Of a stretch of DNA of 64,000 nt, positions 1 to 64,000 are shown in pieces. The stretch spans positions 1 through 64,000 of the forward strand of contig NZ_LMUW01000022.1 of the NCBI RefSeq assembly GCF_009765735.1, given 5' to 3'. The stretch comes from Xenophilus sp. L33. GTDB lineage: Bacteria > Pseudomonadota > Gammaproteobacteria > Burkholderiales > Burkholderiaceae_C. Positions within the stretch are counted from its first letter, which is position 1, and every line of letters starts with the position of its first letter. Made by a program: the position numbers and the translations under genes. The notes under the pieces were generated by a model. The model saw only the letters and a program-made list of their open reading frames with translations. It searched no databases and was not told where the DNA came from.

Positions 1-1
1 G

Positions 2-1432
2 GCGCAGGCGCTGCCCGAGGCGCAGACGCTCAAGGGCCTGGGCGCGGCGCCGGCCGGCAGCGGCGGCCACCGCATCGCGCTGGCGCTGGTTGCGGCGGGT
101 GCGGTGCTGGCGGCCGCGCCCTCGGTCTTCGGGATCCCGATGGCCGCCTGCCTCTCGGTCGCCCTGCTGCTGGTCGGCGGCATCGCCGCGCTGCCCTGGC
201 TGATCGCCGCGATCTACGACCGGCTGGCGCCGCGCCTGTCGGGCCGGCTGCTGCCGCTGCTGGCGATCGAGCGGGCCCGGCGCATGCGCGGCACCGCGGC
301 GGTGGCGGTCAGCGGCGTGGTCGCCAGCCTCAGCCTGGCGGTCGCGCTGACCGTGATGGTCGCCAGCTTCCGCGACTCGGTCACCCGCTGGCTCGACGTG
401 GTGCTGCCGGCCGACCTCTACCTGCGCAGCGGCACCAGCGGCACCGGCGCGGGCATCGAGGCGGCGCTCTTCACGCAGCAGGTGGTCCAGCGTCTGGCGC
501 AGTTGCCCGGCGTGGCCCGCGTCGGCACCTTGCGCACCCGCTCGCTGCTGATCGATCCGGCGCGGCCGCCGGTCACGCTGATCGCGCGCAGCCTCGACGA
601 GGGCGCCGACCGCACCCTGCCGCTGATCGGGCCGGCACTGCCGGTGCCGCCCGGCGAGACCGGCATCTATGTGAGCGAGGCGGTGGTCGAGCTGTACGGC
701 GCCCGGCCGGGCACGCTGTTCGAGCCGCTGGCGCGCGCCTGGGGGCCGGTGGCCGGCGCGCCGCCGGTCTTCTTCGTCGCCGGCGTCTGGCGCGACTACG
801 TGCGGCAGTTCGGCGCGATCACGCTGGACGCACGCGACTTCGAACGCCTCACCGGCGACAGCAGCGTCAGCGACGTGGCGCTGTGGCTGGCCCCCGGCAC
901 GCCGGAAGGCCCGGTGCAGGCGGCCATGCGGGCGCTGGCGGCGCGCGAATTCGGCGCCCAGGAGCCGATCGAGATCGCCTCGGTGGCGCAGATCCGCGCG
1001 ACCTCGCTGCGCATCTTCGACCGCAGCTTCGCGGTCACCTACTGGCTGCAGGCGGTGGCGATCGCGATCGGGCTGTTCGGCATCGCCGCCAGCTTCAGCG
1101 CCCAGGTGCTGGCGCGGCGCAAGGAATTCGGCCTCCTGGCGCACCTGGGCTTCACCCGCGCGCAGGTGCTGGCGATCGTCGCCGGCGAAGGCGCCGCCTG
1201 GACCGCGATCGGCGCGGTCGCCGGGCTGGGGCTCGGGCTCGCGGTGTCGCTGGTGCTGGTGAAGGTGGTGAATCCGCAGAGCTTCCACTGGAGCATGGAC
1301 CTGATGGTGCCCTGGCTGCGGCTGGCCGCGCTCTGCGCCGCGGTGGTCGCGGCCGGCACGCTCACCGCCTGGCTGGCCGGCCGGGCCGCCGCCGGGCGCG
1401 ACGCGGTGATGGCGGTCAAGGAAGACTGGTGA
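2..1432 (+). CDS. FtsX/MacB-type ABC transporter permease, C-terminal part (5' end outside window)
   Basis: Open reading frame running in from the left edge; 476 codons are visible. Hydrophobic segments lie at about residues 26-78 and 100-126. A periplasmic-like soluble region follows (about 130-335), then the last membrane segments (about 340-420 and 440-462), which is the FtsX domain arrangement of lipoprotein/macrolide-type permeases. Such permeases work with an ATPase that would be encoded upstream, outside the window. The downstream AttH-like lipocalin gene fits the AttEFGH/LolCDE-like exporter set known in proteobacteria. The substrate cannot be told from sequence. It ends 10 nt before the next gene, so it is probably co-transcribed. 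Confidence 0.85.
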
Positions 1433-1442
1433 GAATGCGAGC

Positions 1443-2510
1443 ATGAACGCCCCCACCTCACCGGCCGGCGGCTGGCTCGGCAACGCGATCCAGCGCATCG
1501 AGGCCGACTACCTGCGCAGCGCCGACACCCATCTCATCCCGCTGCGGCTGCCCGCCTTCGCCGAGGCCGGCATCGACCTCTACCTGAAGGACGAGTCGAC
1601 CCATCCGACCGGCAGCCTCAAGCACCGGCTGGCGCGCTCGCTCTTCCTCTATGCGCTGTGCAACGGCTGGATCCACGAAGGCACCACCGTGGTCGAAGCC
1701 TCCAGCGGCTCGACCGCGGTGAGCGAAGCCTACTTCGCGCGGCTGCTGGGCCTGCCCTTCATCGCCGTGATGCCGCGCAGCACCTCGCCCGAGAAGGTGG
1801 CGCAGATCGCCTTCCACGGCGGCAGCTGCCATTTCGTCGAGCGCGCCGGCGAGGTCTACGCCGAGGCCCAGGCGCTGGCCGAGCGCAGCGGCGGCCACTA
1901 CATGGACCAGTTCACCTACGCCGAGCGCGCCACCGACTGGCGCGGCAACAACAACATCGCCGAAAGCATGTTCCAGCAGATGGCGCGCGAGCGGCATCCG
2001 GTGCCGGGCTGGATCGTGGTCGGCGCCGGCACCGGCGGCACCAGCGCGACCATCGGGCGCTATCTGCGCTTTCGCTGCCACGACACGCAGCTCGCGGTGG
2101 TCGACCCGGAAGGCTCGGTCTTCGCCGCCTACCACGCGAGCGGCGACGCCACGCTCGGCGCGCCCGGCTCGCGCATCGAGGGCATCGGCCGGCCGCGGGT
2201 CGAGCCGAGCTTCGTGCGCACCCTGGTCGAACGCATGATCGAGGTGCCGAACGTCGACTCGGTGGCGGCGATGCGGGCGCTGTTGGGCCTGCTCGGCCGC
2301 AAGGTGGGGCCTTCGACCGGCACCAACTTCGTCGGCATGCTGCAGCTGGCCCACGAGATGCGCGCGGCCGGGCGGCAGGGCTCGATCCTGTCGCTGCTGT
2401 GCGATGCCGGCGAGCGCTACCTGCCGAGCTACCACGATGCCGAATGGGTGCAGCAGGCCTTCGGCGACTGCGGCGAGGCCGAGCGGCGCATCGCCGCGCA
2501 GCTGGCCTGA
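1443..2510 (+). CDS. PLP-dependent cysteine synthase/cysteine desulfhydrase family protein
   Basis: A 355-residue fold-type II PLP enzyme. The Schiff-base lysine is in PTGSLKHR (K60), the substrate loop is SSGST (about residues 84-88), and a glycine-rich phosphate-binding loop GAGTGGTS lies near residue 197. These are the landmarks of the O-acetylserine sulfhydrylase / cystathionine beta-synthase superfamily. The loop differs from the usual TSGNTG of CysK/CysM, so a cysteine desulfhydrase or another beta-replacement reaction is possible. It sits between an FtsX permease and an AttH-like gene with very short gaps, so it probably shares their transcript. Family certain, exact reaction not. Confidence 0.85.
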
Positions 2511-2515
2511 CGCGC

Positions 2516-3589
2516 ATGCGGCGTCGCGCGGCATTCGGAGGCGGCCTGCGGCTCGTCGCCGCCTGGGGCGCGCTGGCGCTGCCGGGCGCCGCGACGTGGG
2601 CCCTGCCGCGCCGGCCGCTGGTCTTCCCGCGCGACTTCGGCAGCCATCCGGAACTGCGAACCGAGTGGTGGTACATCACCGGCCACGCCGAGAGCGGCGC
2701 GCGCCGCTTCGGCTTCCAGGTGACCTTCTTCCGATCCCGCATCGACGCGGCCCAGCCGCTGCATTCGGCCTTCGCCGCCAAGCAGCTGGTCTGGGCCCAC
2801 ACCGCCCTCACCGACCTGCAGGGCGGCCGCCTGCACCACGACCAACGCATGGCGCGGGCCGGCTTCGGCGTCGCGCAAGCCGCCGAGGCAGACACCGACG
2901 TGCGGCTGCGCGACTGGACGCTGCGCCGCGCCGACGGCCGCTACCAGGCCCGCGTCGCCAGCGACGATTTCGCGCTGGCGTTCGACTTCACGCCGACCCA
3001 GCCGGTGCTGCTGCAGGGCGACGACGGCCTTTCGCGCAAGGGGCCGGGCCCGGCGCAGGCCAGCTACTACTACAGCGAGCCGCAGCTCGCGACTCGCGGC
3101 CGCATCACGTTGCAGGGCCAGGCCTTCGAGGTCACGGGCAAGGCCTGGCTGGACCATGAGTTCAGCGAAGAATTGATCCCGCCGGAAGCCGTCGGCTGGG
3201 ACTGGATCGGCTTCAACCTCGACGACGGCGGCGCCCTCGCCGCCTTCGTGCTGCGGCGCGCGGATGGCAGCGACATCTGGGCCAGCGGAACCTTTCGCGG
3301 GGCCGATGGAACGCGCCAGGTGTTCGGTACGGACCAGGTTCGGTTCACGCCGTTGGACAGCTGGACCAGTCCCCGCACGCGGGCGCGCTATCCGGTGCGC
3401 TGGAAGGTGGAGACACCGGCGGGACGCTTCGAGGTGCGTGCCTTGCTGGACGACCAGGAGCTGGCGGGGAGCGGGCCGGGGAGCGTGGTGTATTGGGAGG
3501 GGTTGAGCGAGCTGCTCGACGTCTCGGGAAAGCGCGTGGGGTTGGGGTATCTGGAGATGACGGGGTATGCGGCGCCGTTGGACAAATAG
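2516..3589 (+). CDS. AttH-like lipocalin-fold protein (carotenoid 1,2-hydratase-like)
   Basis: A 357-residue protein with a basic N-terminus and a hydrophobic stretch ending near ALP (about residue 30), consistent with export. The motif TEWWYITGH follows shortly after, and KAWLDHEFS with WDWIGF occurs around residue 210; these mark the AttH/CrtC lipocalin-like family. The ATG at 2516, 5 nt after the previous stop, is chosen because it gives the signal-like N-terminus. AttH proteins are usually encoded beside FtsX-type permeases, as here, and are thought to be periplasmic partners of the exporter. Carotenoid hydratase activity is unlikely, as no carotenoid genes are near. Confidence 0.82.
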   Translation: MRRRAAFGGGLRLVAAWGALALPGAATWALPRRPLVFPRDFGSHPELRTEWWYITGHAESGARRFGFQVTFFRSRIDAAQPLHSAFAAKQLVWAHTALTDLQGGRLHHDQRMARAGFGVAQAAEADTDVRLRDWTLRRADGRYQARVASDDFALAFDFTPTQPVLLQGDDGLSRKGPGPAQASYYYSEPQLATRGRITLQGQAFEVTGKAWLDHEFSEELIPPEAVGWDWIGFNLDDGGALAAFVLRRADGSDIWASGTFRGADGTRQVFGTDQVRFTPLDSWTSPRTRARYPVRWKVETPAGRFEVRALLDDQELAGSGPGSVVYWEGLSELLDVSGKRVGLGYLEMTGYAAPLDK

Positions 3590-3640
3590 CCTTCTTGTTT
3601 CTGGGCGCTGCACGTTGGGCGCTGCGCACTTGGGGGGCGG

Positions 3641-3826
3641 CGCCCGGCATGCGGTGCGGGCTGGGCGACCCCTGTGCGCCGCTGAGGAGCGCAGCTTCAG
3701 GCGGATCAAGGGCCGCACATGTTTGAGCGAAGCGAGTTTGTGCGGACCCCGCCTGAAGCGAGCACCGCAAGGGAGCCCGAAGGGCCGGCGCAGTGGGGTC
3801 GCCCAGCCCGCACCGCATGCCGGGCG
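3641..3826. repeat. Large nested palindrome (186 bp) in the intergenic region
   Basis: The 283-nt gap between 3589 and 3873 is dominated by this structure. Outer arms 3641-3672 and 3795-3826 are a perfect 32-bp inverted repeat. Inside, 3694-3704 pairs with 3749-3759 (11 bp, GCTTCAGGCGG) and 3713-3719 with 3739-3745 (CCGCACA), leaving a 19-nt apex at 3720-3738. No long T tract follows, so it is not a standard terminator, although it could act as one after the AttH-like gene. No transposase is present. It could be a REP/MITE-like element carried in trans or a lineage-specific intergenic repeat. Confidence 0.9.
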
Positions 3827-3872
3827 GACCGTCCGACGCAACACAGCAGCAGTTGCCCTAACATCCACCCTC

Positions 3873-4355
3873 ATGGACGACCTCCTCCAGCGCACCGCCG
3901 GCCTGCCCGAGATCAGGCTTGAAGAAGGCGACGCTGTGGTTCGCGAAGGCGACGTCGGTGGCGGCTTGTGGATCCTGGTGTCGGGGTCGCTGCAGGTCAG
4001 CCGGCTGGGCAGCGCGATCAACACGATCCGGCGTCCCGGCGCCGCGGTCGGCGAGGTGTCGCTGCTGCTGGATCAACCTTGCGGCGCCACGGTGGTGGCC
4101 AGCGAGCCGAGCGTGCTGCGCTATGCGGCCGACGGCCGCGCGCTGCTGGACAGCGATCCGGCCGTGATGCGGCTGATCGCCTCGGGCCTGGCGGAGCGGC
4201 TCAACTTCGTCACCACCTACCTGGCCGACCTGAAGAACCAGTACGGCGATTCGCCGGGCCTGGCGATGGTGTCGGAGGTGCTCGGCCAACTGGCGCACCA
4301 CCAGGGGCCGCCGGCCCGGCCGGGCTCCGCGCGGGATCCCGATCCGGACTACTGA
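3873..4355 (+). CDS. Cyclic nucleotide-binding (cNMP) domain protein, single domain
   Basis: 160 residues with the beta-roll pattern of a Crp-like cNMP-binding domain: EGDAVVREGDVGGGLWILVSG at about 18-38, GAAVGEVSLLLDQP at about 54-67, and a following A-T-V segment. The C-terminal part (about 95-135) is helical, but no helix-turn-helix DNA-binding domain is present, so it is shorter than Crp/Fnr regulators (about 210-230 residues). A stand-alone ligand sensor or protein partner is likely. The ATG at 3873 starts the domain directly. It ends 7 nt from the convergent metallophosphoesterase gene. Confidence 0.78.
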   Translation: MDDLLQRTAGLPEIRLEEGDAVVREGDVGGGLWILVSGSLQVSRLGSAINTIRRPGAAVGEVSLLLDQPCGATVVASEPSVLRYAADGRALLDSDPAVMRLIASGLAERLNFVTTYLADLKNQYGDSPGLAMVSEVLGQLAHHQGPPARPGSARDPDPDY

Positions 4356-4362
4356 CGCGGCG

Positions 4363-5115
4363 TCAGAACACCGTGCGCGCCGGCGCCTTGTCGGCAGACA
4401 AGGACAGCGTCTCCTCCCCCATCAACGACCGCCAGGTCGCGGTGCCCGCGGCCAGGTCGATCACGATGTGCGGCGGCACCGGCCCGATCAGGCGGCCGGC
4501 GTTGAAGACCCAGGTCTTGCCGCCGATGCGGTCGGCCCAGTGGCCGGCCTCCTTGAAGGGCGCCTGGTGCACGTGGCCGGCGAGCACCATGTCGGGCCGG
4601 AAGGTGTCGATCCAGCCGGCGAGGTCCGCGTCGCCGTAGAAGCGCTTGCCGGTCCAGCAGGTCGGCGAATTCATCGGCGGCCAGTGGTAGACCCAGATCC
4701 AGCGCGCGGGCCGGCGCTTCGCATCGGCCGCCAACTGCGCTTCGAGCGCGGCCCGGCCGGCCGGGCCGTCCCACCACGGGCAGACGGTGACCAGCGTGTC
4801 GCCGACCACGAGCCCGTCGCCGTCGGTGGCCACGCCTTCGCGCCGGCACTGCGGCAGCCACAGGGAGGCGCGCTCGCCGTTCGCATCGGCGCCGGTCAGG
4901 TCGTGGTTGCCGGAGGCCAGCACCAGCGCGGTGCGCGGCTTCATCAGCGAGAAATAGCGCAGCAGCACCAGCGACTGCGCGTCCAGCGACACCGCCGAGT
5001 TGGCGTCGAGGTGGTCGCCGGCCAGCACCACGAGGTCGTGCTCCGGCGCGACGCGGACCACCCAGTCAAGTTGGGGCAGCGTGTAGTGGAGGTCGGAGAC
5101 GAGGAGGATGCGCAC
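4363..5115 (-). CDS. Calcineurin-like metallophosphoesterase
   Basis: 250 residues with the full metal-binding signature of the family in order: SDLHY at 7-11, AGDHLD near 32-37, ASGNHDLTG near 66-74, VYHWPP near 142 and AGHVHQ near 184. These D, H and N ligands hold the dinuclear metal centre used to hydrolyse phosphomonoesters or diesters. No signal peptide, so it is cytoplasmic. It lies 46 nt downstream of livM on the same strand and could be transcribed from that operon. The substrate is unknown; YfcE-like phosphodiesterases and nucleases share this fold. Confidence 0.85.
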   Translation of the reverse strand: MRILLVSDLHYTLPQLDWVVRVAPEHDLVVLAGDHLDANSAVSLDAQSLVLLRYFSLMKPRTALVLASGNHDLTGADANGERASLWLPQCRREGVATDGDGLVVGDTLVTVCPWWDGPAGRAALEAQLAADAKRRPARWIWVYHWPPMNSPTCWTGKRFYGDADLAGWIDTFRPDMVLAGHVHQAPFKEAGHWADRIGGKTWVFNAGRLIGPVPPHIVIDLAAGTATWRSLMGEETLSLSADKAPARTVF

Positions 5116-5161
5116 GACGGGGATGCAGCGAGTGCGCTCCCATTGTCGGGGCAGCGAAACG

Positions 5162-6136
5162 TCAGCGCTTGCGGTCGATGAAGCCGATGATCTCGCCCAT
5201 GATGCCGCGCCGGAAGGCCAGCACGCAGATCACGAAGATCAGGCCGGTCACCATGGTCACCGATTCGCCGAGCGTGTTGAACCACTCGAAGTTCGTGAGG
5301 TGCGCCAGCATGCTGCCGAACTCGCCAATCTTGTTCTCCAGCATCTCGACCACCGCGGCACCGACCAGCGGGCCCGACAAGGTGCCGAGCCCACCCACCA
5401 GCGTCATCAGGATCACCTGGCCCGAGGCGCTCCAGTGCACGTCCGACAAGGTCGCGAAGCCCAGCACCAGCGTCTTGAGCGAACCCGCCAAGCCCGACAG
5501 CGCCGCCGAGATCACGAAGGCCAGCAGCTTGAAGCGGCCGACGTCGTAGCCCAGCGAGAGCGCGCGCGGCTCGTTCTCCTTGATGCCCTTCAGCACCTGC
5601 CCGAAGGGCGAGTGGATGGTGCGCACGATCAGCAGGAAGGCGACCACCACGATCGCCACGGTCACGTAGTACATCGTGAGGTCGTTCTGCAGGTCGACGA
5701 GGCCGAAGAGCTTGCCGCGCGGCACGCCCTGCAGGCCGTCCTCGCCACCGGTGAAGCTGGCCTGCAGCGCGACGAAGTAGATCATCTGCGCCAGCGCCAA
5801 GGTGATCATCGCGAAGTAGATGCCCTGCCGGCGGATCGCCAGCATGCCGAAGACCCAGCCGAGCAGCGCGCCGGTCGCGGTGCCCGCGATCAGGCCCAGC
5901 TCCGGCGTGAGGCCCCACGACTTCATCACGAAGCCGGCCACGTAGGCCGAGCCGCCGAGGAAGGCCGCATGGCCGAAGGACAAGAGGCCGGTGTAGCCCA
6001 GCAGCAGGTTGAAGGCCGAGGCGAACAGCGCGAAGCACAGCAGCTTCATCACGAACACCGGATAGGCGCCGACGAAGGGAGCGACCAGCAGCGCGACGAA
6101 GAGGAGCGCGTAGCAGACGGTGGCGAGCTTTTTCAT
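5162..6136 (-). CDS. livM: Branched-chain amino acid ABC transporter permease LivM
   Basis: 324 residues, strongly hydrophobic throughout with around ten membrane segments, matching LivM of the HAAT family in length. The motifs GYTGLLSFGHAAF near 50 and GGLGTLSGPLVGA near 250 are typical of LivM. Last transporter gene of the livG-livF-SBP-SBP-livH-livM set, starting 6 nt after livH. It forms the membrane channel with LivH. Substrates may be branched-chain amino acids, but HAAT systems also carry urea, amides or aromatic compounds. Confidence 0.93.
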   Translation of the reverse strand: MKKLATVCYALLFVALLVAPFVGAYPVFVMKLLCFALFASAFNLLLGYTGLLSFGHAAFLGGSAYVAGFVMKSWGLTPELGLIAGTATGALLGWVFGMLAIRRQGIYFAMITLALAQMIYFVALQASFTGGEDGLQGVPRGKLFGLVDLQNDLTMYYVTVAIVVVAFLLIVRTIHSPFGQVLKGIKENEPRALSLGYDVGRFKLLAFVISAALSGLAGSLKTLVLGFATLSDVHWSASGQVILMTLVGGLGTLSGPLVGAAVVEMLENKIGEFGSMLAHLTNFEWFNTLGESVTMVTGLIFVICVLAFRRGIMGEIIGFIDRKR

Positions 6137-6142
6137 GCCGTC

Positions 6143-7018
6143 CTACTTCTCTTTGCCGAACAGGCCGGCGGGACGGATCAGCAGCACGATCACCATGATC
6201 ACGAAGACGACCGTGGAAGAAGCTTCCGGATAGAACACCTTGGTGAATCCCTCGATGACGCCGAGCCCGAGCCCGGTCAGGATGGCGCCCATGATCGAGC
6301 CCATGCCGCCGATCACCACCACCGCGAACACGACGATGATCAGGTTCTGCCCCATCAGCGGCGACACCTGGATCACCGGCGCCGCCAGCACGCCGGCGAA
6401 GGCGGCCAGCGCGCAGCCGAAGGCGTAGGTCAGCGTGATCATCAGCGGCACGTTGACGCCGAAGGCCTCGACCAGCCGCGGGTTCTCGGTGCCGGCGCGC
6501 AGGTAGGCGCCCAGGCGGGTCTTCTCGATCACGAACCAGGTCGCGAAGCAGATCACCAGCGAGGCCAGCACCACCCATGCGCGGTAGTTGGGCAGCACCA
6601 TGAAGCCGAGGTCGGTGGCGCTCTGCAGCGCGTCGGGCGCGTCGTAGGACAGGCCCGAGACGCCGTACACCGAGCGGAACACGCCCTCCACCAGCAAGGT
6701 GAGCCCGAGCGTCAGCAACAGGCTGTAGAGCGGGTCGAGCTTGTAGATCCAGCGCAGCAGCAGCCGCTCGACCGCGACGCCGAACAGGCCGACCAGCACC
6801 GGCGCGATGACGAGCATCGCCCAGTAGCTGATGCCGAAGTAGTTCATCGCCATCCAGCTGAGCACGGCGCCCAGCATGAACAGCGCGCCGTGGGCGAAGT
6901 TGATGACGTTCAGCAACCCGAAGATGACCGCCAGGCCGAGGCTCAGGATCGCGTAGAACGAGCCGTTGACGAGCCCCAGCAGGAGCTGGCTCAGCAGACC
7001 GGGAAGAGAAAGCGTCAT
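6143..7018 (-). CDS. livH: Branched-chain amino acid ABC transporter permease LivH
   Basis: 291 residues, about eight membrane segments. It carries the LivH hallmarks LGLAVIFGLLNVINFAHG near 27-44 and the cytoplasmic coupling stretch near GGMGSIMGA (about 238-246). It begins 7 nt after the second binding-protein gene and is followed by livM, so the genes are co-transcribed. Partner of LivM in the inner-membrane channel energised by LivG/LivF. Confidence 0.93.
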   Translation of the reverse strand: MTLSLPGLLSQLLLGLVNGSFYAILSLGLAVIFGLLNVINFAHGALFMLGAVLSWMAMNYFGISYWAMLVIAPVLVGLFGVAVERLLLRWIYKLDPLYSLLLTLGLTLLVEGVFRSVYGVSGLSYDAPDALQSATDLGFMVLPNYRAWVVLASLVICFATWFVIEKTRLGAYLRAGTENPRLVEAFGVNVPLMITLTYAFGCALAAFAGVLAAPVIQVSPLMGQNLIIVVFAVVVIGGMGSIMGAILTGLGLGVIEGFTKVFYPEASSTVVFVIMVIVLLIRPAGLFGKEK

Positions 7019-7025
7019 CCAGCCG

Positions 7026-8234
7026 TCACTTCCACAGGGCGCACTTGCTGTCGGCCTTGCTGGTGAAGACCTCGTCGCCCGGCAGCTTCTGGACCACCTT
7101 GTAGTAGTCCCACGGCACCTTCGACTCGGCCTGCGACTTCACCTGCACCAGGTACATGTCGTGCACGAAGCGGCCGTCGGGGCGCACCACGCCCTTGGCG
7201 TAGAAGTCGTTGATCGGCGTCTTCTTGATCTGCGCCATCACCGCGTCGGCGTCGGTGGTCTTGGCCGCCTGCACCGCCTTCAGGTAGGTCATCGTGGCCG
7301 AGTAGTCGGCGGCCTGGATGTCGGTGGGCATGCGCTGGGTCTTGTCGAAGAACTTGCGCCCGAACGCGCGGCTGGCGTCGTCCAGGTTCCAGTCCCAGCT
7401 GGTGGTGAGCAGCAGGCCTTCGGTGTTCTTCAGGCCCAGGCTGTGGATGTCGGTGATGAAGACCAGCAGGCCCGCCAGCTTCATCGTCTTGGTGATGCCG
7501 AATTCCTTGGCCGCCTTGATCGCGTTCTGCGTGTCGCCGCCGGCGTTGGCCAGGCCCAGCACCTGCGCCTTGGAGTTCTGCGCCTGCAAGAGGAACGACG
7601 AGAAGTCCGACGCGTTGAGCGGATGCCGCACGTCGCCCACCACGGTGCCGCCCTTCTCCTTGATCACCTTGGCGGTGTCGGCCTCGAGCGCGGCGCCGAA
7701 GGCGTAGTCGGCGGTGAGGAAGAACCAGCTCTTGCCACCCTGCGCCACCACCGCGGTGCCGGTGCCCTTGGCCAGCGCCACGGTGTCGTAGGCGTAGTGC
7801 ACCGTGTAGGGGCTGCACTGCTCGTTGGTGAGCTGCGAGGCGCCGGCGCCGTTGACCATGAACACGCGCTTCTTCTCCTGCGCCACCTTGGCCAGCGCCA
7901 GGCCGGTGCCGGAGTTGGTGCCCCCGAAGAGCATCGTCAGGTTGGCGGTGTCGATCCATTCGCGCGCCTTGGAGGCGGCGATGTCGGCCTTGTTCTGGTG
8001 GTCGGCGGTGACCAGCTCGATCGGCAGGCCGTTGACCTTGCCGCCGAAGTCGTCGATCGCCATCTGGATGGCGGTGGCGCCGCCCTTGCCCTCGACGTCG
8101 GCATAGAGGCTCGACATGTCGGTGATGAAGCCGATCTTCACCTTGTCCTGGGCCTGCGCATGCGCGGCACCGGCCGAGAATGCGACGGCGATGGCGACCG
8201 GCAATGCGCCGAGCGCGAAGGTCTTCTTGTCCAT
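7026..8234 (-). CDS. LivK-like periplasmic binding protein (second of tandem pair)
   Basis: 402 residues. The N-terminus MDKKTFALGALPVAIAVAFS followed by AHAQAQ is a Sec signal peptide. The mature part is a type I periplasmic binding fold (Peripla_BP_6): KIGFITDMSSLYAD, FGGTNSG, HPLNASDFSSFLLQAQN. The start at 8234 is chosen because AGGAAGAA precedes it at proper spacing; an upstream in-frame ATG at 8249 overlaps the stop of the previous gene and adds only five residues. By eye it is a close paralogue of the gene just upstream, probably a tandem duplication that widened the substrate range of one importer. Confidence 0.92.
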   Translation of the reverse strand: MDKKTFALGALPVAIAVAFSAGAAHAQAQDKVKIGFITDMSSLYADVEGKGGATAIQMAIDDFGGKVNGLPIELVTADHQNKADIAASKAREWIDTANLTMLFGGTNSGTGLALAKVAQEKKRVFMVNGAGASQLTNEQCSPYTVHYAYDTVALAKGTGTAVVAQGGKSWFFLTADYAFGAALEADTAKVIKEKGGTVVGDVRHPLNASDFSSFLLQAQNSKAQVLGLANAGGDTQNAIKAAKEFGITKTMKLAGLLVFITDIHSLGLKNTEGLLLTTSWDWNLDDASRAFGRKFFDKTQRMPTDIQAADYSATMTYLKAVQAAKTTDADAVMAQIKKTPINDFYAKGVVRPDGRFVHDMYLVQVKSQAESKVPWDYYKVVQKLPGDEVFTSKADSKCALWK

Positions 8235-8245
8235 GTTCTTCTTCC

Positions 8246-9442
8246 TCATTTCCACAGCTTGCACTTGGTCTCGGCCTTGGTCGTGAAGACCTGGTCGCCC
8301 GGCAGGGTCGAGACGATCTTCAGGTAGTCCCAGGGCTTGGTCGACTCGGCCGGCGACTTCACCTCGGCCAGGTACATGTCGTGCTCGAAGGTGCCGTCCG
8401 GGCGGATCGTGCCCTTGCCGTAGAAGTCGTCGATCTTCATGCTCTTGAGCTGCGCCATCACCTTGTCGGAGTCGGTGGTCTTGGCCGCCTCGACCGCCTT
8501 CAGGTAGGCCATGGTGGCCGAGTAGTCGGCGGCCTGCACGTCGGTCGGCATGCGCTGGGTCTTCTCGAAGAAGCGGGTGGCCCACTTGCGGGTGGCGTCG
8601 TTGCGGTCCCAGTACCAGCTGGTGGTCATCAGGAGGCCTTCGGTGTTCTTCAGGCCCAGGCTGTGGATGTCCGACAGGAACACCAGCAGGCCGGCGGTCT
8701 TCATCGTCTTGTTGATGCCGAATTCCTTGGCGGCCTTGATGCTGTTGACCGTGTCGCCGCCGGCGTTGGCCAGGCCCAGGATCTGCGCCTTCGAGTTCTG
8801 CGCCTGCAGCAGGAAGGACGAGAAGTCCGACGCGTTCAGCGGATGCTTGACCGAGCCCACCACGGTGCCGCCCTTGGCCAGCACCACCTTGGTGGTGTCG
8901 TCCTGCAGCGCCTGGCCGAAGGCGTAGTCGGCGGTCAGAAAGAACCAGCTCTTGCCGCCGCGATCGACCACCGCCGCGCCGGTGCCCTTGGCCAGCGCCA
9001 CGGTGTCGTAGGCATAGTGGATCGTGTAGGGGCTGCACTGCTCGTTGGTGAGCGCGGAGGTGCCGGCACCGTTGTTGAAGTAGACGCGCTTCTTCTCCTC
9101 GGCGACCTTGGCGGTGGCCAGCGCGACACCCGAATTGGTGCCGCCGAAGATCATGGTCACGCCCTGCGTGTCGACCCATTCGCGCGCCTTCGAGGCAGCG
9201 ACGTCGGCCTTGTTCTGGTGATCGGCCGAGACCAGCTCGATCGGCTGGCCGAGCGCCTTGCCGCCGAAGTCGTCGATTGCCATCTGGATCGCCACGATGC
9301 CGTTCTTGCCCTCGATGTCGGCATAGAGGCCCGACATGTCGGTGATCAGGCCGATCTTGACCTTCTCCTGCGCCTGGGCCGCGTGGGTGGCGAGCCCGGC
9401 GATGCCGAGCATGAGGGCAACGATCTTCAATTTCGCGTTCAT
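8246..9442 (-). CDS. LivK-like periplasmic binding protein (first of tandem pair)
   Basis: 398 residues with a signal peptide ending near AAQAQ (about residue 23) and a Peripla_BP_6 fold. It shares long stretches with the following gene (KVKIG.ITDMS.LYAD, FGGTNSG, ECSPYT-like and LNASDFSSFLLQAQNSKAQ segments). The ATG at 9442 directly starts the signal peptide; the reading frame is open further upstream but without a leader-like sequence. Lies between livF and the second binding protein. Binds the ligand in the periplasm and delivers it to LivHM. Confidence 0.92.
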   Translation of the reverse strand: MNAKLKIVALMLGIAGLATHAAQAQEKVKIGLITDMSGLYADIEGKNGIVAIQMAIDDFGGKALGQPIELVSADHQNKADVAASKAREWVDTQGVTMIFGGTNSGVALATAKVAEEKKRVYFNNGAGTSALTNEQCSPYTIHYAYDTVALAKGTGAAVVDRGGKSWFFLTADYAFGQALQDDTTKVVLAKGGTVVGSVKHPLNASDFSSFLLQAQNSKAQILGLANAGGDTVNSIKAAKEFGINKTMKTAGLLVFLSDIHSLGLKNTEGLLMTTSWYWDRNDATRKWATRFFEKTQRMPTDVQAADYSATMAYLKAVEAAKTTDSDKVMAQLKSMKIDDFYGKGTIRPDGTFEHDMYLAEVKSPAESTKPWDYLKIVSTLPGDQVFTTKAETKCKLWK

Positions 9443-9495
9443 GGTGGTTCCTGGATGGAAGGTGGGAGAGAAAAGGGGGAATGAAAAAGGCGTCC

Positions 9496-10206
9496 TCAGA
9501 CGCCCAGCAGTTCGTTGAGCACCGGCATCTTCGATTCCAGCTCGGCCGCGTTGAAGCCCTCGACCATGCGGCCGTGCTCCATCACGTAGAAGCGGTCGGC
9601 CAGCGGCGCGGCGAAGCGGAAGTTCTGCTCGACCATCAGCACCGTGTAGCCCTTGTCGCGCAGCATGTGGATCATGCGGGCCAGCGCCTGCACGATCACC
9701 GGCGCCAGGCCTTCGGAGATCTCGTCCAGCAGCAGCAGGGTCGCGCCGGTACGCAGGATGCGCGCGACCGCCAGCATCTGCTGCTCGCCGCCCGAGAGAC
9801 GCGTGCCCTGGCTGTGGCGCCGCTCGGCCAGGTTCGGGAACATGGCGTAGATTTCGTCGACCGACATCCCCTTGCCGGCGCCCTTCAGCGGCGGCGGCAG
9901 CATCAGGTTCTCCTCGCACGACAGGCTCGCGAAGATGCCGCGTTCCTCCGGGCAGTAGCCGATGCCGAGATGCGCGATGCGGTGCGTCGCCATGTCGATG
10001 GTCTCGGTGCCGTTGACCTTGATGCTGCCCTTGCGCGCACCGGTCAGGCCCAGGATGGCGCGCATCGTCGTGGTGCGGCCCGCACCATTGCGGCCCAGCA
10101 GGGTCACGACCTCGCCCGGCTGCACCACCATGTCGACGCCGTGCAGCACGTGCGACTCGCCGTACCAGGCTTGCAGGCCGTTGATCTCCAGCGCGGGCGT
10201 TGCCAT
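9496..10206 (-). CDS. livF: Branched-chain amino acid ABC transporter ATPase LivF (Walker A Lys replaced by Arg)
   Basis: 236 residues, normal LivF length. Walker A reads GRNGAGRTTT (residues 38-47), with Arg at position 44 where the nucleotide-binding Lys normally is. The signature LSGGEQQMLAVAR and Walker B LLLLDEISEGLAP are as expected for LivF. The codon is CGC at 10077-10075, read directly in the sequence. One degenerate site in a LivG/LivF pair could leave an asymmetric ATPase with LivG as the main motor. Starts 1 nt after livG. Confidence 0.93.
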   Translation of the reverse strand: MATPALEINGLQAWYGESHVLHGVDMVVQPGEVVTLLGRNGAGRTTTMRAILGLTGARKGSIKVNGTETIDMATHRIAHLGIGYCPEERGIFASLSCEENLMLPPPLKGAGKGMSVDEIYAMFPNLAERRHSQGTRLSGGEQQMLAVARILRTGATLLLLDEISEGLAPVIVQALARMIHMLRDKGYTVLMVEQNFRFAAPLADRFYVMEHGRMVEGFNAAELESKMPVLNELLGV

Positions 10207-10207
10207 T

Positions 10208-10978
10208 TCAGTGCGCCCCTTGGAGTTGGCCGTCTGTGGTGCCCATGTACGCTTCCATCACCAGCGGGTTGCGCGACACCTCCGCATACGGCCCTTCGGC
10301 CAGCACCGAGCCGCGCTGCAGCACCGTGATGGTGTCCGCGATCGTCGACACCACGCTCATGTTGTGCTCGACCATCAGGATGGTGCGCCCGGCCGACACG
10401 CGCTTGATCAACTCGGCGACGCGGTGCACGTCCTCGTGGCCCATGCCCTGCGTCGGCTCGTCGAGCAGCATCAGTTCGGGCTCCATCGCCAGCGTCGTCG
10501 CGATCTCCAGCGCGCGCTTGCGGCCGTAGGGCAGGTTCACCGTCAGCTCGTCCGCCAGGTCTTCCAGGCCGACCTCGGCCAGGAGCGTCCGCGCGCGGGC
10601 ATCGAGCGGCTTGAGCGAACGCTCGCTCTTCCAGAAGTGGTACGAGGTGCCGAGCGCGCGCTGCAGCCCGAGCCGCACGTTCTCCAGCAGCGTGAGATGC
10701 GGGAACACCGCCGAGATCTGGAACGAGCGGATCACGCCGCGCCGCGCGATCTGCGCCGGCCGCTCGCCGGTGATGTCGACGCCGTTGAACAGGATCGAGC
10801 CGGAGGTCGGCTCCAGGAACTTGGTCAGCAGGTTGAAGCAGGTGGTCTTGCCTGCACCGTTGGGGCCGATCAGCGCATGGATCGAGCCGCGGACGACCCG
10901 CAGGTCGACCTTGCTGACTGCGGTGAAGCCCTTGAATTCCTTGGTGAGCTGGCGTGTCTCGAGAATGATGTCGCTCAT
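10208..10978 (-). CDS. livG: Branched-chain amino acid ABC transporter ATPase LivG
   Basis: 256 residues from ATG 10978 (MSDIILET), the first start that gives the normal N-terminus of the family; the frame is open further upstream but that part has no similarity to LivG. Walker A GPNGAGKTTCF has the canonical Lys, and Walker B ends LLDEPTQGMG. First gene of the importer operon. It hydrolyses ATP to drive LivHM, paired with LivF. The roughly 200 nt upstream must contain the operon promoter, but no clear -35/-10 pair was recognised. Confidence 0.93.
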   Translation of the reverse strand: MSDIILETRQLTKEFKGFTAVSKVDLRVVRGSIHALIGPNGAGKTTCFNLLTKFLEPTSGSILFNGVDITGERPAQIARRGVIRSFQISAVFPHLTLLENVRLGLQRALGTSYHFWKSERSLKPLDARARTLLAEVGLEDLADELTVNLPYGRKRALEIATTLAMEPELMLLDEPTQGMGHEDVHRVAELIKRVSAGRTILMVEHNMSVVSTIADTITVLQRGSVLAEGPYAEVSRNPLVMEAYMGTTDGQLQGAH

Positions 10979-11131
10979 CTCGCGCGATCGGCAGGGTGCG
11001 GGCGGTGGTTGTCGGTCATGCAGTGGATTGTGTGCACCTTCGAAGTAGTGCGACCGCATTGTTTGCGAAGGTAACCAAAGCTGCCACTGGGGCAAATGCC
11101 TATGCTGCGATGCAACCTGTCGCGCAAACGA

Positions 11132-11155
11132 CGCGCGGCCCCTAAGGGCCGCGCG
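11132..11155 (-). terminator. Perfect GC hairpin downstream of emrB
   Basis: Arms 11132-11141 and 11146-11155 (CGCGCGGCCC / GGGCCGCGCG) with a CTAA loop. It lies 25 nt past the emrB stop and is followed on the minus strand by only a short TCGTTT run. Probable terminator of the efflux operon; the weak U tract lowers confidence. Confidence 0.55.
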
Positions 11156-11179
11156 ACATGACAGCTGAATGACGAAGCG

Positions 11180-12748
11180 CTAGTGCGCGCCCGCCGCCGC
11201 GTCGGAGGCACCGGCGCCTCGCGTCGGCTTCGCCAGCCAGACCAGCGGGATCAGAAGCAGGAACAGGATCGCCGAGCCGTAGAAGACGTCGGTCGCCGCC
11301 ACCATGTAGGCCTGCTGGTCGATCAGTCGGTTGAGCTGCCCCAGCACCTGGTCGGGCGTGAAGCCGCTCGCACCGAGGCCGGCGATCGCGCTGCTGGCCG
11401 CGGCCGAGCCCTGGCTCATGATGTCGGTGAGCTGCGCGTGATGCAGCGTCGCCCGGTTCTCCCACACCGTGGTCGCGACCGAGGTGCCGACCGCGCCGGC
11501 CGTGATCCGCAGGAAGTTCGACAGGCCCGAGGCCGCCGCGATGCGCTCCGGCGGCAGGCCCGACAGCGTGATCGTCACCAGCGGGATGAAGAAGAACGCC
11601 ATCGCGACACCCTGGATGATCGTCGGGATCATGATCGTCCACAGGTCGGCGTTGGTGTTGAGGTTGGAGCGCATCCACATCACCAGCGCGAAGATCAGGA
11701 ACGAGAAGGTCGCGAAGCGGCGCGGGTCGACCTTCGCCACCGTCAGGCCGACGATCGGCGAGAAGAAGATCGCCAGGAAGCCCACCGGCGCCATCACCAT
11801 GCCCGCCTGCGTCGCGGTGTAGCCCATGAACTGCTGCAGCCACAGCGGCAGGATCACCACGTTGCCGAAGAAGAGGCCGTAGGCGACCGCGGTCGCGAAC
11901 GCGCCCGACCAGAAGTTGCGCCGCTTGAACAGCGACAGGTCGACCACCGGATGCTTGTCGGTCAGCTCCCAGATCAGGAAGAAGGCCAGGCCCACGACCG
12001 CCACCACCACGCCGCCGACGATCACCGGCGAATGGAACCAGTCCAGCTCCTTGCCCTTGTCGAGCACCAGCTGCATCGAGCCGACCCACAGCACCAGCAG
12101 CGCCAGGCCGATGCCGTCGATCGGCACCTTGCGGGTGCTGCTCTCACGCTTCCTGAAGATGCTGAAGGTGATGCCCGCAGCCATCAGGCCGACCGGGATG
12201 TTGATGTAGAAGATCCACGGCCAGGAGATGTTGTCGGTGATGTAGCCGCCGAGCAGCGGCCCCATGACCGGCGCGACCAGCGTGGTCATCGACCACATCG
12301 CCATCGCCAGCCCGGCCTTGGCGCGCGGGTAGCTCGACAGCAGCAGCGTCTGCGACAGCGGGATCATCGGCCCGGCCACGAAGCCCTGCAGCGCCCGGAA
12401 GGCGATCAGGGTCGGCATGTTGGGCGCCAGGCCGCAGAGCCAGGAGCTGACAATGAACAGCATCACGCTGGCCAGGAACAGGCGCACCTGGCCGAAGCGC
12501 TGCGTCAGGAAGCCGGTCAGCGGCACCGCGATCGCGTTGGCGACCGCGAAGCTGGTGATGACCCAGGTGCCCTGCGTCGAGCTGACGCCGAGGTCGCCGG
12601 AGATCGCCGGCAGCGACACGTTCGCGATCGACGTGTCGAGCACGTTCATGAAGGTCGCGGCCGACAGCGCGATCGTGCCCCACACGCGGGCCGAGCCGTC
12701 GAGCGGTGGCAGCGGTGCAGGCGCCGTGGATGCGGGGGCGGTGGCCAT
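11180..12748 (-). CDS. emrB: EmrB-type DHA2 major facilitator drug efflux pump
   Basis: 522 residues with 14 predicted membrane segments. It contains the DHA2 motifs NVLDTSIANVSLPAI near 35-49, the loop FLTQRFGQVRLF near 81-92 and GFVAGPMIPLSQTLLL near 125-140. Drug:H+ antiporter of the inner membrane, working with the EmrA-like adaptor and the outer-membrane channel encoded just upstream in the same operon. The terminal segment is Ala-rich and cytoplasmic. Expression is expected to follow the MarR regulator at the head of the operon. Confidence 0.93.
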   Translation of the reverse strand: MATAPASTAPAPLPPLDGSARVWGTIALSAATFMNVLDTSIANVSLPAISGDLGVSSTQGTWVITSFAVANAIAVPLTGFLTQRFGQVRLFLASVMLFIVSSWLCGLAPNMPTLIAFRALQGFVAGPMIPLSQTLLLSSYPRAKAGLAMAMWSMTTLVAPVMGPLLGGYITDNISWPWIFYINIPVGLMAAGITFSIFRKRESSTRKVPIDGIGLALLVLWVGSMQLVLDKGKELDWFHSPVIVGGVVVAVVGLAFFLIWELTDKHPVVDLSLFKRRNFWSGAFATAVAYGLFFGNVVILPLWLQQFMGYTATQAGMVMAPVGFLAIFFSPIVGLTVAKVDPRRFATFSFLIFALVMWMRSNLNTNADLWTIMIPTIIQGVAMAFFFIPLVTITLSGLPPERIAAASGLSNFLRITAGAVGTSVATTVWENRATLHHAQLTDIMSQGSAAASSAIAGLGASGFTPDQVLGQLNRLIDQQAYMVAATDVFYGSAILFLLLIPLVWLAKPTRGAGASDAAAGAH

Positions 12749-12766
12749 CGCGGGGCGAGCCTTCGA

Positions 12767-14077
12767 TCAGCCGGGAGTGGCTTGCGAGCCGGCGGCCGCG
12801 CCGGGCTTGGTCACCGAGGCCGGCGCCTTGCGCGCCGGCGCTTCGTCGCGGCCCAGGTTGGCGGCGATGATGCGCTGCACCTCGGCTTCCGCGCCCTGGT
12901 CGAGCTGGCTGTAGACGTTGGTCTCGATGGCGGCGCTGGCGCGCGGCACCTCGGCCAGCGACTTGCCGCCCTGGTCGCGGATGTCGACCTCGGCGTCCAT
13001 CGACAGGCCCACGCGCAGCGGGTTGGTCTTGAGCTGCGCCGGGTCGAGCGCGATGCGCACGGGCACCCGCTGCACCACCTTGATCCAGTTGCCGGTGGCG
13101 TTCTGCGCCGGCAGCAGCGCGAAGGCGGCACCGGTACCGACGCCGAGGCCGGCGACGCGGCCGTCGTATTCGACCTTCTTGCCGTAGAGGTCGGCGGTCA
13201 GCTTGACCGGCTGGTCGATGCGGATGTTGCGCAGCTGCACTTCCTTGAAGTTGGCGTCGACCCAGACCTGATTGAGCGGGACGATCGACATCATCGGCGT
13301 GCCGGCGGTCACGCGCTGGCCGAGCTGCACCGTGCGGCGGGCGACGTAGCCGTCGACCGGCGCGGGCATCGCGACGCGCTGCGTGGCGAGGTAGGCCTCG
13401 CGGACCTTGGCCGCGGCGGCCAGCACGCTCGGGTGTTCCTGCACCGTCGTGTTGTCGGTCAGCGACTGGTTGCTGCTGAGCTGCTCGCGCGCTGCCAGCA
13501 GGCTGGCCTGGGCCGCGGCCAGCGTGCTCTTCGCAGCGGCCACCGCGGTCTCGCTGTGGTTCAGTTCTTCCTTGGAGACCGCGCCGTTGCCCGCCAGCGC
13601 CTGGCGCCGCTTCAGGTCGTCCTGGGCGCGCTCGAGGTCGCTCTGCGCACGCACGATGTCGGCCTGGCGCAGGGTCACCTGGGCGGCCAGCGAGCTGTTG
13701 TTGACGAACAGCGTGCGGGCCTGGCGCACGGCCTGGGCCAGCGCCGCCTCGGACTGCTCGAAGGCCACCTTGGCATCCGACGGATCCAGCTGCACCAGCG
13801 GCTGGCCGGCCTTCACCAGGTCGGTGTCGTCGGCCATGATCGCCATCACGGTGCCGCCGATCTGCGGCGTGATCTGGATCACGTTGCCCTGAACGTAGGC
13901 GTTGTCGGTCGACTCGTAGTGGCTGCCGATGACGAATTCATAGATGCCCCAGCCGATGCCGCACAGCACCACCACCGCGGCCAGGCCGGTCAGCGCGCGA
14001 CGGCGCGAGTTGTTGGTGGGCGGCACTTCGGGCACGGGTTCGACCGGGACGGCCGGCGCTGCAGTGTTGTTGTCCAT
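12767..14077 (-). CDS. emrA: EmrA/HlyD-type membrane fusion protein
   Basis: 436 residues: a short Pro/Ala-rich cytoplasmic N-terminus, one membrane segment (about 31-50), then YVQGNVIQITPQIGGTV, the lipoyl-like half motif of HlyD adaptors. Long alpha-hairpin coiled coil follows (about 100-215) and beta-barrel GYVARRTVQLGQ near 245. It bridges EmrB and the outer-membrane factor across the periplasm. The C-terminal tail is extended and Ala/Pro-rich. Located between the OMP and emrB genes, gap of 18 nt to emrB. Confidence 0.93.
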   Translation of the reverse strand: MDNNTAAPAVPVEPVPEVPPTNNSRRRALTGLAAVVVLCGIGWGIYEFVIGSHYESTDNAYVQGNVIQITPQIGGTVMAIMADDTDLVKAGQPLVQLDPSDAKVAFEQSEAALAQAVRQARTLFVNNSSLAAQVTLRQADIVRAQSDLERAQDDLKRRQALAGNGAVSKEELNHSETAVAAAKSTLAAAQASLLAAREQLSSNQSLTDNTTVQEHPSVLAAAAKVREAYLATQRVAMPAPVDGYVARRTVQLGQRVTAGTPMMSIVPLNQVWVDANFKEVQLRNIRIDQPVKLTADLYGKKVEYDGRVAGLGVGTGAAFALLPAQNATGNWIKVVQRVPVRIALDPAQLKTNPLRVGLSMDAEVDIRDQGGKSLAEVPRASAAIETNVYSQLDQGAEAEVQRIIAANLGRDEAPARKAPASVTKPGAAAGSQATPG

Positions 14078-14116
14078 GGCTTGACTTTCGGATTCGGATG
14101 CGAGAAACGGGGATGT

Positions 14117-15685
14117 TCAGGGGCGCGTCGTGGCCACGGCCACGCCGCTGCCGGCGACCGGCGCGGCGGGCGTGGCCGCGCTGGTGGTGGTAGTAGCGGA
14201 AGTAGCGGGAGCAGCGGCAGCCGTGCTGTCCGCCGGCGGCTGCCAGCCGCCGCCCAGCGCACGTGCCAGGCCGACCTGCGCCTTCAACGCGCGGCCCGCC
14301 AGGTCGACGTTGTTGCGGCGCTGCGCCAGCACCGTGTCTTCGGCGGTCAGCACGTCCAGGTAGGTGCCGAGACCGGCCTTGTAGCGCTGCATGCCGACGT
14401 CGTAGGCCGCTTCGGCGGCGTTCTGCGCATCGCGCTGGTCGGTCTGCTGGCGCGCCACCGACTGGATCGACGTGATCTGGTCGGCGACGTCGCGCAGCGC
14501 GTCGAACACCGTCTGGTTGTAGCTCTCGACCGACGCGTCGAGATCGGCCGAGGCGCCGCGCAGATTCGCGCGCAGCTTGCCGCCTTCGAAGATCGGCAGC
14601 CGGATCGCCGGGCCGATGCCCCACGTCTCGCCGCCCTTCTCGAGCAGGTTGCCGAAGCCCAGGCTGTTGAAGCCGGCGAAGGCGGTCAGGTTGATGTTGG
14701 GATAGAACTGGGTCTTCGCGTTCTTGACCGAACTGTTGGCCGCCTCGGCGCGCCAGCGGGCGGCGGCGATGTCGGCGCGCCGGCCCAGCAGGTCGGCCGG
14801 AATGCTCTGGCCCAGCGCGATCGGCTTCATCTTGCCCAGCTGCGGCGGCACCAGCCCGTCGGTCGCGTTCGGCTTGGCCACCAGCGCGTCGAGCGCGTGG
14901 CGGGCGATCGCGATCTGCTCGTTCAGCGCCTCGATCTGCTGGCGTGCCTCGGGCACGCTGCTCTCGCTCTGCTTCAACTGCAGCTGCGTGTCGAGGCCAG
15001 CGGCGACCCGGTCGCGCACCAGCTTGAAGAGCTCTTCGCGCTGGGCCAGCGCGCGCTGCGCCACCACCAGGCGGTCCTGCAGATAGGCCCATTGCACGTA
15101 GCCGTTGGCGACGTTGCTCGACAGCATGACCTGCGCCGCGTCGGCCTCGGCCGCGGCGGCGTTGGCGGTACCGATGGCGGCATCGAGCGCGCTGCGGTTC
15201 TTGCCGAAGAAGTCGATTTCCCAGCTGAAGTTGAGCAGCGCGTCGCCGTCGTTGTAGACGCTGCCGCCGAGCGGCGCCGGGTAGATGAAGTTGGCCGGGA
15301 ACTGGGTGCGGGTCAGGTCGATCGCGCCGTTGACCTGCGGCATCAGCGCCGCCCGGCTCACGCCGACGTTGGCCTGCGCCCGCGCCAGCCGCGCCCGTGC
15401 GACGCCCAGGTTCGGGCTGCCTTCGATGGCCTGGGCCACCAGCGAATCGAGCTGCGGATCGCCGAAGGACTTCCACCACTGCGGATCGACCGAGGGCGCG
15501 GCGGCCGGATCGGCCGGGACGGACTTCGTCAGGCCAAGCGAATCGGCGGTCTGCAGGGTCGCGTGCGAGGCATCCGCGCCCATGATCTGGGCGCAGCCGG
15601 AAAGCGTCAGCGCCAATGCCGCTGCCGCTGCGGCGACAGCGGTCGTGCCGCGCCGCGCGGCGTGTTCAGGAAGAAGTCGAATCAT
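14117..15685 (-). CDS. Outer membrane efflux lipoprotein, NodT/OprM family (TolC-like)
   Basis: 522 residues. A lipoprotein signal peptide ends in LTLSGC with the acylated Cys at position 31. Two OEP repeats follow (about 60-280 and 290-480), including QWWKSFGDPQLDSLV and the typical SLGFGNLLEKGG region. The C-terminus is a low-complexity Thr/Ala tail (about the last 40 residues), longer than usual. It overlaps the end of the marR gene by 20 nt, implying translational coupling. It forms the outer-membrane duct of the tripartite pump. Confidence 0.93.
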   Translation of the reverse strand: MIRLLPEHAARRGTTAVAAAAAALALTLSGCAQIMGADASHATLQTADSLGLTKSVPADPAAAPSVDPQWWKSFGDPQLDSLVAQAIEGSPNLGVARARLARAQANVGVSRAALMPQVNGAIDLTRTQFPANFIYPAPLGGSVYNDGDALLNFSWEIDFFGKNRSALDAAIGTANAAAAEADAAQVMLSSNVANGYVQWAYLQDRLVVAQRALAQREELFKLVRDRVAAGLDTQLQLKQSESSVPEARQQIEALNEQIAIARHALDALVAKPNATDGLVPPQLGKMKPIALGQSIPADLLGRRADIAAARWRAEAANSSVKNAKTQFYPNINLTAFAGFNSLGFGNLLEKGGETWGIGPAIRLPIFEGGKLRANLRGASADLDASVESYNQTVFDALRDVADQITSIQSVARQQTDQRDAQNAAEAAYDVGMQRYKAGLGTYLDVLTAEDTVLAQRRNNVDLAGRALKAQVGLARALGGGWQPPADSTAAAAPATSATTTTSAATPAAPVAGSGVAVATTRP

Positions 15686-16220
15686 CTTTTTCTCTACGGG
15701 CCGACAAGGCCTGTGCGTTATCCAGAATCCGGCGCAGGTAGCTCTTGAGCTGCTGCCATTCGTCCTCGCTGAAGCCCGCCAGATGGTCGTTCTGGACCTG
15801 GCAAAGCACGCGCGGCACTTCCTGCCCGGCCGCCCTGCCCTCGTCGGTCAACTCGATGTTCACGACGCGGCGGTCGGCCACCGAGCGCACGCGGCGGCAC
15901 AGGCCCTTGGCCTCGAGGCGATCGAGCAGGCGGGTCATGGCGCCGGTGTCGAGCTCGCACTCACGCGCCAGTTCGGCCACGGTCGCGCCGAGGCCGAGCG
16001 ACAGCTTGTGCAGCGGCATCCATTGCGGATAGGTGGGACTGTGGGGCTGGTGCATCTGCACTTCGACCGCCTGGCTCACCGCGGTCATGATGCGCCGCAT
16101 CATCCAGCCGATACTTTCCTCGGCGCGGTAGGTTTCAGGGCGGTAGAACGCGGTGGTGCTCGACGGTTCGGCGGGCTCGTCGGCCGGCGGCTCGGCCCTC
16201 ACGGCCTTCAGTTGGGACAT
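15666..16220 (-). CDS. MarR family transcriptional regulator, head of efflux operon
   Basis: 184 residues from ATG 16220. The winged helix-turn-helix lies at about 60-135 (LGATVAELARECELDTGAMT, then RLLDRLEAKGLCRR, then the wing VADRRVVNIELTDEG). The FYRPETYRAEESIGW segment near the N-terminus is typical of regulators located before emrAB-OMP operons. It probably represses itself and the pump genes until a hydrophobic compound binds. The start is nearly at the predicted transcription start (see promoter entry), so the mRNA may have almost no leader. Confidence 0.9.
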   Translation of the reverse strand: MSQLKAVRAEPPADEPAEPSSTTAFYRPETYRAEESIGWMMRRIMTAVSQAVEVQMHQPHSPTYPQWMPLHKLSLGLGATVAELARECELDTGAMTRLLDRLEAKGLCRRVRSVADRRVVNIELTDEGRAAGQEVPRVLCQVQNDHLAGFSEDEWQQLKSYLRRILDNAQALSARREKDDSTSS

Positions 16221-16226
16221 ACCCGA

Positions 16227-16255
16227 ATAATAGCTGTCATGACAATTACTGTCAA
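16227..16255 (-). promoter_or_regulatory. Near-consensus sigma-70 promoter of the marR-emr operon
   Basis: On the minus strand TTGACA (16255-16250) is followed after exactly 17 nt by TATTAT (16232-16227). This is the best sigma-70-like match noticed in the window. The predicted +1 is near 16220, the A of the marR ATG. Confidence 0.8.
16235..16254. promoter_or_regulatory. Probable MarR operator, two overlapping palindromes
   Basis: TGTCATGACA (16235-16244) is a perfect 10-bp palindrome, and TGACA-N5-TGTCA (16240-16254) is a second one sharing its half-site. Both lie in the spacer and -35 of the marR promoter, where binding would exclude RNA polymerase. AT-rich palindromes of this size are usual MarR targets; the assignment to this regulator is inferred from position. 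Confidence 0.65.
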
Positions 16256-16297
16256 GGCGACTTTTGTAGGGGCAAGCGTTCGTTAGAATCGGAGGCA

Positions 16298-18082
16298 ATG
16301 GCTACTTCCGCTTCAACCTCGCCAGCCAAGGGATCGCCGAAGTCGCTGTCCGGCCTGGCGCCCTTCCTCCGCCCCTTCCGCACGCAGATCTTCCTGGCCG
16401 GCCTGTTCCTGGTGCTGGCCGCCGGCACCACGCTGGTCTTCCCGCTGGCCCTTCGCAGCCTGATCGACGGCGGCCTCGTTTCGGCCGACAAGGGTGCGCA
16501 GACCATGGCGCTGCGCGAGCATTTCGTCGCGCTCTTCGGCGTCGCGGTGGCGCTGGGCGTCTTCTCGGCCGCGCGCTTCTATACGGTCAGCTGGCTGGGC
16601 GAGCGGGTCACCGCCAACTTGCGCAACGCGGTCTACGCGCACGTGCTGCACCAGAGCCCGGCCTTCTTCGAGACCACCCAGACCGGCGAGGTGCTGTCGC
16701 GGCTGACCGCCGACACCACGCTGGTGCAGACGGTGGTCGGCTCGTCACTCAGCATGGGCCTGCGCAACGCGGTCATGGGCCTCGGCGCGCTTGGCATCCT
16801 GGTCTGGACCAATCCCTACGTGATGGTGCAGGTGCTGGGCATCCTGGTGCTGGTGGTGCTGCCGAGCATGTGGTTCGGCCGCCGGGTGCGCAAGCTGTCG
16901 CGCGCCAGCCAGGACCGGGTCGCCGATTCCAGCGCGATCGCCGCCGAAGTGCTCAACGCGATTCCCGTGGTCCAGAGCTACACCGCCGAGGCGCGCGAGG
17001 CCGAGCGCTTCGACGCCTCGACCGAGAGCGCCTTCCACACCGCGGTGCGCCGCACCAAGGCACGCTCGGTGCTGGTGGCCTTCATCATCATCGCCACCTC
17101 GGCGGCGCTGCTCTGGGGCCTCTACCAGGGCACGCAGGCGGTGCTGCACGGCGACATCACCGCCGGCCACCTGGGCCAGACCGTGGTGTACGTGATCATC
17201 CTGGCGAGTTCGGCCGCGGTGCTGGGTGAGGTCTACGGCGACCTGCTGCGCGCCGCCGGCGCCACCGAGCGGTTGATGGAACTGCTGCATGCCCAATCGG
17301 CCATCGTCTCGCCGGCCCAGCCGGTGCACGCGCCGGTCGCCGCCGGCGGCAGCGCGGTGCGCTTCGACAACGTTGTCTTCCACTATCCCTCGCGGCCCGG
17401 CACGCCGGCGCTGCGCGAGTTCAGCCTGGACATCGCGCCCGGCGAGACCGTCGCGCTGGTCGGCTCCAGCGGCGCCGGCAAGAGCACCGTGCTGCAGTTG
17501 ATGCTGCGCTACTACGACCCGCAGTCGGGCGTCATCACGCTCGACGGCACGCCGCTCGCGCAATGGTCGCTGGCCGACCTGCGCGAGCGCATCGGGCTGG
17601 TGCCGCAGGACGCGGTCATCTTCTCGGCCAGCGCCTTCGAGAACATCCGCTACGGCCGCCCGGACGCCAGCGTCGACGAGGTGCATGCCGCCGCGCGCGC
17701 AGCCTTCGCCGACGGCTTCCTGCGCGCTTTGCCTGAGGGCTACGACACCTTCCTCGGCGAACGCGGCGTGCGCCTGTCGGGCGGCCAGCGCCAGCGCATC
17801 GCGATCGCCCGGGCGATGCTCAAGAACCCGCCGCTGCTGCTGCTCGACGAAGCCACCAGCGCCCTGGACGCCGAGAGCGAACGGATGGTGCAGGCGGCGC
17901 TCGAATCGGCGATGACCGGCCGGACCACGCTGGTCATCGCCCACCGGCTGGCGACGGTGCAGAAGGCCGACCGCATCCTGGTGCTGGACCACGGCGGCAT
18001 CGTCGAACAGGGAACGCATGCCACGCTGGTGGCACAGAACGGCGTCTACGCGCGGCTGGCGGCGCTGCAGTTCGCGGCCTAA
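16298..18082 (+). CDS. ABC exporter, fused membrane and ATPase domains (MsbA/ATM-like)
   Basis: 594 residues. Six membrane segments lie in about 25-310, then the nucleotide-binding domain (about 345-590) with Walker [10 protein letters not shown] near 389, signature [10 protein letters not shown] near 492 and Walker [13 protein letters not shown] near 513. The domain order is membrane domain then ATPase, as in half-size exporters that act as homodimers. GGAGG sits 2 nt before the ATG at 16298, which is unusually close. Substrate unknown; lipid, peptide or drug export are all possible. Divergent from the marR-emr operon. Confidence 0.9.
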
Positions 18083-18096
18083 TGCAACCTGAGATT

Positions 18097-18118
18097 GCGG
18101 CCCGGGCGTCGGGGCCGC
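18097..18118. terminator. GC hairpin between convergent genes
   Basis: GCGGCCC (18097-18103) pairs with GGGCCGC (18112-18118) between the ABC exporter stop and the convergent DUF1178 stop. No T tract on either side, so a bidirectional pause or terminator is only a suggestion. Confidence 0.4.
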
Positions 18119-18128
18119 GCGGTGGCTG

Positions 18129-18569
18129 CTACTGCAGCGTTTCCTTGAGCGCCGTCGGCAGCGCCAGCGTGAACACCGGAATGCCCTCGTCGATCAGGCT
18201 CTGGGCCTGGTCGGGCGTCGCCTGTCCGCGGATCGCGCGTTCCTCGGCTTCGCCGTAGTGCATCTTGCGGGCTTCGTCGATGAAGCGCTCGCCGACGTCC
18301 TCGGTCTTGGAAATCACCTCGCGTACCGCGCGCAGCCACCGGGCCTGCTGCGACTCGTCGGCAGGCTCCTGGCGAGCGACCTCGGTCGACGGCGCGCGGG
18401 CATTGCCGAGATTCAGGCGCGGCGCGGCCAGCAGCTTGGTGATCGCGGTGTCGCCGCACATCGGGCATTCGACCAGGCCGTCGGCCAGCTGGGTGTCGAA
18501 CGCATCCTGCGATGCGAACCACCCTTCGAAGCCGTGCCCGTGCGCGCACTGGAGGTTGAGGACCTTCAT
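18129..18569 (-). CDS. DUF1178 family protein
   Basis: 146 residues starting MKVLNLQCAHGHGFEGWF, the characteristic opening of DUF1178 proteins. A CPMC pair near residues 35-38 with the N-terminal Cys/His could form a small zinc site. The middle (about 60-85) is helical and charged. The ATG at 18569 is chosen because the conserved opening starts there. It lies 20 nt downstream of the NUDIX gene at the end of the complex I cluster, a position often seen in Burkholderiales. Function unknown. Confidence 0.8.
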   Translation of the reverse strand: MKVLNLQCAHGHGFEGWFASQDAFDTQLADGLVECPMCGDTAITKLLAAPRLNLGNARAPSTEVARQEPADESQQARWLRAVREVISKTEDVGERFIDEARKMHYGEAEERAIRGQATPDQAQSLIDEGIPVFTLALPTALKETLQ

Positions 18570-18589
18570 GGGGCCGATTATCCGACGCC

Positions 18590-19192
18590 TCAGGCGCCGT
18601 CGTCCGACTGCCAGTCGAGCACCCATGCGCCGGAAAGGACGTTCTGCAGCCAAAGTACACAGGTTTGCGTCTTGGCGTCGGTCACGGTGCCGTCGCGGAC
18701 CCAGCCGATCAGCTCCTCGGGCGTGGCGCTGATGACGTCCAGGAACTCGCCATGGTCGAGCTGCCGGTCGCCGAGCGTCAGGCCGCGAGCGAAGTAGACG
18801 TGGATGATCTCGGTCGAATAGGCCACCGCCAGGTGCATCGCACCGGCCTTGGCCCATTCGCGCGCGGTGTAGCCGGTTTCCTCGAGCAGTTCACGCTTGC
18901 CGCAGACCAGCGGCGGCTCGCCGGCGTCGATCTTGCCGGCGGGAAACTCGGTCATCACGTGCGCGACCGGATAGCGGTATTGCCGTTCGAGCACCACACG
19001 GCCGTCGTCCAGCATCGGCACCACCACCACCGCGCCCGGGTGGATGACGTATTCGCGGGTCGCGGTGTGGCCGTCGGGCAGCCGCACCGTGTCGCGCATG
19101 ACCTTGAGGAAGTTGCCCTGCAGCAGCTGCTCGCCGCCGACCCGCTCCTCGTGCAGGTGCGGATCGGTCGCGGGAAGGGACGGACGGCTCAT
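18590..19192 (-). CDS. NUDIX hydrolase, ADP-ribose pyrophosphatase-like
   Basis: 200 residues. The Nudix box is complete: GKIDAGEPPLVCGKRELLEE plus TGY, matching G-x5-E-x7-REUxEExGU, at about 92-114. Upstream, VVVVPMLDDGRVVLERQYRYP is typical of NudF-like ADP-ribose or nucleoside-diphosphate-sugar hydrolases. The start codon overlaps the DUF2818 stop (ATGA), implying coupled translation with the complex I cluster. A role in removing ADP-ribose formed from NAD would fit beside NADH dehydrogenase genes, but this is inference. Confidence 0.87.
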   Translation of the reverse strand: MSRPSLPATDPHLHEERVGGEQLLQGNFLKVMRDTVRLPDGHTATREYVIHPGAVVVVPMLDDGRVVLERQYRYPVAHVMTEFPAGKIDAGEPPLVCGKRELLEETGYTAREWAKAGAMHLAVAYSTEIIHVYFARGLTLGDRQLDHGEFLDVISATPEELIGWVRDGTVTDAKTQTCVLWLQNVLSGAWVLDWQSDDGA

Positions 19193-19485
19193 CGGTGCTT
19201 CACCAGGTAGCGCCAGGTGAAGCCCGGGAAGGCCAGCACGATGAAGAGCGCGCCCGTCACCGCGTAGAACTCCCAGCCCTGCGGCGAGATCTGGCCGAGC
19301 CGCTTCTCGAACAACAGGCCGATGCCGCCGACCACGCCGTAGAGCACCACCAGTTCGCCGAAGCGCAAGGCCAGCGGCTTGCTGCGCAGCGGCAGCAGGC
19401 CGAACAGGCGATCGCTCAGGAAAGGCAAGGTCGCGCCGAGCAAGGCCAGCAGCAACACCACCCAGACCGATGCGCCTTGCGACAT
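19189..19485 (-). CDS. DUF2818 membrane protein, follows nuoN
   Basis: 98 residues with three membrane segments (about 7-24, 42-60 and 72-92). The gene is 10 nt after nuoN and overlaps the next start by 4 nt. This small protein is regularly found right after nuoN in Burkholderiales, so a role in assembly or stability of the membrane arm of complex I is possible. No catalytic motifs. Confidence 0.8.
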   Translation of the reverse strand: MSQGASVWVVLLLALLGATLPFLSDRLFGLLPLRSKPLALRFGELVVLYGVVGGIGLLFEKRLGQISPQGWEFYAVTGALFIVLAFPGFTWRYLVKHR

Positions 19486-19495
19486 GGCAGTGCGA

Positions 19496-20983
19496 TCAGG
19501 TCGCCAGCGTCGCCACGATCGCGTTGGCGCACAGCGTCATGAGGCCGCCCGGCAGGATGCCGAGGATCAGGATCAGCGCGCCGTTCAGCGTCAGCACGGT
19601 GCGCACGTCGCCCGGCGCCGAAACGGTGCTGGCCGTGACCGGCGCGTCGAAGTACATCACCTTGACCACGCGCAGGTAGTAGAAGGTGGCGATGAGCGAC
19701 ATGATCACCGCGAACACCGCCAGGCCGATGTACATCGGCTGGCCGGAAGCGATGAGTGCCTGCAGCACCGCCAGCTTGGCGTAGAAGCCGACCAGCGGCG
19801 GAATGCCCGCCAGCGAGAACATGGTGATCGCCATCACGCCGGCATAGAGCGGGCTGCGCTGGTTGAGGCCGGCCAGGTCGGTGATCTCCTCGCTCTCGAA
19901 GCCTTCGCGCGCCAAGAGCAGGATGATGCCGAAGCTGGCCAGCGTGGTGAGCACGTAGGTCACGATGTAGAACATCGCGGCGCTGTAGGCGAACTGGGCG
20001 TTGTAGGTGTTGCCGTTGACCACGCCCGCCACCAGGCCGAGCAGCATGAAGCCCATCTGGCCGATCGCCGAATAGGCCAGCATGCGCTTGAGGTTGGTCT
20101 GCGCGATGGCGGCCAGGTTGCCGACCAGCAGCGAGGCGATGGCCAGCAGCGCCAGCATCTGCTGCCAGTCGAAGGCCAGCGGCAGCAAGCCCTCGACCAG
20201 GAGGCGGATGATGATCGCGAAGGCGGCCAGTTCCGGCGCGGCGGCGATCATCAGGGTGACCGAGGTCGGCGCGCCCTGGAAGACGTCGGGCACCCACATG
20301 TGGAAGGGCGCGGCGCCGATCTTGAAGGCCAGGCCGGCAACGATGAACACCAGGCCGAAGACCAGCACCTGGTGGTTCACCTGGCGGCTGGCGATCGCCT
20401 TGAAGACGTCGTTGATGTCGAGCGAGCCGGTCGCGCCGTACATCATCGACAGGCCGTAGAGCAGGAAGCCGCTGGCCATCGCGCCCAGCACGAAATACTT
20501 CATCGCCGCCTCGCTGGCGACCGCGTTGTCGCGGCGCAGCGCGACCAGCGCGTAGCTCGACAGGGTCAGCAGTTCGAGGCCGAGGTAGATCACCAGGAAG
20601 TTGCTGCCCGACATCATCACGAAGATGCCCAGCAGCGAGAACATGCTGATCGTGAACATCTCGCCGCCGGCGAGCATGCCGCGGTCGCCGGCGTAGGGCC
20701 GGCCATAGACCAGCGTGACCATCAGGGCCACGGTGGCGAAGCACTTGAGCCAGTTGCCCATCGGGTCGCTGACCACCATGCCGCCGAAGCCGTAGAGCGT
20801 CTTGCCCAGGCTGGCGTTGAAGCCGGTCAGCACGGCCACGATGGCCAGCGTGAGCAGGGTCAGGATGTAGGTGCCGGTGCGGCGCGGGCTGGTGGTGGAC
20901 AGATCGACCAGCGCGATCACGCAGGCCATGATCAGCAGCACCACCTCGGGGTAGATCGTCATCCAGCTGAGTTTGTCAATCAT
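19496..20983 (-). CDS. nuoN: NADH-quinone oxidoreductase subunit N
   Basis: 495 residues with about 14 membrane helices, an antiporter-like proton-pumping subunit. It shows the conserved core with MYGATGSLDINDVF, KIGAAPFHMWVPDVFQGAPT (about 225-244; buried Lys and His of the proton channel) and NLKRMLAYSAIGQMGF (about 289-304). Last of the 14 nuo genes; starts 9 nt after nuoM. Part of the membrane arm of respiratory complex I. Confidence 0.96.
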   Translation of the reverse strand: MIDKLSWMTIYPEVVLLIMACVIALVDLSTTSPRRTGTYILTLLTLAIVAVLTGFNASLGKTLYGFGGMVVSDPMGNWLKCFATVALMVTLVYGRPYAGDRGMLAGGEMFTISMFSLLGIFVMMSGSNFLVIYLGLELLTLSSYALVALRRDNAVASEAAMKYFVLGAMASGFLLYGLSMMYGATGSLDINDVFKAIASRQVNHQVLVFGLVFIVAGLAFKIGAAPFHMWVPDVFQGAPTSVTLMIAAAPELAAFAIIIRLLVEGLLPLAFDWQQMLALLAIASLLVGNLAAIAQTNLKRMLAYSAIGQMGFMLLGLVAGVVNGNTYNAQFAYSAAMFYIVTYVLTTLASFGIILLLAREGFESEEITDLAGLNQRSPLYAGVMAITMFSLAGIPPLVGFYAKLAVLQALIASGQPMYIGLAVFAVIMSLIATFYYLRVVKVMYFDAPVTASTVSAPGDVRTVLTLNGALILILGILPGGLMTLCANAIVATLAT

Positions 20984-20992
20984 CTTGTTCTC

Positions 20993-22468
20993 TTACGGCA
21001 GCTTGGAGACGGTCATGTGGTGCAGCAGGTCGTTCACCGAGGCGTTCATGACGTCGGTGAAGGGCTTCGGGTAGATGCCCATCCAGAGCACCGCGATCGC
21101 CAGCAGCGACAGCATGAAGAATTCGCGCGCGTTGATGTCCTTGAGCTTCTTGACGTGGTCGTTGCCGACGTCGCCGAGGTAGACGCGCTTGTACATCCAC
21201 AGCGTGTAGGCCGCGCCGAAGATCAGCGCGGTGGCGGCGCCGAGGCCGATCCAGAAGTTGGACTTGACCGCGCCGAGGATGACCATCCATTCGCCGACGA
21301 AACCGGCGGTGCCCGGCAGGCCGCAGTTGCCCATGGCGAACAGCAGCGCGAAGGCGGCGAACTTGGGCATGGTGTTGACCACGCCGCCGTAGTCCTTGAT
21401 CTGGCGCGAATGCACACGGTCGTAGAGCACGCCGATGCCGAGGAACATGGCACCCGAGACGAAGCCGTGGGCGATCATCTGCACGATGCCGCCGGCCATG
21501 CCGAGCTCGTTGAAGATGAAGAAGCCGAGCGTGACGAAGCCCATGTGGGCGACCGACGAATAGGCCACCAGCTTCTTCATGTCCTGCTGCACCAGCGCCA
21601 CCAGGCCGACGTAGATCACCGCGATCAGCGACAGCGTGATCATGAGCCAGGCCCACTCGTGCGCGGCGTCGGGCGCGATCGGCATCGAGAAGCGAAGGAA
21701 GCCGTAGGCACCCAGCTTCAGCATGATCGCCGCCAGCACCGCGGAGCCGCCGGTCGGCGCCTCGACGTGCACGTCGGGCAACCACGTGTGCACCGGCCAC
21801 ATCGGCACCTTGACCGCGAAGGCCGCGAAGAAGGCGAAGAAGAGGAAGGTCTGCGCGGTGGCGCCCAGCGGCAGCTTGTGCCAGGCCAGGATGTCGAAGC
21901 TGCCGCCCGAGGCGTTGTACAGGTAGATCAGCGCGACCAGCATCAGCAGCGAGCCGAGGAGTGTGTACAGGAAGAACTTGAAGGCCGCGTAGATCTTGTT
22001 CGGGCCGCCCCAGATGCCGATGATCAGGTACATCGGGATCAGCGTGGCTTCGAAGAAGGTATAGAACAGGATGCCGTCGAGCGCCGCGAAGGTGCCGATC
22101 ATGAGGCCCGACAGGATCAGGAACGCGCCCATGTACTGGTTGACGCGCTCGGTGATCACTTCCCAGGCCGAGATGACGACGATCACCGTGATGAAGGCGG
22201 TCAGCAGCACCAGCCAGAACGAGATGCCGTCCAGGCCGATGTAGTAGTTGATGTTGAAGCGCGCGATCCAGCTCGTCTTCTCGACGAACTGCATGTCGGC
22301 GGTGCCGAGCTGGAAGCGCGAATACAGCGGCAAGGTGACCAGGAAGCCCAGCACCGAACCGATCAGCGCCAGCCAGCGCACGAACTTGACGTGCTCGTCC
22401 CGCCCGAAGGCGAGCAACACGACGCCGAACAAGATCGGCACCCAGATGGCAAGGCTCAGCAAACCCAT
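20993..22468 (-). CDS. nuoM: NADH-quinone oxidoreductase subunit M
   Basis: 491 residues from ATG 22468 (MGLLSLAIWVPILFG). The membrane antiporter-like subunit has the conserved Glu region in the TM5 area, KVPMWPVHTWLPDVHVEAP (about 223-241) and QQDMKKLVAYSSVAHMGF (about 290-307). Proton channel of complex I. Located between nuoL and nuoN with a 26-nt gap from nuoL. Confidence 0.96.
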   Translation of the reverse strand: MGLLSLAIWVPILFGVVLLAFGRDEHVKFVRWLALIGSVLGFLVTLPLYSRFQLGTADMQFVEKTSWIARFNINYYIGLDGISFWLVLLTAFITVIVVISAWEVITERVNQYMGAFLILSGLMIGTFAALDGILFYTFFEATLIPMYLIIGIWGGPNKIYAAFKFFLYTLLGSLLMLVALIYLYNASGGSFDILAWHKLPLGATAQTFLFFAFFAAFAVKVPMWPVHTWLPDVHVEAPTGGSAVLAAIMLKLGAYGFLRFSMPIAPDAAHEWAWLMITLSLIAVIYVGLVALVQQDMKKLVAYSSVAHMGFVTLGFFIFNELGMAGGIVQMIAHGFVSGAMFLGIGVLYDRVHSRQIKDYGGVVNTMPKFAAFALLFAMGNCGLPGTAGFVGEWMVILGAVKSNFWIGLGAATALIFGAAYTLWMYKRVYLGDVGNDHVKKLKDINAREFFMLSLLAIAVLWMGIYPKPFTDVMNASVNDLLHHMTVSKLP

Positions 22469-22494
22469 TTTTCTTTTTCTCCAGCGAGAGCCGC

Positions 22495-24546
22495 TTACCT
22501 GTTGAACCAGACGAAATACGACATCAGCACGAAGATGCCGATCAGCATTGCGAATGCGTAGTGATAGATGTAGCCGGTCTGCATCCAGCGCACCGCGCTC
22601 GAGATGCGGCCGACCAGCTTCCACGAACCGTTGACGATGCCGCCGTCGATGATCCCCTGGTCGCCGCCCTTCCAGAGGCCGGTGCCCAGCGCGCGGGTGC
22701 CGCGGGCGATCACGTTCTCGTTGAACCAGTCCATGTAGTACTTGTTCTCGAGCAGCGTGTAGATCGGCTGGAAGGCGCGCTTGATCGCCGCCGGCACCGC
22801 CGGGTTGATCAGGTACATGTACCAGGTGACCACCACGCCCGCGAGCGCGAGCCAGAACGGCGCCGAGGTGAAGCCGTGCAGCGCCATCTGCATCGGGCCG
22901 TGGAAGGCCTCGGCCAGTTCCTTCATCGCCGGGTGCGCACCCTCGTTGATGAAGATCGCGCCCTTGAAGAAGTCGCCGAACAGCATCGGCTCGATCGCCG
23001 GGTAGCCGATGATGACCGAGGGAATGGCCAGCGCGACCAGCGGCACCCACACCACCCAGGGCGACTCGTGCGGCTTGCCGCCGTGGTGGTCGTCATGGCC
23101 GTGGCCGTGGTCGTCATGGCCATGCGCGTCGGCATGGTGATCGTCGTGGTGCGCGTCCGGGTTCAGGTCGTAGCGCTCCTTGCCGTGGAACACCAGGAAG
23201 TACATGCGGAACGAATAGAAGGCGGTCACGAAGACGCTCGCCAGCACCGCGAAGTAGGCGAAGCCCGAGCCCCACAGGTGGCTCTCGGACACCGCCTCGA
23301 TGATGCTGTCCTTCGAGTAGAAGCCCGAGAAGAACGGCGTGCCGATCAGCGCCAGCGAACCGATCAGCGAGGTGATCCAGGTGATCGGCATGTACTTGCG
23401 AAGGCCGCCCATCCAGCGCATGTCCTGGTTGTGGTGCACGCCGATGATGACCGAGCCGGCGCCGAGGAACAGCAGCGCCTTGAACATGGCGTGCGTCATG
23501 AGGTGGAACACCGCCACCGAGTAGGCCGAGGCGCCCAGCGCCACCGTCATGTAGCCCAGTTGCGAGAGCGTCGAATAGGCGACCACCCGCTTGATGTCGT
23601 TCTGGATGATGCCCAGGAATCCCATGAAGAGGGTCGTGATGCTGCCGATCACCAGGATGAAGCTCAAGGCGGTGTCGCTCAGCTCGAACAGCGGCGACAT
23701 GCGCGCCACCATGAAGATGCCGGCCGTGACCATGGTCGCGGCGTGGATCAGCGCGGAGATCGGGGTCGGGCCTTCCATCGAGTCGGGCAGCCAGACGTGC
23801 AGCGGGAACTGCGCGCTCTTGCCCATCGCGCCGATGAAGAGGCAGATGCAGATCACGGTGATCAGCATCCAGTCGGTGCCCGGCAGGTTGAGCTTGGCCA
23901 GCGCGTCGGCCTTGGCGAAGGCTTCGCCGTAGTTCAGGGTGCCGGCGTAGGCGGCGATCAGGCCGATGCCGAGGATGAAGCCGAAGTCGCCGACCCGGTT
24001 GACCAGGAAGGCCTTCATGTTGGCGAAGATCGCGGTCGGCCGGTTGAACCAGAAGCCGATGAGCAGGTAGGACACCAGGCCCACCGCTTCCCAGCCGAAG
24101 AACAACTGCAGCATGTTGTTGCTCATCACGAGCATCAGCATGGAGAAGGTGAACAGCGAGATGTACGAGAAGAAGCGGATGTAGCCGTCGTCCTCCTGCA
24201 TGTAGCCGATGGTGTAGAGGTGAACCATCAGCGACACGAAGGTCACGACGCACATCATCATCGCGGTCAGGCCGTCGACCAGGAAGCCGATCTCCATCTT
24301 CAGGCCGCCGACGGTCATCCATTCGTAGACGGTGCTGTTGAAGTGCGCGCCGTCGTTGACCGCCAGAAGGGTCATCACCGAGATGACGAAGGCGACCAGC
24401 ACGAACAGGATGGTCAGCGAATGCGTGACCTGGCGGCCGATCCTGTTGCCGCCGAACTTGGTGCCGAAGATGCCGGTGAAGACCGAGCCGGCCAGGGGCG
24501 CCAGCGGAACGGCCAGCAGCGAGGATGCGGAAAGTGTTGCGCTCAT
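22495..24546 (-). CDS. nuoL: NADH-quinone oxidoreductase subunit L with His-rich loop
   Basis: 683 residues, the distal proton-pumping subunit with about 16 helices and the lateral helix at the C-terminus. Conserved: GKSAQFPLHVWLPDSMEGPT near 230-250 and NDIKRVVAYSTLSQLGYM near 315-332. At about residues 465-488 there is an insertion of mixed His, Asp and Gly (HHDDHHADAHGHDDHGHGHD) in a loop between helices, which could bind divalent metals. Otherwise of normal length for the order. Starts 10 nt after nuoK. Confidence 0.96.
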   Translation of the reverse strand: MSATLSASSLLAVPLAPLAGSVFTGIFGTKFGGNRIGRQVTHSLTILFVLVAFVISVMTLLAVNDGAHFNSTVYEWMTVGGLKMEIGFLVDGLTAMMMCVVTFVSLMVHLYTIGYMQEDDGYIRFFSYISLFTFSMLMLVMSNNMLQLFFGWEAVGLVSYLLIGFWFNRPTAIFANMKAFLVNRVGDFGFILGIGLIAAYAGTLNYGEAFAKADALAKLNLPGTDWMLITVICICLFIGAMGKSAQFPLHVWLPDSMEGPTPISALIHAATMVTAGIFMVARMSPLFELSDTALSFILVIGSITTLFMGFLGIIQNDIKRVVAYSTLSQLGYMTVALGASAYSVAVFHLMTHAMFKALLFLGAGSVIIGVHHNQDMRWMGGLRKYMPITWITSLIGSLALIGTPFFSGFYSKDSIIEAVSESHLWGSGFAYFAVLASVFVTAFYSFRMYFLVFHGKERYDLNPDAHHDDHHADAHGHDDHGHGHDDHHGGKPHESPWVVWVPLVALAIPSVIIGYPAIEPMLFGDFFKGAIFINEGAHPAMKELAEAFHGPMQMALHGFTSAPFWLALAGVVVTWYMYLINPAVPAAIKRAFQPIYTLLENKYYMDWFNENVIARGTRALGTGLWKGGDQGIIDGGIVNGSWKLVGRISSAVRWMQTGYIYHYAFAMLIGIFVLMSYFVWFNR

Positions 24547-24556
24547 GAGAAAACCT

Positions 24557-24865
24557 TCAGCCCTTGAGCGCGTTGAGTTCGTCGATGTTGATGTTCGACT
24601 TGTTGCGGAACAAGAGGACCAGCAGCGCCAGCCCGATCGCCGACTCGGCCGCGGCCACCGTCAGGATGAAGAACACGAAGATCTGTCCGTGCATGTCGCC
24701 GAGGAAGTACGAGAAGGCGACGAAGTTCATGTTGACCGCGAGCAGCATCAGCTCGACGCACATGAGCAGCACGATCAGGTTCTTGCGGTTGAGGAAGATG
24801 CCGATCACCGACAGCGCGAACAGCATCGCGCCCAGCGAGAGGAAATGGCCGAGGGTGAGGGTCAT
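24557..24865 (-). CDS. nuoK: NADH-quinone oxidoreductase subunit K
   Basis: 102 residues, three membrane helices, full family length. It carries the two buried glutamates of the E-channel, in [16 protein letters not shown] (about 36-51) and [18 protein letters not shown] (about 70-87). Its start overlaps the nuoJ stop by 4 nt, implying translational coupling. Confidence 0.96.
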
Positions 24866-25512
24866 GCCTTGGTCTCCGCCGCTGCGGGCACGGGCTCGGG
24901 AACGGGTTGCGCCGCCTGGGTGACGGGGATCTGCACGATGCGCACGCGGTCGCGCGCCTTGACGCGGACCTGGTCGGAGGCATTGACGTGCTTGCTGTCC
25001 TTGCGGGCCCGCAGGGTCAGCGCGATGGCGGCGACGATCGCCACCAGCAGAATCACCGCCGCGATCTCCAGCGGATAGAGGTATTGCGAATAGAGCAGCT
25101 TGCCCAGTTCGAGCGTGTTCGACGTCTCGGGTCCGGTGGCCACCACGCCGGCCCGCGGCGAGGTCAGCCGGAAGCCTCCCATCAGCACGCCGGCCATCTC
25201 GAGCGCGATCAGCGCGCCGACGCCGGCCGCCAGCGGGAAGTGCTTCCAGAAGCCCTCGCGCAGGTCCTCGACGTTGATGTCGAGCATCATGACCACGAAC
25301 AGGAACAGCACCATCACCGCCCCCACGTAGACCAGCACCAGCACGATGGCCAGGAATTCGGCGCGCAGCAGCAGCCAGATGGCGGAGGCCTGGAAGAAGG
25401 CCAGCACCAGGTAGAGCGCCGCGTACACGGGGTTGCGCGAGGTGATGACGCGAAAGGACGCGAACAGCAGCACCGCGGCGAACAGGTAGAACAGACCGGT
25501 CAGGACATCCAT
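24862..25512 (-). CDS. nuoJ: NADH-quinone oxidoreductase subunit J
   Basis: 216 residues, five membrane helices. The conserved [18 protein letters not shown] segment near 54-72 (TM3, the pi-bulge helix) identifies NuoJ. The C-terminal 50 residues are hydrophilic (basic, then Pro/Ala-rich) and extend beyond the membrane part. Overlaps nuoK by 4 nt. Confidence 0.95.
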
Positions 25513-25548
25513 GGGTCGACTTCTTTTTCTTCTGGCTTCAGGTACCGC

Positions 25549-26097
25549 TCAGCGGTACTTGGCGTCGGCCGCCTTGTTGGCGGCGATTTCGGTTTCGTAG
25601 CGATCGCCGACCGCGAGCAGCATTTCCTTGGTGAAGTAGAGGTCGCCCCGCTTCTCGCCGTGGTATTCGAAGATGTGGGTCTCGACGATCGAGTCGACCG
25701 GGCAGCTCTCTTCGCAGAAGCCGCAGAAGATGCACTTGGTCAGGTCGATGTCGTAGCGGGTGGTGCGGCGCGAGCCGTCGTCGCGCACGTCGGATTCGAT
25801 CGTGATCGCCAGCGCCGGGCACACGGCCTCGCACAGCTTGCAGGCGATGCAGCGCTCTTCGCCGTTCTCGTAGCGGCGCAGCGCATGCAGGCCGCGAAAG
25901 CGCGGCGACAGCGGCGTCTTCTCTTCAGGGAACTGGACCGTGATCTTGCGGCTGAAGGCGTAGCGGCCGGTCAGCGCCAGGCCCTTGAACAACTCGAACA
26001 GCATGAAGCTGGACAGGAAGTCCTTGAGCGAGAACGGTTGCGTGGGCAGTTGGGAGGGCCGGCGCGCGAGCGCGCTGGTGGGTGGCGCAGCAGACAT
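25549..26097 (-). CDS. nuoI: NADH-quinone oxidoreductase subunit I (two 4Fe-4S clusters)
   Basis: 182 residues. The two ferredoxin motifs [12 protein letters not shown] and [12 protein letters not shown] (about 80 and 119) hold clusters N6a and N6b, which pass electrons to NuoB. Start at 26097 is chosen because an AGGA lies 7 nt upstream; an in-frame ATG at 26112 overlapping the nuoH stop is the alternative and adds five residues. A hydrophilic N-terminus precedes the conserved [15 protein letters not shown]. Confidence 0.95.
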
Positions 26098-26108
26098 GGC
26101 GGTTCCTG

Positions 26109-27185
26109 TCATTTCCAGATGTTGAGGGGGGTCTGCATCCAGGCGCCGACCACCACCAGCCACACGAGCGTGACCGGGATGAAGATCTTCCAGCCGAGCC
26201 GCATGATCTGGTCGTAGCGGAAGCGCGGGAAGGTCGAGCGGACCCAGAGGAACATGGTGACGACCACGAAGGTCTTGGCGCCGAGCCAGATCCAGCCCGG
26301 GATGAAGCCGAGGAAGTCGAACGGTGGCAGCCAGCCGCCCAGGAAGAGCACGGCGCACAGGATCGAGACCAGCCACATGTTGGCGTACTCGGCCAGGAAG
26401 AACATCGCGAAGCTCATGCCCGAGTACTCGATCATGTGGCCGGCGACGATCTCGGATTCGCCTTCGACGACGTCGAAGGGATGGCGGTTGGTCTCGGCCA
26501 GGCCGGAGATGAAGTAGACGACGAAGATCGGCAGCAGCGACAGCCAGTTCCACGACAGGATGCCCACGCCCATCGACGCGAAGTGGCCCCTGCCTTGCCC
26601 GGCCACGATGTCGCTCATGTTCAGACTGGCCGACACCATGAGCACGACCACGAAGCAGAAGCCCATCGCGATCTCGTAGCTCACCATCTGGGCCGACGCG
26701 CGCAGCGCGCCCAGGAAGGCGTACTTCGAGTTGGACGCCCAGCCGGCGATGATCACGCCGTACACCTCGAGCGAGGTGATCGCCATGACGAACAGCAGGC
26801 CGGCGTTGATGTTGGCCAGCGCCACGTCGGGACCGAAGGGGATCACGGCCCAGGCGGCCAGCGCCGGCATGATCGTCATCACCGGGCCGAGGCGGAACAA
26901 GGCCTTGTTGGCCACGCTCGGCGTGATGATTTCCTTGGTCAGGAGCTTGAGCGCGTCGGCGATCGGCTGCAGGAGGCCCAGCGGGCCGGTGCGGTTCGGG
27001 CCGATGCGGATCTGCGTGAAGCCGATGGCCTTGCGTTCCCACAAGGTCAGGTAGGCCACTGCCAGCATCAGCGGGATCACGACCACGACGATCTTGATCA
27101 CGGTCCAGATCAGCGGCCACAGCAGACCCGTCCACCAGCCGGCCGAGATCAGGCCCTGGCCGAAGCCGTGGATGGTGTCGATCAT
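26109..27185 (-). CDS. nuoH: NADH-quinone oxidoreductase subunit H
   Basis: 358 residues, eight or nine membrane helices. It contains [19 protein letters not shown] (about 50-68) and [20 protein letters not shown] (about 238-257), which line the quinone chamber at the junction of the arms. Overlaps the nuoG stop by 4 nt. Full length. Confidence 0.96.
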
Positions 27186-29341
27186 GCGAACACCTCCTGG
27201 CCGGCCGGCGCGCCGGCGGCGCGGGTCGCGCGGGCGTCGGCGGTCAGCTGCAGCGACGGCGCGCGGCGCACGATCGAGTCGAGCTGGTAGATGCCGACCA
27301 CCGCCGGCGCGGCTTGCGGCGCGTCGCTGGTGTCGATCGCGGCGCCGGTCGTGTTGACCAGCTTGTCGGCCGCGATCTGCGTGGGCGCATCGATGTCGGC
27401 CAGCACGTCGGCGGTCGACTCGAAGGCGAAGCCCGGCAGGCCCAGCAGGTTGGCCAGCACGCGCAGCACCTTCCAGGCCGGACGCGCTTCACCCAGCGGC
27501 TTGACCACCGCGTGGAAGCTCTGCTTGCGGCCTTCGGCGTTGACGAAGCTGCCCGGCGTCTCGGTGAAGGGCGCGATCGGCAACAGCACGTCGCTGAATT
27601 CGAGGTTGGCCTTGAACGGGCTCAGCGTGACGACCATCTGGGCCTGCGACAGGCCCTCTGCGGCAGCCGCACCGGCGGCCGAGTCGAACACCGGTTCGGT
27701 GTTGAGCAGCAGCGCGGCCTTGAGGCCGCCCGACAGCATCTGGCCGGCGTTCAGGCCGCCGTCCTTCGGCAGCGCGCCGACCAGCTGCGCGCCGACCGTG
27801 TTGGCGGCTTCGGTCAGGTAGCCGACGCTGGCGCCGGTCTCGGTCGCGATCCAGTTGGCCAGGGCCAGCAGGCTGCTGGCGCGCGGATGATGCGCCGCCG
27901 CGTTGCCCAGCAGGACGGCCTTGCGCTCGCCGCCCAGCAGCGCCGCGGCCAGGGCCTTGGCGGCGTCGCTGGCGGCCACGTTGCGGGTGACCGGTGCGTT
28001 GATGCCCTTGCTCTCGGCGATCGCGCCGGCCAGCTCGGACAGCGAGTCGACCCAGCGATCGGCGCCGACGCGCACGGCGTGCGCCACCGGCATCGCCCAG
28101 GCGTCGGCATCGGCGAACAGTTCAGCCGACGTGATGGCGGCGACCACGCCACCCTTGCGCACCGACTGGCGGATGCGCTGCGCGAACAGCGGATGGTCCT
28201 TGCGCAGGTTGGAGCCGATCACCAGCGTGCGCTGCAGCTGCGACAGCGCCGCGATCGGCAGGCCGAGCCAGCGGATGCCGTCGGCGTTGGCGAATTCGGT
28301 GTTGCGCAGGCGGTAGTCGATGTTGCCGCTGCCCAGGCCGTGGATCAGCAGCTTGGCCAGCTGCATTTCCTCGAGCGTGCTGTGCGGGCTGACCAGCGTG
28401 CCGATGCTCTGGGCGCCGTGGTCGGCCTTGATCTGCTTGAGGCCATTGGCCACGTATTCGAGCGCGGTCTGCCAGTCGACCTGCTGCCATTGGCCGCCCT
28501 GCTTCAGCATCGGCTGCGTCAGGCGTTCGGGGCCGTTGAGCGCTTCGTACGAGAAGCGGTCGCGGTCGGCGATCCAGCATTCGTTGACGTCTTCGTTCTC
28601 GAGCGGCACCACGCGCATCACGTGGTTGTTCTTGACCTGGACGATCAGGTTGGTGCCGGTCGAATCGTGCGGGCTCACCGACTTGCGGCGCGACAGCTCC
28701 CAGGTGCGGGCGCTGTAGCGGAAGGGCTTGCTGGTGAGCGCGCCGACCGGGCAGATGTCGATCATGTTGCCCGACAGCTCGGAGTCTACCGAGTCGCCGA
28801 TGAAGGTCTCGATCTCGGAATGCTCGCCGCGGTGCGACATGCCCAGCTCCATCACGCCGGCCACTTCCTGGCCGAAACGGACGCAGCGCGTGCAATGGAT
28901 GCAGCGGCTCATCTCTTCCATGCTGATGAGCGGGCCGACGTCCTTGTGGAAGACGACGCGCTTTTCTTCCTCGTAGCGCGAGGAGGAGCCGCCGTAGCCG
29001 ACGGCCAGGTCCTGCAGCTGGCATTCGCCGCCCTGGTCGCAGATGGGGCAGTCCAGCGGATGGTTGATCAGCAGGAATTCCATGACCGACTGCTGGGCCT
29101 GGATCGCCTTGGCACTCTTGGTGCGCACGATCATGCCTTGCGTCACCGGCGTCGCGCAGGCCGGCATGGGCTTGGGCGCCTTCTCGACGTCGACCAGGCA
29201 CATGCGGCAGTTGGCCGCGATGCTGAGCTTCTTGTGATAGCAGAAGTGCGGGATGTAGGTACCCGCCTTGTCGGCCGCATGCATGATCATGCTGCCTTCG
29301 ACGATGTCGACCTTCTTGCCGTCGAGTTCGATTTCAACCAT
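27182..29341 (-). CDS. nuoG: NADH-quinone oxidoreductase subunit G
   Basis: 719 residues, the large iron-sulfur subunit. N-terminal 2Fe-2S ligands in [15 protein letters not shown] (about 34-48), then [16 protein letters not shown] (about 97-112), [10 protein letters not shown] (about 147-156) and a later CWIADRDRF-containing molybdopterin-oxidoreductase-like domain without a molybdenum site. The length is close to the beta-proteobacterial type and shorter than the E. coli protein. Electron wire from NuoE/F to NuoI. Confidence 0.96.
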
Positions 29342-29360
29342 ATTTTTTTACTCGCACCCT

Positions 29361-30704
29361 TCAGGCCTTGGCCGGCGTCTTCGGCACGTAGCCCGGAATC
29401 AGCGCCTCGAACTCGTGGCGGAAATGCTTGATCATGGCCCGCACCGGCATCGCCGCGGCATCGCCCAGCGCGCAGATGGTGCGGCCCTGGATGTTGTCGG
29501 CCACCGAATTCAGCAGGTCCATGTCGCTGGCCTTGCCGCGCCCGGTGTGGATGCGGTCGACCACGCGCCAGAGCCAGCCGGTGCCTTCGCGGCACGGCGT
29601 GCACTGGCCGCAGGATTCATGCATGTAGAAGTAGGACAGGCGGCGCAGCGACTCGACCATCGAGCGCGAGTCGTCCATCACGATCACGGCGCCCGAGCCC
29701 AGCATCGAGCCGGCCTTGGCGATGGAGTCGTAGTCCATCGTGCACTGCATCATGATGTCGGCCGGCAGCACCGGGGCCGACGATCCGCCCGGGATCACCG
29801 CCTTCAGCGTGCGGCCCTTGCGGACGCCGCCGGCAAGCTCCAGCAGCTTGCTGAAGGGCGTGCCCATCGGCACTTCGTAGTTGCCCGGCAGCTCCACGTC
29901 GCCGCTGACCGAGTAGATCTTGGTGCCGCCGTTGTTGGGCTTGCCGCACGCGAGGTAGGCCGGGCCGCCGTTGTTGATGATCCACGGCACCGCGGCGAAG
30001 GTCTCGGTGTTGTTGATCGTGGTCGGCTTGCCGTAGACGCCGAAGCTGGCCGGGAACGGCGGCTTGAAGCGCGGCTGGCCCTTCTTGCCTTCGAGCGACT
30101 CGAGCAGCGCCGTCTCTTCACCGCAGATGTAGGCGCCGAAGCCGTGCGCCGCGTGCAGCTGGAAGTTGTAAGTGCTGCCCATGATCGCGTCGCCGAGGTA
30201 GCCGGCGGCACGCGCCTCTTCCAGCGCTTCCTCGAAGCGTTCGTAGGTCTGGTAGATCTCGCCGTGGATGTAGTTGTAGCCCACGCTGATGCCCATCGCG
30301 AAGGCGGCGATCGCCATGCCTTCGATCACGATGTGCGGGTTGTAGTGCAGGATGTCGCGGTCCTTGCAGGTGCCGGGCTCGCCTTCGTCGGAGTTGCAGA
30401 CGAGGTACTTCTGGCCCGGGAACTGGCGCGGCATGAAGCTCCACTTCAGGCCGGTCGGGAAACCGGCGCCGCCGCGGCCGCGCAGGCCCGAGGCCTTGAC
30501 CTCGGCGATCACCTGGTCGGAGGTCAGGCCTTCGCTCAGGATCTTGCGCAGCGCCGTGTAGCCGCCGCGCGCCTCGTAGTCGGCCAGGCGCCAGTTGGTG
30601 CCATTGAGGCCGGCATAGATCTGCGGCTCGATGTGGCGGTCATGGAAGCAGGTCTGGACCCCCGTGGCCTGGAACTGCGAAAGCACTTGTTCGGGCGACA
30701 TCAT
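29361..30704 (-). CDS. nuoF: NADH-quinone oxidoreductase subunit F (FMN and NADH site)
   Basis: 447 residues. The FMN/NADH site [16 protein letters not shown] is near 63-78 and the 4Fe-4S (N3) ligands [12 protein letters not shown] are near 354-365. Two adjacent ATGs (30704 and 30701) follow an AAGGGAG ribosome site; the first shares its A with the nuoE stop (TGATGATG). It accepts hydride from NADH. Full length. Confidence 0.96.
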
Positions 30705-31258
30705 CAGGCTCCCTTGGTGGCCGCGCCGGGCGTCGCCGAGCGCAAGCCGTCGATCAACTGGTCCAGCTTCTCGTTGCTCATGAAGCTGCACATCGTGGTG
30801 TCGTTGACCAGCATCACCGGCGAATCGGCACAGGCACCGAGGCATTCGCTCTGCTGCAGCGTGAACATGCCGTCGGCGGTGGTCTCGCCCATCTTGATGC
30901 CGAGCTTCTTCTCGAGATGCACCAGCGCCGTCACGCCGTCGCGCAGCTGGCACGGCAGGTTGGTGCAGACGTTGAGCTTGTACGCGCCCACCGGACGCTG
31001 GTTGTACATGTTGTAGAAGGTCGTGACCTCGTGCACCGCGATCGGCGCGATGCCGAGGTAGGCGGCCAGCTGGCGCTCGCGCTCCAGGCTGACGAAGCCT
31101 TCCTGCTTCTGGATGATCGTGAGGCAGGCCATGACGGCCGACTGGCGGCCGCTCGGCACGGGCGGGTACTTGGCGCACTCGCGGTCGAACAGCGCGATGG
31201 TCTCGGCCGACAGCGGTGCCACGGCGGCTTGAGGGCTGGAAGAGGTCTCGGTAGTCAT
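30704..31258 (-). CDS. nuoE: NADH-quinone oxidoreductase subunit E (2Fe-2S thioredoxin-like)
   Basis: 184 residues. The 2Fe-2S ligands of cluster N1a are in CTNLPC (about 102-107) and [11 protein letters not shown] (about 143-153). The N-terminal 20 residues are low-complexity (Thr/Ser/Ala), before the conserved [17 protein letters not shown]. Stop overlaps the nuoF start. Confidence 0.95.
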
Positions 31259-31274
31259 TCGCTCGTTCGCTGGC

Positions 31275-32528
31275 TTATCGGTCGATCTCGCCGAACACGA
31301 TGTCCATCGTGCCGATCACGGCGACGGCGTCCGCGATCATGTGGCCGCGCGCCATCTCGTCGAGCGCCGCCAGGTGCGGGAAGCCCGGCGCGCGGATCTT
31401 CAGGCGGTAGGGCTTGTTGGCGCCGTCGCTCACCAGGTAGATGCCGAACTCGCCCTTCGGATGCTCGACGGCGGCATACGCCTCGCCTTCGGGCACGTGG
31501 AAACCTTCGGTGAAGAGCTTGAAGTGATGGATCAGCTCTTCCATGTTGGCCTTCATCGACTCGCGATGCGGCGCCGCCACCTTGTGGTTGTCGGTGATGA
31601 CCGGACCCGGGTTCGCGCGCAGCCAGGCCACGCACTGCCGGATGATGCCGTTGGCCTGGCGCATCTCTTCCACGCGCACCAGGTAGCGGTCGTAGCAGTC
31701 GCCGGTGACGCCCACCGGCACGTCGAACTTCATCTCGCCGTAGACGTCGTAGGGCTGTTTCTTGCGCAGGTCCCAGGCGATGCCCGAGCCACGCAGCATC
31801 GGGCCGGTGAAGCCGAGGTTGAGGGCACGCTCGGGCGAGACCACGCCGATGCCGACGGTGCGCTGCTTCCAGATGCGGTTGTCGGTGAGCAGCGTCTCGT
31901 ACTCGTCGACCATCTTCGGGAAGCGCTTGCTGAAGTCGTCGATGAAGTCGAGCAGCGAACCCTGCCGGTTCTCGTTCAGCCGATCGATCGCCTTGGCGTT
32001 CTTGATCTTGCTGACCTTGTATTGCGGCATCACGTCCGGCAGGTCGCGGTAGACGCCGCCCGGGCGGAAATAGGCCGCGTGCATGCGCGCACCCGACACC
32101 GCCTCGTACATGTCGAACAGGTCCTCACGCTCGCGGAAGCAGTAGATGAGCATGTTCATCGCACCGCAGTCCAGGCCGTGCGCGCCGAGCCACAGGAGGT
32201 GGTTCAGCAGGCGCGTGATCTCGGCGAACATGACGCGGATGTACTGCGCCCGCACCGGCACCTCGAGACCGAGCATCCGCTCGATCGCCAGGCAATACGC
32301 ATGCTCGTTGCTCATCATCGACACGTAGTCGAGCCGATCCATGTAGGGCAAGGACTGGATGAAGGTGCGCGTCTCGGCCAGCTTCTCGGTGGCGCGATGC
32401 AGGAGACCGATGTGCGGGTCGGCGCGCTGGATCACTTCGCCGTCGAGCTCGAGCACCAGGCGCAGCACGCCGTGCGCGGCCGGATGCTGCGGACCGAAGT
32501 TGAGGGTGTAGTTCTTGATTTCGGCCAT
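31275..32528 (-). CDS. nuoD: NADH-quinone oxidoreductase subunit D
   Basis: 417 residues, the 49-kDa-type quinone-site subunit, a separate protein (not fused to NuoC as in E. coli). N-terminal [21 protein letters not shown] (about 10-30) contains the conserved His of the quinone pocket. It also carries [12 protein letters not shown] (about 67-78) and ends VFGEIDR. Shares one base with the nuoC stop (TGATG). Confidence 0.96.
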
Positions 32529-33136
32529 CAGTGCAATCCGCCGTAGTTGTCTTCGCGAATCACGCGGGGCGTGATTTCACGGGGCTCGATCGACACCGGT
32601 TGATAGATCACCCGCTTCTGGTCGGCGTCGTAGCGCATCTCGACGTGGCCCGAGACCGGGAAGTCCTTGCGGAACGGGTGGCCGATGAAGCCGTAGTCGG
32701 TCAGCAGGCGACGCAGGTCGTCGTGGCCTTCGAAGACGATGCCGTAGAGGTCGAAGGCCTCGCGCTCGAACCAGCCGGCGGCATTCCAGATGCCGGTCAG
32801 CGAATCGACGATCGGCAGGTCTTCGTTCGGAGCGAACACCTTCAGGCGCACGCGCTGGTTGAGACTCACCGACAACAAGTGACTCACGACGCAGAAGCGC
32901 TCGCCTTCCCAGACGCCGTCGCGGTAGCTGGAATAGTCCATGCCGCACAGGTCGATCAGTTGCTCGAAGCGGCAGCCGGGCGCATCGCGCAGCAGGGTCG
33001 CGGCTTCGAGGTAGTCGGCGGCGGCGACGGTCACCGTCACTTCGCCGAGAGCGCACTTGACGGCCTTGGCCTTGGCGCCGAGCGTTTCGAGGATCTGGGC
33101 CTCCAGCGCCTCGGGAGAAATCGCAAAGTCGGTCAT
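32528..33136 (-). CDS. nuoC: NADH-quinone oxidoreductase subunit C
   Basis: 202 residues, the 30-kDa subunit. Landmarks are [40 protein letters not shown] and [17 protein letters not shown] toward the C-terminus. The start at 33136 (MTDFAISPE) is 11 nt after nuoB; the frame stays open upstream inside nuoB, but that part is not family-like. Structural subunit of the peripheral arm beside NuoD and NuoB. Confidence 0.95.
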
Positions 33137-33147
33137 GTCTCTCGCTC

Positions 33148-33627
33148 TCAGGCGCGGGCGATGGTATTGGTGCGGCGGATCTTCTGCTGCAGCTGGATGA
33201 TTCCGTAGAGCAAGGCCTCGGCCGTCGGCGGGCAGCCCGGCACGTAGACGTCGACGGGCACGATGCGGTCGCAGCCGCGCACCACCGAATAGCTGTAGTG
33301 GTAGTAGCCGCCGCCGTTGGCGCAGGAGCCCATCGAGAGCACCCAGCGCGGCTCGGGCATCTGGTCGTAGACCTTGCGCAGGGCCGGCGCCATCTTGTTG
33401 CACAGCGTGCCGGCCACGATCATCAGGTCGGACTGCCGCGGACTCGGGCGGAACAGCATGCCGAAGCGGTCGATGTCGTAGCGGGCGGCGCCCGCGTGCA
33501 TCATCTCGACCGCACAGCATGCGAGGCCGAAGGTCATCGGCCACAGGGATCCGGTCTTGGCCCAGTTCACCACCGAGTCGTAGGTGGTGGTGACGAAGCC
33601 TTCCTTCATGACGCCTTCAATGGCCAT
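33148..33627 (-). CDS. nuoB: NADH-quinone oxidoreductase subunit B (cluster N2)
   Basis: 159 residues. All four ligands of the terminal 4Fe-4S cluster N2 are present: the tandem Cys in [10 protein letters not shown] (about 35-44), [13 protein letters not shown] near 100 and [10 protein letters not shown] near 131. Cluster N2 reduces the quinone bound between NuoB and NuoD. 3 nt after nuoA. Confidence 0.97.
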
Positions 33628-33630
33628 TTT

Positions 33631-33990
33631 TCATTCCCAGTCGAGCGCGCCTTTTTTCCACTCGTAGGCGAAGCCGACGACGAGGATGGCGAGAAAAATC
33701 ATCATCGACCAGAAACCCACCGCACCGATTTCCTTGAGCGCAATGGCCCACGGGAAAAGAAATGCGATCTCGAGGTCGAACAGGATGAACAGGATGGCGA
33801 CCAGGTAATACCGGACGTCGAATTTCATCCGCGCGTCTTCGAAAGCCTCGAAGCCGCATTCGTAAGGGGAATTTTTTTGTGCGTCGGGCCGATTGGGACC
33901 GAGGATGTAACCCAGCACCTGCGGCGCGACACCGACGCCGACTCCGACCAGGATGAACATCAGGACGGGGAGGTAGGAATCGAGGTTCAT
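33631..33990 (-). CDS. nuoA: NADH-quinone oxidoreductase subunit A
   Basis: 119 residues, three membrane helices, first gene of the 14-gene nuo operon. Conserved [10 protein letters not shown] with the loop Cys near residue 46, and [16 protein letters not shown] near 71-86. ATG 33990 is preferred because it gives the normal family length; an upstream ATG at 34014 would add eight hydrophilic residues. No strong Shine-Dalgarno. tRNA-Leu lies 57 nt upstream. Confidence 0.95.
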
Positions 33991-34046
33991 CTGGGAGTTA
34001 TCACCGCTTGACACTGCCAGGAAGCACGTTCCCTGCCAGTGAGATT

Positions 34047-34131
34047 TGGTGCGGTCGGCGAGACTCGAACTCGCACAGCTTTCGCCACTACCCCCTCAAG
34101 ATAGCGTGTCTACCAATTTCACCACGACCGC
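34047..34131 (-). tRNA. tRNA-Leu, anticodon GAG
   Basis: 85 nt including an encoded CCA (34049-34047). The acceptor strands GCGGTCG (34131-34125) and CGACCGC (34057-34051) pair fully. The anticodon stem CTATC/GGTAG encloses TTGAGGG, giving GAG at 34097-34095, which reads CUC/CUU Leu codons. A 13-nt variable arm marks it as class II. The T arm is GCGAG-TTCGAGT-CTCGC. Lies between secG and nuoA on the same strand, a frequent arrangement in this order. Confidence 0.97.
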
Positions 34132-34139
34132 GGTTTTTT

Positions 34140-34188
34140 CTGTCCGGATGGCATGAGGAACCTGGGAAGGTTTTGGCTTTCCGGACAG
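34140..34188. repeat. 9-bp inverted repeat between secG and tRNA-Leu
   Basis: CTGTCCGGA (34140-34148) pairs perfectly with TCCGGACAG (34180-34188). On the minus strand it is followed by AAAAAA rather than T, so it is not a terminator for secG. It would form a stem in the 5' part of any tRNA precursor and might guide processing. Function uncertain. Confidence 0.5.
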
Positions 34189-34203
34189 CCTAGAGTTTAC
34201 CCT

Positions 34204-34229
34204 CAAAAGTTGCCGTTTCTTGCGGCAAC
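34204..34229 (-). terminator. Probable intrinsic terminator after secG
   Basis: On the minus strand GTTGCCG (34229-34223) pairs with CGGCAAC (34215-34209) around a 7-nt loop, followed by CTTTTG. It is 27 nt after the secG stop and upstream of tRNA-Leu. Short U tract, so termination may be partial. Confidence 0.55.
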
Positions 34230-34255
34230 ACCTCTGCGAGCACCAAGTTGATGAA

Positions 34256-34687
34256 CTACTTTGCCGGGATCTGTGCAGCGCCCGGCGCTGGTGCGGCAGG
34301 CGTCGTTGCCGGTGCAGCGGCAGCCGGCGTCGACGAGCCGCTGCCGGCCGGGATCTGCGCGGCCGAGTCTGTCGCGGGCGCCGGCGTCGGCGCGGCGGGC
34401 GGTGCGGAGACGGCGGCGCGCTCCAGCAGGCTGTCGCCGCCGGCCGGCCGTGCATGGCCGAAATAGGCCAGCAGCAAGGTGCAGGCGAAGAAGACCACGG
34501 CCAGCACCGCGGTCGTGCGCGACAGGAAGTTGGCGCTGCCGCTAGCACCGAAGAGGCTGCCCGCGCTGCCGCTGCCGAAGGCCGCGCCCATGTCGGCGCC
34601 CTTGCCGTGCTGGATCAGGATCAACCCGATCATCGCGAGGGCGGAGAGCATCTGCACGCCCACCAGGATATTGAGGACCACGTTCAT
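34256..34687 (-). CDS. secG: Protein translocase subunit SecG with Ala/Pro-rich tail
   Basis: 143 residues. Two membrane helices (about 2-22 and 55-75) and the conserved ILIQHGKGADMGAAFG (about 23-38), GASGSANFLSRTT (about 47-59) identify SecG. After the second helix comes a low-complexity Ala/Pro/Thr/Ser tail of about 60 residues, making it longer than the 110-residue E. coli protein. Part of the SecYEG channel. Gap of 42 nt from tpiA. Confidence 0.95.
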   Translation of the reverse strand: MNVVLNILVGVQMLSALAMIGLILIQHGKGADMGAAFGSGSAGSLFGASGSANFLSRTTAVLAVVFFACTLLLAYFGHARPAGGDSLLERAAVSAPPAAPTPAPATDSAAQIPAGSGSSTPAAAAPATTPAAPAPGAAQIPAK

Positions 34688-34729
34688 TCGTTCTGACTCC
34701 TAATTCGGGTACGTCGCGGCGCCGCTCTG

Positions 34730-35482
34730 TCAGCGCGCCGCGGCAATGATCTGCAGGAAGTTGGGTGCGACCAGCGAGGCGCCGCCGATCAGGCCGCCGT
34801 CGATGTCGGGTTGCGCCAGCAGGTCGGCGGCATTCGTCGCGTTCATGCTGCCGCCGTAGAGAATGCGGATGCCGGCGGCATGTTCGCTCGCCGCGTGGTG
34901 CAGTTGCGCGCGCAGCAGCGCATGCACCGCCTGCGCCTGTTCGGGCGCGGCGGTCTGGCCGGTGCCGATCGCCCAGATCGGTTCGTAGGCGACCACGATC
35001 TCGCTGATGCAATGGCCGTTGACGTGGATGACCGCGGCCAGTTGCCGCTTGACGACCTCGGCGGTGCGGCCGGCGTCGCGTTGCTGCAGCGTCTCGCCGA
35101 CGCAGACGATCGGCGTGATGCCGTGCGACAGCGCGGCGGCCGTCTTGGCCGCGACCTCTTCGTCGGTCTCGCGGTGGTACTTGCGCCGCTCCGAATGGCC
35201 GACGATCACGTAGCGCACGCCGAAGTCCTTCAGCATCGCGGCCGAGTGCTCGCCGGTGAAGGCGCCCTGCGGCTCGGCCGACACGTCCTGCGCGCCGAGG
35301 TCGATCGGCGAGCCGGCGAGCAGCCCCTGCACCTGCTGCAGGTACGGCGCCGGCACGCAGACCACCACCTCGGAGGCCGGGCGGCCGATGTGCTCGCGCA
35401 GGATCTCGATCAGTGCGGCATTGCCGGCCAGGCTGCCGTTCATCTTCCAGTTGCCGGCAATCAGCTTCGTCTTCGTCGTCAT
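34730..35482 (-). CDS. tpiA: Triosephosphate isomerase
   Basis: 250 residues, a complete TIM barrel. Active-site elements: AGNWKMNGS near 9-17 (Asn and catalytic Lys), VIVGHSERR near 91-99 (catalytic His), YEPIWAIGTG near 164-173 (catalytic Glu) and YGGSMNATNA near 208. Interconverts dihydroxyacetone phosphate and glyceraldehyde 3-phosphate in glycolysis. Immediately upstream of secG, as usual. Confidence 0.97.
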   Translation of the reverse strand: MTTKTKLIAGNWKMNGSLAGNAALIEILREHIGRPASEVVVCVPAPYLQQVQGLLAGSPIDLGAQDVSAEPQGAFTGEHSAAMLKDFGVRYVIVGHSERRKYHRETDEEVAAKTAAALSHGITPIVCVGETLQQRDAGRTAEVVKRQLAAVIHVNGHCISEIVVAYEPIWAIGTGQTAAPEQAQAVHALLRAQLHHAASEHAAGIRILYGGSMNATNAADLLAQPDIDGGLIGGASLVAPNFLQIIAAAR

Positions 35483-35495
35483 CTTGTTCTTGTGT

Positions 35496-36494
35496 TCACC
35501 AGGTCAGCACGATCTTGCCGATGTGCTGGTTCGATTCCATCAAGGCATGGGCCTGCGCCGCGCCGCTCGGATCGCCGAGCGCGGCGAAGCGGCTGTGGAT
35601 CACCGGCTTGACCGCGCCGCCTTCGAGCAGCGGCCAGACCTTCTCGCGCAGCCCGCGTGCGATCGCGGCCTTGAAGGCCACCGGCCGCGGCCGCAGCGTC
35701 GAGCCGGTGATGGTGAGCCGCTTGCGCAGCACCATGCCGGCGTTGAAGCCGCTCTGCACGCCGCCCTGCACCGCGATGATCACCAGCCGGCCGTCCTCGG
35801 CCAGGCAATCGATCTCCCGCGCCACGTAGTCGCCGGCGACCATGTCGAGCACCACGTCCACGCCCTTGCCGCCGGTCAGCCGCTTGGCCTCGGCGACGAA
35901 GTCGGCGCTCTTGTAGTTGATCGCATGGTCGGCGCCGAGCTTCAGGCAGGCGTCGCACTTGTCGTCGCTGCCCGCGGTGACGATCACGGTGGCGCCGAGC
36001 GCCTTGCCGAGCTGGATCGCGGTCACGCCGATGCCGCTGGAGCCGCCCTGGATCAGCAGGGTCTCGCCCTTCTGCAGGCGGCCGCGCTCGAAGACGTTGC
36101 TCCAGACGGTGAAGAAGGTCTCGGGCAGGGTGGCTGCCTCGACATCGCTCCAGCCCTTGGGCACCGGCAGGCATTGCGCCACCGGCGCGACGCACAGCGC
36201 GGCATAGCCGCCGCCGGCGACCAGCGCACAGACGTGGTCGCCGATCTTGAAGCCGGCTTGCGCCAGGGCCGCGGCATCGCCGGCGACGATCTCGCCCGCG
36301 ATCTCGAGGCCCGGCAGGTCGGACGCGCCCGGCGGCACCGGGTAGTGGCCCATGCGCTGCAGCACGTCGGGGCGATTGACGCCGCTGGCCGCCACGCGGA
36401 TCAGCAGTTCGCCCGCGCCCGCGACCGGGTCCGGACGTTCGACGACGCGCAGCACCTCGGGGGCGCCGAAGGTGGTGATCTCAATGGCTTTCAT
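35496..36494 (-). CDS. NAD(P)H quinone oxidoreductase (zeta-crystallin/PIG3-type MDR)
   Basis: 332 residues, medium-chain reductase without zinc ligands. The N-terminal GroES-like domain has GVNRPDVLQRMGHYP (about 54-68) and PGLEIAGEIV (about 80-89). The Rossmann motif GGSSGIGVTAIQLGKALGAT (about 151-170) binds NADPH. Probably reduces quinones or other enones. It starts 36 nt after the pnp stop and ends 14 nt before tpiA, so it bridges the pnp and tpiA-secG transcripts. Confidence 0.9.
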   Translation of the reverse strand: MKAIEITTFGAPEVLRVVERPDPVAGAGELLIRVAASGVNRPDVLQRMGHYPVPPGASDLPGLEIAGEIVAGDAAALAQAGFKIGDHVCALVAGGGYAALCVAPVAQCLPVPKGWSDVEAATLPETFFTVWSNVFERGRLQKGETLLIQGGSSGIGVTAIQLGKALGATVIVTAGSDDKCDACLKLGADHAINYKSADFVAEAKRLTGGKGVDVVLDMVAGDYVAREIDCLAEDGRLVIIAVQGGVQSGFNAGMVLRKRLTITGSTLRPRPVAFKAAIARGLREKVWPLLEGGAVKPVIHSRFAALGDPSGAAQAHALMESNQHIGKIVLTW

Positions 36495-36530
36495 GGTGTC
36501 TCCACGACGGCATCGCTGCCATCGACCCCA

Positions 36531-38852
<2,322 letters not shown>

Positions 38853-38936
38853 GGTGTGCTCCTGTTGGTATGGCGGCTCGGCCCGTGACGGCCACGGACC
38901 CCGCTTGGGGCCGGAGCGCTTTTCAGAACACGATGC

Positions 38937-38973
38937 CATTCCAGGGAAGCTCCGCCGGAACTTCATTGGAATG
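38937..38973 (-). promoter_or_regulatory. Hairpin in the pnp mRNA leader
   Basis: On the minus strand CATTCCA (38973-38967) pairs with TGGAATG (38943-38937), with inner GAAG/CTTC and TCC/GGA pairs, about 85 nt before the pnp start. In E. coli the pnp leader hairpin is cut by RNase III to start PNPase autoregulation. Position and shape suggest the same here; no direct evidence. Confidence 0.5.
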
Positions 38974-39020
38974 ACACAGCTTCGCTCTGTCGGGCACTCC
39001 TGAAAAAAAACGATTCGCGA

Positions 39021-39060
39021 AGTAAAAAACGCCTGAGCTAGACGATCTAACCCAGGCGTT
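39021..39060 (-). terminator. Intrinsic terminator of rpsO
   Basis: On the minus strand AACGCCTG (39060-39053) pairs with CAGGCGTT (39035-39028), with a second inner stem GTTAGA/TCTAGC, followed by a run of six T. It lies 18 nt after the rpsO stop. Read-through would feed pnp, as known for rpsO-pnp. Confidence 0.88.
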
Positions 39061-39077
39061 CTTTCATGCGATTCGGC

Positions 39078-39344
39078 TTACTTGCGCAGACCCAGCTTGG
39101 CGATCAGCGCGGTGTAACGGTCGGCGTCCTTGGACTTGAGGTAGTCCAGCAGCTTGCGGCGGCGGCTCACCATGCGGAGCAGGCCGCGGCGACCGTGGTG
39201 GTCCTTGGCGTGCGTCTTAAAGTGAGGCGTCAGTTCGTTGATGCGGGCGGTCAGCAGTGCGACTTGCACTTCGGGGCTGCCGGTGTCGTTGGCGGCGCGG
39301 GCGTTGTCCTTGACGACTTCGGCCTTGATGGAGGCTGCGATCAT
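39078..39344 (-). CDS. rpsO: 30S ribosomal protein S15
   Basis: 88 residues, full length. Contains [20 protein letters not shown] (about 20-39), [16 protein letters not shown] (about 41-56) and KLLDYLK (about 68-74), which contact 16S rRNA. Primary binding protein of the 30S platform. Followed by its own terminator and pnp. Confidence 0.98.
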
Positions 39345-39436
39345 GTGATGTTTCCTTGGAGTTCCGGGGGTATTTGACTTGCGGTGTGCGCTGGAACTGC
39401 ACGCACCGTGCGCCTTGCAATAGGCAAAGCCCTGGG

Positions 39437-39442
39437 ATTATA
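39437..39442 (-). promoter_or_regulatory. Possible rpsO -10 element
   Basis: TATAAT on the minus strand, 93 nt upstream of the rpsO start, in the AT-richest part of this gap. No good -35 hexamer at 16-18 nt, so only the -10 is proposed. Confidence 0.5.
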
Positions 39443-39477
39443 GCGCGGACGCCGGCGACCCGCCTTCCGCCCGCCCA

Positions 39478-40635
39478 TCACCGGGCAGCGAGCCACCTTT
39501 TCAAGCGATCCACGCCCTCGACCAGCCGCTTCGGATCCTTCGAGGCGAAGCACCAGCGCAGCCACCCCTGCGCTTCCGGCGCGAAGGCGTTGCCGGGCGC
39601 CAGGCCGAGCCCGGCCTCGACCACCAGCCGCTTGGCCAGCGCCAGCGAATCGCCGAAGCCTTCCAGCTTGAAGAAGGCGTACATGCCGCCGCGCGCCGGC
39701 GCCACCTCGACCCCCGGAATGGCCGCCAAGAGCGGCACCAGCGTGTCGCGGCAGGCCTTCAGGTGGGCCACCACGCCGGGCGTGATCTCGTCGCCGTGCT
39801 GCAGGGCGGCGATGCCAGCACGCTGGGTGAAGACGCTGGCGCAGGAGGTGTTGAACTCGATCAGCTTGCCCATGGCGTCGACCAGCGCCGGCGGCAGCAC
39901 CAGCCAGCCGAGCCGCCAGCCGGTCATCAGGAAGCTCTTGGAGAAGCTGTGGGCGACCACCAGCCGGTCGTCGGGCGCGGCCAGGTCGAGGAAGCTCGGG
40001 GCGCAGCCGTTGGGCGTCGGCTCGTAGTAGAGCCGCTCATACACCTCGTCGGCCAGGATCCAGGTGCCGGTGGCGCGGCAGTGGTCGAGGATCTGGCGCT
40101 GCTCGTCGCGGCCGAGGGTCCAGCCGGTCGGGTTGTTCGGCGCGTTCAGGATCAGCAGCCGCGTGGCGGGCGTGACCGCGGCGCGCAACGCTTCGAGGTC
40201 GAGCGTCCACTGCCCTGCCCTCGGCACCAGCGGCACGCAGCGCACCACGGCACCGAGGATCGCCGGCTGGGCCGTGAGGTTGGGCCAGACCGGCGTCACC
40301 GCGACCACCTCGTCGCCGGCGTCGACCAGCGCCTGCACCGCCAGCATCAGCGCGTTGACGCCGCCGGAGGTGATCGCGATGCGCCCGGCGTCGATCACCG
40401 GATGGCGCGCGCTCATGTACGAGGCGACCGCTTGGCGCAGCTCCGGCAGGCCGAGGTTGTGGGCGTAGAAGGTCTCGCCGCGCTGCAGCGATTCGATCGC
40501 CGCCTGGCGGATCGGCTCGGGCGTGACCTCGTCGCTCTCGCCGAACCAGAAGGCGAGGACGTCGTCGCGGCCGAGGCCGGCATTGGCGACCTCGCGGATC
40601 TTGGAGGCTTCGAGGTTGCGGATGGCTTCGCGCAT
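39478..40635 (-). CDS. Class I/II PLP-dependent aminotransferase
   Basis: 385 residues, aspartate-aminotransferase fold type I. Catalytic Lys in SFSKSFLMTGWRLGW (about 226-240), PLP-ring contacts NAPNNPTGW (about 165-173) and ILADEVYERLYY (about 193-204), and the C-terminal Arg in the LRWCFAS segment. Substrate not determinable; AspC/AlaA-like enzymes match. It starts 11 nt after a LivK-like binding-protein gene, so the two are likely co-transcribed. Confidence 0.9.
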   Translation of the reverse strand: MREAIRNLEASKIREVANAGLGRDDVLAFWFGESDEVTPEPIRQAAIESLQRGETFYAHNLGLPELRQAVASYMSARHPVIDAGRIAITSGGVNALMLAVQALVDAGDEVVAVTPVWPNLTAQPAILGAVVRCVPLVPRAGQWTLDLEALRAAVTPATRLLILNAPNNPTGWTLGRDEQRQILDHCRATGTWILADEVYERLYYEPTPNGCAPSFLDLAAPDDRLVVAHSFSKSFLMTGWRLGWLVLPPALVDAMGKLIEFNTSCASVFTQRAGIAALQHGDEITPGVVAHLKACRDTLVPLLAAIPGVEVAPARGGMYAFFKLEGFGDSLALAKRLVVEAGLGLAPGNAFAPEAQGWLRWCFASKDPKRLVEGVDRLKRWLAAR

Positions 40636-40646
40636 GGCGTTCTCTT

Positions 40647-41933
40647 TCAGATCGGGGGTCGCTGCATGTGGCAGCTGGTGGGCATCTCGGCGCGATCGGC
40701 GGAGATGGTCTTGACGATGCGAAAGCCGTAGCCCGAGCCTTCGACGTCGAACTTCACGCCGGGCGTGCCCTGGCGGTCCATCACGCCGACGACCAGCGGC
40801 TGCTGGAACTGGTGGTCGGCCGCGCGCATGTGGCCGCTCTGGCCGGCCAGGCTCACCCTGGCCTCCTCCAGCGCCCGGGCCACCGCGACCGCGTCGACGC
40901 TGCCAGCGCGCTCGATGGCCTGCGCCAACGCCTCGATCATCAGCTGCATCCGCATGTGAATGTAGTCGTCCTCGGGCTTCGGGAAGCGGGCGCGGAAGGC
41001 GCGATAGAAGGCTTCCGATTCCGGCGTCTGGACGTTCGGCATCCAGTCGGCAACCGCCACCACGCGGCCGACGCCGGCCTCACCGATGGCCGCCGGCGCG
41101 CCCAGCGCGTTGCCGTAGAAGGTATAGAAGGTGCCGTTGAAGCCGGCTTCGCGGGCGGCCTTCACCAGCAGCGTCAGGTCGTTGCCCCAGTTGCCGGTGA
41201 TCACGCCCTGTGCGCCGCTGGCGATGATCTTGCTGGCGTAGGGCGCGAAGTCCTTCACCTTGCCGATCGGATGCAGCTCGTCGCCGACGATCTGCACGTC
41301 AGGCCGCAGGAGGCCCAGCTGGCGCCGCGATTCGCGCAGCACCGCCTGGCCGAAGCTGTAGTCCTGGCCGATCAGGTAGACGCGCTTCAGCGCGTGGTCG
41401 TCCTGCATCACCTGCATCAGCGCGTTGACCCGCATGTCGGCGTGGGCGTCGAAGCGGAAATGCCAGAAGCTGCAGCGCTCGTTGGTCAACACCGGGTCGA
41501 CCGCGGCGTAGTTGAGGAACAGCACAGCGTGCGCCGGGTCGCGCTCGTTGTTCTTGTCGATCGCGTCGATCAACGCTGCCGCCGTGGCCGACGAATTGCC
41601 CTGCAGGACGATGCGCGCGCCGTTGTCGATGGCCGCGCGCAAGGCCGACAGCGCTTCCTCGTTCTGGCCCTTGCTGTCGTAGCGGTCGAGTTGCAGCGGC
41701 CGGGCGCCGCCCGGCAGCGGGATGCCGCCGCGGGCGTTGACCCGCTCGACCGCCCAAAGGATGTTGCGAAAGACCGCCTCGCCGGTGTTGGCGAAGGGGC
41801 CGCTCATCGACTCGATCAGCGCGATCCTGATCGGCGCCGGCTGCTGCGCCAGCACCGGCTGCAGGCCGGCCGCGCATAGCGCCGCCGCGCCGAATTTCAA
41901 GGCTCGGCGACGCGAAATAAAGTGGGGTGACAT
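40647..41933 (-). CDS. Orphan LivK-like binding protein with Tat-type signal
   Basis: 428 residues. The N-terminus MSPHFISRRRALKFGAAAL has consecutive arginines before a moderately hydrophobic stretch and AQQ, resembling a Tat signal. The mature part is a type I periplasmic binding fold (IALIESMSGPFANTGEAV, LIGQDYSFGQAV). ATG 41933 is chosen because the frame upstream is not leader-like. No permease or ATPase is next to it; an aminotransferase follows. It may serve a distant HAAT permease or act as a sensor partner. Confidence 0.88.
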   Translation of the reverse strand: MSPHFISRRRALKFGAAALCAAGLQPVLAQQPAPIRIALIESMSGPFANTGEAVFRNILWAVERVNARGGIPLPGGARPLQLDRYDSKGQNEEALSALRAAIDNGARIVLQGNSSATAAALIDAIDKNNERDPAHAVLFLNYAAVDPVLTNERCSFWHFRFDAHADMRVNALMQVMQDDHALKRVYLIGQDYSFGQAVLRESRRQLGLLRPDVQIVGDELHPIGKVKDFAPYASKIIASGAQGVITGNWGNDLTLLVKAAREAGFNGTFYTFYGNALGAPAAIGEAGVGRVVAVADWMPNVQTPESEAFYRAFRARFPKPEDDYIHMRMQLMIEALAQAIERAGSVDAVAVARALEEARVSLAGQSGHMRAADHQFQQPLVVGVMDRQGTPGVKFDVEGSGYGFRIVKTISADRAEMPTSCHMQRPPI

Positions 41934-42059
41934 CGACTTGAATCCTTTTCGGCCATGCCTAGATGTGTCGGCATGCGGCACGTGTTCTTGCTGAAACGCC
42001 GCGCAGTGTAAGGGACACACATTCCTTGTCCCGATGTCAAACCGCTCAGGAGATTTCAC

Positions 42060-42431
42060 ATGTTTTTCGCACCCGCAGTCCGCACCGCCCGCTTCGTTCC
42101 GCGTTCCTTCGACCGCAGCTTCGAGCGCTTCGTCGGCGAGGCCTTTTCCGGCACCCAGCGCTCGCTCAACGTCGAACAGGACGACAAGACCTGGACCCTG
42201 TCGCTCGACGTGCCGGGCCTGTCGCGTGACGACCTGACCATCGGCATCGAAGGCGCGGTCGTGCGCATCGAGAGCAAGGCCGAAGCCAAGCGCCAGCTGA
42301 AGGCGGCCTACGAGCTGCCGCAGGACATCGACGTCGCCACCAGCGAAGCCAAGCTGGAAAACGGCGTCCTGACCCTGAAACTCGGCAAGCTGGTGCCGGT
42401 CAGCAACGTTGCCCAATTGGCAATCAACTGA
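42060..42431 (+). CDS. Small heat-shock protein, Hsp20/alpha-crystallin family
   Basis: 123 residues. The alpha-crystallin domain covers about 35-115 with LDVPGLSRDDLTIGIEGAVV and the conserved ENGVLTLKLGK (about 100-110). The C-terminus ends in a hydrophobic LAI triplet that can act as the IxI-like oligomer contact. ATP-independent holdase in the cytoplasm. AGGAGA lies 7 nt before the ATG. The 126-nt upstream gap has no convincing sigma-32 promoter. A strong terminator follows. Confidence 0.88.
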   Translation: MFFAPAVRTARFVPRSFDRSFERFVGEAFSGTQRSLNVEQDDKTWTLSLDVPGLSRDDLTIGIEGAVVRIESKAEAKRQLKAAYELPQDIDVATSEAKLENGVLTLKLGKLVPVSNVAQLAIN

Positions 42432-42471
42432 GCGACTGCGTACCTTTGGGTGCGCGGTAAATACCACAAAT

Positions 42472-42511
42472 AGGCGAGCCGGTAACTTTTTGTTGCCGGT
42501 TCGCCTTTTTT
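42472..42511 (+). terminator. Intrinsic terminator of the Hsp20 gene
   Basis: AGGCGAGCCGGTAAC (42472-42486) pairs with GTTGCCGGTTCGCCT (42492-42506) with two G-U pairs and a TTTTT loop, then a T run to 42511. Textbook rho-independent terminator, 41 nt after the stop. Confidence 0.92.
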
Positions 42512-42584
42512 GTACTTCACAATAAGTGCAAATTTCGTCACGTTCTGTGACGCTTTTTTCAATGCCCTCCTTCTCCGAAGCGAC

Positions 42585-43367
42585 ATGAAAACGCACTTGA
42601 AGTTTGCCAAGAACGACAGCCGGTCTGAGACCTTGCTGGTCTTTCTTCCGGGCGCTTTCCTGAAACCGGAGGAATTCGAACGGGAAGGCTTCGTCGATGC
42701 CGTCCGCGAACGGGACCTGGCAGCCGATGCCCTGTTGGTGGATGCCGACGTTTCCTATTACTACGACCAGACGTTTATCGAGCGTCTGCAACAAGATGTA
42801 TTGAAGCCGCAGCGCGCGCTGGGCTACAAATACATCTGGCTGGTGGGCATTTCGATCGGCGGCTTCGGCGCGCTGATCCATGAATTGGCGACGCCCGGCA
42901 CGGTCGATGGCATCGTGACCCTGGCGCCCTACCTGGGCCGGCGGCCGGTCGGCGCCGAGATCCAGAAGGCCGGCGGCCTGCGCAACTGGACGAAGCCCGA
43001 GGGCCCGCCGCCGGACGCCGAAGTCGACCGCAAGCTCTGGCCCTGGCTGCAGCAATACACCTCGCCGGCCGAGGCCAGCAAGCTCCCTCCGCTCTATCTC
43101 GGCTATGGCCTCGCCGACCGCTTCGCCGCGAACCACCAGCTGCTGGCGGACGCGTTGCCGGCCGGCCACGTGTTCACCACCGAAGGCGGCCACGACTGGC
43201 CGCAATGGTCACGGCTGTGGCGAAAGATGCTGGACGTGCTGCCCTTGCCGGCCCAGGCCGTCGTCGGCGCCGAGGTGCTCGAGGCGGTCGACCTCGCCGA
43301 TGCGGTCAGGCGGCCGGCGCTGGCATCCCCGCTTCGCCCGAGCGCGCCAGCGGCCATCGCGGCTTGA
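42585..43367 (+). CDS. Alpha/beta hydrolase
   Basis: 260 residues from ATG 42585. It shows [15 protein letters not shown] (oxyanion region, about 15-29), the nucleophile elbow GISIGGFG near 88 and GGHDWPQW with the likely catalytic His near 205. Substrate unknown. An in-frame ATG at 42510 lies inside the preceding terminator T run, so the later start is preferred. The last 20 codons overlap the 3' end of tsaD on the other strand by 62 bp, and the final 30 residues look like non-family extension. Confidence 0.82.
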
Positions 43368-44364
43368 CGTCGAAGGCGTAGCGCTCGCTCGCCGCCTCGA
43401 TGCCGGCTTGCAGGCGCATCGCGCCGGCCATCGCGATCATCGCGCCGTTGTCGGTGCACAGCGCCAGTTCCGGGTAGTGCACGCGCACACCGCGGCGCGC
43501 GCAGGCGGCATCCAGCTGCTCCCGCAGCAGGCGGTTGGCGCCGACACCGCCGGCCACCACCAGCCGGTCGAGGCCGGTCTGGTCGAGCGCCATCAGCGAC
43601 TTCTTCAACAGCACCTCGACGATCGCGGCCTGGGTCGAGGCCGCGAGGTCGGGCTTGCGCGCCTCCAGCTGGTCGCCGAGCTTGCGGGCCTGGGTCAGCA
43701 CCGCCGTCTTCAGGCCGGCGAAGGAGAAGTCGAGGTTGCCGCTGTGCAGCAGCGGCCGCGGCAGCTTGAAGGCGGCGCCGTCGCCCTGTTCGGCGAGCTT
43801 CGCCAGCCAGGGGCCGCCGGGGTACGGCAGGCCCATCAGCTTGGCGCTCTTGTCGAAGGCTTCGCCGGCCGCGTCGTCGATGGTCTCGCCCAGCAGTTCG
43901 TAGCGGCCGACGCCGTCGACCCGCATCAGCTGGGTGTGGCCGCCCGAGACCAGCAGGGCCACGAACGGGAATTCGGGCGGGTCGGCGCTCAGGAAGGGCG
44001 ACAGCAGGTGCCCTTCGAGGTGATGCACGCCGAGCACCGGCTTGCCCAGCGCGGCGGCCAGCGCGCAGGCGACGCCGGCGCCGACCAGCAGCGCGCCGGC
44101 CAGGCCGGGGCCGCGGGTGTAGGCGACCACGTCGACCGCTTCCAGGCCGCGCGCGGCCTGCGCCAGCACCGCTTCGGTCAGCGGCAGCACGCGGCGGATG
44201 TGGTCGCGGCTGGCCAGCTCCGGCACCACGCCGCCGTAGGCCTGGTGCATCGCGATCTGGCTGTGCAGCGCATGCGCGGCCAGCCGCGGCAGGCCGGTGG
44301 CGCCGCTCTCGACCAGCGCCACGCCGGTCTCGTCGCAGGACGATTCGATTCCCAATACAAGCAT
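43306..44364 (-). CDS. tsaD: tRNA N6-threonylcarbamoyladenosine transferase TsaD
   Basis: 352 residues from ATG 44364. ASKHA-fold enzyme with [12 protein letters not shown] (about 4-15), metal ligands HHLEGH (about 110-115) and the nucleotide loop SGGHTQLM near 138. Transfers threonylcarbamoyl from TC-AMP to A37 of ANN-decoding tRNAs with TsaB/TsaE. An upstream ATG (44439) would add 25 residues not found in the family. Convergent overlap of 62 bp with the hydrolase gene. Confidence 0.96.
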
Positions 44365-44440
44365 CCGGCGAGTGTAGGTGGCGCCCGATCGCCGGGACTT
44401 CGCCAGGGCATGGATGTTGCTGCGAGCCTTGTACCCCACG

Positions 44441-45721
44441 ATGAAATCCGGATTGAGCTTCCTGGTCAGCGCCTTGCGCTGCGAAATCGACGAGCTGGAT
44501 CAGCTCGCGCGGACCAGCGAGCTGGTCGGGACCATCGGCCGGCTGGTGCATGCGCTGCAGCGCGAGCGCGGCATCTCGAACGTGCTCTTGGGCTCGCGCG
44601 GCCAGCGCTTCGCCGCCCAGCGCGACGCGCAGATCGCCGATTCGCTGCAGCTGGAGGACGCCGTGCGGCAGGCCTTCGACCAGCTGGAATCGGAGGCGCC
44701 GCGCATCGGCAACGGCGCGCGGCTCTTCAGCCGGATCGCCTGGGTGCTCCCGGGCCTGGGTGCGCTGCCTGAACTGCGCCGGCGCATCGGCGCGCTGGCG
44801 CTCGACCCGGCCGCCTCGACCGCCGCCTTCGTCAAGCTGATCGCCGGGCTGCTGGCGGTGGTCTTCGAGGCGGCCGACGGCGCGACCGATCCCGAGATCT
44901 CGCGCCGGCTGGTGGCGCTCTTCAACTTCATGCAGGGCAAGGAATTCGCGGGCCAGGAGCGCGCCTGCGGCGCCGCCGCCTTCGCCTCGGGGCGCAACGA
45001 CGAAGCGCGCCGCGAGCAATGGCTGCACCTGATCGATTCGCAGGAGCACTGCTTCCAGCTCTTCACCGATTTCGCGGAACCGGCGCTGGGCACGCTCTGG
45101 CGTTCGATCCAGCCTTCGGCGCAGCTGGCCGAGCTGGAGCGGCTGCGCCGCATCGCCTGCGCCGCGCCGGCCGGTGTCGCGCTCGACACCGAGCTGAGCC
45201 AGCGCTGGTTCGACTGCTCGAGCGAGCGCATCGATGCGATGCAAGCGGTCGAGGAGCGGCTGGCGGACGGTTTGCGCACGCTCTGCGAAGAGAAGATCGC
45301 GCAGGCCCGCACCGAGCTGCAGGTGCACGAGGCCTTGCTGGCCGAGCTGGACGGCGCGACGGGCACGCCGCCGACCGCTTTCCTCGACGAACCCGCCGCC
45401 GCCGACCCGGCGCCCTCGCCCGCCGCCGGCGCCGCGCCCTACGGCCGGCAGCTCGAACGCTCGATCCTGGAGATGGTGCGCGAGCAGTCGCGCCGCCTGC
45501 AGAGCATGGGCGACGAACTGGAGACGGTGCGCGCCGCGCTCAACGAGCGCAAGACGGTGGAGCGCGCCAAGGGCCTCCTGATGGCGCACCGGCGCATCAC
45601 CGAGGAAGAGGCGCACAAGATGCTGCGCCAGACCGCGATGAACCAGAACCGGCGCCTGATCGACGTCGCCGAGTCGGTGCTGGCGATGGCGGAATACCTG
45701 CCGGCCGGCGGCCCGGGCTGA
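44441..45721 (+). CDS. Nitrate/nitrite-sensing NIT domain plus ANTAR antiterminator (NasR-like)
   Basis: 426 residues. The N-terminal part (about 1-300) is all-helical with the NIT signature [17 protein letters not shown] (about 29-45), the dimeric nitrate/nitrite-sensing domain. The C-terminal ANTAR domain (about 358-420) has [16 protein letters not shown] and [20 protein letters not shown], the RNA-binding three-helix unit of NasR, AmiR and EutV. Start at 44441 fits the family; 44378 is an alternative. In Klebsiella NasR, nitrate binding lets ANTAR bind leader RNA and prevent termination. The 289-nt structured leader directly downstream is the obvious target. Confidence 0.9.
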
Positions 45722-45882
45722 GTGCATCGCGTGCGGGAATGGTGCGTCGCCGAGCGGCGGCTTCGCATCGCCGAAGTCGCTCGATGAAGGCTTCGAGGCG
45801 GTCGCCAGTCGATTCGCTGCTCCTCTATCGATAGCAATCGAAGGCGGGCACGCCGCTTGCAACGAATGGCCGACAGGCAGGC

Positions 45883-45902
45883 GGCATCCAAAGGCGGGTG
45901 CC
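45883..45902 (+). promoter_or_regulatory. Six-base-loop hairpin with A1 and G4 (ANTAR-type RNA motif)
   Basis: GGCATCC (45883-45889) pairs fully with GGGTGCC (45896-45902), one U-G pair, closing the loop AAAGGC. The loop has A at position 1 and G at position 4, the two bases conserved in RNA hairpins bound by ANTAR domains. It ends 15 nt before the terminator. Known targets have a pair of such hairpins; only this one is clean here. Confidence 0.65.
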
Positions 45903-45917
45903 TCGAGCCGAACGGAC

Positions 45918-45984
45918 AAAGGCGTCCTCGCCCACGCGGCGCTCGAAGACTTCGAGCCCGCGCGCGGCGAGGACGCCTTTTCTT
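45918..45984 (+). terminator. Strong terminator hairpin between the ANTAR gene and globin
   Basis: AAAGGCGTCCTCGCC (45918-45932) pairs perfectly with GGCGAGGACGCCTTT (45966-45980), and GCTCGAA/TTCGAGC (45941-45947 / 45951-45957) forms an inner stem. TTTTCTTGTTT follows. It ends about 26 nt before the globin start, so it can block the operon unless antiterminated. CTCGAGCC just after the A1/G4 hairpin resembles the inner right arm and could compete for pairing. Confidence 0.85.
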
Positions 45985-46010
45985 GTTTCCACGTTGAAAA
46001 GGAACACCGC

Positions 46011-46427
46011 ATGAACGCCACCCAGATCGCGCTGGTTCGCTCCAGCTTCGCAAAGGTCGAGCCGATCGCCGAGCAGGCCGCCGCCATCTTCTACGACCGC
46101 CTGTTCGAGCTGGCGCCGCAGGTGCGCGCGCTCTTCAAGGGCGACATGAAGGAACAGGGCCGCAAGCTGATGGCGATGCTGCGCACCATCACCCTGAAGC
46201 TCGACGACCTCGACACGCTGGTGCCCGCGGCGCAGGGACTGGCACGCCGCCACGTGGCCTACGGCGCGAAGCCCGAGCACTACGCGGTGGTCGGGCAGGC
46301 CCTGCTCGACACGCTGGCCAAGGGCCTCGGCGACGGCTTCAAGCCGGAGGTGCGCGAGGCCTGGACGACGGCCTACGGGCTGCTGTCGAAGGTGATGATC
46401 GACGCGGCCGCGGCGGAAGCGGCCTGA
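46011..46427 (+). CDS. Single-domain bacterial globin
   Basis: 138 residues with a full globin fold similar to the haem domain of flavohaemoglobins (FYDRLFELAPQVRALF at about 27-42; RRHVAYGAKPEHYAVVG at about 79-95, with probable proximal His at 81). No FAD/NAD reductase domain follows. Likely binds O2 or NO; NO scavenging or a haem-sensor role would match the nitrate/nitrite-sensing regulator upstream. Good ribosome site AAGGA. First gene after the attenuator-like leader. Confidence 0.9.
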   Translation: MNATQIALVRSSFAKVEPIAEQAAAIFYDRLFELAPQVRALFKGDMKEQGRKLMAMLRTITLKLDDLDTLVPAAQGLARRHVAYGAKPEHYAVVGQALLDTLAKGLGDGFKPEVREAWTTAYGLLSKVMIDAAAAEAA

Positions 46428-46481
46428 GCCATCGGCCGCCCGCAGCCATGGCCTTCGGCCATGCGGGACAATCCGCCACCC

Positions 46482-47414
46482 ATGGGAATCAGCCACTACA
46501 TCAAGGAAATCGGCCGCGGCGCCCGCGGCGCGAAGCCGCTCGACCGGGCGCAGGCCTCGGACCTCTTCGGCCAGGTGCTCGACGGCAGCGTGACCGACCT
46601 CGAGGTCGGCGCCTTCTGCCTGGCGATGCGCATCAAGGGCGAGACGCCCGAAGAGCTGGCCGGCTTCCTCGACGCGACCCATGCCCGGCTGCACCGCTTC
46701 CCCGCCACCGCGCGGCCGCTGGTGGTGCTGCCGAGCTACAACGGCGCGCGCCGGCTGCCGGTGCTGACGCCGCTGCTGGCGTTGCTGCTGGCCCGCGAAG
46801 GGCTGCCGGTGCTGGTGCACGGCGCGGCCACCGAGTCGAGCCGGGTGCTGGCCTCCAGCGTGCTGGCGGCGCTCGACGTGCCGCCGCTCGCGGCGGTGCG
46901 GCCGCTGGCCGACGGCGAACTGGTCTTCGCGCCCACCGAGCTGCTCAGCCCCGGCCTCAAGCGCCTGCTCGACGTGCGCCGCGTGGTGGGGCTCCGCAAC
47001 CCGGGCCACAGCGTGGTCAAGCTGATGCAGCCGGCCGCAGGCGCCTCGGTGGTGGTCGGCAGCTACACCCATCCCGAATACGCGCAGTCGATGGCCGCCA
47101 CCTTCGCGCTGATGGGCACGACCGCCCTGCTCTCGCGCGGCCTCGAAGGCGAGAGCGCGGCCGATCCGCGGCGCAACGCGCAGGTCGACGGCTTCGTGCG
47201 CGGCGAGCGCGTGACCCTGCAGGCCCGCCAACCCGGCACGCTCGACGAGGTGCCCGGCCTGCCGCAGCAGATCGACGTCGCCACCACCGCCGACTACACC
47301 CGGCGCGTCCTCTCGGGCGACGCGCCGATCCCCGATGCCATCGCCCAGCAGGTCGCGCACGTGGTGCGGCTGGCCCGGCTGGCGCAAGAACCTTCCCCGG
47401 CGCACAGCCCATGA
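46482..47414 (+). CDS. YbiB-type glycosyltransferase-fold protein (TrpD2 family)
   Basis: 310 residues, the fold of anthranilate phosphoribosyltransferase: MGISHYIKEIGRGARGAKPL at the start, VLPSYNGARRLPVLTPLLALL near 83-103, LLVHG-like and VGLRNPGHSVVKLM near 172-185. The YbiB/TrpD2 group binds DNA or RNA rather than anthranilate, and is often found in nitrate assimilation clusters of Burkholderiales. Start at 46482 is preferred over 46461. Its stop overlaps the cobA start (ATGA), so it is coupled with siroheme synthesis. Confidence 0.82.
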   Translation: MGISHYIKEIGRGARGAKPLDRAQASDLFGQVLDGSVTDLEVGAFCLAMRIKGETPEELAGFLDATHARLHRFPATARPLVVLPSYNGARRLPVLTPLLALLLAREGLPVLVHGAATESSRVLASSVLAALDVPPLAAVRPLADGELVFAPTELLSPGLKRLLDVRRVVGLRNPGHSVVKLMQPAAGASVVVGSYTHPEYAQSMAATFALMGTTALLSRGLEGESAADPRRNAQVDGFVRGERVTLQARQPGTLDEVPGLPQQIDVATTADYTRRVLSGDAPIPDAIAQQVAHVVRLARLAQEPSPAHSP

Positions 47415-48211
47415 GCGACTCCATGAATGCCTCCTCCCAGCGCGGCAGCTGCACCCTCGTCGGTGCCGGCCCCGGCGACCCCGAACTGCTGACCCTCAAG
47501 GCCGTCAAGGCGATCCAGGCGGCCACCGTGCTGCTGGTCGACGACCTGGTCGGCGACGACATCCTGGCCTACGCGCGGCCCGGCGCGCGCATCGTGCACG
47601 TCGGCAAGCGCGGCGGTTGCCGCAGCACGCCGCAGGCCTTCATCGAGCGGCTGATGATCTCGGCGGTGCAGGAAGGCGAGACCGTCGTGCGCCTGAAGGG
47701 CGGCGATCCCTTCATCTTCGGCCGCGGCGGCGAGGAAGTGGAGCACCTGCGCGCCGCCGGCATCGAGGCCCGCGTGGTCAACGGCATCACCGCCGGGCTG
47801 GCGGCGGTCAGCGCGCTCGGGGTGCCGCTCACCCACCGCGACCATGCGCAAGGCGTGCTCTTCGTCACCGGCCATGCCAAGACCGGCGAGGCCTCTTCGG
47901 AGCGGGCCACCGACTGGCGGCAGCTGGCCGCCACCGCCCGCGATGCCCGCCTGACCCTGGTGATCTACATGGGCGTCACCGGCGTCGCGCACATCCAGGA
48001 CGAACTGCTGCACGGGCTGGCCGGCGAGACGCCGGTGGCCGTGATCCAGCACGCCAGCCTGCCGCAGCAGCGCCACGTCGCGACCACCCTGGCGCGCTTG
48101 CGCACCGACCTGGCGGCGGCCGGCATGGCCAGCCCGGCGATCATCGTGGTCGGCGACGTGCTGCGCGGCATGGCCGCGGCCGAGGCCTCGCCGACCCGCT
48201 TCGGCACCTGA
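47411..48211 (+). CDS. cobA: Uroporphyrinogen-III C-methyltransferase (siroheme branch)
   Basis: 266 residues, tetrapyrrole methylase fold. Motifs VGAGPGDPELLTLKAVKAI (about 17-35), LVDDLV near 44-49 and VRLKGGDPFIFGRGGEEVEH (about 95-114) bind SAM and substrate. Methylates C2 and C7 of uroporphyrinogen III to precorrin-2, precursor of siroheme for nitrite and sulfite reductases. It lacks a CysG oxidase/ferrochelatase domain. Fourth gene of the ANTAR-leader-globin-ybiB group. Stop shares a base with the next start (TGATG). Confidence 0.95.
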   Translation: MSDSMNASSQRGSCTLVGAGPGDPELLTLKAVKAIQAATVLLVDDLVGDDILAYARPGARIVHVGKRGGCRSTPQAFIERLMISAVQEGETVVRLKGGDPFIFGRGGEEVEHLRAAGIEARVVNGITAGLAAVSALGVPLTHRDHAQGVLFVTGHAKTGEASSERATDWRQLAATARDARLTLVIYMGVTGVAHIQDELLHGLAGETPVAVIQHASLPQQRHVATTLARLRTDLAAAGMASPAIIVVGDVLRGMAAAEASPTRFGT

Positions 48212-49431
48212 TGCCGGCCTTCGACAGCTTCGACGCGGTCGTCATCGGCGCCGGCGCCGCCGGCCTCTTCTGCGCCGCGCAGGCCGGCCAGCGCGGCCTC
48301 AAGGTGCTGCTGGTCGACCACTTCGCGCGGGTCGCCGAGAAGATCCGCATCTCGGGCGGCGGCCGCGCCAACTTCACCAACCGCGAGCTGGACGTGCGGG
48401 CGCCGCAGCGGCACTTCATCGGCGAGAACCCGAACTTCTGCCGCTCGGCGTTGTCGCGCTACACGCCGCAGCACTTCATCGCGCTGGTGGAAAAGCACGG
48501 CATCGCCTTCCACGAGAAGCACAAGGGCCAGCTCTTCTGCGACGGGTCGGCCCAGCAGCTGATCGACATGCTGCTGGCCGAATGCGCGGCCGGCGGCGTC
48601 ACGCACTGGCAGCCCTGCAAGGTCGGCGAGGTCGCGTTCTCGGCCGAGGACGGCTACCGCGTCGAGACCGAGCGCGGCACCGTGCGCACGCCGCGGCTGG
48701 TGGTCGCGACCGGCGGCCTGTCGATCCCGCAGATCGGCGCCAGCGACTTCGGGCACCGGCTGGCCACGCAGTTCGGCCTGCGGCTGGTGCCGCCGCGGCC
48801 GGCGCTGGTGCCGCTCACCTTCGGCGGCGAGGCCTGGGCGCCCTATGCCGGCCTGGCCGGCCTGGCCCTGCCGGTTCAGATCGAGACCGGCGCCAGGAAG
48901 GAGCGCACGAGCTTCCTCGAGGACCTGCTGTTCACCCACCGCGGCCTCTCCGGCCCGGCGGTGCTGCAGATCTCCAGCTACTGGCGGCCCGGCGCGCCCC
49001 TCGGCATCGACTTCGCGCCCGGCATCGACATCGCGGCGGCGCTCGCCGAGGCCAAGCAGCGCTCGAGGAAGCGCATCGGCAACGAACTGGCCACGCTGGT
49101 GCCGGCCCGCCTGGCCGAAGCCTGGACCGGCCAGGACCCGGCGCTGCAACGGCCGATCAACGAGGCCGCCGACCGCGCGCTGGCCGCCCTGGCCGAGCGC
49201 ATCGCCCGCTGGCAGATCACGCCGAGCGGCACCGAGGGCTACCGCAAGGCCGAGGTCACCGCCGGCGGCGTCGACACCCGCGAGCTGTCCTCGCAAACGC
49301 TGGAGGCCAGGCAGCAGCCGGGCCTTCATTTCATCGGCGAGGTGGTCGACGTCACCGGCTGGCTCGGCGGCTACAACTTCCAGTGGGCCTGGGCCAGCGC
49401 GCATGCCTGTGCCGAGGCCCTGGCGGCCTGA
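48211..49431 (+). CDS. HI0933/YhiN family FAD-dependent oxidoreductase
   Basis: 406 residues. FAD dinucleotide motif VVIGAGAAGLFCAAQAGQRG (about 10-29), RISGGGRANFTNR (about 45-57) and the late EVTAGGVDTRELSSQTLE and GWLGGYNFQWAWASA segments are diagnostic of the HI0933 family. The reaction is unknown; members reduce or oxidise small molecules. Translationally coupled to cobA by the TGATG overlap, but in this order it is usually next to rpsU, so its link to nitrate regulation may be accidental. Confidence 0.9.
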   Translation: MPAFDSFDAVVIGAGAAGLFCAAQAGQRGLKVLLVDHFARVAEKIRISGGGRANFTNRELDVRAPQRHFIGENPNFCRSALSRYTPQHFIALVEKHGIAFHEKHKGQLFCDGSAQQLIDMLLAECAAGGVTHWQPCKVGEVAFSAEDGYRVETERGTVRTPRLVVATGGLSIPQIGASDFGHRLATQFGLRLVPPRPALVPLTFGGEAWAPYAGLAGLALPVQIETGARKERTSFLEDLLFTHRGLSGPAVLQISSYWRPGAPLGIDFAPGIDIAAALAEAKQRSRKRIGNELATLVPARLAEAWTGQDPALQRPINEAADRALAALAERIARWQITPSGTEGYRKAEVTAGGVDTRELSSQTLEARQQPGLHFIGEVVDVTGWLGGYNFQWAWASAHACAEALAA

Positions 49432-49455
49432 AACCGGCGCCTTTCGAACTCGCGC

Positions 49456-49461
49456 TATAAT
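49456..49461 (+). promoter_or_regulatory. rpsU -10 element
   Basis: Perfect TATAAT in CGCTATAATATCG, 25 nt after the HI0933 stop and 109 nt before rpsU. The -35 region is weak. A CCTCAAC/GTTGAGG hairpin (49483-49489 / 49507-49513) lies in the leader. Confidence 0.65.
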
Positions 49462-49569
49462 ATCGGGCTAACTTCGGCCTCCCCTCAACGGCCCACCCCT
49501 TTTTCAGTTGAGGAACCCCGGCCCGGGGCCTCGATCTCCCCAGGCCAAATCCAACCAACCGATTCATCA

Positions 49570-49782
49570 ATGACCACCATCCGCGTTAAAGAAAACGAGC
49601 CCTTCGACGTCGCGCTGCGCCGCTTCAAGCGCACCATCGAAAAGCTCGGCCTGCTGACCGACCTGCGCGCCCGCGAGTTCTACGAAAAGCCGACCGCCGA
49701 GCGCAAGCGCAAGAAGGCCGCCGCGGTCAAGCGCCACTACAAGCGCGTGCGCAGCATGCAGCTGCCCAAGAAGCTGTACTGA
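49570..49782 (+). CDS. rpsU: 30S ribosomal protein S21
   Basis: 70 residues, complete: [20 protein letters not shown] at 2-21 and a basic helical C-terminus [21 protein letters not shown]21 helps 16S rRNA pair with Shine-Dalgarno sequences. Has its own promoter-like element and terminator. In many proteobacteria rpsU is followed by dnaG-rpoD; here yqeY follows and dnaG/rpoD are absent. Confidence 0.98.
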
Positions 49783-49830
49783 TCCAGCACACCGCGTTGG
49801 CCTCGGGCCAGCGCCCGGTTCATCCGGACC

Positions 49831-49870
49831 GAGCCGCGCCAGGGTCGCCTGTCGCGGCTCTTTGTTTTTT
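49831..49870 (+). terminator. Intrinsic terminator of rpsU
   Basis: GAGCCGCG (49831-49838) pairs with CGCGGCTC (49853-49860), followed by TTTGTTTTTT. Lies 48 nt after rpsU and 20 nt before yqeY, so part of the transcripts may read into yqeY. Confidence 0.88.
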
Positions 49871-49890
49871 GCCTTTCAAGGAATCCCGCC

Positions 49891-50340
49891 ATGAGCCTCA
49901 AGGACCAGATCACCGAAGACATGAAGACCGCCATGCGCGCCAAGGACTCCGAGCGCCTGGGCACCATTCGGCTGCTGCTGGCGGCGATGAAGCAGAAGGA
50001 AGTCGACGAGCGCGTCGAGCTGGACGACGCGATGGTCGTCGCCATCGTCGACAAGCTGGTCAAGCAGCGCAAGGACTCGGTCGCCGCCTTCACCCAGGGC
50101 GGCCGCACCGACCTGGCCGACAAGGAAGCCGCCGAGATCAAGGTGCTCGAGGTCTACCTGCCGCAGCGCATGAGCGCCGACGAAGTGGCCACCGAGGTGA
50201 AGGCGATCGTCGCCGAGCTGGGCGCCAAGGGCCCCGGCGACATGGGCAAGGTCATGGGCGCGGTCAAGACCCGGCTGGCCGGCAAGGCCGACATGGGCCA
50301 GGTCAGCGCCGCGGTGAAGGCCGCGCTGGCCGGCGGCTGA
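49891..50340 (+). CDS. GatB/YqeY domain protein
   Basis: 149 residues, all-helical: LKDQITEDMKTAMRAKDSER (about 3-22), VYLPQRMSADEV (about 88-99) and GKVMGAVKTRLAGKADMGQV (about 121-140). YqeY resembles the tRNA-binding tail domain of GatB and the C-terminal part of glutaminyl-tRNA synthetase, but its role as a stand-alone protein is not settled. Conserved downstream of rpsU. Confidence 0.92.
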   Translation: MSLKDQITEDMKTAMRAKDSERLGTIRLLLAAMKQKEVDERVELDDAMVVAIVDKLVKQRKDSVAAFTQGGRTDLADKEAAEIKVLEVYLPQRMSADEVATEVKAIVAELGAKGPGDMGKVMGAVKTRLAGKADMGQVSAAVKAALAGG

Positions 50341-50402
50341 ACCATGCACCGCGGGGCTGCTCCGAAGGCGAAACCGAAGCGCTGCCGCCGGGAGGCAATC
50401 CG

Positions 50403-50882
50403 GTGAGCGCCGGAGCGCGACCCGGGCAGCCGCCCACGCTGCCGGTGCCGAAGGCCTGCGCCTGCCTGGTCGATGGCCGCGGCCGGCTGCTGGTCTTCCA
50501 CCATCCCGACGACGGCGGCATGCAGCTGCCCAAGGGCACGGTCGAGCCCGGCGAGGCGCCGGAAGACGCGGTGCGGCGCGAGCTCCTGGAGGAATCCGGC
50601 ATCGACTTCCGCGGTCCGTTGCAGCCGCTGGGCACGATGGAGCGCCTCTGCGAGGCCGGCGTCGAAGGCGCCCAGCGGCGGCATCCGCAGCTGTGGCACC
50701 TCTACCTGATGCGCGCCGAGAGGCCCCTGCCCGAGACCTTCGACCACGTCGCCTCCGGCAGCCCCGAGGAAGACGGCCTGGTCTTCAGCTACAGCTGGCT
50801 GGCGCCCGATGCGCCGCTCGACGGCTTCGCCGACCCGTACGCCCGGGCGATCGGCATCGTGCGGGCCGCGCTCGCCGCCTGA
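50403..50882 (+). CDS. NUDIX hydrolase (GTG start)
   Basis: 159 residues from GTG 50403, with GGGAGG about 9 nt upstream. Nudix box GTVEPGEAPEDAVRRELLEE followed by SGI at about 46-68 is complete. No clear substrate motif; the C-terminal half includes LWHLYLMRAERPLPETFDH. It has no relation to the NUDIX gene in the complex I cluster apart from the box. Convergent with the amt remnant. Confidence 0.85.
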   Translation: MSAGARPGQPPTLPVPKACACLVDGRGRLLVFHHPDDGGMQLPKGTVEPGEAPEDAVRRELLEESGIDFRGPLQPLGTMERLCEAGVEGAQRRHPQLWHLYLMRAERPLPETFDHVASGSPEEDGLVFSYSWLAPDAPLDGFADPYARAIGIVRAALAA

Positions 50883-50902
50883 TCGACCGGCCGGCTGCGC
50901 GC

Positions 50903-51967
50903 CTACCAGTTCACCTCGCGCTCCGGCGTCGCGCTGATGTGGTGGATCGACAGGTCCGCGCCGTCGAATTCGTCTTCCTGCGACAGCCGCAGCCCCAAGG
51001 TCGCCGGCAAGACGCCGTAGACCGCGAAGCCCGCCACCAGCGCCCACACCACACCGTTCGCCACGCCGATCAACTGCGCCCAAAGGTTCACGCCGCCGAT
51101 GCCGCCCAGCGCGCGGCTGCCGAAGATGCCCGCCGCGATGCCGCCCCAGGTGCCGCACAGGCCGTGCAGCGGCCAGACGCCGAGCACGTCGTCGATCTTC
51201 CACTTGTTCTGCACCAGGGTGAACATCCGCACGAAGCTCGCGCCGGCGACGCCGCCGACCACCAGCGCGGCGATCGGGTGCATCAGGTCGGAGCCGGCGC
51301 AGACCGCTACCAGGCCGGCCAGCGGGCCGTTGTAGACGAAGCCCGGGTCGTTGCGGCCGAGCGCCAGGGCCACCAGCGTGCCGCCGACCATCGCCATCAG
51401 CGAATTCACCGCCACCAGGCCGGAGATCTTGTCGATGGTCTGCGCGCTCATCACGTTGAAGCCGAACCAGCCGACGCACAGCACCCATGCGCCCAGCGCC
51501 AGGAACGGGATGTTCGACGGCGGATGCGCGCTCAGCGAGCCGTCGCCGCGGTAGCGGTTGCGCCGCGCGCCCAGCAGCAGCACCGCGGGCAGCGCCAGCC
51601 AGCCGCCCATCGCGTGCACCACCACCGAGCCGGCGAAGTCGTGGAATTCGTTGCCGGTCAGCCGCACCAGCCAGTCCTGGATGCCGAAGGCCCGGTTCCA
51701 GGCGATGCCCTCGTAGAGGGGGTAGACGAAGCCGACGATCACCGCGGTGGCGATCAGCTGCGGCCAGAACTTGGCCCGCTCCGCGATGCCGCCCGAGATG
51801 ATCGCCGGGATCGCCGCCGCGAAGGTCAGGAGGAAGAAGAAGCGCACCAGCTCGAAGCCGCTGCCGAGCGACAGCTCGCTCGCGCTGACGAAGAAGTGCG
51901 TGCCGTAGGCGACGCCGAAGCCCACCAGGAAGTAGGCGATGGTCGAGACCTTGGTGGCAATTTCGCC
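50903..51967 (-). pseudogene. amt: Ammonium transporter Amt, N-terminus missing
   Basis: Amt-family coding similarity begins at about 51967 (EIATKVSTIAYFLVGFGVAY) directly after an in-frame TGA at 51970-51968. Normal Amt proteins have about 45 more residues upstream, covering the first membrane helix; none of the upstream 80 nt codes for these in this frame or the next. The rest is intact through HDFAGSVVVHAMGG and PLHGLCGTWGGIAAG to the C-terminus, about 340 codons from a GTG at 51925. Probably a 5'-deleted remnant left by a rearrangement next to pmbA, unless it is an assembly fault. Confidence 0.75.
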
Positions 51968-52008
51968 TCAACCCGGTGCCGACTCCCCAAATGGCTGCAT
52001 GGCGCACC

Positions 52009-52037
52009 GAAAAGAGGACGCCGGCCTGCCGGCCGGC
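52009..52037 (-). terminator. Intrinsic terminator of pmbA
   Basis: On the minus strand GCCGGCC (52037-52031) pairs with GGCCGGC (52026-52020) with a 4-nt loop, followed by GTCCTCTTTTC. It lies 12 nt after the pmbA stop and separates it from the amt remnant. Confidence 0.65.
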
Positions 52038-52049
52038 TTCAGGCGAGCT

Positions 52050-53420
52050 TCAGGCGCCGGCCACCTTCATGCGATTGACCAGCAGCGAGCCGGTGGTCTT
52101 GGCGCCGTAGTTGTAGGCATCCCCGCCGACCGCCTCGATGCCCATCAGCATGTCCTTCAGGTTGCCGGCGATCGTGATCTCCTGTACCGGGAAGGCGATG
52201 CGCCCCTTCTCGACCCAGAAGCCGCTGGCGCCGCGCGAATAGTCGCCGGTCACGTAGTTCACGCCCTGCCCCATCAGCTCGATCACGAAGAGGCCGGTGC
52301 CGAGCTTGGCGAGCATCGCGTCGAGGTCGTCGCCGGCCTTCGTGAGCCGCGAGCTCAGCGTGAGGTTGTGCGAGCCGCCGGCGTTGCCGGTGGTCTTCAT
52401 GCCCAGCTTGCGGGCCGAATAGGTGCTGAGGAAATAGCCTTCGAGCCGGCCGCCGTCGACCACCTTGCGCCGCCGCGTGGCCACGCCTTCGTCGTCGAAG
52501 GGCGAACTGCCCTTGCCTCGCACGATATGCGGGTCTTCCAGCACGTCGATGTGCGCCGGCAGCACCGGCTTGCCGAGCGAGTCGAGCAGGAAGCTGCTCT
52601 TGCGGTAGAGCGCACCGCCGCTGGTGGCCTGCACCAGGCCGCCGAGCAGGCCCGCGGCCAGCGGCGACTCGAACAGCACCGGGCATTCGGTGGTCTTGAT
52701 CTTGCGCGACTTCAGGCGCGACAGCGCGCGTTCGGCGGCATAGCGGCCGACCGACGCCGGGCTGGCCAGTTCGTCGGCCGCGCGCATCGAGCTGTACCAG
52801 GCGTCGCGCTGCATGTCGTCGCCGCGGCCGGCGATCGGCGCCACCGAGATCGAATGGCGCGAGCTGGCGTAGCCACCGCGAAAGCCCCGCGTGTGGGCGC
52901 TGAAGAAGTGGCTCTGCTGGGCCGAGACGCCGGCGCCTTCGCTGTTGGTGATGCGCTTGTCGGTGGCAAGCGCCGCCGCTTCGCATTCGAGCGCCAGCGC
53001 GGCCGCCTGCTCGCTGGTCACGTCCCAGGGATGGAAGAGGTCCAGCTCCGGCTGCGCCTTGGCGATGTCGGCTTCGTCCGGCAGGCCGCTGACCGGGTCC
53101 TCGGCGGTGAAGCGGGCGATGTCGTAGGCCGCCTGCACCGTCTGCGCGATCGCCGCCTCGGAGAAGTCGGAGGTGCTGGCATTGCCGCGCCGATGACCGA
53201 CGTAGACCGTGATGCCGAGCGACTTGTCGCGGTTGCGCTCGACGTTTTCCAATTCACCCTTGCGCACCGAGACGCTGAGTCCGCAGCCCTCGGAGGCTTC
53301 GGCGCCGGCGTCTGTCGCTCCCAGTTTCCTGGCATGCGCCAGGGCCGAATCGACCAGGTTTTCGAAGAAGGGACGGCTGTAGGCGAAGCCGGAGTCGGCG
53401 CGCGATGTTGTTGTGGTCAT
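52050..53420 (-). CDS. pmbA: PmbA/TldE family protein of the TldD/TldE protease
   Basis: 456 residues from ATG 53420. Family landmarks include GCGLSVSVRKGELENVE (about 47-63), the middle GGALYRKSSFLLDSLGKPVL (about 290-309) and the C-terminal GNAGGSHNL and YSRGASGFWVE. PmbA partners TldD, which carries the zinc site; the heterodimer unfolds and cleaves microcin B17 precursor and CcdA. The gene is divergent from darP, the common proteobacterial arrangement. Own terminator downstream. Confidence 0.93.
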   Translation of the reverse strand: MTTTTSRADSGFAYSRPFFENLVDSALAHARKLGATDAGAEASEGCGLSVSVRKGELENVERNRDKSLGITVYVGHRRGNASTSDFSEAAIAQTVQAAYDIARFTAEDPVSGLPDEADIAKAQPELDLFHPWDVTSEQAAALALECEAAALATDKRITNSEGAGVSAQQSHFFSAHTRGFRGGYASSRHSISVAPIAGRGDDMQRDAWYSSMRAADELASPASVGRYAAERALSRLKSRKIKTTECPVLFESPLAAGLLGGLVQATSGGALYRKSSFLLDSLGKPVLPAHIDVLEDPHIVRGKGSSPFDDEGVATRRRKVVDGGRLEGYFLSTYSARKLGMKTTGNAGGSHNLTLSSRLTKAGDDLDAMLAKLGTGLFVIELMGQGVNYVTGDYSRGASGFWVEKGRIAFPVQEITIAGNLKDMLMGIEAVGGDAYNYGAKTTGSLLVNRMKVAGA

Positions 53421-53478
53421 GTGTTGGCTATGATACTTGCGCCCCCTGATCCCCATGGTGCGGCCAACGAATGCCTCT

Positions 53479-54135
53479 ATGTCCCGCAAACCCAAAAAAG
53501 GCTACTTCGTCCGCGGCGAGTTCGTCGCCGAAGGCAGCGAACTGGACCTCGAGCTCAAGCGTGAACTCAAGGGCACCGACGCGGCCAGCAAGACCGACCT
53601 GAAACGCGAGAGCGCCGAACTGCAGGCGCTCGGCGAGGCGCTGCTGGGCCTGCGCGCCGGCCTCTTCGACAAGCTCGACCTCGGCGAGAAGCTCAAGGAC
53701 GCGATCGTCGAAGCCCGCCGCATCACCAACTTCGAAGGCAAGCGCCGCCAGATGCAGTTCATCGGCAAGCTGATGCGCGGGCTCGAGCCGGCGACGCTCG
53801 ATGCGGTGCGCGCCGCGCTGGCCGAGCAGGACCGCCTGCCGGCCGAGGAAACCGCCGCACTGCACGAGGCCGAGCGCTGGCGCGACCGCATCATTGCCGA
53901 CGACGATGCGCTCGGCGGCTGGATCGAGACCCATCCCGCGACCGACGCGCAGCAACTGCGCGCGCTGGTGCGCCAGGCCCGCAAGGACATCAAGGCCGGC
54001 CCGCCCGGCGAAGCGCCGCGCCAGGGCAAGGCCTACCGCGAGGTGTTCCAGATCGTGCGCGACCAGCTGCGGGTGCACGGCTCCAGCGACCTGGCGGCCG
54101 AAGCCTCGGCGCAGGAACTGGAAGACGACGCGTGA
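53479..54135 (+). CDS. darP: Ribosome biogenesis protein DarP (YjgA, DUF615)
   Basis: 218 residues starting MSRKPKKGYFVRGEFVAEGS. The charged helical DUF615 core includes ESAELQALGEALLGL, LKDAIVEARRITNFEGKRRQ and QLRALVRQARKD. DarP binds pre-50S particles and aids late large-subunit assembly. The first 15 codons open in frame from 53437 are ignored because the family begins at MSRK. A TATGAT at 53429-53434 could be its -10. Divergent from pmbA and followed by mogA after 13 nt. Confidence 0.93.
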   Translation: MSRKPKKGYFVRGEFVAEGSELDLELKRELKGTDAASKTDLKRESAELQALGEALLGLRAGLFDKLDLGEKLKDAIVEARRITNFEGKRRQMQFIGKLMRGLEPATLDAVRAALAEQDRLPAEETAALHEAERWRDRIIADDDALGGWIETHPATDAQQLRALVRQARKDIKAGPPGEAPRQGKAYREVFQIVRDQLRVHGSSDLAAEASAQELEDDA

Positions 54136-54148
54136 GAAGGCCGCCGGC

Positions 54149-54739
54149 ATGAGCGCCGCCTTCGACCCGGTGCGCATCGGCATCGTCTCGGTCAGCGACC
54201 GCGCATCCACGGGCGTCTACGAGGACAAGGGCCTGCCGGCGCTCGAGGAGTGGCTGCAGCGCGCCCTGCGCAACCCGATCGAATTCGAGTCGCGCCTGAT
54301 CCCCGACGAGCAGGCCGGCATCAGCGCCGCGCTGATCGAGCTGGTCGAGGCCGGCTGCTCGCTGGTGCTCACCACCGGCGGCACCGGTCCGGCGCCGCGC
54401 GACGTCACGCCGGAAGCGACGCTGGCCGTGGCGCACAAGGAGATGCCGGGCTTCGGCGAGCAGATGCGGCAGATCAGCCTGCGCTTCGTGCCGACCGCGA
54501 TCCTGTCGCGGCAGATGGCGGTGATCCGCGACAAGAGCCTGATCCTCAACCTGCCGGGGCAGCCGAAGTCGATCGCCGAGACGCTCGAAGGCTTGAAGAA
54601 TGCCGACGGCTCGCAGGCGGTGCCGGGCATCTTCGCCGCGGTGCCCTATTGCATCGACCTGATCGGCGGGCCTTACCTCGAAACCGACGACGCGGTCTGC
54701 AAGGCCTTCCGGCCCAAGTCGGCGATTCGCGCTCGCTGA
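54149..54739 (+). CDS. mogA: Molybdopterin adenylyltransferase MogA
   Basis: 196 residues. Contains IGIVSVSDRASTGVYEDKG (about 10-28), LVLTTGGTGPAPRDVTPEA (about 72-90) and NLPGQPKSIAETL (about 134-146), which bind MPT and ATP. Adenylates molybdopterin before Mo insertion by MoeA, needed for molybdoenzymes such as nitrate reductase. Follows darP on the same strand, as usual in the order. Full length. Confidence 0.94.
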   Translation: MSAAFDPVRIGIVSVSDRASTGVYEDKGLPALEEWLQRALRNPIEFESRLIPDEQAGISAALIELVEAGCSLVLTTGGTGPAPRDVTPEATLAVAHKEMPGFGEQMRQISLRFVPTAILSRQMAVIRDKSLILNLPGQPKSIAETLEGLKNADGSQAVPGIFAAVPYCIDLIGGPYLETDDAVCKAFRPKSAIRAR

Positions 54740-54764
54740 TTCACCCGAACGACTTTCGTCGTCC

Positions 54765-54777
54765 GTCGTCATACAAC
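54765..54777. promoter_or_regulatory. Second copy of the GntR-type palindrome, after gntR
   Basis: GTCGTCATACAAC, whose reverse complement differs at one position from the perfect GTTGTATGACAAC near the gntR promoter. It lies 3 nt beyond the gntR stop and 26 nt after mogA. A 12/13 match within 900 bp may mean a second binding site, allowing looping across the gene. Confidence 0.5.
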
Positions 54778-54779
54778 AA

Positions 54780-55595
54780 TCAGCTGGCGGCTGCGGCCGC
54801 CTCGGCCCTTGCCGCCTCCTGCGCCGTGCGCAGCCTTTCGCGGCTGTTGGTGAGGTGGATGCGCATCGCGGCGCGCGCCGATTCGGCGTCGCCGCGGGCG
54901 ATCGCGGCGTAGATTTCCTCGTGCTCGCGATTGACCCGGCTCAGGTAGACGCCGCGCCGGTCGTGGTTGCTGATCGCGGAGATGCGGGTGCGCGGAATGA
55001 TCGTGGTGCCGAGGTGGCCCATGATGTCCGCGAAGTACGGGTTGCCGGTGGCCTCGGCGATCTGGAGATGGAAGCGGAAGTCGGGCGCCACCGTGTCGCC
55101 GCCGCTGGCGACGTTGCGCTCGAACTCGTCGAGCGCCTCGCGCATCACCAGCAGTTGCGCGTCGGTGCGCCGTGTCGCGGCCAGGCCGGCCGACTCGGTT
55201 TCCAGGCTGATGCGCAACTCGAGCACCGCGAGCACGTCGACCGAGGTCGCGATGTCGCTGGCGTCGAGCCTGAACATGCCGCCGGCGCGGGGCTGCAGCA
55301 CGAAGGTGCCGACGCCGTGGTGCGTCTCCACCAGGCCGGCCGCTTGCAGTTTCGACAGGGCCTCGCGCACCACGGTCCGGCTGACGCCGAAGGCCCGCAT
55401 GATTTCGGACTCGGTCGGCAGCTTGTCGCCCGGGCGCAAAGCGCCGTCGCGGATCTTCATGCCGAGGTCGTCGACCAGCCCGTGGGACAAGCCGCGGCCG
55501 CGCTGGCGCGGGCGGAGAAGAACGCCGGGAGGCGAGGCGACGTCGGCGTCCGGAGAGGCCAGGAACTGGGGATTACCCGCAACCGTCAAGGGCAT
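54780..55595 (-). CDS. GntR family regulator, FadR (FCD) subfamily
   Basis: 271 residues from ATG 55595. The winged helix-turn-helix at about 45-105 has LRPGDKLPTESEIMRAFGVS and RTVVREALSKLQAAGLVE. The FCD ligand domain (about 120-255) includes DFRFHLQIAEATGNPYF and EHEEIYAAIARGD with metal-ligand Asp/His. Divergent from an ABC importer and uronate genes, which it most likely represses. UxuR/ExuR-type regulators of uronate use belong to this subfamily. About 35 residues precede the HTH, somewhat long. Confidence 0.9.
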   Translation of the reverse strand: MPLTVAGNPQFLASPDADVASPPGVLLRPRQRGRGLSHGLVDDLGMKIRDGALRPGDKLPTESEIMRAFGVSRTVVREALSKLQAAGLVETHHGVGTFVLQPRAGGMFRLDASDIATSVDVLAVLELRISLETESAGLAATRRTDAQLLVMREALDEFERNVASGGDTVAPDFRFHLQIAEATGNPYFADIMGHLGTTIIPRTRISAISNHDRRGVYLSRVNREHEEIYAAIARGDAESARAAMRIHLTNSRERLRTAQEAARAEAAAAAS

Positions 55596-55602
55596 GCGGA
55601 CG

Positions 55603-55631
55603 ATGATAATTCCTGAACCGTTGTATGACAA
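55603..55631 (-). promoter_or_regulatory. gntR promoter overlapping its operator
   Basis: Minus strand TTGTCA (55631-55626), 17-nt spacer, TATCAT (55608-55603): each hexamer differs from consensus at one base. The predicted +1 is near 55596, next to the ATG at 55595, so the transcript may be leaderless. Confidence 0.65.
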
Positions 55632-55632
55632 C
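55620..55632. promoter_or_regulatory. GntR/FadR-type operator GTTGTATGACAAC
   Basis: Perfect palindrome GTTGT-ATG-ACAAC. It covers the -35 of the gntR promoter and lies just before TATAAG (55634-55639), a possible -10 for the importer operon on the plus strand. Binding would repress both directions. The form resembles sites of FadR-subfamily regulators. Confidence 0.75.
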
Positions 55633-55701
55633 ATATAAGTCGGCATCGGTCCATCTTTTCGACCCATCCATGCTTGCGCCCAGCGCCCTTCCCGGCCGTA
55701 G

Positions 55702-56466
55702 ATGAAGTACCACCTCGACTTCGCCCCGCTGCTGCCCTACTGGCCCGTGTTCCTCAACGGCGCCTGGCTGACGCTGAAGATGACCGCGGTCGCGGTGGTG
55801 GTCGGCGTCGCGGTCGGCACCGGGGTCGCCTTCGCCAAGCGCGGGCGCAACAAGCCGCTGGCCAAGCTCTGCGCGGCCTATGTCGAGGTGGTGCGCAACA
55901 CGCCCTTCCTGGTCCAGATCTTCCTGCTCTATTTCGGCCTCGCCAGCTTCGGCGTGCGCATGCCGACCTTCGCGGCCGCGGTGCTGGCCATGATCATCAA
56001 CATCGCCGCCTACGCCGCCGAGATCATCCGCGCCGGCCTGGAGTCGGTGCCGCGCGGGCAGATCGAGGCGGCCGAATGCCTGGGCCTGTCGCGCTGGCGG
56101 ATCGGCTGGCACGTGATGCTGCAGCCGTCGATCGAGAAGGTCTACCCGGCGCTGACCGGCCAGTTCCTCCTGATGATGCAGGCCTCGGCGATGGCCTCGC
56201 AGATTTCCGCCGAGGAGCTGACCGCGATCGCCAACACCGTGCAGTCCGACACCTTCCGCTCGCTGGAGACCTACATCGTGGTCGCCGCGCTCTACCTGGT
56301 GCTGTCGCTGCTCATCAAGCTCGTGACCCGGCTGCTCGGGGAGGTGCTGTTCCGCCGTCGCCGGGTGCTTCGGCGGGCCGCCGCGCGCAGCGGCCGGCTG
56401 GCACCGCGGCCGATCGCGGTCGACGTCACCGGTGCGGCGGTGGCCGGCGGGGAGGCGGTTCAGTGA
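55702..56466 (+). CDS. Polar amino acid-type ABC importer permease, subunit 1
   Basis: 254 residues, five membrane helices, HisMQ/GlnP-like. It shows VEVVRNTPFLVQIFLLYFGL (about 61-80) and the EAA coupling loop IEAAECLGLSRWRIGWHVML (about 118-137). Extra C-terminal 35 residues are Arg/Ala/Val-rich and cytoplasmic. First gene of the importer facing the GntR regulator. Its stop overlaps the next GTG start by 4 nt. Confidence 0.9.
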   Translation: MKYHLDFAPLLPYWPVFLNGAWLTLKMTAVAVVVGVAVGTGVAFAKRGRNKPLAKLCAAYVEVVRNTPFLVQIFLLYFGLASFGVRMPTFAAAVLAMIINIAAYAAEIIRAGLESVPRGQIEAAECLGLSRWRIGWHVMLQPSIEKVYPALTGQFLLMMQASAMASQISAEELTAIANTVQSDTFRSLETYIVVAALYLVLSLLIKLVTRLLGEVLFRRRRVLRRAAARSGRLAPRPIAVDVTGAAVAGGEAVQ

Positions 56467-57128
56467 CGCTCTGGGGCAGCTTCACCCTCACCCACCTGCT
56501 CTACCTGGTGAGCGCAATCGGCTGGACGCTGGTGCTGTCGGCGCTGGCCTTCGTGCTCGGCAGCGTCGCCGGCTTCGGCGTCATGCTGGCGCGCATCTCG
56601 CCGCGGGCCTGGCTGCGCTGGCTGGCGATGGGTTACATCGAGTGCATCCAGGGCATACCGCTCCTGATCCTGCTCTTCATCGTGTACTTCGGGCTGTCGG
56701 TCTACGGCTATTCGCTGCCGGCGCTGGTGGCCGCGGGGCTGGCGATGATGGTCTATGTCAGCGCCTACCTCGGCGACATCTGGCGCGGCTGCATCGAGGC
56801 GATGCCGCGGCCGCAATGGGAGGCCGCCGAATGCCTGGCCTTCGGCCGCTGGCAGACCTTGCGGCTGGTGATCATTCCGCAGGCGCTGCGCCTGGCGCTG
56901 CCGCCGACGGTCGGCTTCGGCGTGCAGATCATCAAGATGACCTCGCTGGCCTCGGTGATCGGCTTCGTCGAGCTCACGCGCGCCGGCCAGATCATCAACA
57001 ACACGATCTTCCAGCCCTTCCTGATCTTCAGCGTGGTGGGCGCCTTCTACTTCCTGCTCTGCTGGCCGCTCTCGCGCTGGAGCGAATCGATGGAAAAGAA
57101 ACTGCATGTCGCCCATCGTCAAGCTTGA
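56463..57128 (+). CDS. Polar amino acid-type ABC importer permease, subunit 2 (GTG start)
   Basis: 221 residues from GTG 56463, with GGGGAGG upstream and a 4-nt overlap with the previous stop. Five membrane helices; YIECIQGIPLLILLFIVYFG (about 59-78) and EAA loop WEAAECLAFGRWQTLRLVII (about 119-138). Forms the heterodimeric channel with subunit 1. The end overlaps the ATPase gene by 23 nt. Confidence 0.9.
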   Translation: MTLWGSFTLTHLLYLVSAIGWTLVLSALAFVLGSVAGFGVMLARISPRAWLRWLAMGYIECIQGIPLLILLFIVYFGLSVYGYSLPALVAAGLAMMVYVSAYLGDIWRGCIEAMPRPQWEAAECLAFGRWQTLRLVIIPQALRLALPPTVGFGVQIIKMTSLASVIGFVELTRAGQIINNTIFQPFLIFSVVGAFYFLLCWPLSRWSESMEKKLHVAHRQA

Positions 57129-57834
57129 CCAGGTCGAGAAGAGCTTCGGCGCCAACCCGGTGCTGCGGGGCGTCTCCTTCGAGGTCGCCAAGGGCGAGAT
57201 GATCGCGGTCATCGGCGCCAGCGGCTCGGGCAAGAGCACCGCGCTGCGCTGCATCGACCGGCTGGAGGTGATCGACCGCGGCTCGATCGAGGTCTGCGGC
57301 ATCCGGGTCGACGACCCGCAGGTCGACCTCAAGCGGTTGCGGCTGGACGTCGGCATCGTGTTCCAGAGCTACAACCTGTTCCCGCACCTGACGGTCGAGG
57401 AGAACATCCTGCTGGCACTGCGGCACGTCAAGAAGCTGCCGCGCGCCGAGGCCCGCCAGGTGGCGGCGCGGGTGCTGGCGCAGGTCGGGCTGGAGGACAA
57501 GGCCGAGGCCTATCCGGAGCAGCTGTCCGGCGGCCAGCAGCAGCGGGTGGCGATCGCCCGCTCGCTGGCGATGTCGCCGCAGGTGATGCTGTTCGACGAG
57601 GTCACCTCGGCGCTCGACCCGCAACTCACCGGCGAGGTGCTGCGCGTGATGGAGGACCTCGCTGCCGGCGGCATGACCATGCTGCTGGTGACGCACGAGA
57701 TGGCCTTCGCGCGCCGCGTCGCCGACCGGATCATCTACATGCACCAGGGCAAGGTCTGGGAGACCGGCCCGGGCAGCATGCTCGACGCGCCGCAGACGCC
57801 GGAGCTGCGCGCCTTCCTGAACAACGGCCTCTGA
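57106..57834 (+). CDS. Polar amino acid-type ABC importer ATPase (GlnQ/HisP-like)
   Basis: 242 residues. Walker A GASGSGKST (about 37-45), signature LSGGQQQRVAIAR (about 141-153) and Walker B VMLFDEVTSALDP (about 160-172) are all canonical, as is the H-loop LVTHE. Standard PAAT ATPase size. Its 23-nt overlap with the permease gene indicates coupled expression. Confidence 0.92.
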   Translation: MSPIVKLDQVEKSFGANPVLRGVSFEVAKGEMIAVIGASGSGKSTALRCIDRLEVIDRGSIEVCGIRVDDPQVDLKRLRLDVGIVFQSYNLFPHLTVEENILLALRHVKKLPRAEARQVAARVLAQVGLEDKAEAYPEQLSGGQQQRVAIARSLAMSPQVMLFDEVTSALDPQLTGEVLRVMEDLAAGGMTMLLVTHEMAFARRVADRIIYMHQGKVWETGPGSMLDAPQTPELRAFLNNGL

Positions 57835-57885
57835 CGAAGCCGTCTTCCGCCATCAGCCTTCATCCCAACGACCGAGGAGACCTCC

Positions 57886-58683
57886 ATGCGCTTTCCCAAG
57901 ACCTTCATCCGCGTCGGCGCCGCCGCGCTCTTCATGGCCTGCGCCGCGCAGGCCGCGCTGGCCGACCAACTGGCGGACATCCGCAAGGCCGGCGTGGTGC
58001 GCGTCGCGATCGCGATCGGCACGCCGCTCTTCAGCTACGCCGACGCCGACCTGCAGCCGACCGGCTCCGACGTCGAGACCGCCAAGCTCCTGGCGCAGGA
58101 CCTCGGCGTGAAGCTGGAGATCGTGCCGATCACCACCGCCGCCCGCGTGCCGACGATCCAGGCGCAGCGCGCCGACCTGGTGATCTCGGCGCTGTCGATC
58201 ACCGAGGAGCGGGCCAAAGTGGTCGACTTCTCGATCCCCTATTCGGCGATCACGATCATGGTAGCGGCGCCGAAGGACGTGAAGATCGCCAACTACGCCG
58301 ACCTCGCCGGCAAGCGCATCGGCCTCACCCGCGCGACCACCAACGACCAGATCACCACCCGCGAGGCCAAGGGCGCCGAGATCATGCGCTACGAGGACGA
58401 CGCCACCCTGATCACCTCGGTGGTCACCGGCCAGGTCGACATCTTCTCGAGCACGCCGTCGAACATGGGCGAGATCAACAAGCGCGCGCCCGGCAAGAAC
58501 TTCGAGATGAAGTTCTCGCAGCTCGACTCCGGCCTCGGCATCACGATGAACAAGGGCGAGCCGCAGCTGAAGGCCTGGATCAACGACTGGGTCTCGACCA
58601 ACATCAAGAACGGCAAGCTGAATGCGATCTACAAGAAGTTCCACGGCCGCGACCTGCCGACCGACATCGTCAAGCCGATCTGA
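57886..58683 (+). CDS. SBP_bac_3 binding protein with altered ligand site
   Basis: 265 residues with a signal peptide ending near AALADQ (about residue 26). The type II periplasmic binding fold is of the GlnH/HisJ family: DLVISALSITEERAKVVDFS, with the carboxylate-binding Arg at 109. In GlnH/HisJ, a lobe-2 Asp after GRxDAVxxD binds the ligand amino group. Here GQVDIFSSTPSN (about 182-193) has Ser/Thr instead. This suggests a ligand without an alpha-amino group. The uronate dehydrogenase gene begins 12 nt after it. Confidence 0.88.
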   Translation: MRFPKTFIRVGAAALFMACAAQAALADQLADIRKAGVVRVAIAIGTPLFSYADADLQPTGSDVETAKLLAQDLGVKLEIVPITTAARVPTIQAQRADLVISALSITEERAKVVDFSIPYSAITIMVAAPKDVKIANYADLAGKRIGLTRATTNDQITTREAKGAEIMRYEDDATLITSVVTGQVDIFSSTPSNMGEINKRAPGKNFEMKFSQLDSGLGITMNKGEPQLKAWINDWVSTNIKNGKLNAIYKKFHGRDLPTDIVKPI

Positions 58684-58695
58684 AAGGCCGCTGCG

Positions 58696-59499
58696 ATGAC
58701 CGCTCCACGCATTCAAAGATTGCTCCTGACCGGCGCCGCCGGCGCCCTCGGCCAGGTGCTGCGAAAGGGCCTCGCGCCCTCGGCCGAACGGCTGCGCCTG
58801 TCGGACCGGCTGCCGCTGGAGGCCACCGAAGCCCATGAAGAAGCGATCGCCTGCGACCTGGCCGACAAGGCCGCGGTCGATGCGCTGGTGGCCGGCTGCG
58901 ACGCGATCGTCCACATGGGCGGCGTGTCGGTCGAGCGGCCCTTCGAGGAGGTGCTGGAGGCCAACATCAAGGGCGTGTTCCATCTGTACGAAGCGGCGCG
59001 CCGACACGGCACGAAGCGCGTGGTGTTCGCCAGCTCCAACCACGTGATCGGCTTCCACCTGCAGACCGAGCACCTCGACGCCGACGCGCAGCGCCGCCCC
59101 GACGGCTACTACGGGCTGTCGAAGTCCTTCGGCGAGGACGTCGCCCAGTTCTACTTCGACCGCTGGGGCATCGAGACGGTGAGCATCCGCATCGGCTCCG
59201 CCTTTCCGGAGCCCGCCAACCGCCGGATGATGAGCACCTGGCTGAGCTTCGGCGACCTGACCCGCCTGGTCGAAAAGGCACTGCTCGCGCCGAAGGTCGG
59301 CCACACGGTGGTCTACGGCGTCTCGGCCAACCGCGACGTCTGGTGGGACACCGGCGCCTCGGCGGCGCTCGGCTTCGTCGCCCAGGACAGCTCCGAGGTC
59401 TTCCGCGCCAAGGTCGAGGCGCTGCCGCCGGTGGCGCCCGACGATCCGGCGGCCCTCTACCAAGGCGGCGCCTTCACCGCCATGGGCCCCTTCGGCTGA
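58696..59499 (+). CDS. udh: Uronate dehydrogenase (NAD-dependent)
   Basis: 267 residues, extended short-chain dehydrogenase. Rossmann LLTGAAGALGQVLRKGLAP (about 10-28), VHMGGVSVERPFEEVLEANI (about 73-92), SSNHVIGFH near 111-119 and catalytic YYGLSK (about 136-141). The pattern closely follows bacterial uronate dehydrogenases, which oxidise galacturonate or glucuronate to the aldarolactone with NAD. The following beta-propeller lactonase would hydrolyse that product. No downstream aldarate dehydratase in the window. Confidence 0.88.
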   Translation: MTAPRIQRLLLTGAAGALGQVLRKGLAPSAERLRLSDRLPLEATEAHEEAIACDLADKAAVDALVAGCDAIVHMGGVSVERPFEEVLEANIKGVFHLYEAARRHGTKRVVFASSNHVIGFHLQTEHLDADAQRRPDGYYGLSKSFGEDVAQFYFDRWGIETVSIRIGSAFPEPANRRMMSTWLSFGDLTRLVEKALLAPKVGHTVVYGVSANRDVWWDTGASAALGFVAQDSSEVFRAKVEALPPVAPDDPAALYQGGAFTAMGPFG

Positions 59500-59509
59500 C
59501 GGGCCGCCG

Positions 59510-60547
59510 ATGGCCGGCTTCGCGGTCTACGTCTCGCATGCGCGCAGCGGCGACATCCGCGTGCTGCGGCTCGATCCGCGGACGGCGACCCTGGCGCCGC
59601 TGCAGCAGGTCGACCTCGGCGGCGAGGTCATGCCGATGGCGCTCGGCCCCGACCGCCGCCGGCTCTACGCCGCTCGCCGCTCCGAACCGCGCGAGGTGCT
59701 GAGCTTCGCGATCGATCCCGAAAGCGGCCGGCTCCAGGCGCTCGGCAGCGCCGCGCTGCCGCACAGCATGGCCTTCATCGCCACCGACCGCAGCGGCCGC
59801 CACCTGCTGAGCGCTTCGTACGGTGGCGACCTGCTGGCGGCCGGCCCGATCGATGCCGACGGCGTCGCCGGCGCGGCGCGGCAGCTGCTGCCCACCGGCC
59901 GCCATGCGCACGCGATCCGGGCCGATCCGTCGAATCGCTTCGTGCTGGCCAGCACGCTGGGTGCCGGCGTCATGCAGCAGCTGCGCTTCGATGCGGCCAG
60001 CGGCACGCTCTCGCCCAACACGCCCCCGACGATGCAGCCGCATTCCGGCGCCAGCCCGCGGCATTTCGTCTTCGCACCGGACGGCCGCTTCGTCTACCTG
60101 CTGAACGAGCTGGACGCCGCCATCGACGTGCTGGCCTTCGACGGCGCCCGCGGCACGCTGGCGCCGCTGCAGACGATCGGTTCGCTGCCGCCCGGCTTCA
60201 CCGACGCGCCCTGGGCCGCCGACCTGCACCTGACACCCGACGGCCGCTTCCTCTACAGCAGCGAGCGCCGCTCCGACACGCTCGCGGCCTTCCGGGTCGA
60301 TCCGGCCGACGGCCGGCTGACCCTCGTCGGCCACTTCCCGACCGAGGCGCAGCCGCGCGGTTTCGGCATCACGCCCGACGGCCGCTTCCTGGTCGCCGCC
60401 GGCCAGCGCTCGGACGCGCTGTGCGTGCATGCCATCGATCCCGACAGCGGCGCGCTGCATGAACGCGGCCGTTGCGCGGTCGGCGAAGGCCCGAACTGGA
60501 TCGAGATCGTGCCGCTCTCGTCGGCCGCCGCCGACGGCGCAGGCTAG
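59510..60547 (+). CDS. uxuL: Beta-propeller sugar acid lactonase (UxuL/Pgl-like)
   Basis: 345 residues, seven repeats of the DGRF-containing propeller blade (FAPDGRFVYLLNE, LTPDGRFLYSSER, ITPDGRFLVAAGQ) typical of the 6-phosphogluconolactonase/COG2706 family, including PRHFVF and WAADLHLTPDG. Members called UxuL hydrolyse galactaro- and glucarolactone and are found beside udh. The gene starts 10 nt after udh. Symbol assigned from family plus context; plain 6-phosphogluconolactonase is the alternative. Confidence 0.78.
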   Translation: MAGFAVYVSHARSGDIRVLRLDPRTATLAPLQQVDLGGEVMPMALGPDRRRLYAARRSEPREVLSFAIDPESGRLQALGSAALPHSMAFIATDRSGRHLLSASYGGDLLAAGPIDADGVAGAARQLLPTGRHAHAIRADPSNRFVLASTLGAGVMQQLRFDAASGTLSPNTPPTMQPHSGASPRHFVFAPDGRFVYLLNELDAAIDVLAFDGARGTLAPLQTIGSLPPGFTDAPWAADLHLTPDGRFLYSSERRSDTLAAFRVDPADGRLTLVGHFPTEAQPRGFGITPDGRFLVAAGQRSDALCVHAIDPDSGALHERGRCAVGEGPNWIEIVPLSSAAADGAG

Positions 60548-60617
60548 CGTTTGCCCTGCCCACGGCGCTGCGGACCCGTCGATAGAATCGCGTTCCGTTT
60601 TCGAGGGAACCCCCTTT

Positions 60618-61469
60618 TTGTCCGATCGCCTGCCCGTCCTGCCGCAATACGTCTTTCCCAAGCAGGCGCTCACCTCCTTCGCAGGCTGGGTCGCCGACAA
60701 GGACCGCGGTGCGGTCACCACCTGGATCATTCGCCGCTTCGTGGCCAAGTACGGCGTCGACATGTCCGAGGCGCTCGACAGCGACATCGCCAGCTACCCC
60801 AGCTTCAACGCCTTCTTCACCCGCGCGCTCAAACCCGGCGCCCGGCCGCTGGCCGCGGCCGACCTCGTGTCGCCCGTCGACGGCGCGATCAGCCAGTACG
60901 GCCCGATCGAGGGCGACCAGATCTTCCAGGCCAAGGGCCACCGCTACACCACCACCGCGCTGGTCGGCGGCGATGCGGCGCTGGCGGCACGCTTCCAGCA
61001 CGGCAGCTTCGCCACGCTCTACCTGAGCCCGCGCGACTACCACCGCATCCACATGCCCTGCGACGGCCGTCTGCTGCGCATGATCTACGTGCCGGGCGAC
61101 CTCTTCTCGGTCAACCCGACCACCGCCCGCGGCGTGCCCGGCCTCTTCGCGCGCAACGAGCGCGTGGTCTGCGTCTTCGAGACCGCCCGCGGCCCCTTCG
61201 TGCTGGTGCTGGTCGGCGCCACCATCGTCGGCAGCATGGCGACCGCCTGGCACGGCGTGGTGAACCCGCCGCGCGGCGGCGACGTGCGCGAGTGGCAATA
61301 CGAAGACCAGCAGATCCTGCTGCGCCAGGGCCAGGAGATGGGCCGCTTCCTGCTCGGCTCGACGGTCGTGATGCTCTTCCCGGCGCCGCCGCTGGCCTTC
61401 AATCCGGCCTGGTCGCCGACCCGGCCGGTGCGCCTCGGTGAGGCCATGGCGAACTACGCCGGCGCCTGA
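60618..61469 (+). CDS. psd: Phosphatidylserine decarboxylase proenzyme (TTG start)
   Basis: 283 residues from TTG 60618 (followed by SDRLPVLPQY), with GAGGGAA upstream and no ATG at that site. The pyruvoyl cleavage motif LGST is at 246-249, with self-cleavage between G and S. Other marks: VSPVDGAISQYGPIEG (about 87-102) and YLSPRDYHRIHMPC (about 135-148). Makes phosphatidylethanolamine at the inner membrane. TAGAAT at 60583-60588 may be its -10. In-frame ATG at 60429 lies inside the lactonase gene and is rejected. Confidence 0.93.
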   Translation: MSDRLPVLPQYVFPKQALTSFAGWVADKDRGAVTTWIIRRFVAKYGVDMSEALDSDIASYPSFNAFFTRALKPGARPLAAADLVSPVDGAISQYGPIEGDQIFQAKGHRYTTTALVGGDAALAARFQHGSFATLYLSPRDYHRIHMPCDGRLLRMIYVPGDLFSVNPTTARGVPGLFARNERVVCVFETARGPFVLVLVGATIVGSMATAWHGVVNPPRGGDVREWQYEDQQILLRQGQEMGRFLLGSTVVMLFPAPPLAFNPAWSPTRPVRLGEAMANYAGA

Positions 61470-61516
61470 CACCGTCCCGCGAGCCGCAGCAGGCTTGCGT
61501 TCGCAGCTATAAAACT

Positions 61517-61545
61517 TGTAGCATGCAGTCTTCTGGGCTATAGTC
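61517..61545 (+). promoter_or_regulatory. Possible promoter of the HxlR gene
   Basis: TTGTAG (61517-61522), 17-nt spacer, TATAGT (61540-61545). Lies inside GCTATAAAACTTGTAGC, a short imperfect palindrome. Predicted +1 about 100 nt before the HxlR start. Confidence 0.5.
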
Positions 61546-61641
61546 GCCGACCGATGCGGGCGGTGCGCCGCCCTTCTTCGAAAAAGAAAACGAGCGGCCC
61601 GGGCGCAACGCCCGGCACCGCCGCCCCGAGGAGAAAACGCG

Positions 61642-61659
61642 ATGAGTAGCGATGACTAG
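61642..61659 (+). CDS. Five-codon leader ORF overlapping the HxlR start
   Basis: ATG AGT AGC GAT GAC TAG: the peptide MSSDD. GAGGAG (61628-61633) is 8 nt before this ATG, an ideal distance, but 18 nt before the HxlR ATG at 61652. The mini-ORF ends 8 nt after the HxlR start codon begins, in another frame, so HxlR may be translated by reinitiation. No direct evidence that the peptide is made. Confidence 0.4.
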   Translation: MSSDD

Positions 61660-61984
61660 CAAGGAAAACGCGGCCGTCAGCCAGCTGCTCGCGTTGCTCG
61701 AGGCCCGCTACGCGCTGCGCGTCCTCTGGGCCTTGCGGGACGGCCATGCCCAAACCTTCCGCCTGCTGCAGGACAGCGTCGGCAGCATCACGCCCAACAC
61801 GCTCAACACCCGCATCAAGGAACTGCGCGAGGCCGGCCTGGTGCACCACAACAGCGAAGGCTACGGCCTGACGCTCAGCGGCCAGGACCTGCTCAAGCGC
61901 CTCGCCGACCTGCAGGCCTTCGCCGGCAAATGGCAGCAGGGGCAGGTCAAGAAGCCGGTGGCGGCCGGGGCGCCGGCTCCCTGA
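61652..61984 (+). CDS. HxlR-type winged helix-turn-helix regulator
   Basis: 110 residues. LLEARYALRVLWALRDGHAQ (about 15-34), then TPNTLNTRIKELREAGLVHH (about 47-66) and YGLTLSGQDLL (about 71-81) form the winged helix of HxlR/DUF24 proteins. It lacks the usual N-terminal CP motif with the redox Cys. The target is unknown. The better ribosome site serves a five-codon ORF just upstream. Confidence 0.8.
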   Translation: MTSKENAAVSQLLALLEARYALRVLWALRDGHAQTFRLLQDSVGSITPNTLNTRIKELREAGLVHHNSEGYGLTLSGQDLLKRLADLQAFAGKWQQGQVKKPVAAGAPAP

Positions 61985-62076
61985 GCGGGTCGGCGAAGGT
62001 TTCGGGACTGCCTTGCGGGCTCGTTAAACTCCGCCCCTCGGTCCCGAAATCCCTCCAACCGCTCCAGGAAGCTCCC

Positions 62077-62427
62077 ATGCCCACCACTCCTTCCGGCCTC
62101 CAGTACGAAGACACCACCGTCGGCGACGGCGCCGAAGCCAAGGCCGGCCAGCACGTGCACGTGCACTACACCGGCTGGCTCTACAACGACGGGGTGCAAG
62201 GCGCCAAGTTCGACTCCAGCCGCGACCGCAACGATCCCTTCGCCTTCTCGCTGGGCGCCGGCCAGGTCATCAAGGGCTGGGACGAAGGCGTCGCCGGCAT
62301 GAAGATCGGCGGCAAGCGCACCCTGATCATCCCGGCCGCCCTCGGCTATGGCGCGCGCGGCGCCGGCGGCGTCATTCCGCCGAACGCGACCCTGAAGTTC
62401 GACGTCGAACTGCTCGACGCGCATTGA
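62077..62427 (+). CDS. FKBP-type peptidyl-prolyl isomerase
   Basis: 116 residues, one FKBP domain, no signal peptide. Active-site marks: HVHVHYTGWLYNDG (about 24-37), KFDSSRDRNDPFAFSLG (about 43-59), VIKGWDEGVAGMKIGGKR (about 63-80) and YGARGAGGVIPPNATL (about 89-104). Cytoplasmic proline isomerase. AGGAA lies 8 nt before the ATG. Strong terminator downstream. Located just before the grpE-dnaK heat-shock genes. Confidence 0.95.
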   Translation: MPTTPSGLQYEDTTVGDGAEAKAGQHVHVHYTGWLYNDGVQGAKFDSSRDRNDPFAFSLGAGQVIKGWDEGVAGMKIGGKRTLIIPAALGYGARGAGGVIPPNATLKFDVELLDAH

Positions 62428-62443
62428 GTCCCCGGCCGGGCGA

Positions 62444-62463
62444 GGGACGCCAGGGGGCGTCCC
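62444..62463 (+). terminator. First hairpin after the FKBP gene
   Basis: GGGACGCC (62444-62451) pairs with GGCGTCCC (62456-62463), AGGG loop. No T tract follows; may aid termination with the next hairpin. Confidence 0.45.
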
Positions 62464-62500
62464 GGCGCCGGCCGGAATCGTTCCCGCCGCTCACGCACAC

Positions 62501-62525
62501 TGCGCCCTCAGCGGCGCATTTTTTT
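62501..62525 (+). terminator. Intrinsic terminator of the FKBP gene
   Basis: TGCGCC (62501-62506) and GGCGCA (62513-62518) flank CTCAGC, then seven T (62519-62525). The sigma-32 element of grpE starts 2 nt later. Confidence 0.88.
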
Positions 62526-62526
62526 G

Positions 62527-62554
62527 CTTGAAAAGTGCCCGCGCAGCCTCAAAT
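62527..62554 (+). promoter_or_regulatory. Sigma-32 (heat shock) promoter of grpE-dnaK
   Basis: CTTGAAA (62527-62533), 13-nt spacer, CCTCAAAT (62547-62554), compared with the sigma-32 consensus CTTGAAA-N13/14-CCCCATnT. Predicted start is about 50 nt before grpE. Confidence 0.75.
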
Positions 62555-62610
62555 GGCTGCCTATCGTTCGTTTTTCACCGTTTTTCCGGCGTGGCCGCCG
62601 GCATTCCAGC

Positions 62611-63177
62611 ATGTCAGACCACCAAGACCCTTCATCGCACAACGCACCCCTGCAAGGCACACCCAGCCCCGAGGAACTCGAGGCCGCGCAAGCCGCCAAC
62701 GACTTCGAGGCGCAGAACGCCGCCCAGGCCGAGATCGCCGGCCTGCAGGACGACAAGGCCAAGCTGACCGACCAGCTCGCCCGCGCCCAGGCCGAGGTGC
62801 TGAACACCCGCCGCCGGGCCGACGAGGAAGTCAGCAAGGGCCGCAAGTTCGCGATCGAGGGCTTCGCCGACAGCCTGCTGCCGGTGCTCGACAGCCTCGA
62901 AGCCGGCCTGGCGCTGCCCGACGCGACCGCCGAGCAGATCCGCGAAGGCACCGAAGCCACCCTGCGCCAACTCAAGGCGGCGCTCGAGCGCAACAAGGTG
63001 GTCGAGGTCGCGCCGCCCGCCGGCACCCGATTCGACCCGCACCAGCACCAGGCGATCTCGATCGTCCCGGCACCGGGCCAGGAGCCCAACACGATCGTCA
63101 GCGTCCTGCAGAAGGGCTACACCATCGCCGATCGCGTGCTGCGCCCGGCGCTCGTCACCGTCACCAGCCCGAGCTGA
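62611..63177 (+). CDS. grpE: Nucleotide exchange factor GrpE
   Basis: 188 residues. Acidic/Gln-rich N-terminus, a long coiled coil (about 35-90: [20 protein letters not shown], then [17 protein letters not shown]) and the beta domain with [13 protein letters not shown] (about 142-154) and [19 protein letters not shown] (about 165-183). Releases ADP from DnaK. ATG 62611 chosen as the family start; the frame is open upstream to 62524. 103 nt before dnaK. Confidence 0.96.
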
Positions 63178-63220
63178 AGCTCACAAGAAAACCACAGGAA
63201 ATCCCCGCGTTCTCCCTTGA

Positions 63221-64000
<780 letters not shown>

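Follow-up and report, generated by a model that had tools for sequence, protein, structure and literature searches.

A putative NIT-ANTAR antitermination leader directly before globin, ybiB and cobA: probably the head of a nitrate-assimilation operon without its nitrate genes

The window (the whole 64,000-nt stretch of DNA analysed here) comes from a soil bacterium and encodes at 44441..45721 on the forward strand a NasR-like NIT-ANTAR regulator of 426 aa (ANTAR1), located directly before a leader, just as a preliminary description of this DNA had claimed. ANTAR1 was identified by its Pfam domains (NIT, E=3.1e-53; ANTAR, E=4.2e-20) and by a phmmer match to PDB 4akk ("nitrate regulatory protein"; E=2.7e-51), in which the NIT and ANTAR stretches were both aligned; with the NIT sensor and the ANTAR output domain present together, it is a protein of the NasR type. 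In excerpts of PMC7496416, RNA binding of NasR is abolished by substitutions at R340, R366 and N373, and the residues at these positions in ANTAR1 are R, R and N (ungapped ANTAR alignment with 4akk; the offset between the two numberings was derived by hand from the residues named in those excerpts). Among the NasR interdomain pairs, R193-E359 is retained, and E191 and W362 are replaced by A and H, respectively. The divergent neighbour, tsaD (43306..44439, reverse strand; Pfam and synteny), served as a synteny anchor in relatives.

Behind the leader, all on the forward strand, are the genes for a single-domain globin (46011..46427, 138 aa), for a member of the TrpD-like DNA-binding protein YbiB family (ybiB, 46482..47414; NCBIfam NF006005, 389.5 bits, cut-off 185) and for the uroporphyrinogen-III C-methyltransferase of siroheme synthesis (cobA, 47411..48211; TIGR01469, 273.6 bits, cut-off 185). 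The run globin-ybiB-cobA is therefore as previously proposed, but it does not end there: cobA, which overlaps ybiB by 4 bp, is followed by an HI0933/TIGR00275-type flavoprotein gene (48211..49431; profile matches), whose start overlaps the cobA stop codon and which is probably co-transcribed with the run. The globin (Pfam Globin, E=5.6e-17; PDB relatives) was aligned with six Variovorax orthologues, and Y28, F42, Q49, H81 and Y91 are conserved in all seven sequences. By analogy with Vitreoscilla globin, we take these to be positions B10, CD1, E7, F8 and G5. Consisting of the globin fold alone with the haem-pocket residues, the protein is a single-domain globin of the flavohaemoglobin lineage, and its family as well as Bjgb (excerpts of PMC4724949) suggest NO dioxygenase/NO-detoxifying activity. 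In the globin tree the protein groups with the six Variovorax operon globins (93/91, just below the tool's strong mark of 95/80), on a long branch (0.38); on the strength of this grouping, we rejected the idea that the globin came from outside and has nothing to do with the operon.

The leader had been described as 289 nt long. This holds for the intergenic stretch between ANTAR1 and globin (45722-46010), whereas a sigma-54 promoter within this stretch makes it probable that only ~139 nt are transcribed, starting at about 45872. The promoter, GGGCACGCCGCTTGCA (45846..45861, forward strand), agrees in 11 of 12 positions with what we take to be the sigma-54 consensus and no other site on the two strands of the 64 kb reaches 11 matches; the 29 other leaders examined each have a site with a score of 10-12 (30/30 with that of the window). 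From its location, transcription is predicted to start near 45872.

Further downstream on the same strand are two ANTAR-target hairpins, P1 (GGCATCC[AAAGGC]GGGTGCC, 45883..45902; hexaloop scan, covariation, predicted folds) and P2 (GGAC[AAAGGC]GTCC, 45914..45927; hexaloop scan, invariant stem, fold of the cut transcript). Both hexaloops possess A1 and G4 and a C:G closing pair, as expected for an ANTAR-target leader. The strong intrinsic terminator claimed for the leader end was found at 45918..45981 (forward strand; -52.7 kcal/mol), with a T-rich tail after it. Its 5' arm is formed by the loop and 3' arm of P2, and P2 and the terminator are mutually exclusive: the predicted 139-nt transcript folds as P1 plus terminator, and the transcript cut at 45932, before the terminator 3' arm, folds as P1 plus P2. 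In stability, the latter fold by itself does not stand out from shuffled sequences (14 of 200 were equally good). With -4.0 kcal/mol, P2 is by far the weaker structure in comparison with the terminator, and antitermination must therefore act during transcription. There is a single instance of a dual hexaloop overlapped by a terminator in the window and none in 100 dinucleotide shuffles of its 64-kb sequence, which rules out chance hairpins; dual hexaloops without the terminator condition are not rare (2 in the real window versus a mean of 0.41 in shuffles).

The preliminary description had made its case depend on conserved hairpins in orthologous leaders, and such conservation was found. P1 covaries (six cells altered on both sides, matched by 0 of 500 shuffles; two such pairs, matched by 9 of 500), the P2 stem is unchanged in 30/30 leaders, and the terminator is conserved in relatives without compensatory change. 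In preparing the leader set, the L051 leader, whose P1 stem fell below the length that the script requires, was added by hand, the L037 leader start was shifted by hand to its second P1 candidate, and two second leaders misaligned in P1 were excluded from the model. The resulting covariance model detected the leader in 97 of 101 genomes of Variovorax, the genus of the window, at E<=0.01; 28 of these 97 had supplied the model, the independent count being 69/73. In the genome of the window, the only strong match is 45878-45928 (E=3.6e-13), the second-best having E=0.086. Across 299 genomes of the family, the leader (E<=1e-4) and a NIT domain were both present in 25, the leader only in 21 and NIT only in 108, a co-occurrence that is not significant (p=0.15); leaders of this kind may also serve other types of ANTAR protein, and the NIT domain occurs in other proteins, too.

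In relatives, the same leader precedes a complete operon. The gene after the first leader is nrtA in 26 of 28 leaders (exceptions: globin in the window and an MFS gene in G012), and nrtABC follows the leader in 26 of 27 relatives examined. Operon calls rely on nrtA (found in 46 of 80 loci), as "nirB" matches of ~31-49% are probably other flavoproteins; several of them (Variovorax, G187, G369), matching in the N-terminal half only, may represent NirB-like flavoproteins. The same globin is located between nrtC and nirB in Variovorax G096, G052, G049, G022, G101 and G085, i.e. in all six other globin-bearing Variovorax, and likewise in other genera, and ybiB-cobA stand at the operon end where the contig reaches it. 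Finding ybiB and cobA, and in a minority of cases globin, in the nitrate-assimilation operon is thus nothing out of the ordinary, and the arrangement, earlier called unusual, is so only in its truncated layout. The full Variovorax-type operon (G096, G049, G052, G022; G187 from another genus) shares with the window ANTAR1, the leader, the globin and the tsaD position, as well as the sigma-54 site (looked for in the four Variovorax), and in G096, G049 and G187 also ybiB-cobA. Unlike in the window, the leader is separated from the globin by nrtABC, and the globin is followed by nirB (or a NirB-like gene) and nasA (nirB alone was seen in G022 and G052, whose contigs end within it). The window locus lacks nrtABC and the reductase genes, so that it is not a nas operon, and no nrtA orthologue was found in the genome (best matches 27-28%). 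Therefore, globin-ybiB-cobA directly follow the sole strong ANTAR-type leader of the genome, an output which, judged from sequence comparison, appears to be the remnant of a nitrate-assimilation operon.

In our view, the locus is quite probably the regulatory head of such an operon from which the nitrate genes were removed, with the NIT-ANTAR leader now serving globin-ybiB-cobA, and the flavoprotein gene with them, directly; two deletion events would lie behind the present layout. The observation is real, and the antitermination mechanism put forward in the preliminary description is well supported at the sequence level, strongly so by the domains, the hexaloops, the exclusive terminator, the conservation and the P1 covariation. 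In the sequence of events that we infer for this locus, RNA polymerase with sigma-54 would initiate near 45872 and, without a signal, halt at the terminator (45918-45981). Upon binding of nitrate or nitrite by the NIT domain, the ANTAR dimer would hold P1 and P2, P2 would sequester the terminator 5' arm, and read-through into globin, ybiB and cobA would result. The expected outcome is NO detoxification by the globin and a supply of siroheme from CobA to nitrite reductase.

Some features of the leader could indicate decay. The promoter-to-P1 distance is 14-21 nt below that in the relatives' first leaders, whose small extra hairpin is absent, and the leader scores 63.5 bits in the covariance model, less than 84 of 96 other matching genomes. 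Of the first leaders of 27 relatives, 22 contain a perfect NtrC-like site (GCAC-N7-GTGC); in the window, only a TGGTGC half-site is left at the corresponding place, and a 7-of-8 match is present at another. The switch might accordingly be a relic, unregulated or untranscribed since the nitrate genes were lost, with only low basal expression of globin-ybiB-cobA, or with a different promoter driving these genes. However, the sigma-54 -24/-12 elements, both A1/G4 hexaloops, their C:G closing pairs and the long terminator are all intact, as is the ANTAR1 reading frame (the six closest relatives are 75-80% identical), which makes such a relic quite unlikely.

Another explanation concerns contig C32 of the same assembly, which carries ANTAR2-narK-nirBD-nasA. 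With these nitrate genes available, ANTAR1 could act mainly in trans on C32, the local unit being globin alone or incidental and ybiB-cobA having their own promoter. Indeed, a conserved element lies upstream of ybiB in relatives, the window retains its GCGGGACAATCC end, and ybiB may retain its own promoter. We regard this as unlikely, since no ANTAR-type leader was found on C32, nor, with this model, elsewhere in the genome beyond the window leader at better than E=0.086; moreover, the globin-ybiB gap is only 54 nt, without a terminator according to a simple scanner (a weak one, which also missed the terminator of the leader itself), and ybiB, cobA and the flavoprotein gene overlap. C32 appears to be either acquired or foreign: its NarK, of another subfamily, is 67-71% identical to other Variovorax NarK and 78-86% to the 18 best matches in other genera. 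The tetranucleotide distance between C32 and the window (0.137; the window's own chunks, 0.11-0.19) is non-discriminating, as the distances of seven other Variovorax loci (0.127-0.236) lie mostly inside the window-chunk range as well. The NarK affinities, the draft state of the assembly (224 contigs) and its contamination estimate of 2.27% might also point to a misjoin in a strain that has the full operon. Yet the junctions are internal to a contig of 89 kb, the assembly would have to be misjoined on both sides of the globin, and no nrtA orthologue was found among its contigs; a misjoin is thus very improbable.

A further, tentative possibility is that the native operon was stripped down to a nitrate/nitrite-triggered nitrosative-defence unit, in which NIT-ANTAR and the sole recognisable ANTAR leader control a globin and a siroheme methylase, nitrate reduction having passed to a horizontally acquired narK-nirBD-nasA outside that control. 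This would be an antitermination regulon re-aimed by deletion alone: gene deletion could direct a conserved RNA switch at formerly distant members of its own operon. As a small natural system, the locus would then allow one to ask whether antitermination of the NasR type can be devoted to NO defence alone.

Searches by title for Variovorax with ANTAR retrieved nothing relevant among the matches listed, and those for single-domain globin with nitrate assimilation nothing beyond PMC4724949 among the matches listed. The consensus of Rfam RF03032 (narK RNA), named by Rfam only as a cis-regulatory element, contains the same components as the leader: a sigma-54-like GGCAC...UUGC, CC[AACGGC]GG and GAC[AAAGAC]GUC. 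The window matches RF03032 over all 72 positions with 30.1 bits, below the gathering score of 43.2 that defines membership; at gathering thresholds, Rfam gave no match in the window or in the loci of nine relatives. Among 250 sampled genomes of the order, 28 matched at E<=0.001 (three above the gathering score; the window's own genome is not among the 28 under the strict filters of that search). An ANTAR domain was present within the fetched flank in 20 of the 28 loci, and a sigma-54-like site with two hexaloops in 24 (loose pattern, no shuffle control). It is likely from these sequences that narK RNA is a sigma-54 promoter joined to an ANTAR dual-hexaloop target, and this identity would make the mechanism directly testable. 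The names narK RNA, narK motif and RF03032 were not found in the PMC papers searched.

The nasF operon of Klebsiella oxytoca is under sigma-54 control. As in the window, its regulator NasR is a NIT-ANTAR protein, its leader has a dual hexaloop with A1/G4 and a C:G closing pair, and the second hairpin overlaps an intrinsic terminator (excerpts of PMC3369931 and PMC7496416); however, transport and reductase genes follow there instead of globin-ybiB-cobA. Locus L179 of a Candidatus Muproteobacteria MAG, the only one of 80 named loci in which a separate script found a canonical dual hexaloop <=350 nt upstream of a globin gene, likewise has an ANTAR gene, the dual hexaloop, a terminator and then globin directly. 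In contrast to the window, ANTAR is placed there behind a response-regulator domain, as in NasT, an ANTAR protein of the response-regulator type, and genes for a Pyr_redox/BFD flavoprotein and a cytochrome c3-like protein come after the globin. In Bradyrhizobium, according to excerpts of PMC4724949, narK-bjgb-flp-nasC is a nitrate-assimilation operon that contains a single-domain globin and requires the ANTAR protein NasT for expression. It differs from the window in that NasT acts with a partner, NasS (same excerpts), and in that no reductase follows in the window. Hairpins were predicted in the narK and bjgb leaders, and nasT deletion under denitrifying conditions led to an increase rather than a decrease of narK-bjgb-flp (excerpts of PMC6759348). 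For Bradyrhizobium, it is thus already published that a nitrate operon with a globin is under ANTAR-linked control, and the truncated layout of the window is a new variation of it.

The window belongs to an 89-kb contig (C101) of a draft genome of 6.9 Mb. In it, the NIT-ANTAR gene (44441-45721) lies downstream of the divergent tsaD gene and is separated by a gap of 289 nt from the genes for a single-domain globin (46011-46427), YbiB (46482-47414), CobA (47411-48211) and a flavoprotein (48211-49431). All elements listed in the preliminary description (NIT-ANTAR gene, 289-nt gap, terminator, globin, ybiB and cobA) are present. The NIT-ANTAR protein could be aligned over both its NIT and ANTAR stretches with PDB 4akk ("nitrate regulatory protein"; E=2.7e-51), i.e. 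NasR, whose RNA binding needs R340, R366 and N373 (PMC7496416). The equivalents of these three residues are kept in the window's protein (hand count on the 4akk alignment). Note that the Pfam match of the ammonium transporter frame further downstream (50903-51925, minus strand) does not begin until position 68 of the profile, which may mean a truncated start or one that lies in another frame.

The gap contains a sigma-54 site (GGGCACGCCGCTTGCA, 45846-45861, score 11/12), the only one scoring at least 11 on either strand of the window. Transcription should thus start near 45872, as judged from this site, and the leader RNA is probably 139 nt long rather than 289 nt as previously assumed, the remainder of the 289-nt gap being promoter and upstream DNA. 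Two hairpins, P1 (45883-45902, GGCATCC[AAAGGC]GGGTGCC) and, 11 nt after it, P2 (45914-45927, GGAC[AAAGGC]GTCC), are followed by a long terminator with a T-rich tail (45918-45981), the 5' arm of which consists of the loop and the 3' arm of P2. Both hexaloops have A at position 1, G at position 4 and a C:G closing pair, which are the features described for ANTAR targets and shared with the NasR-type ones (PMC3369931, PMC7496416). The predicted RNA (45872-46010) folds into P1 and the terminator (-76.9 kcal/mol, z -6.3), whereas RNA cut at 45932, before the 3' arm of the terminator, folds into P1 and P2; the latter fold is no stabler than those of shuffled sequences (z -1.6).

These elements are conserved in an alignment of 30 leaders, which comprises the window's leader, 27 first leaders of relatives and two second leaders of ANTAR type. 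Each of the latter has its own sigma-54 site and stands directly before a nirB or NirB-like gene (G022, locus L054, 5606-5717; G001, locus L040, 12846-12957). A sigma-54 site (score 10-12) is found in all 29 other leaders. In P1, six cells are altered on both sides, a number matched by none of 500 shuffles; these changes fall in two pairs, which 9 of the 500 shuffles reach. The P2 stem is invariant, and 97.3% of the terminator cells are paired, without compensatory change. A covariance model built from the 28 first leaders matches 97 of 101 same-genus (probably Variovorax) genomes (E<=0.01); as 28 of the matching genomes supplied the model, the independent count is 69 of 73. It also matches 92 of 299 same-family genomes, four of which are of the same genus. 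In the window's own genome, the only strong site is the one before the globin gene (E=3.6e-13; next best 0.086). Across the family genomes, co-occurrence of the leader model with NIT domains was not significant (p=0.15), so the partner of the leader is not always a NIT protein.

With relaxed thresholds, all 72 positions of the Rfam family RF03032 ("narK RNA") matched the leader with 30.1 bits, below the gathering score of 43.2. The family consensus holds GGCAC...UUGC, CC[AACGGC]GG and GAC[AAAGAC]GUC, and appears to represent a sigma-54 promoter with an ANTAR dual hexaloop behind it. In a search of 250 genomes of the order, RF03032 was found in 28 (E<=0.001), three of them over the gathering score; under the strict filters of this search the window's own genome gave no match. 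An ANTAR domain is encoded in the fetched flank at 20 of the 28 loci (L286-L313), and a loose pattern detects a sigma-54-like site plus two hexaloops at 24. These findings suggest that, in nitrate-assimilation operons, narK RNA is the target of the ANTAR protein, and that the Rfam model takes in some promoter DNA. No mention of the family was found in the PMC literature searched, a collection that does not include the founding paper.

In most relatives the leader precedes nrtA, which is the next gene in 26 of the 28 first leaders; it is an MFS gene in one (G012) and the globin gene in the window. A close globin is encoded in seven of the 101 same-genus genomes, including the window's; the other six proteins are 68-72% identical to it, and their genes have nrtC before and nirB after them. 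In four of these six genomes leader and globin gene are on one contig, ~3.2 kb apart; in two they are on separate contigs, with the spacing not readable and nrtC before the globin gene. The order in G096 and G049 is tsaD / ANTAR1, leader, nrtA, nrtB, nrtC, globin, an extra gene, nirB, nirD, nasA, ybiB, cobA; the extra gene encodes a GAF-domain protein in G049 and starts similarly in G096 and G052 (by eye). Outside the genus, nrtC, globin and nirB or a NirB-like gene follow each other in G187, G148 and G280, with tsaD / ANTAR1, leader, nrtABC, globin, NirB-like, nasA, ybiB, cobA in G187; several rhizobial loci likewise have the globin in this place. Among the best 80 of 147 globin-alignment loci (six from Variovorax; flanks to 8 kb, some contigs being shorter), an NrtA homologue is encoded at 46 and an ANTAR protein at 23. 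The globin tree places the window's protein, which has a long branch, in a group with the globins of the six Variovorax operons; the support of 93/91 is slightly short of what the tool counts as strong. No nrtA orthologue was found in the window's genome (best matches 27-28%). The simplest history would be two losses, one removing nrtABC before the globin gene and the other the reductase genes after it. An element conserved upstream of ybiB at eight loci (L041-L044, L060, L061, L092, L094), tandem GCATAAG or GCATAA ~22 nt apart and then GGACAAT, is represented in the window (46428-46481) by its last part alone (by eye).

The strain may have a substitute for nitrate use on contig C32 (L053 of G000, 1-10349, 10.3 kb), which carries a second ANTAR gene (ANTAR2, with ANTAR and PilJ domains), narK, a PP2C-kinase fusion, nirB, nirD and nasA and has no match to the leader model. 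The NarK encoded there shares only 67-71% identity with the other Variovorax NarK proteins compared (whose own median is 90%) but 78-86% with its 18 best matches in other genera of the family. C32 would therefore be a product of horizontal transfer or a contamination, between which its composition does not distinguish.

Comparison of leaders and operons gives good support to NIT-ANTAR antitermination before the globin gene, as initially proposed: NasR-type antitermination with sigma-54-dependent initiation would now be aimed at globin-ybiB-cobA. Some features count against full function of this leader. The motif GCAC-N7-GTGC, which we take to be an NtrC-like site, occurs in perfect form in 22 of the 27 relatives' first leaders (in 20 of these 106-118 nt upstream of the promoter) and is absent from its usual place in the window, where a TGGTGC half-site is kept (-106); a match to 7 of the 8 positions lies at -135. 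Furthermore, the promoter-to-P1 distance is 21 in the window versus 35-42 in relatives' first leaders, but 20-21 in the two second leaders. Most first leaders also carry, between the sigma-54 site and P1, an extra hairpin of small size (AGACC...GGTCT type), which the window lacks (by eye).

NasR-type antitermination is established (PMC3369931, PMC7496416). In Bradyrhizobium, a single-domain globin gene lies within the nitrate-assimilation operon and its expression is NasT-dependent (PMC4724949); ANTAR control of a globin thus has a precedent. NasT hairpins were predicted there in the narK and bjgb leaders, and nasT deletion under denitrifying conditions was described to increase, not decrease, expression of the narK and bjgb genes (PMC6759348). 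Globin-first layouts exist elsewhere as well. In a Muproteobacteria MAG (L179), a dual hexaloop and terminator directly precede the globin gene as in the window, but the ANTAR gene is of the response-regulator type rather than NIT-ANTAR. This locus (7145-13881) continues with genes for a Pyr_redox/BFD flavoprotein, a cytochrome c3-like protein and an NMT1/NrtA-like protein, possibly a globin-flavoprotein NO system under ANTAR control. In an Acidithiobacillus MAG (L147), a P2-like hairpin and terminator stand directly before globin (by eye; model E=0.008). What is uncommon in the arrangement first regarded as unusual is thus its truncation, found in one of 101 same-genus genomes, and not ANTAR control of a globin as already published for Bradyrhizobium (PMC4724949); the window's variant differs from that case in the shortened set of genes that a NIT-ANTAR protein would control.
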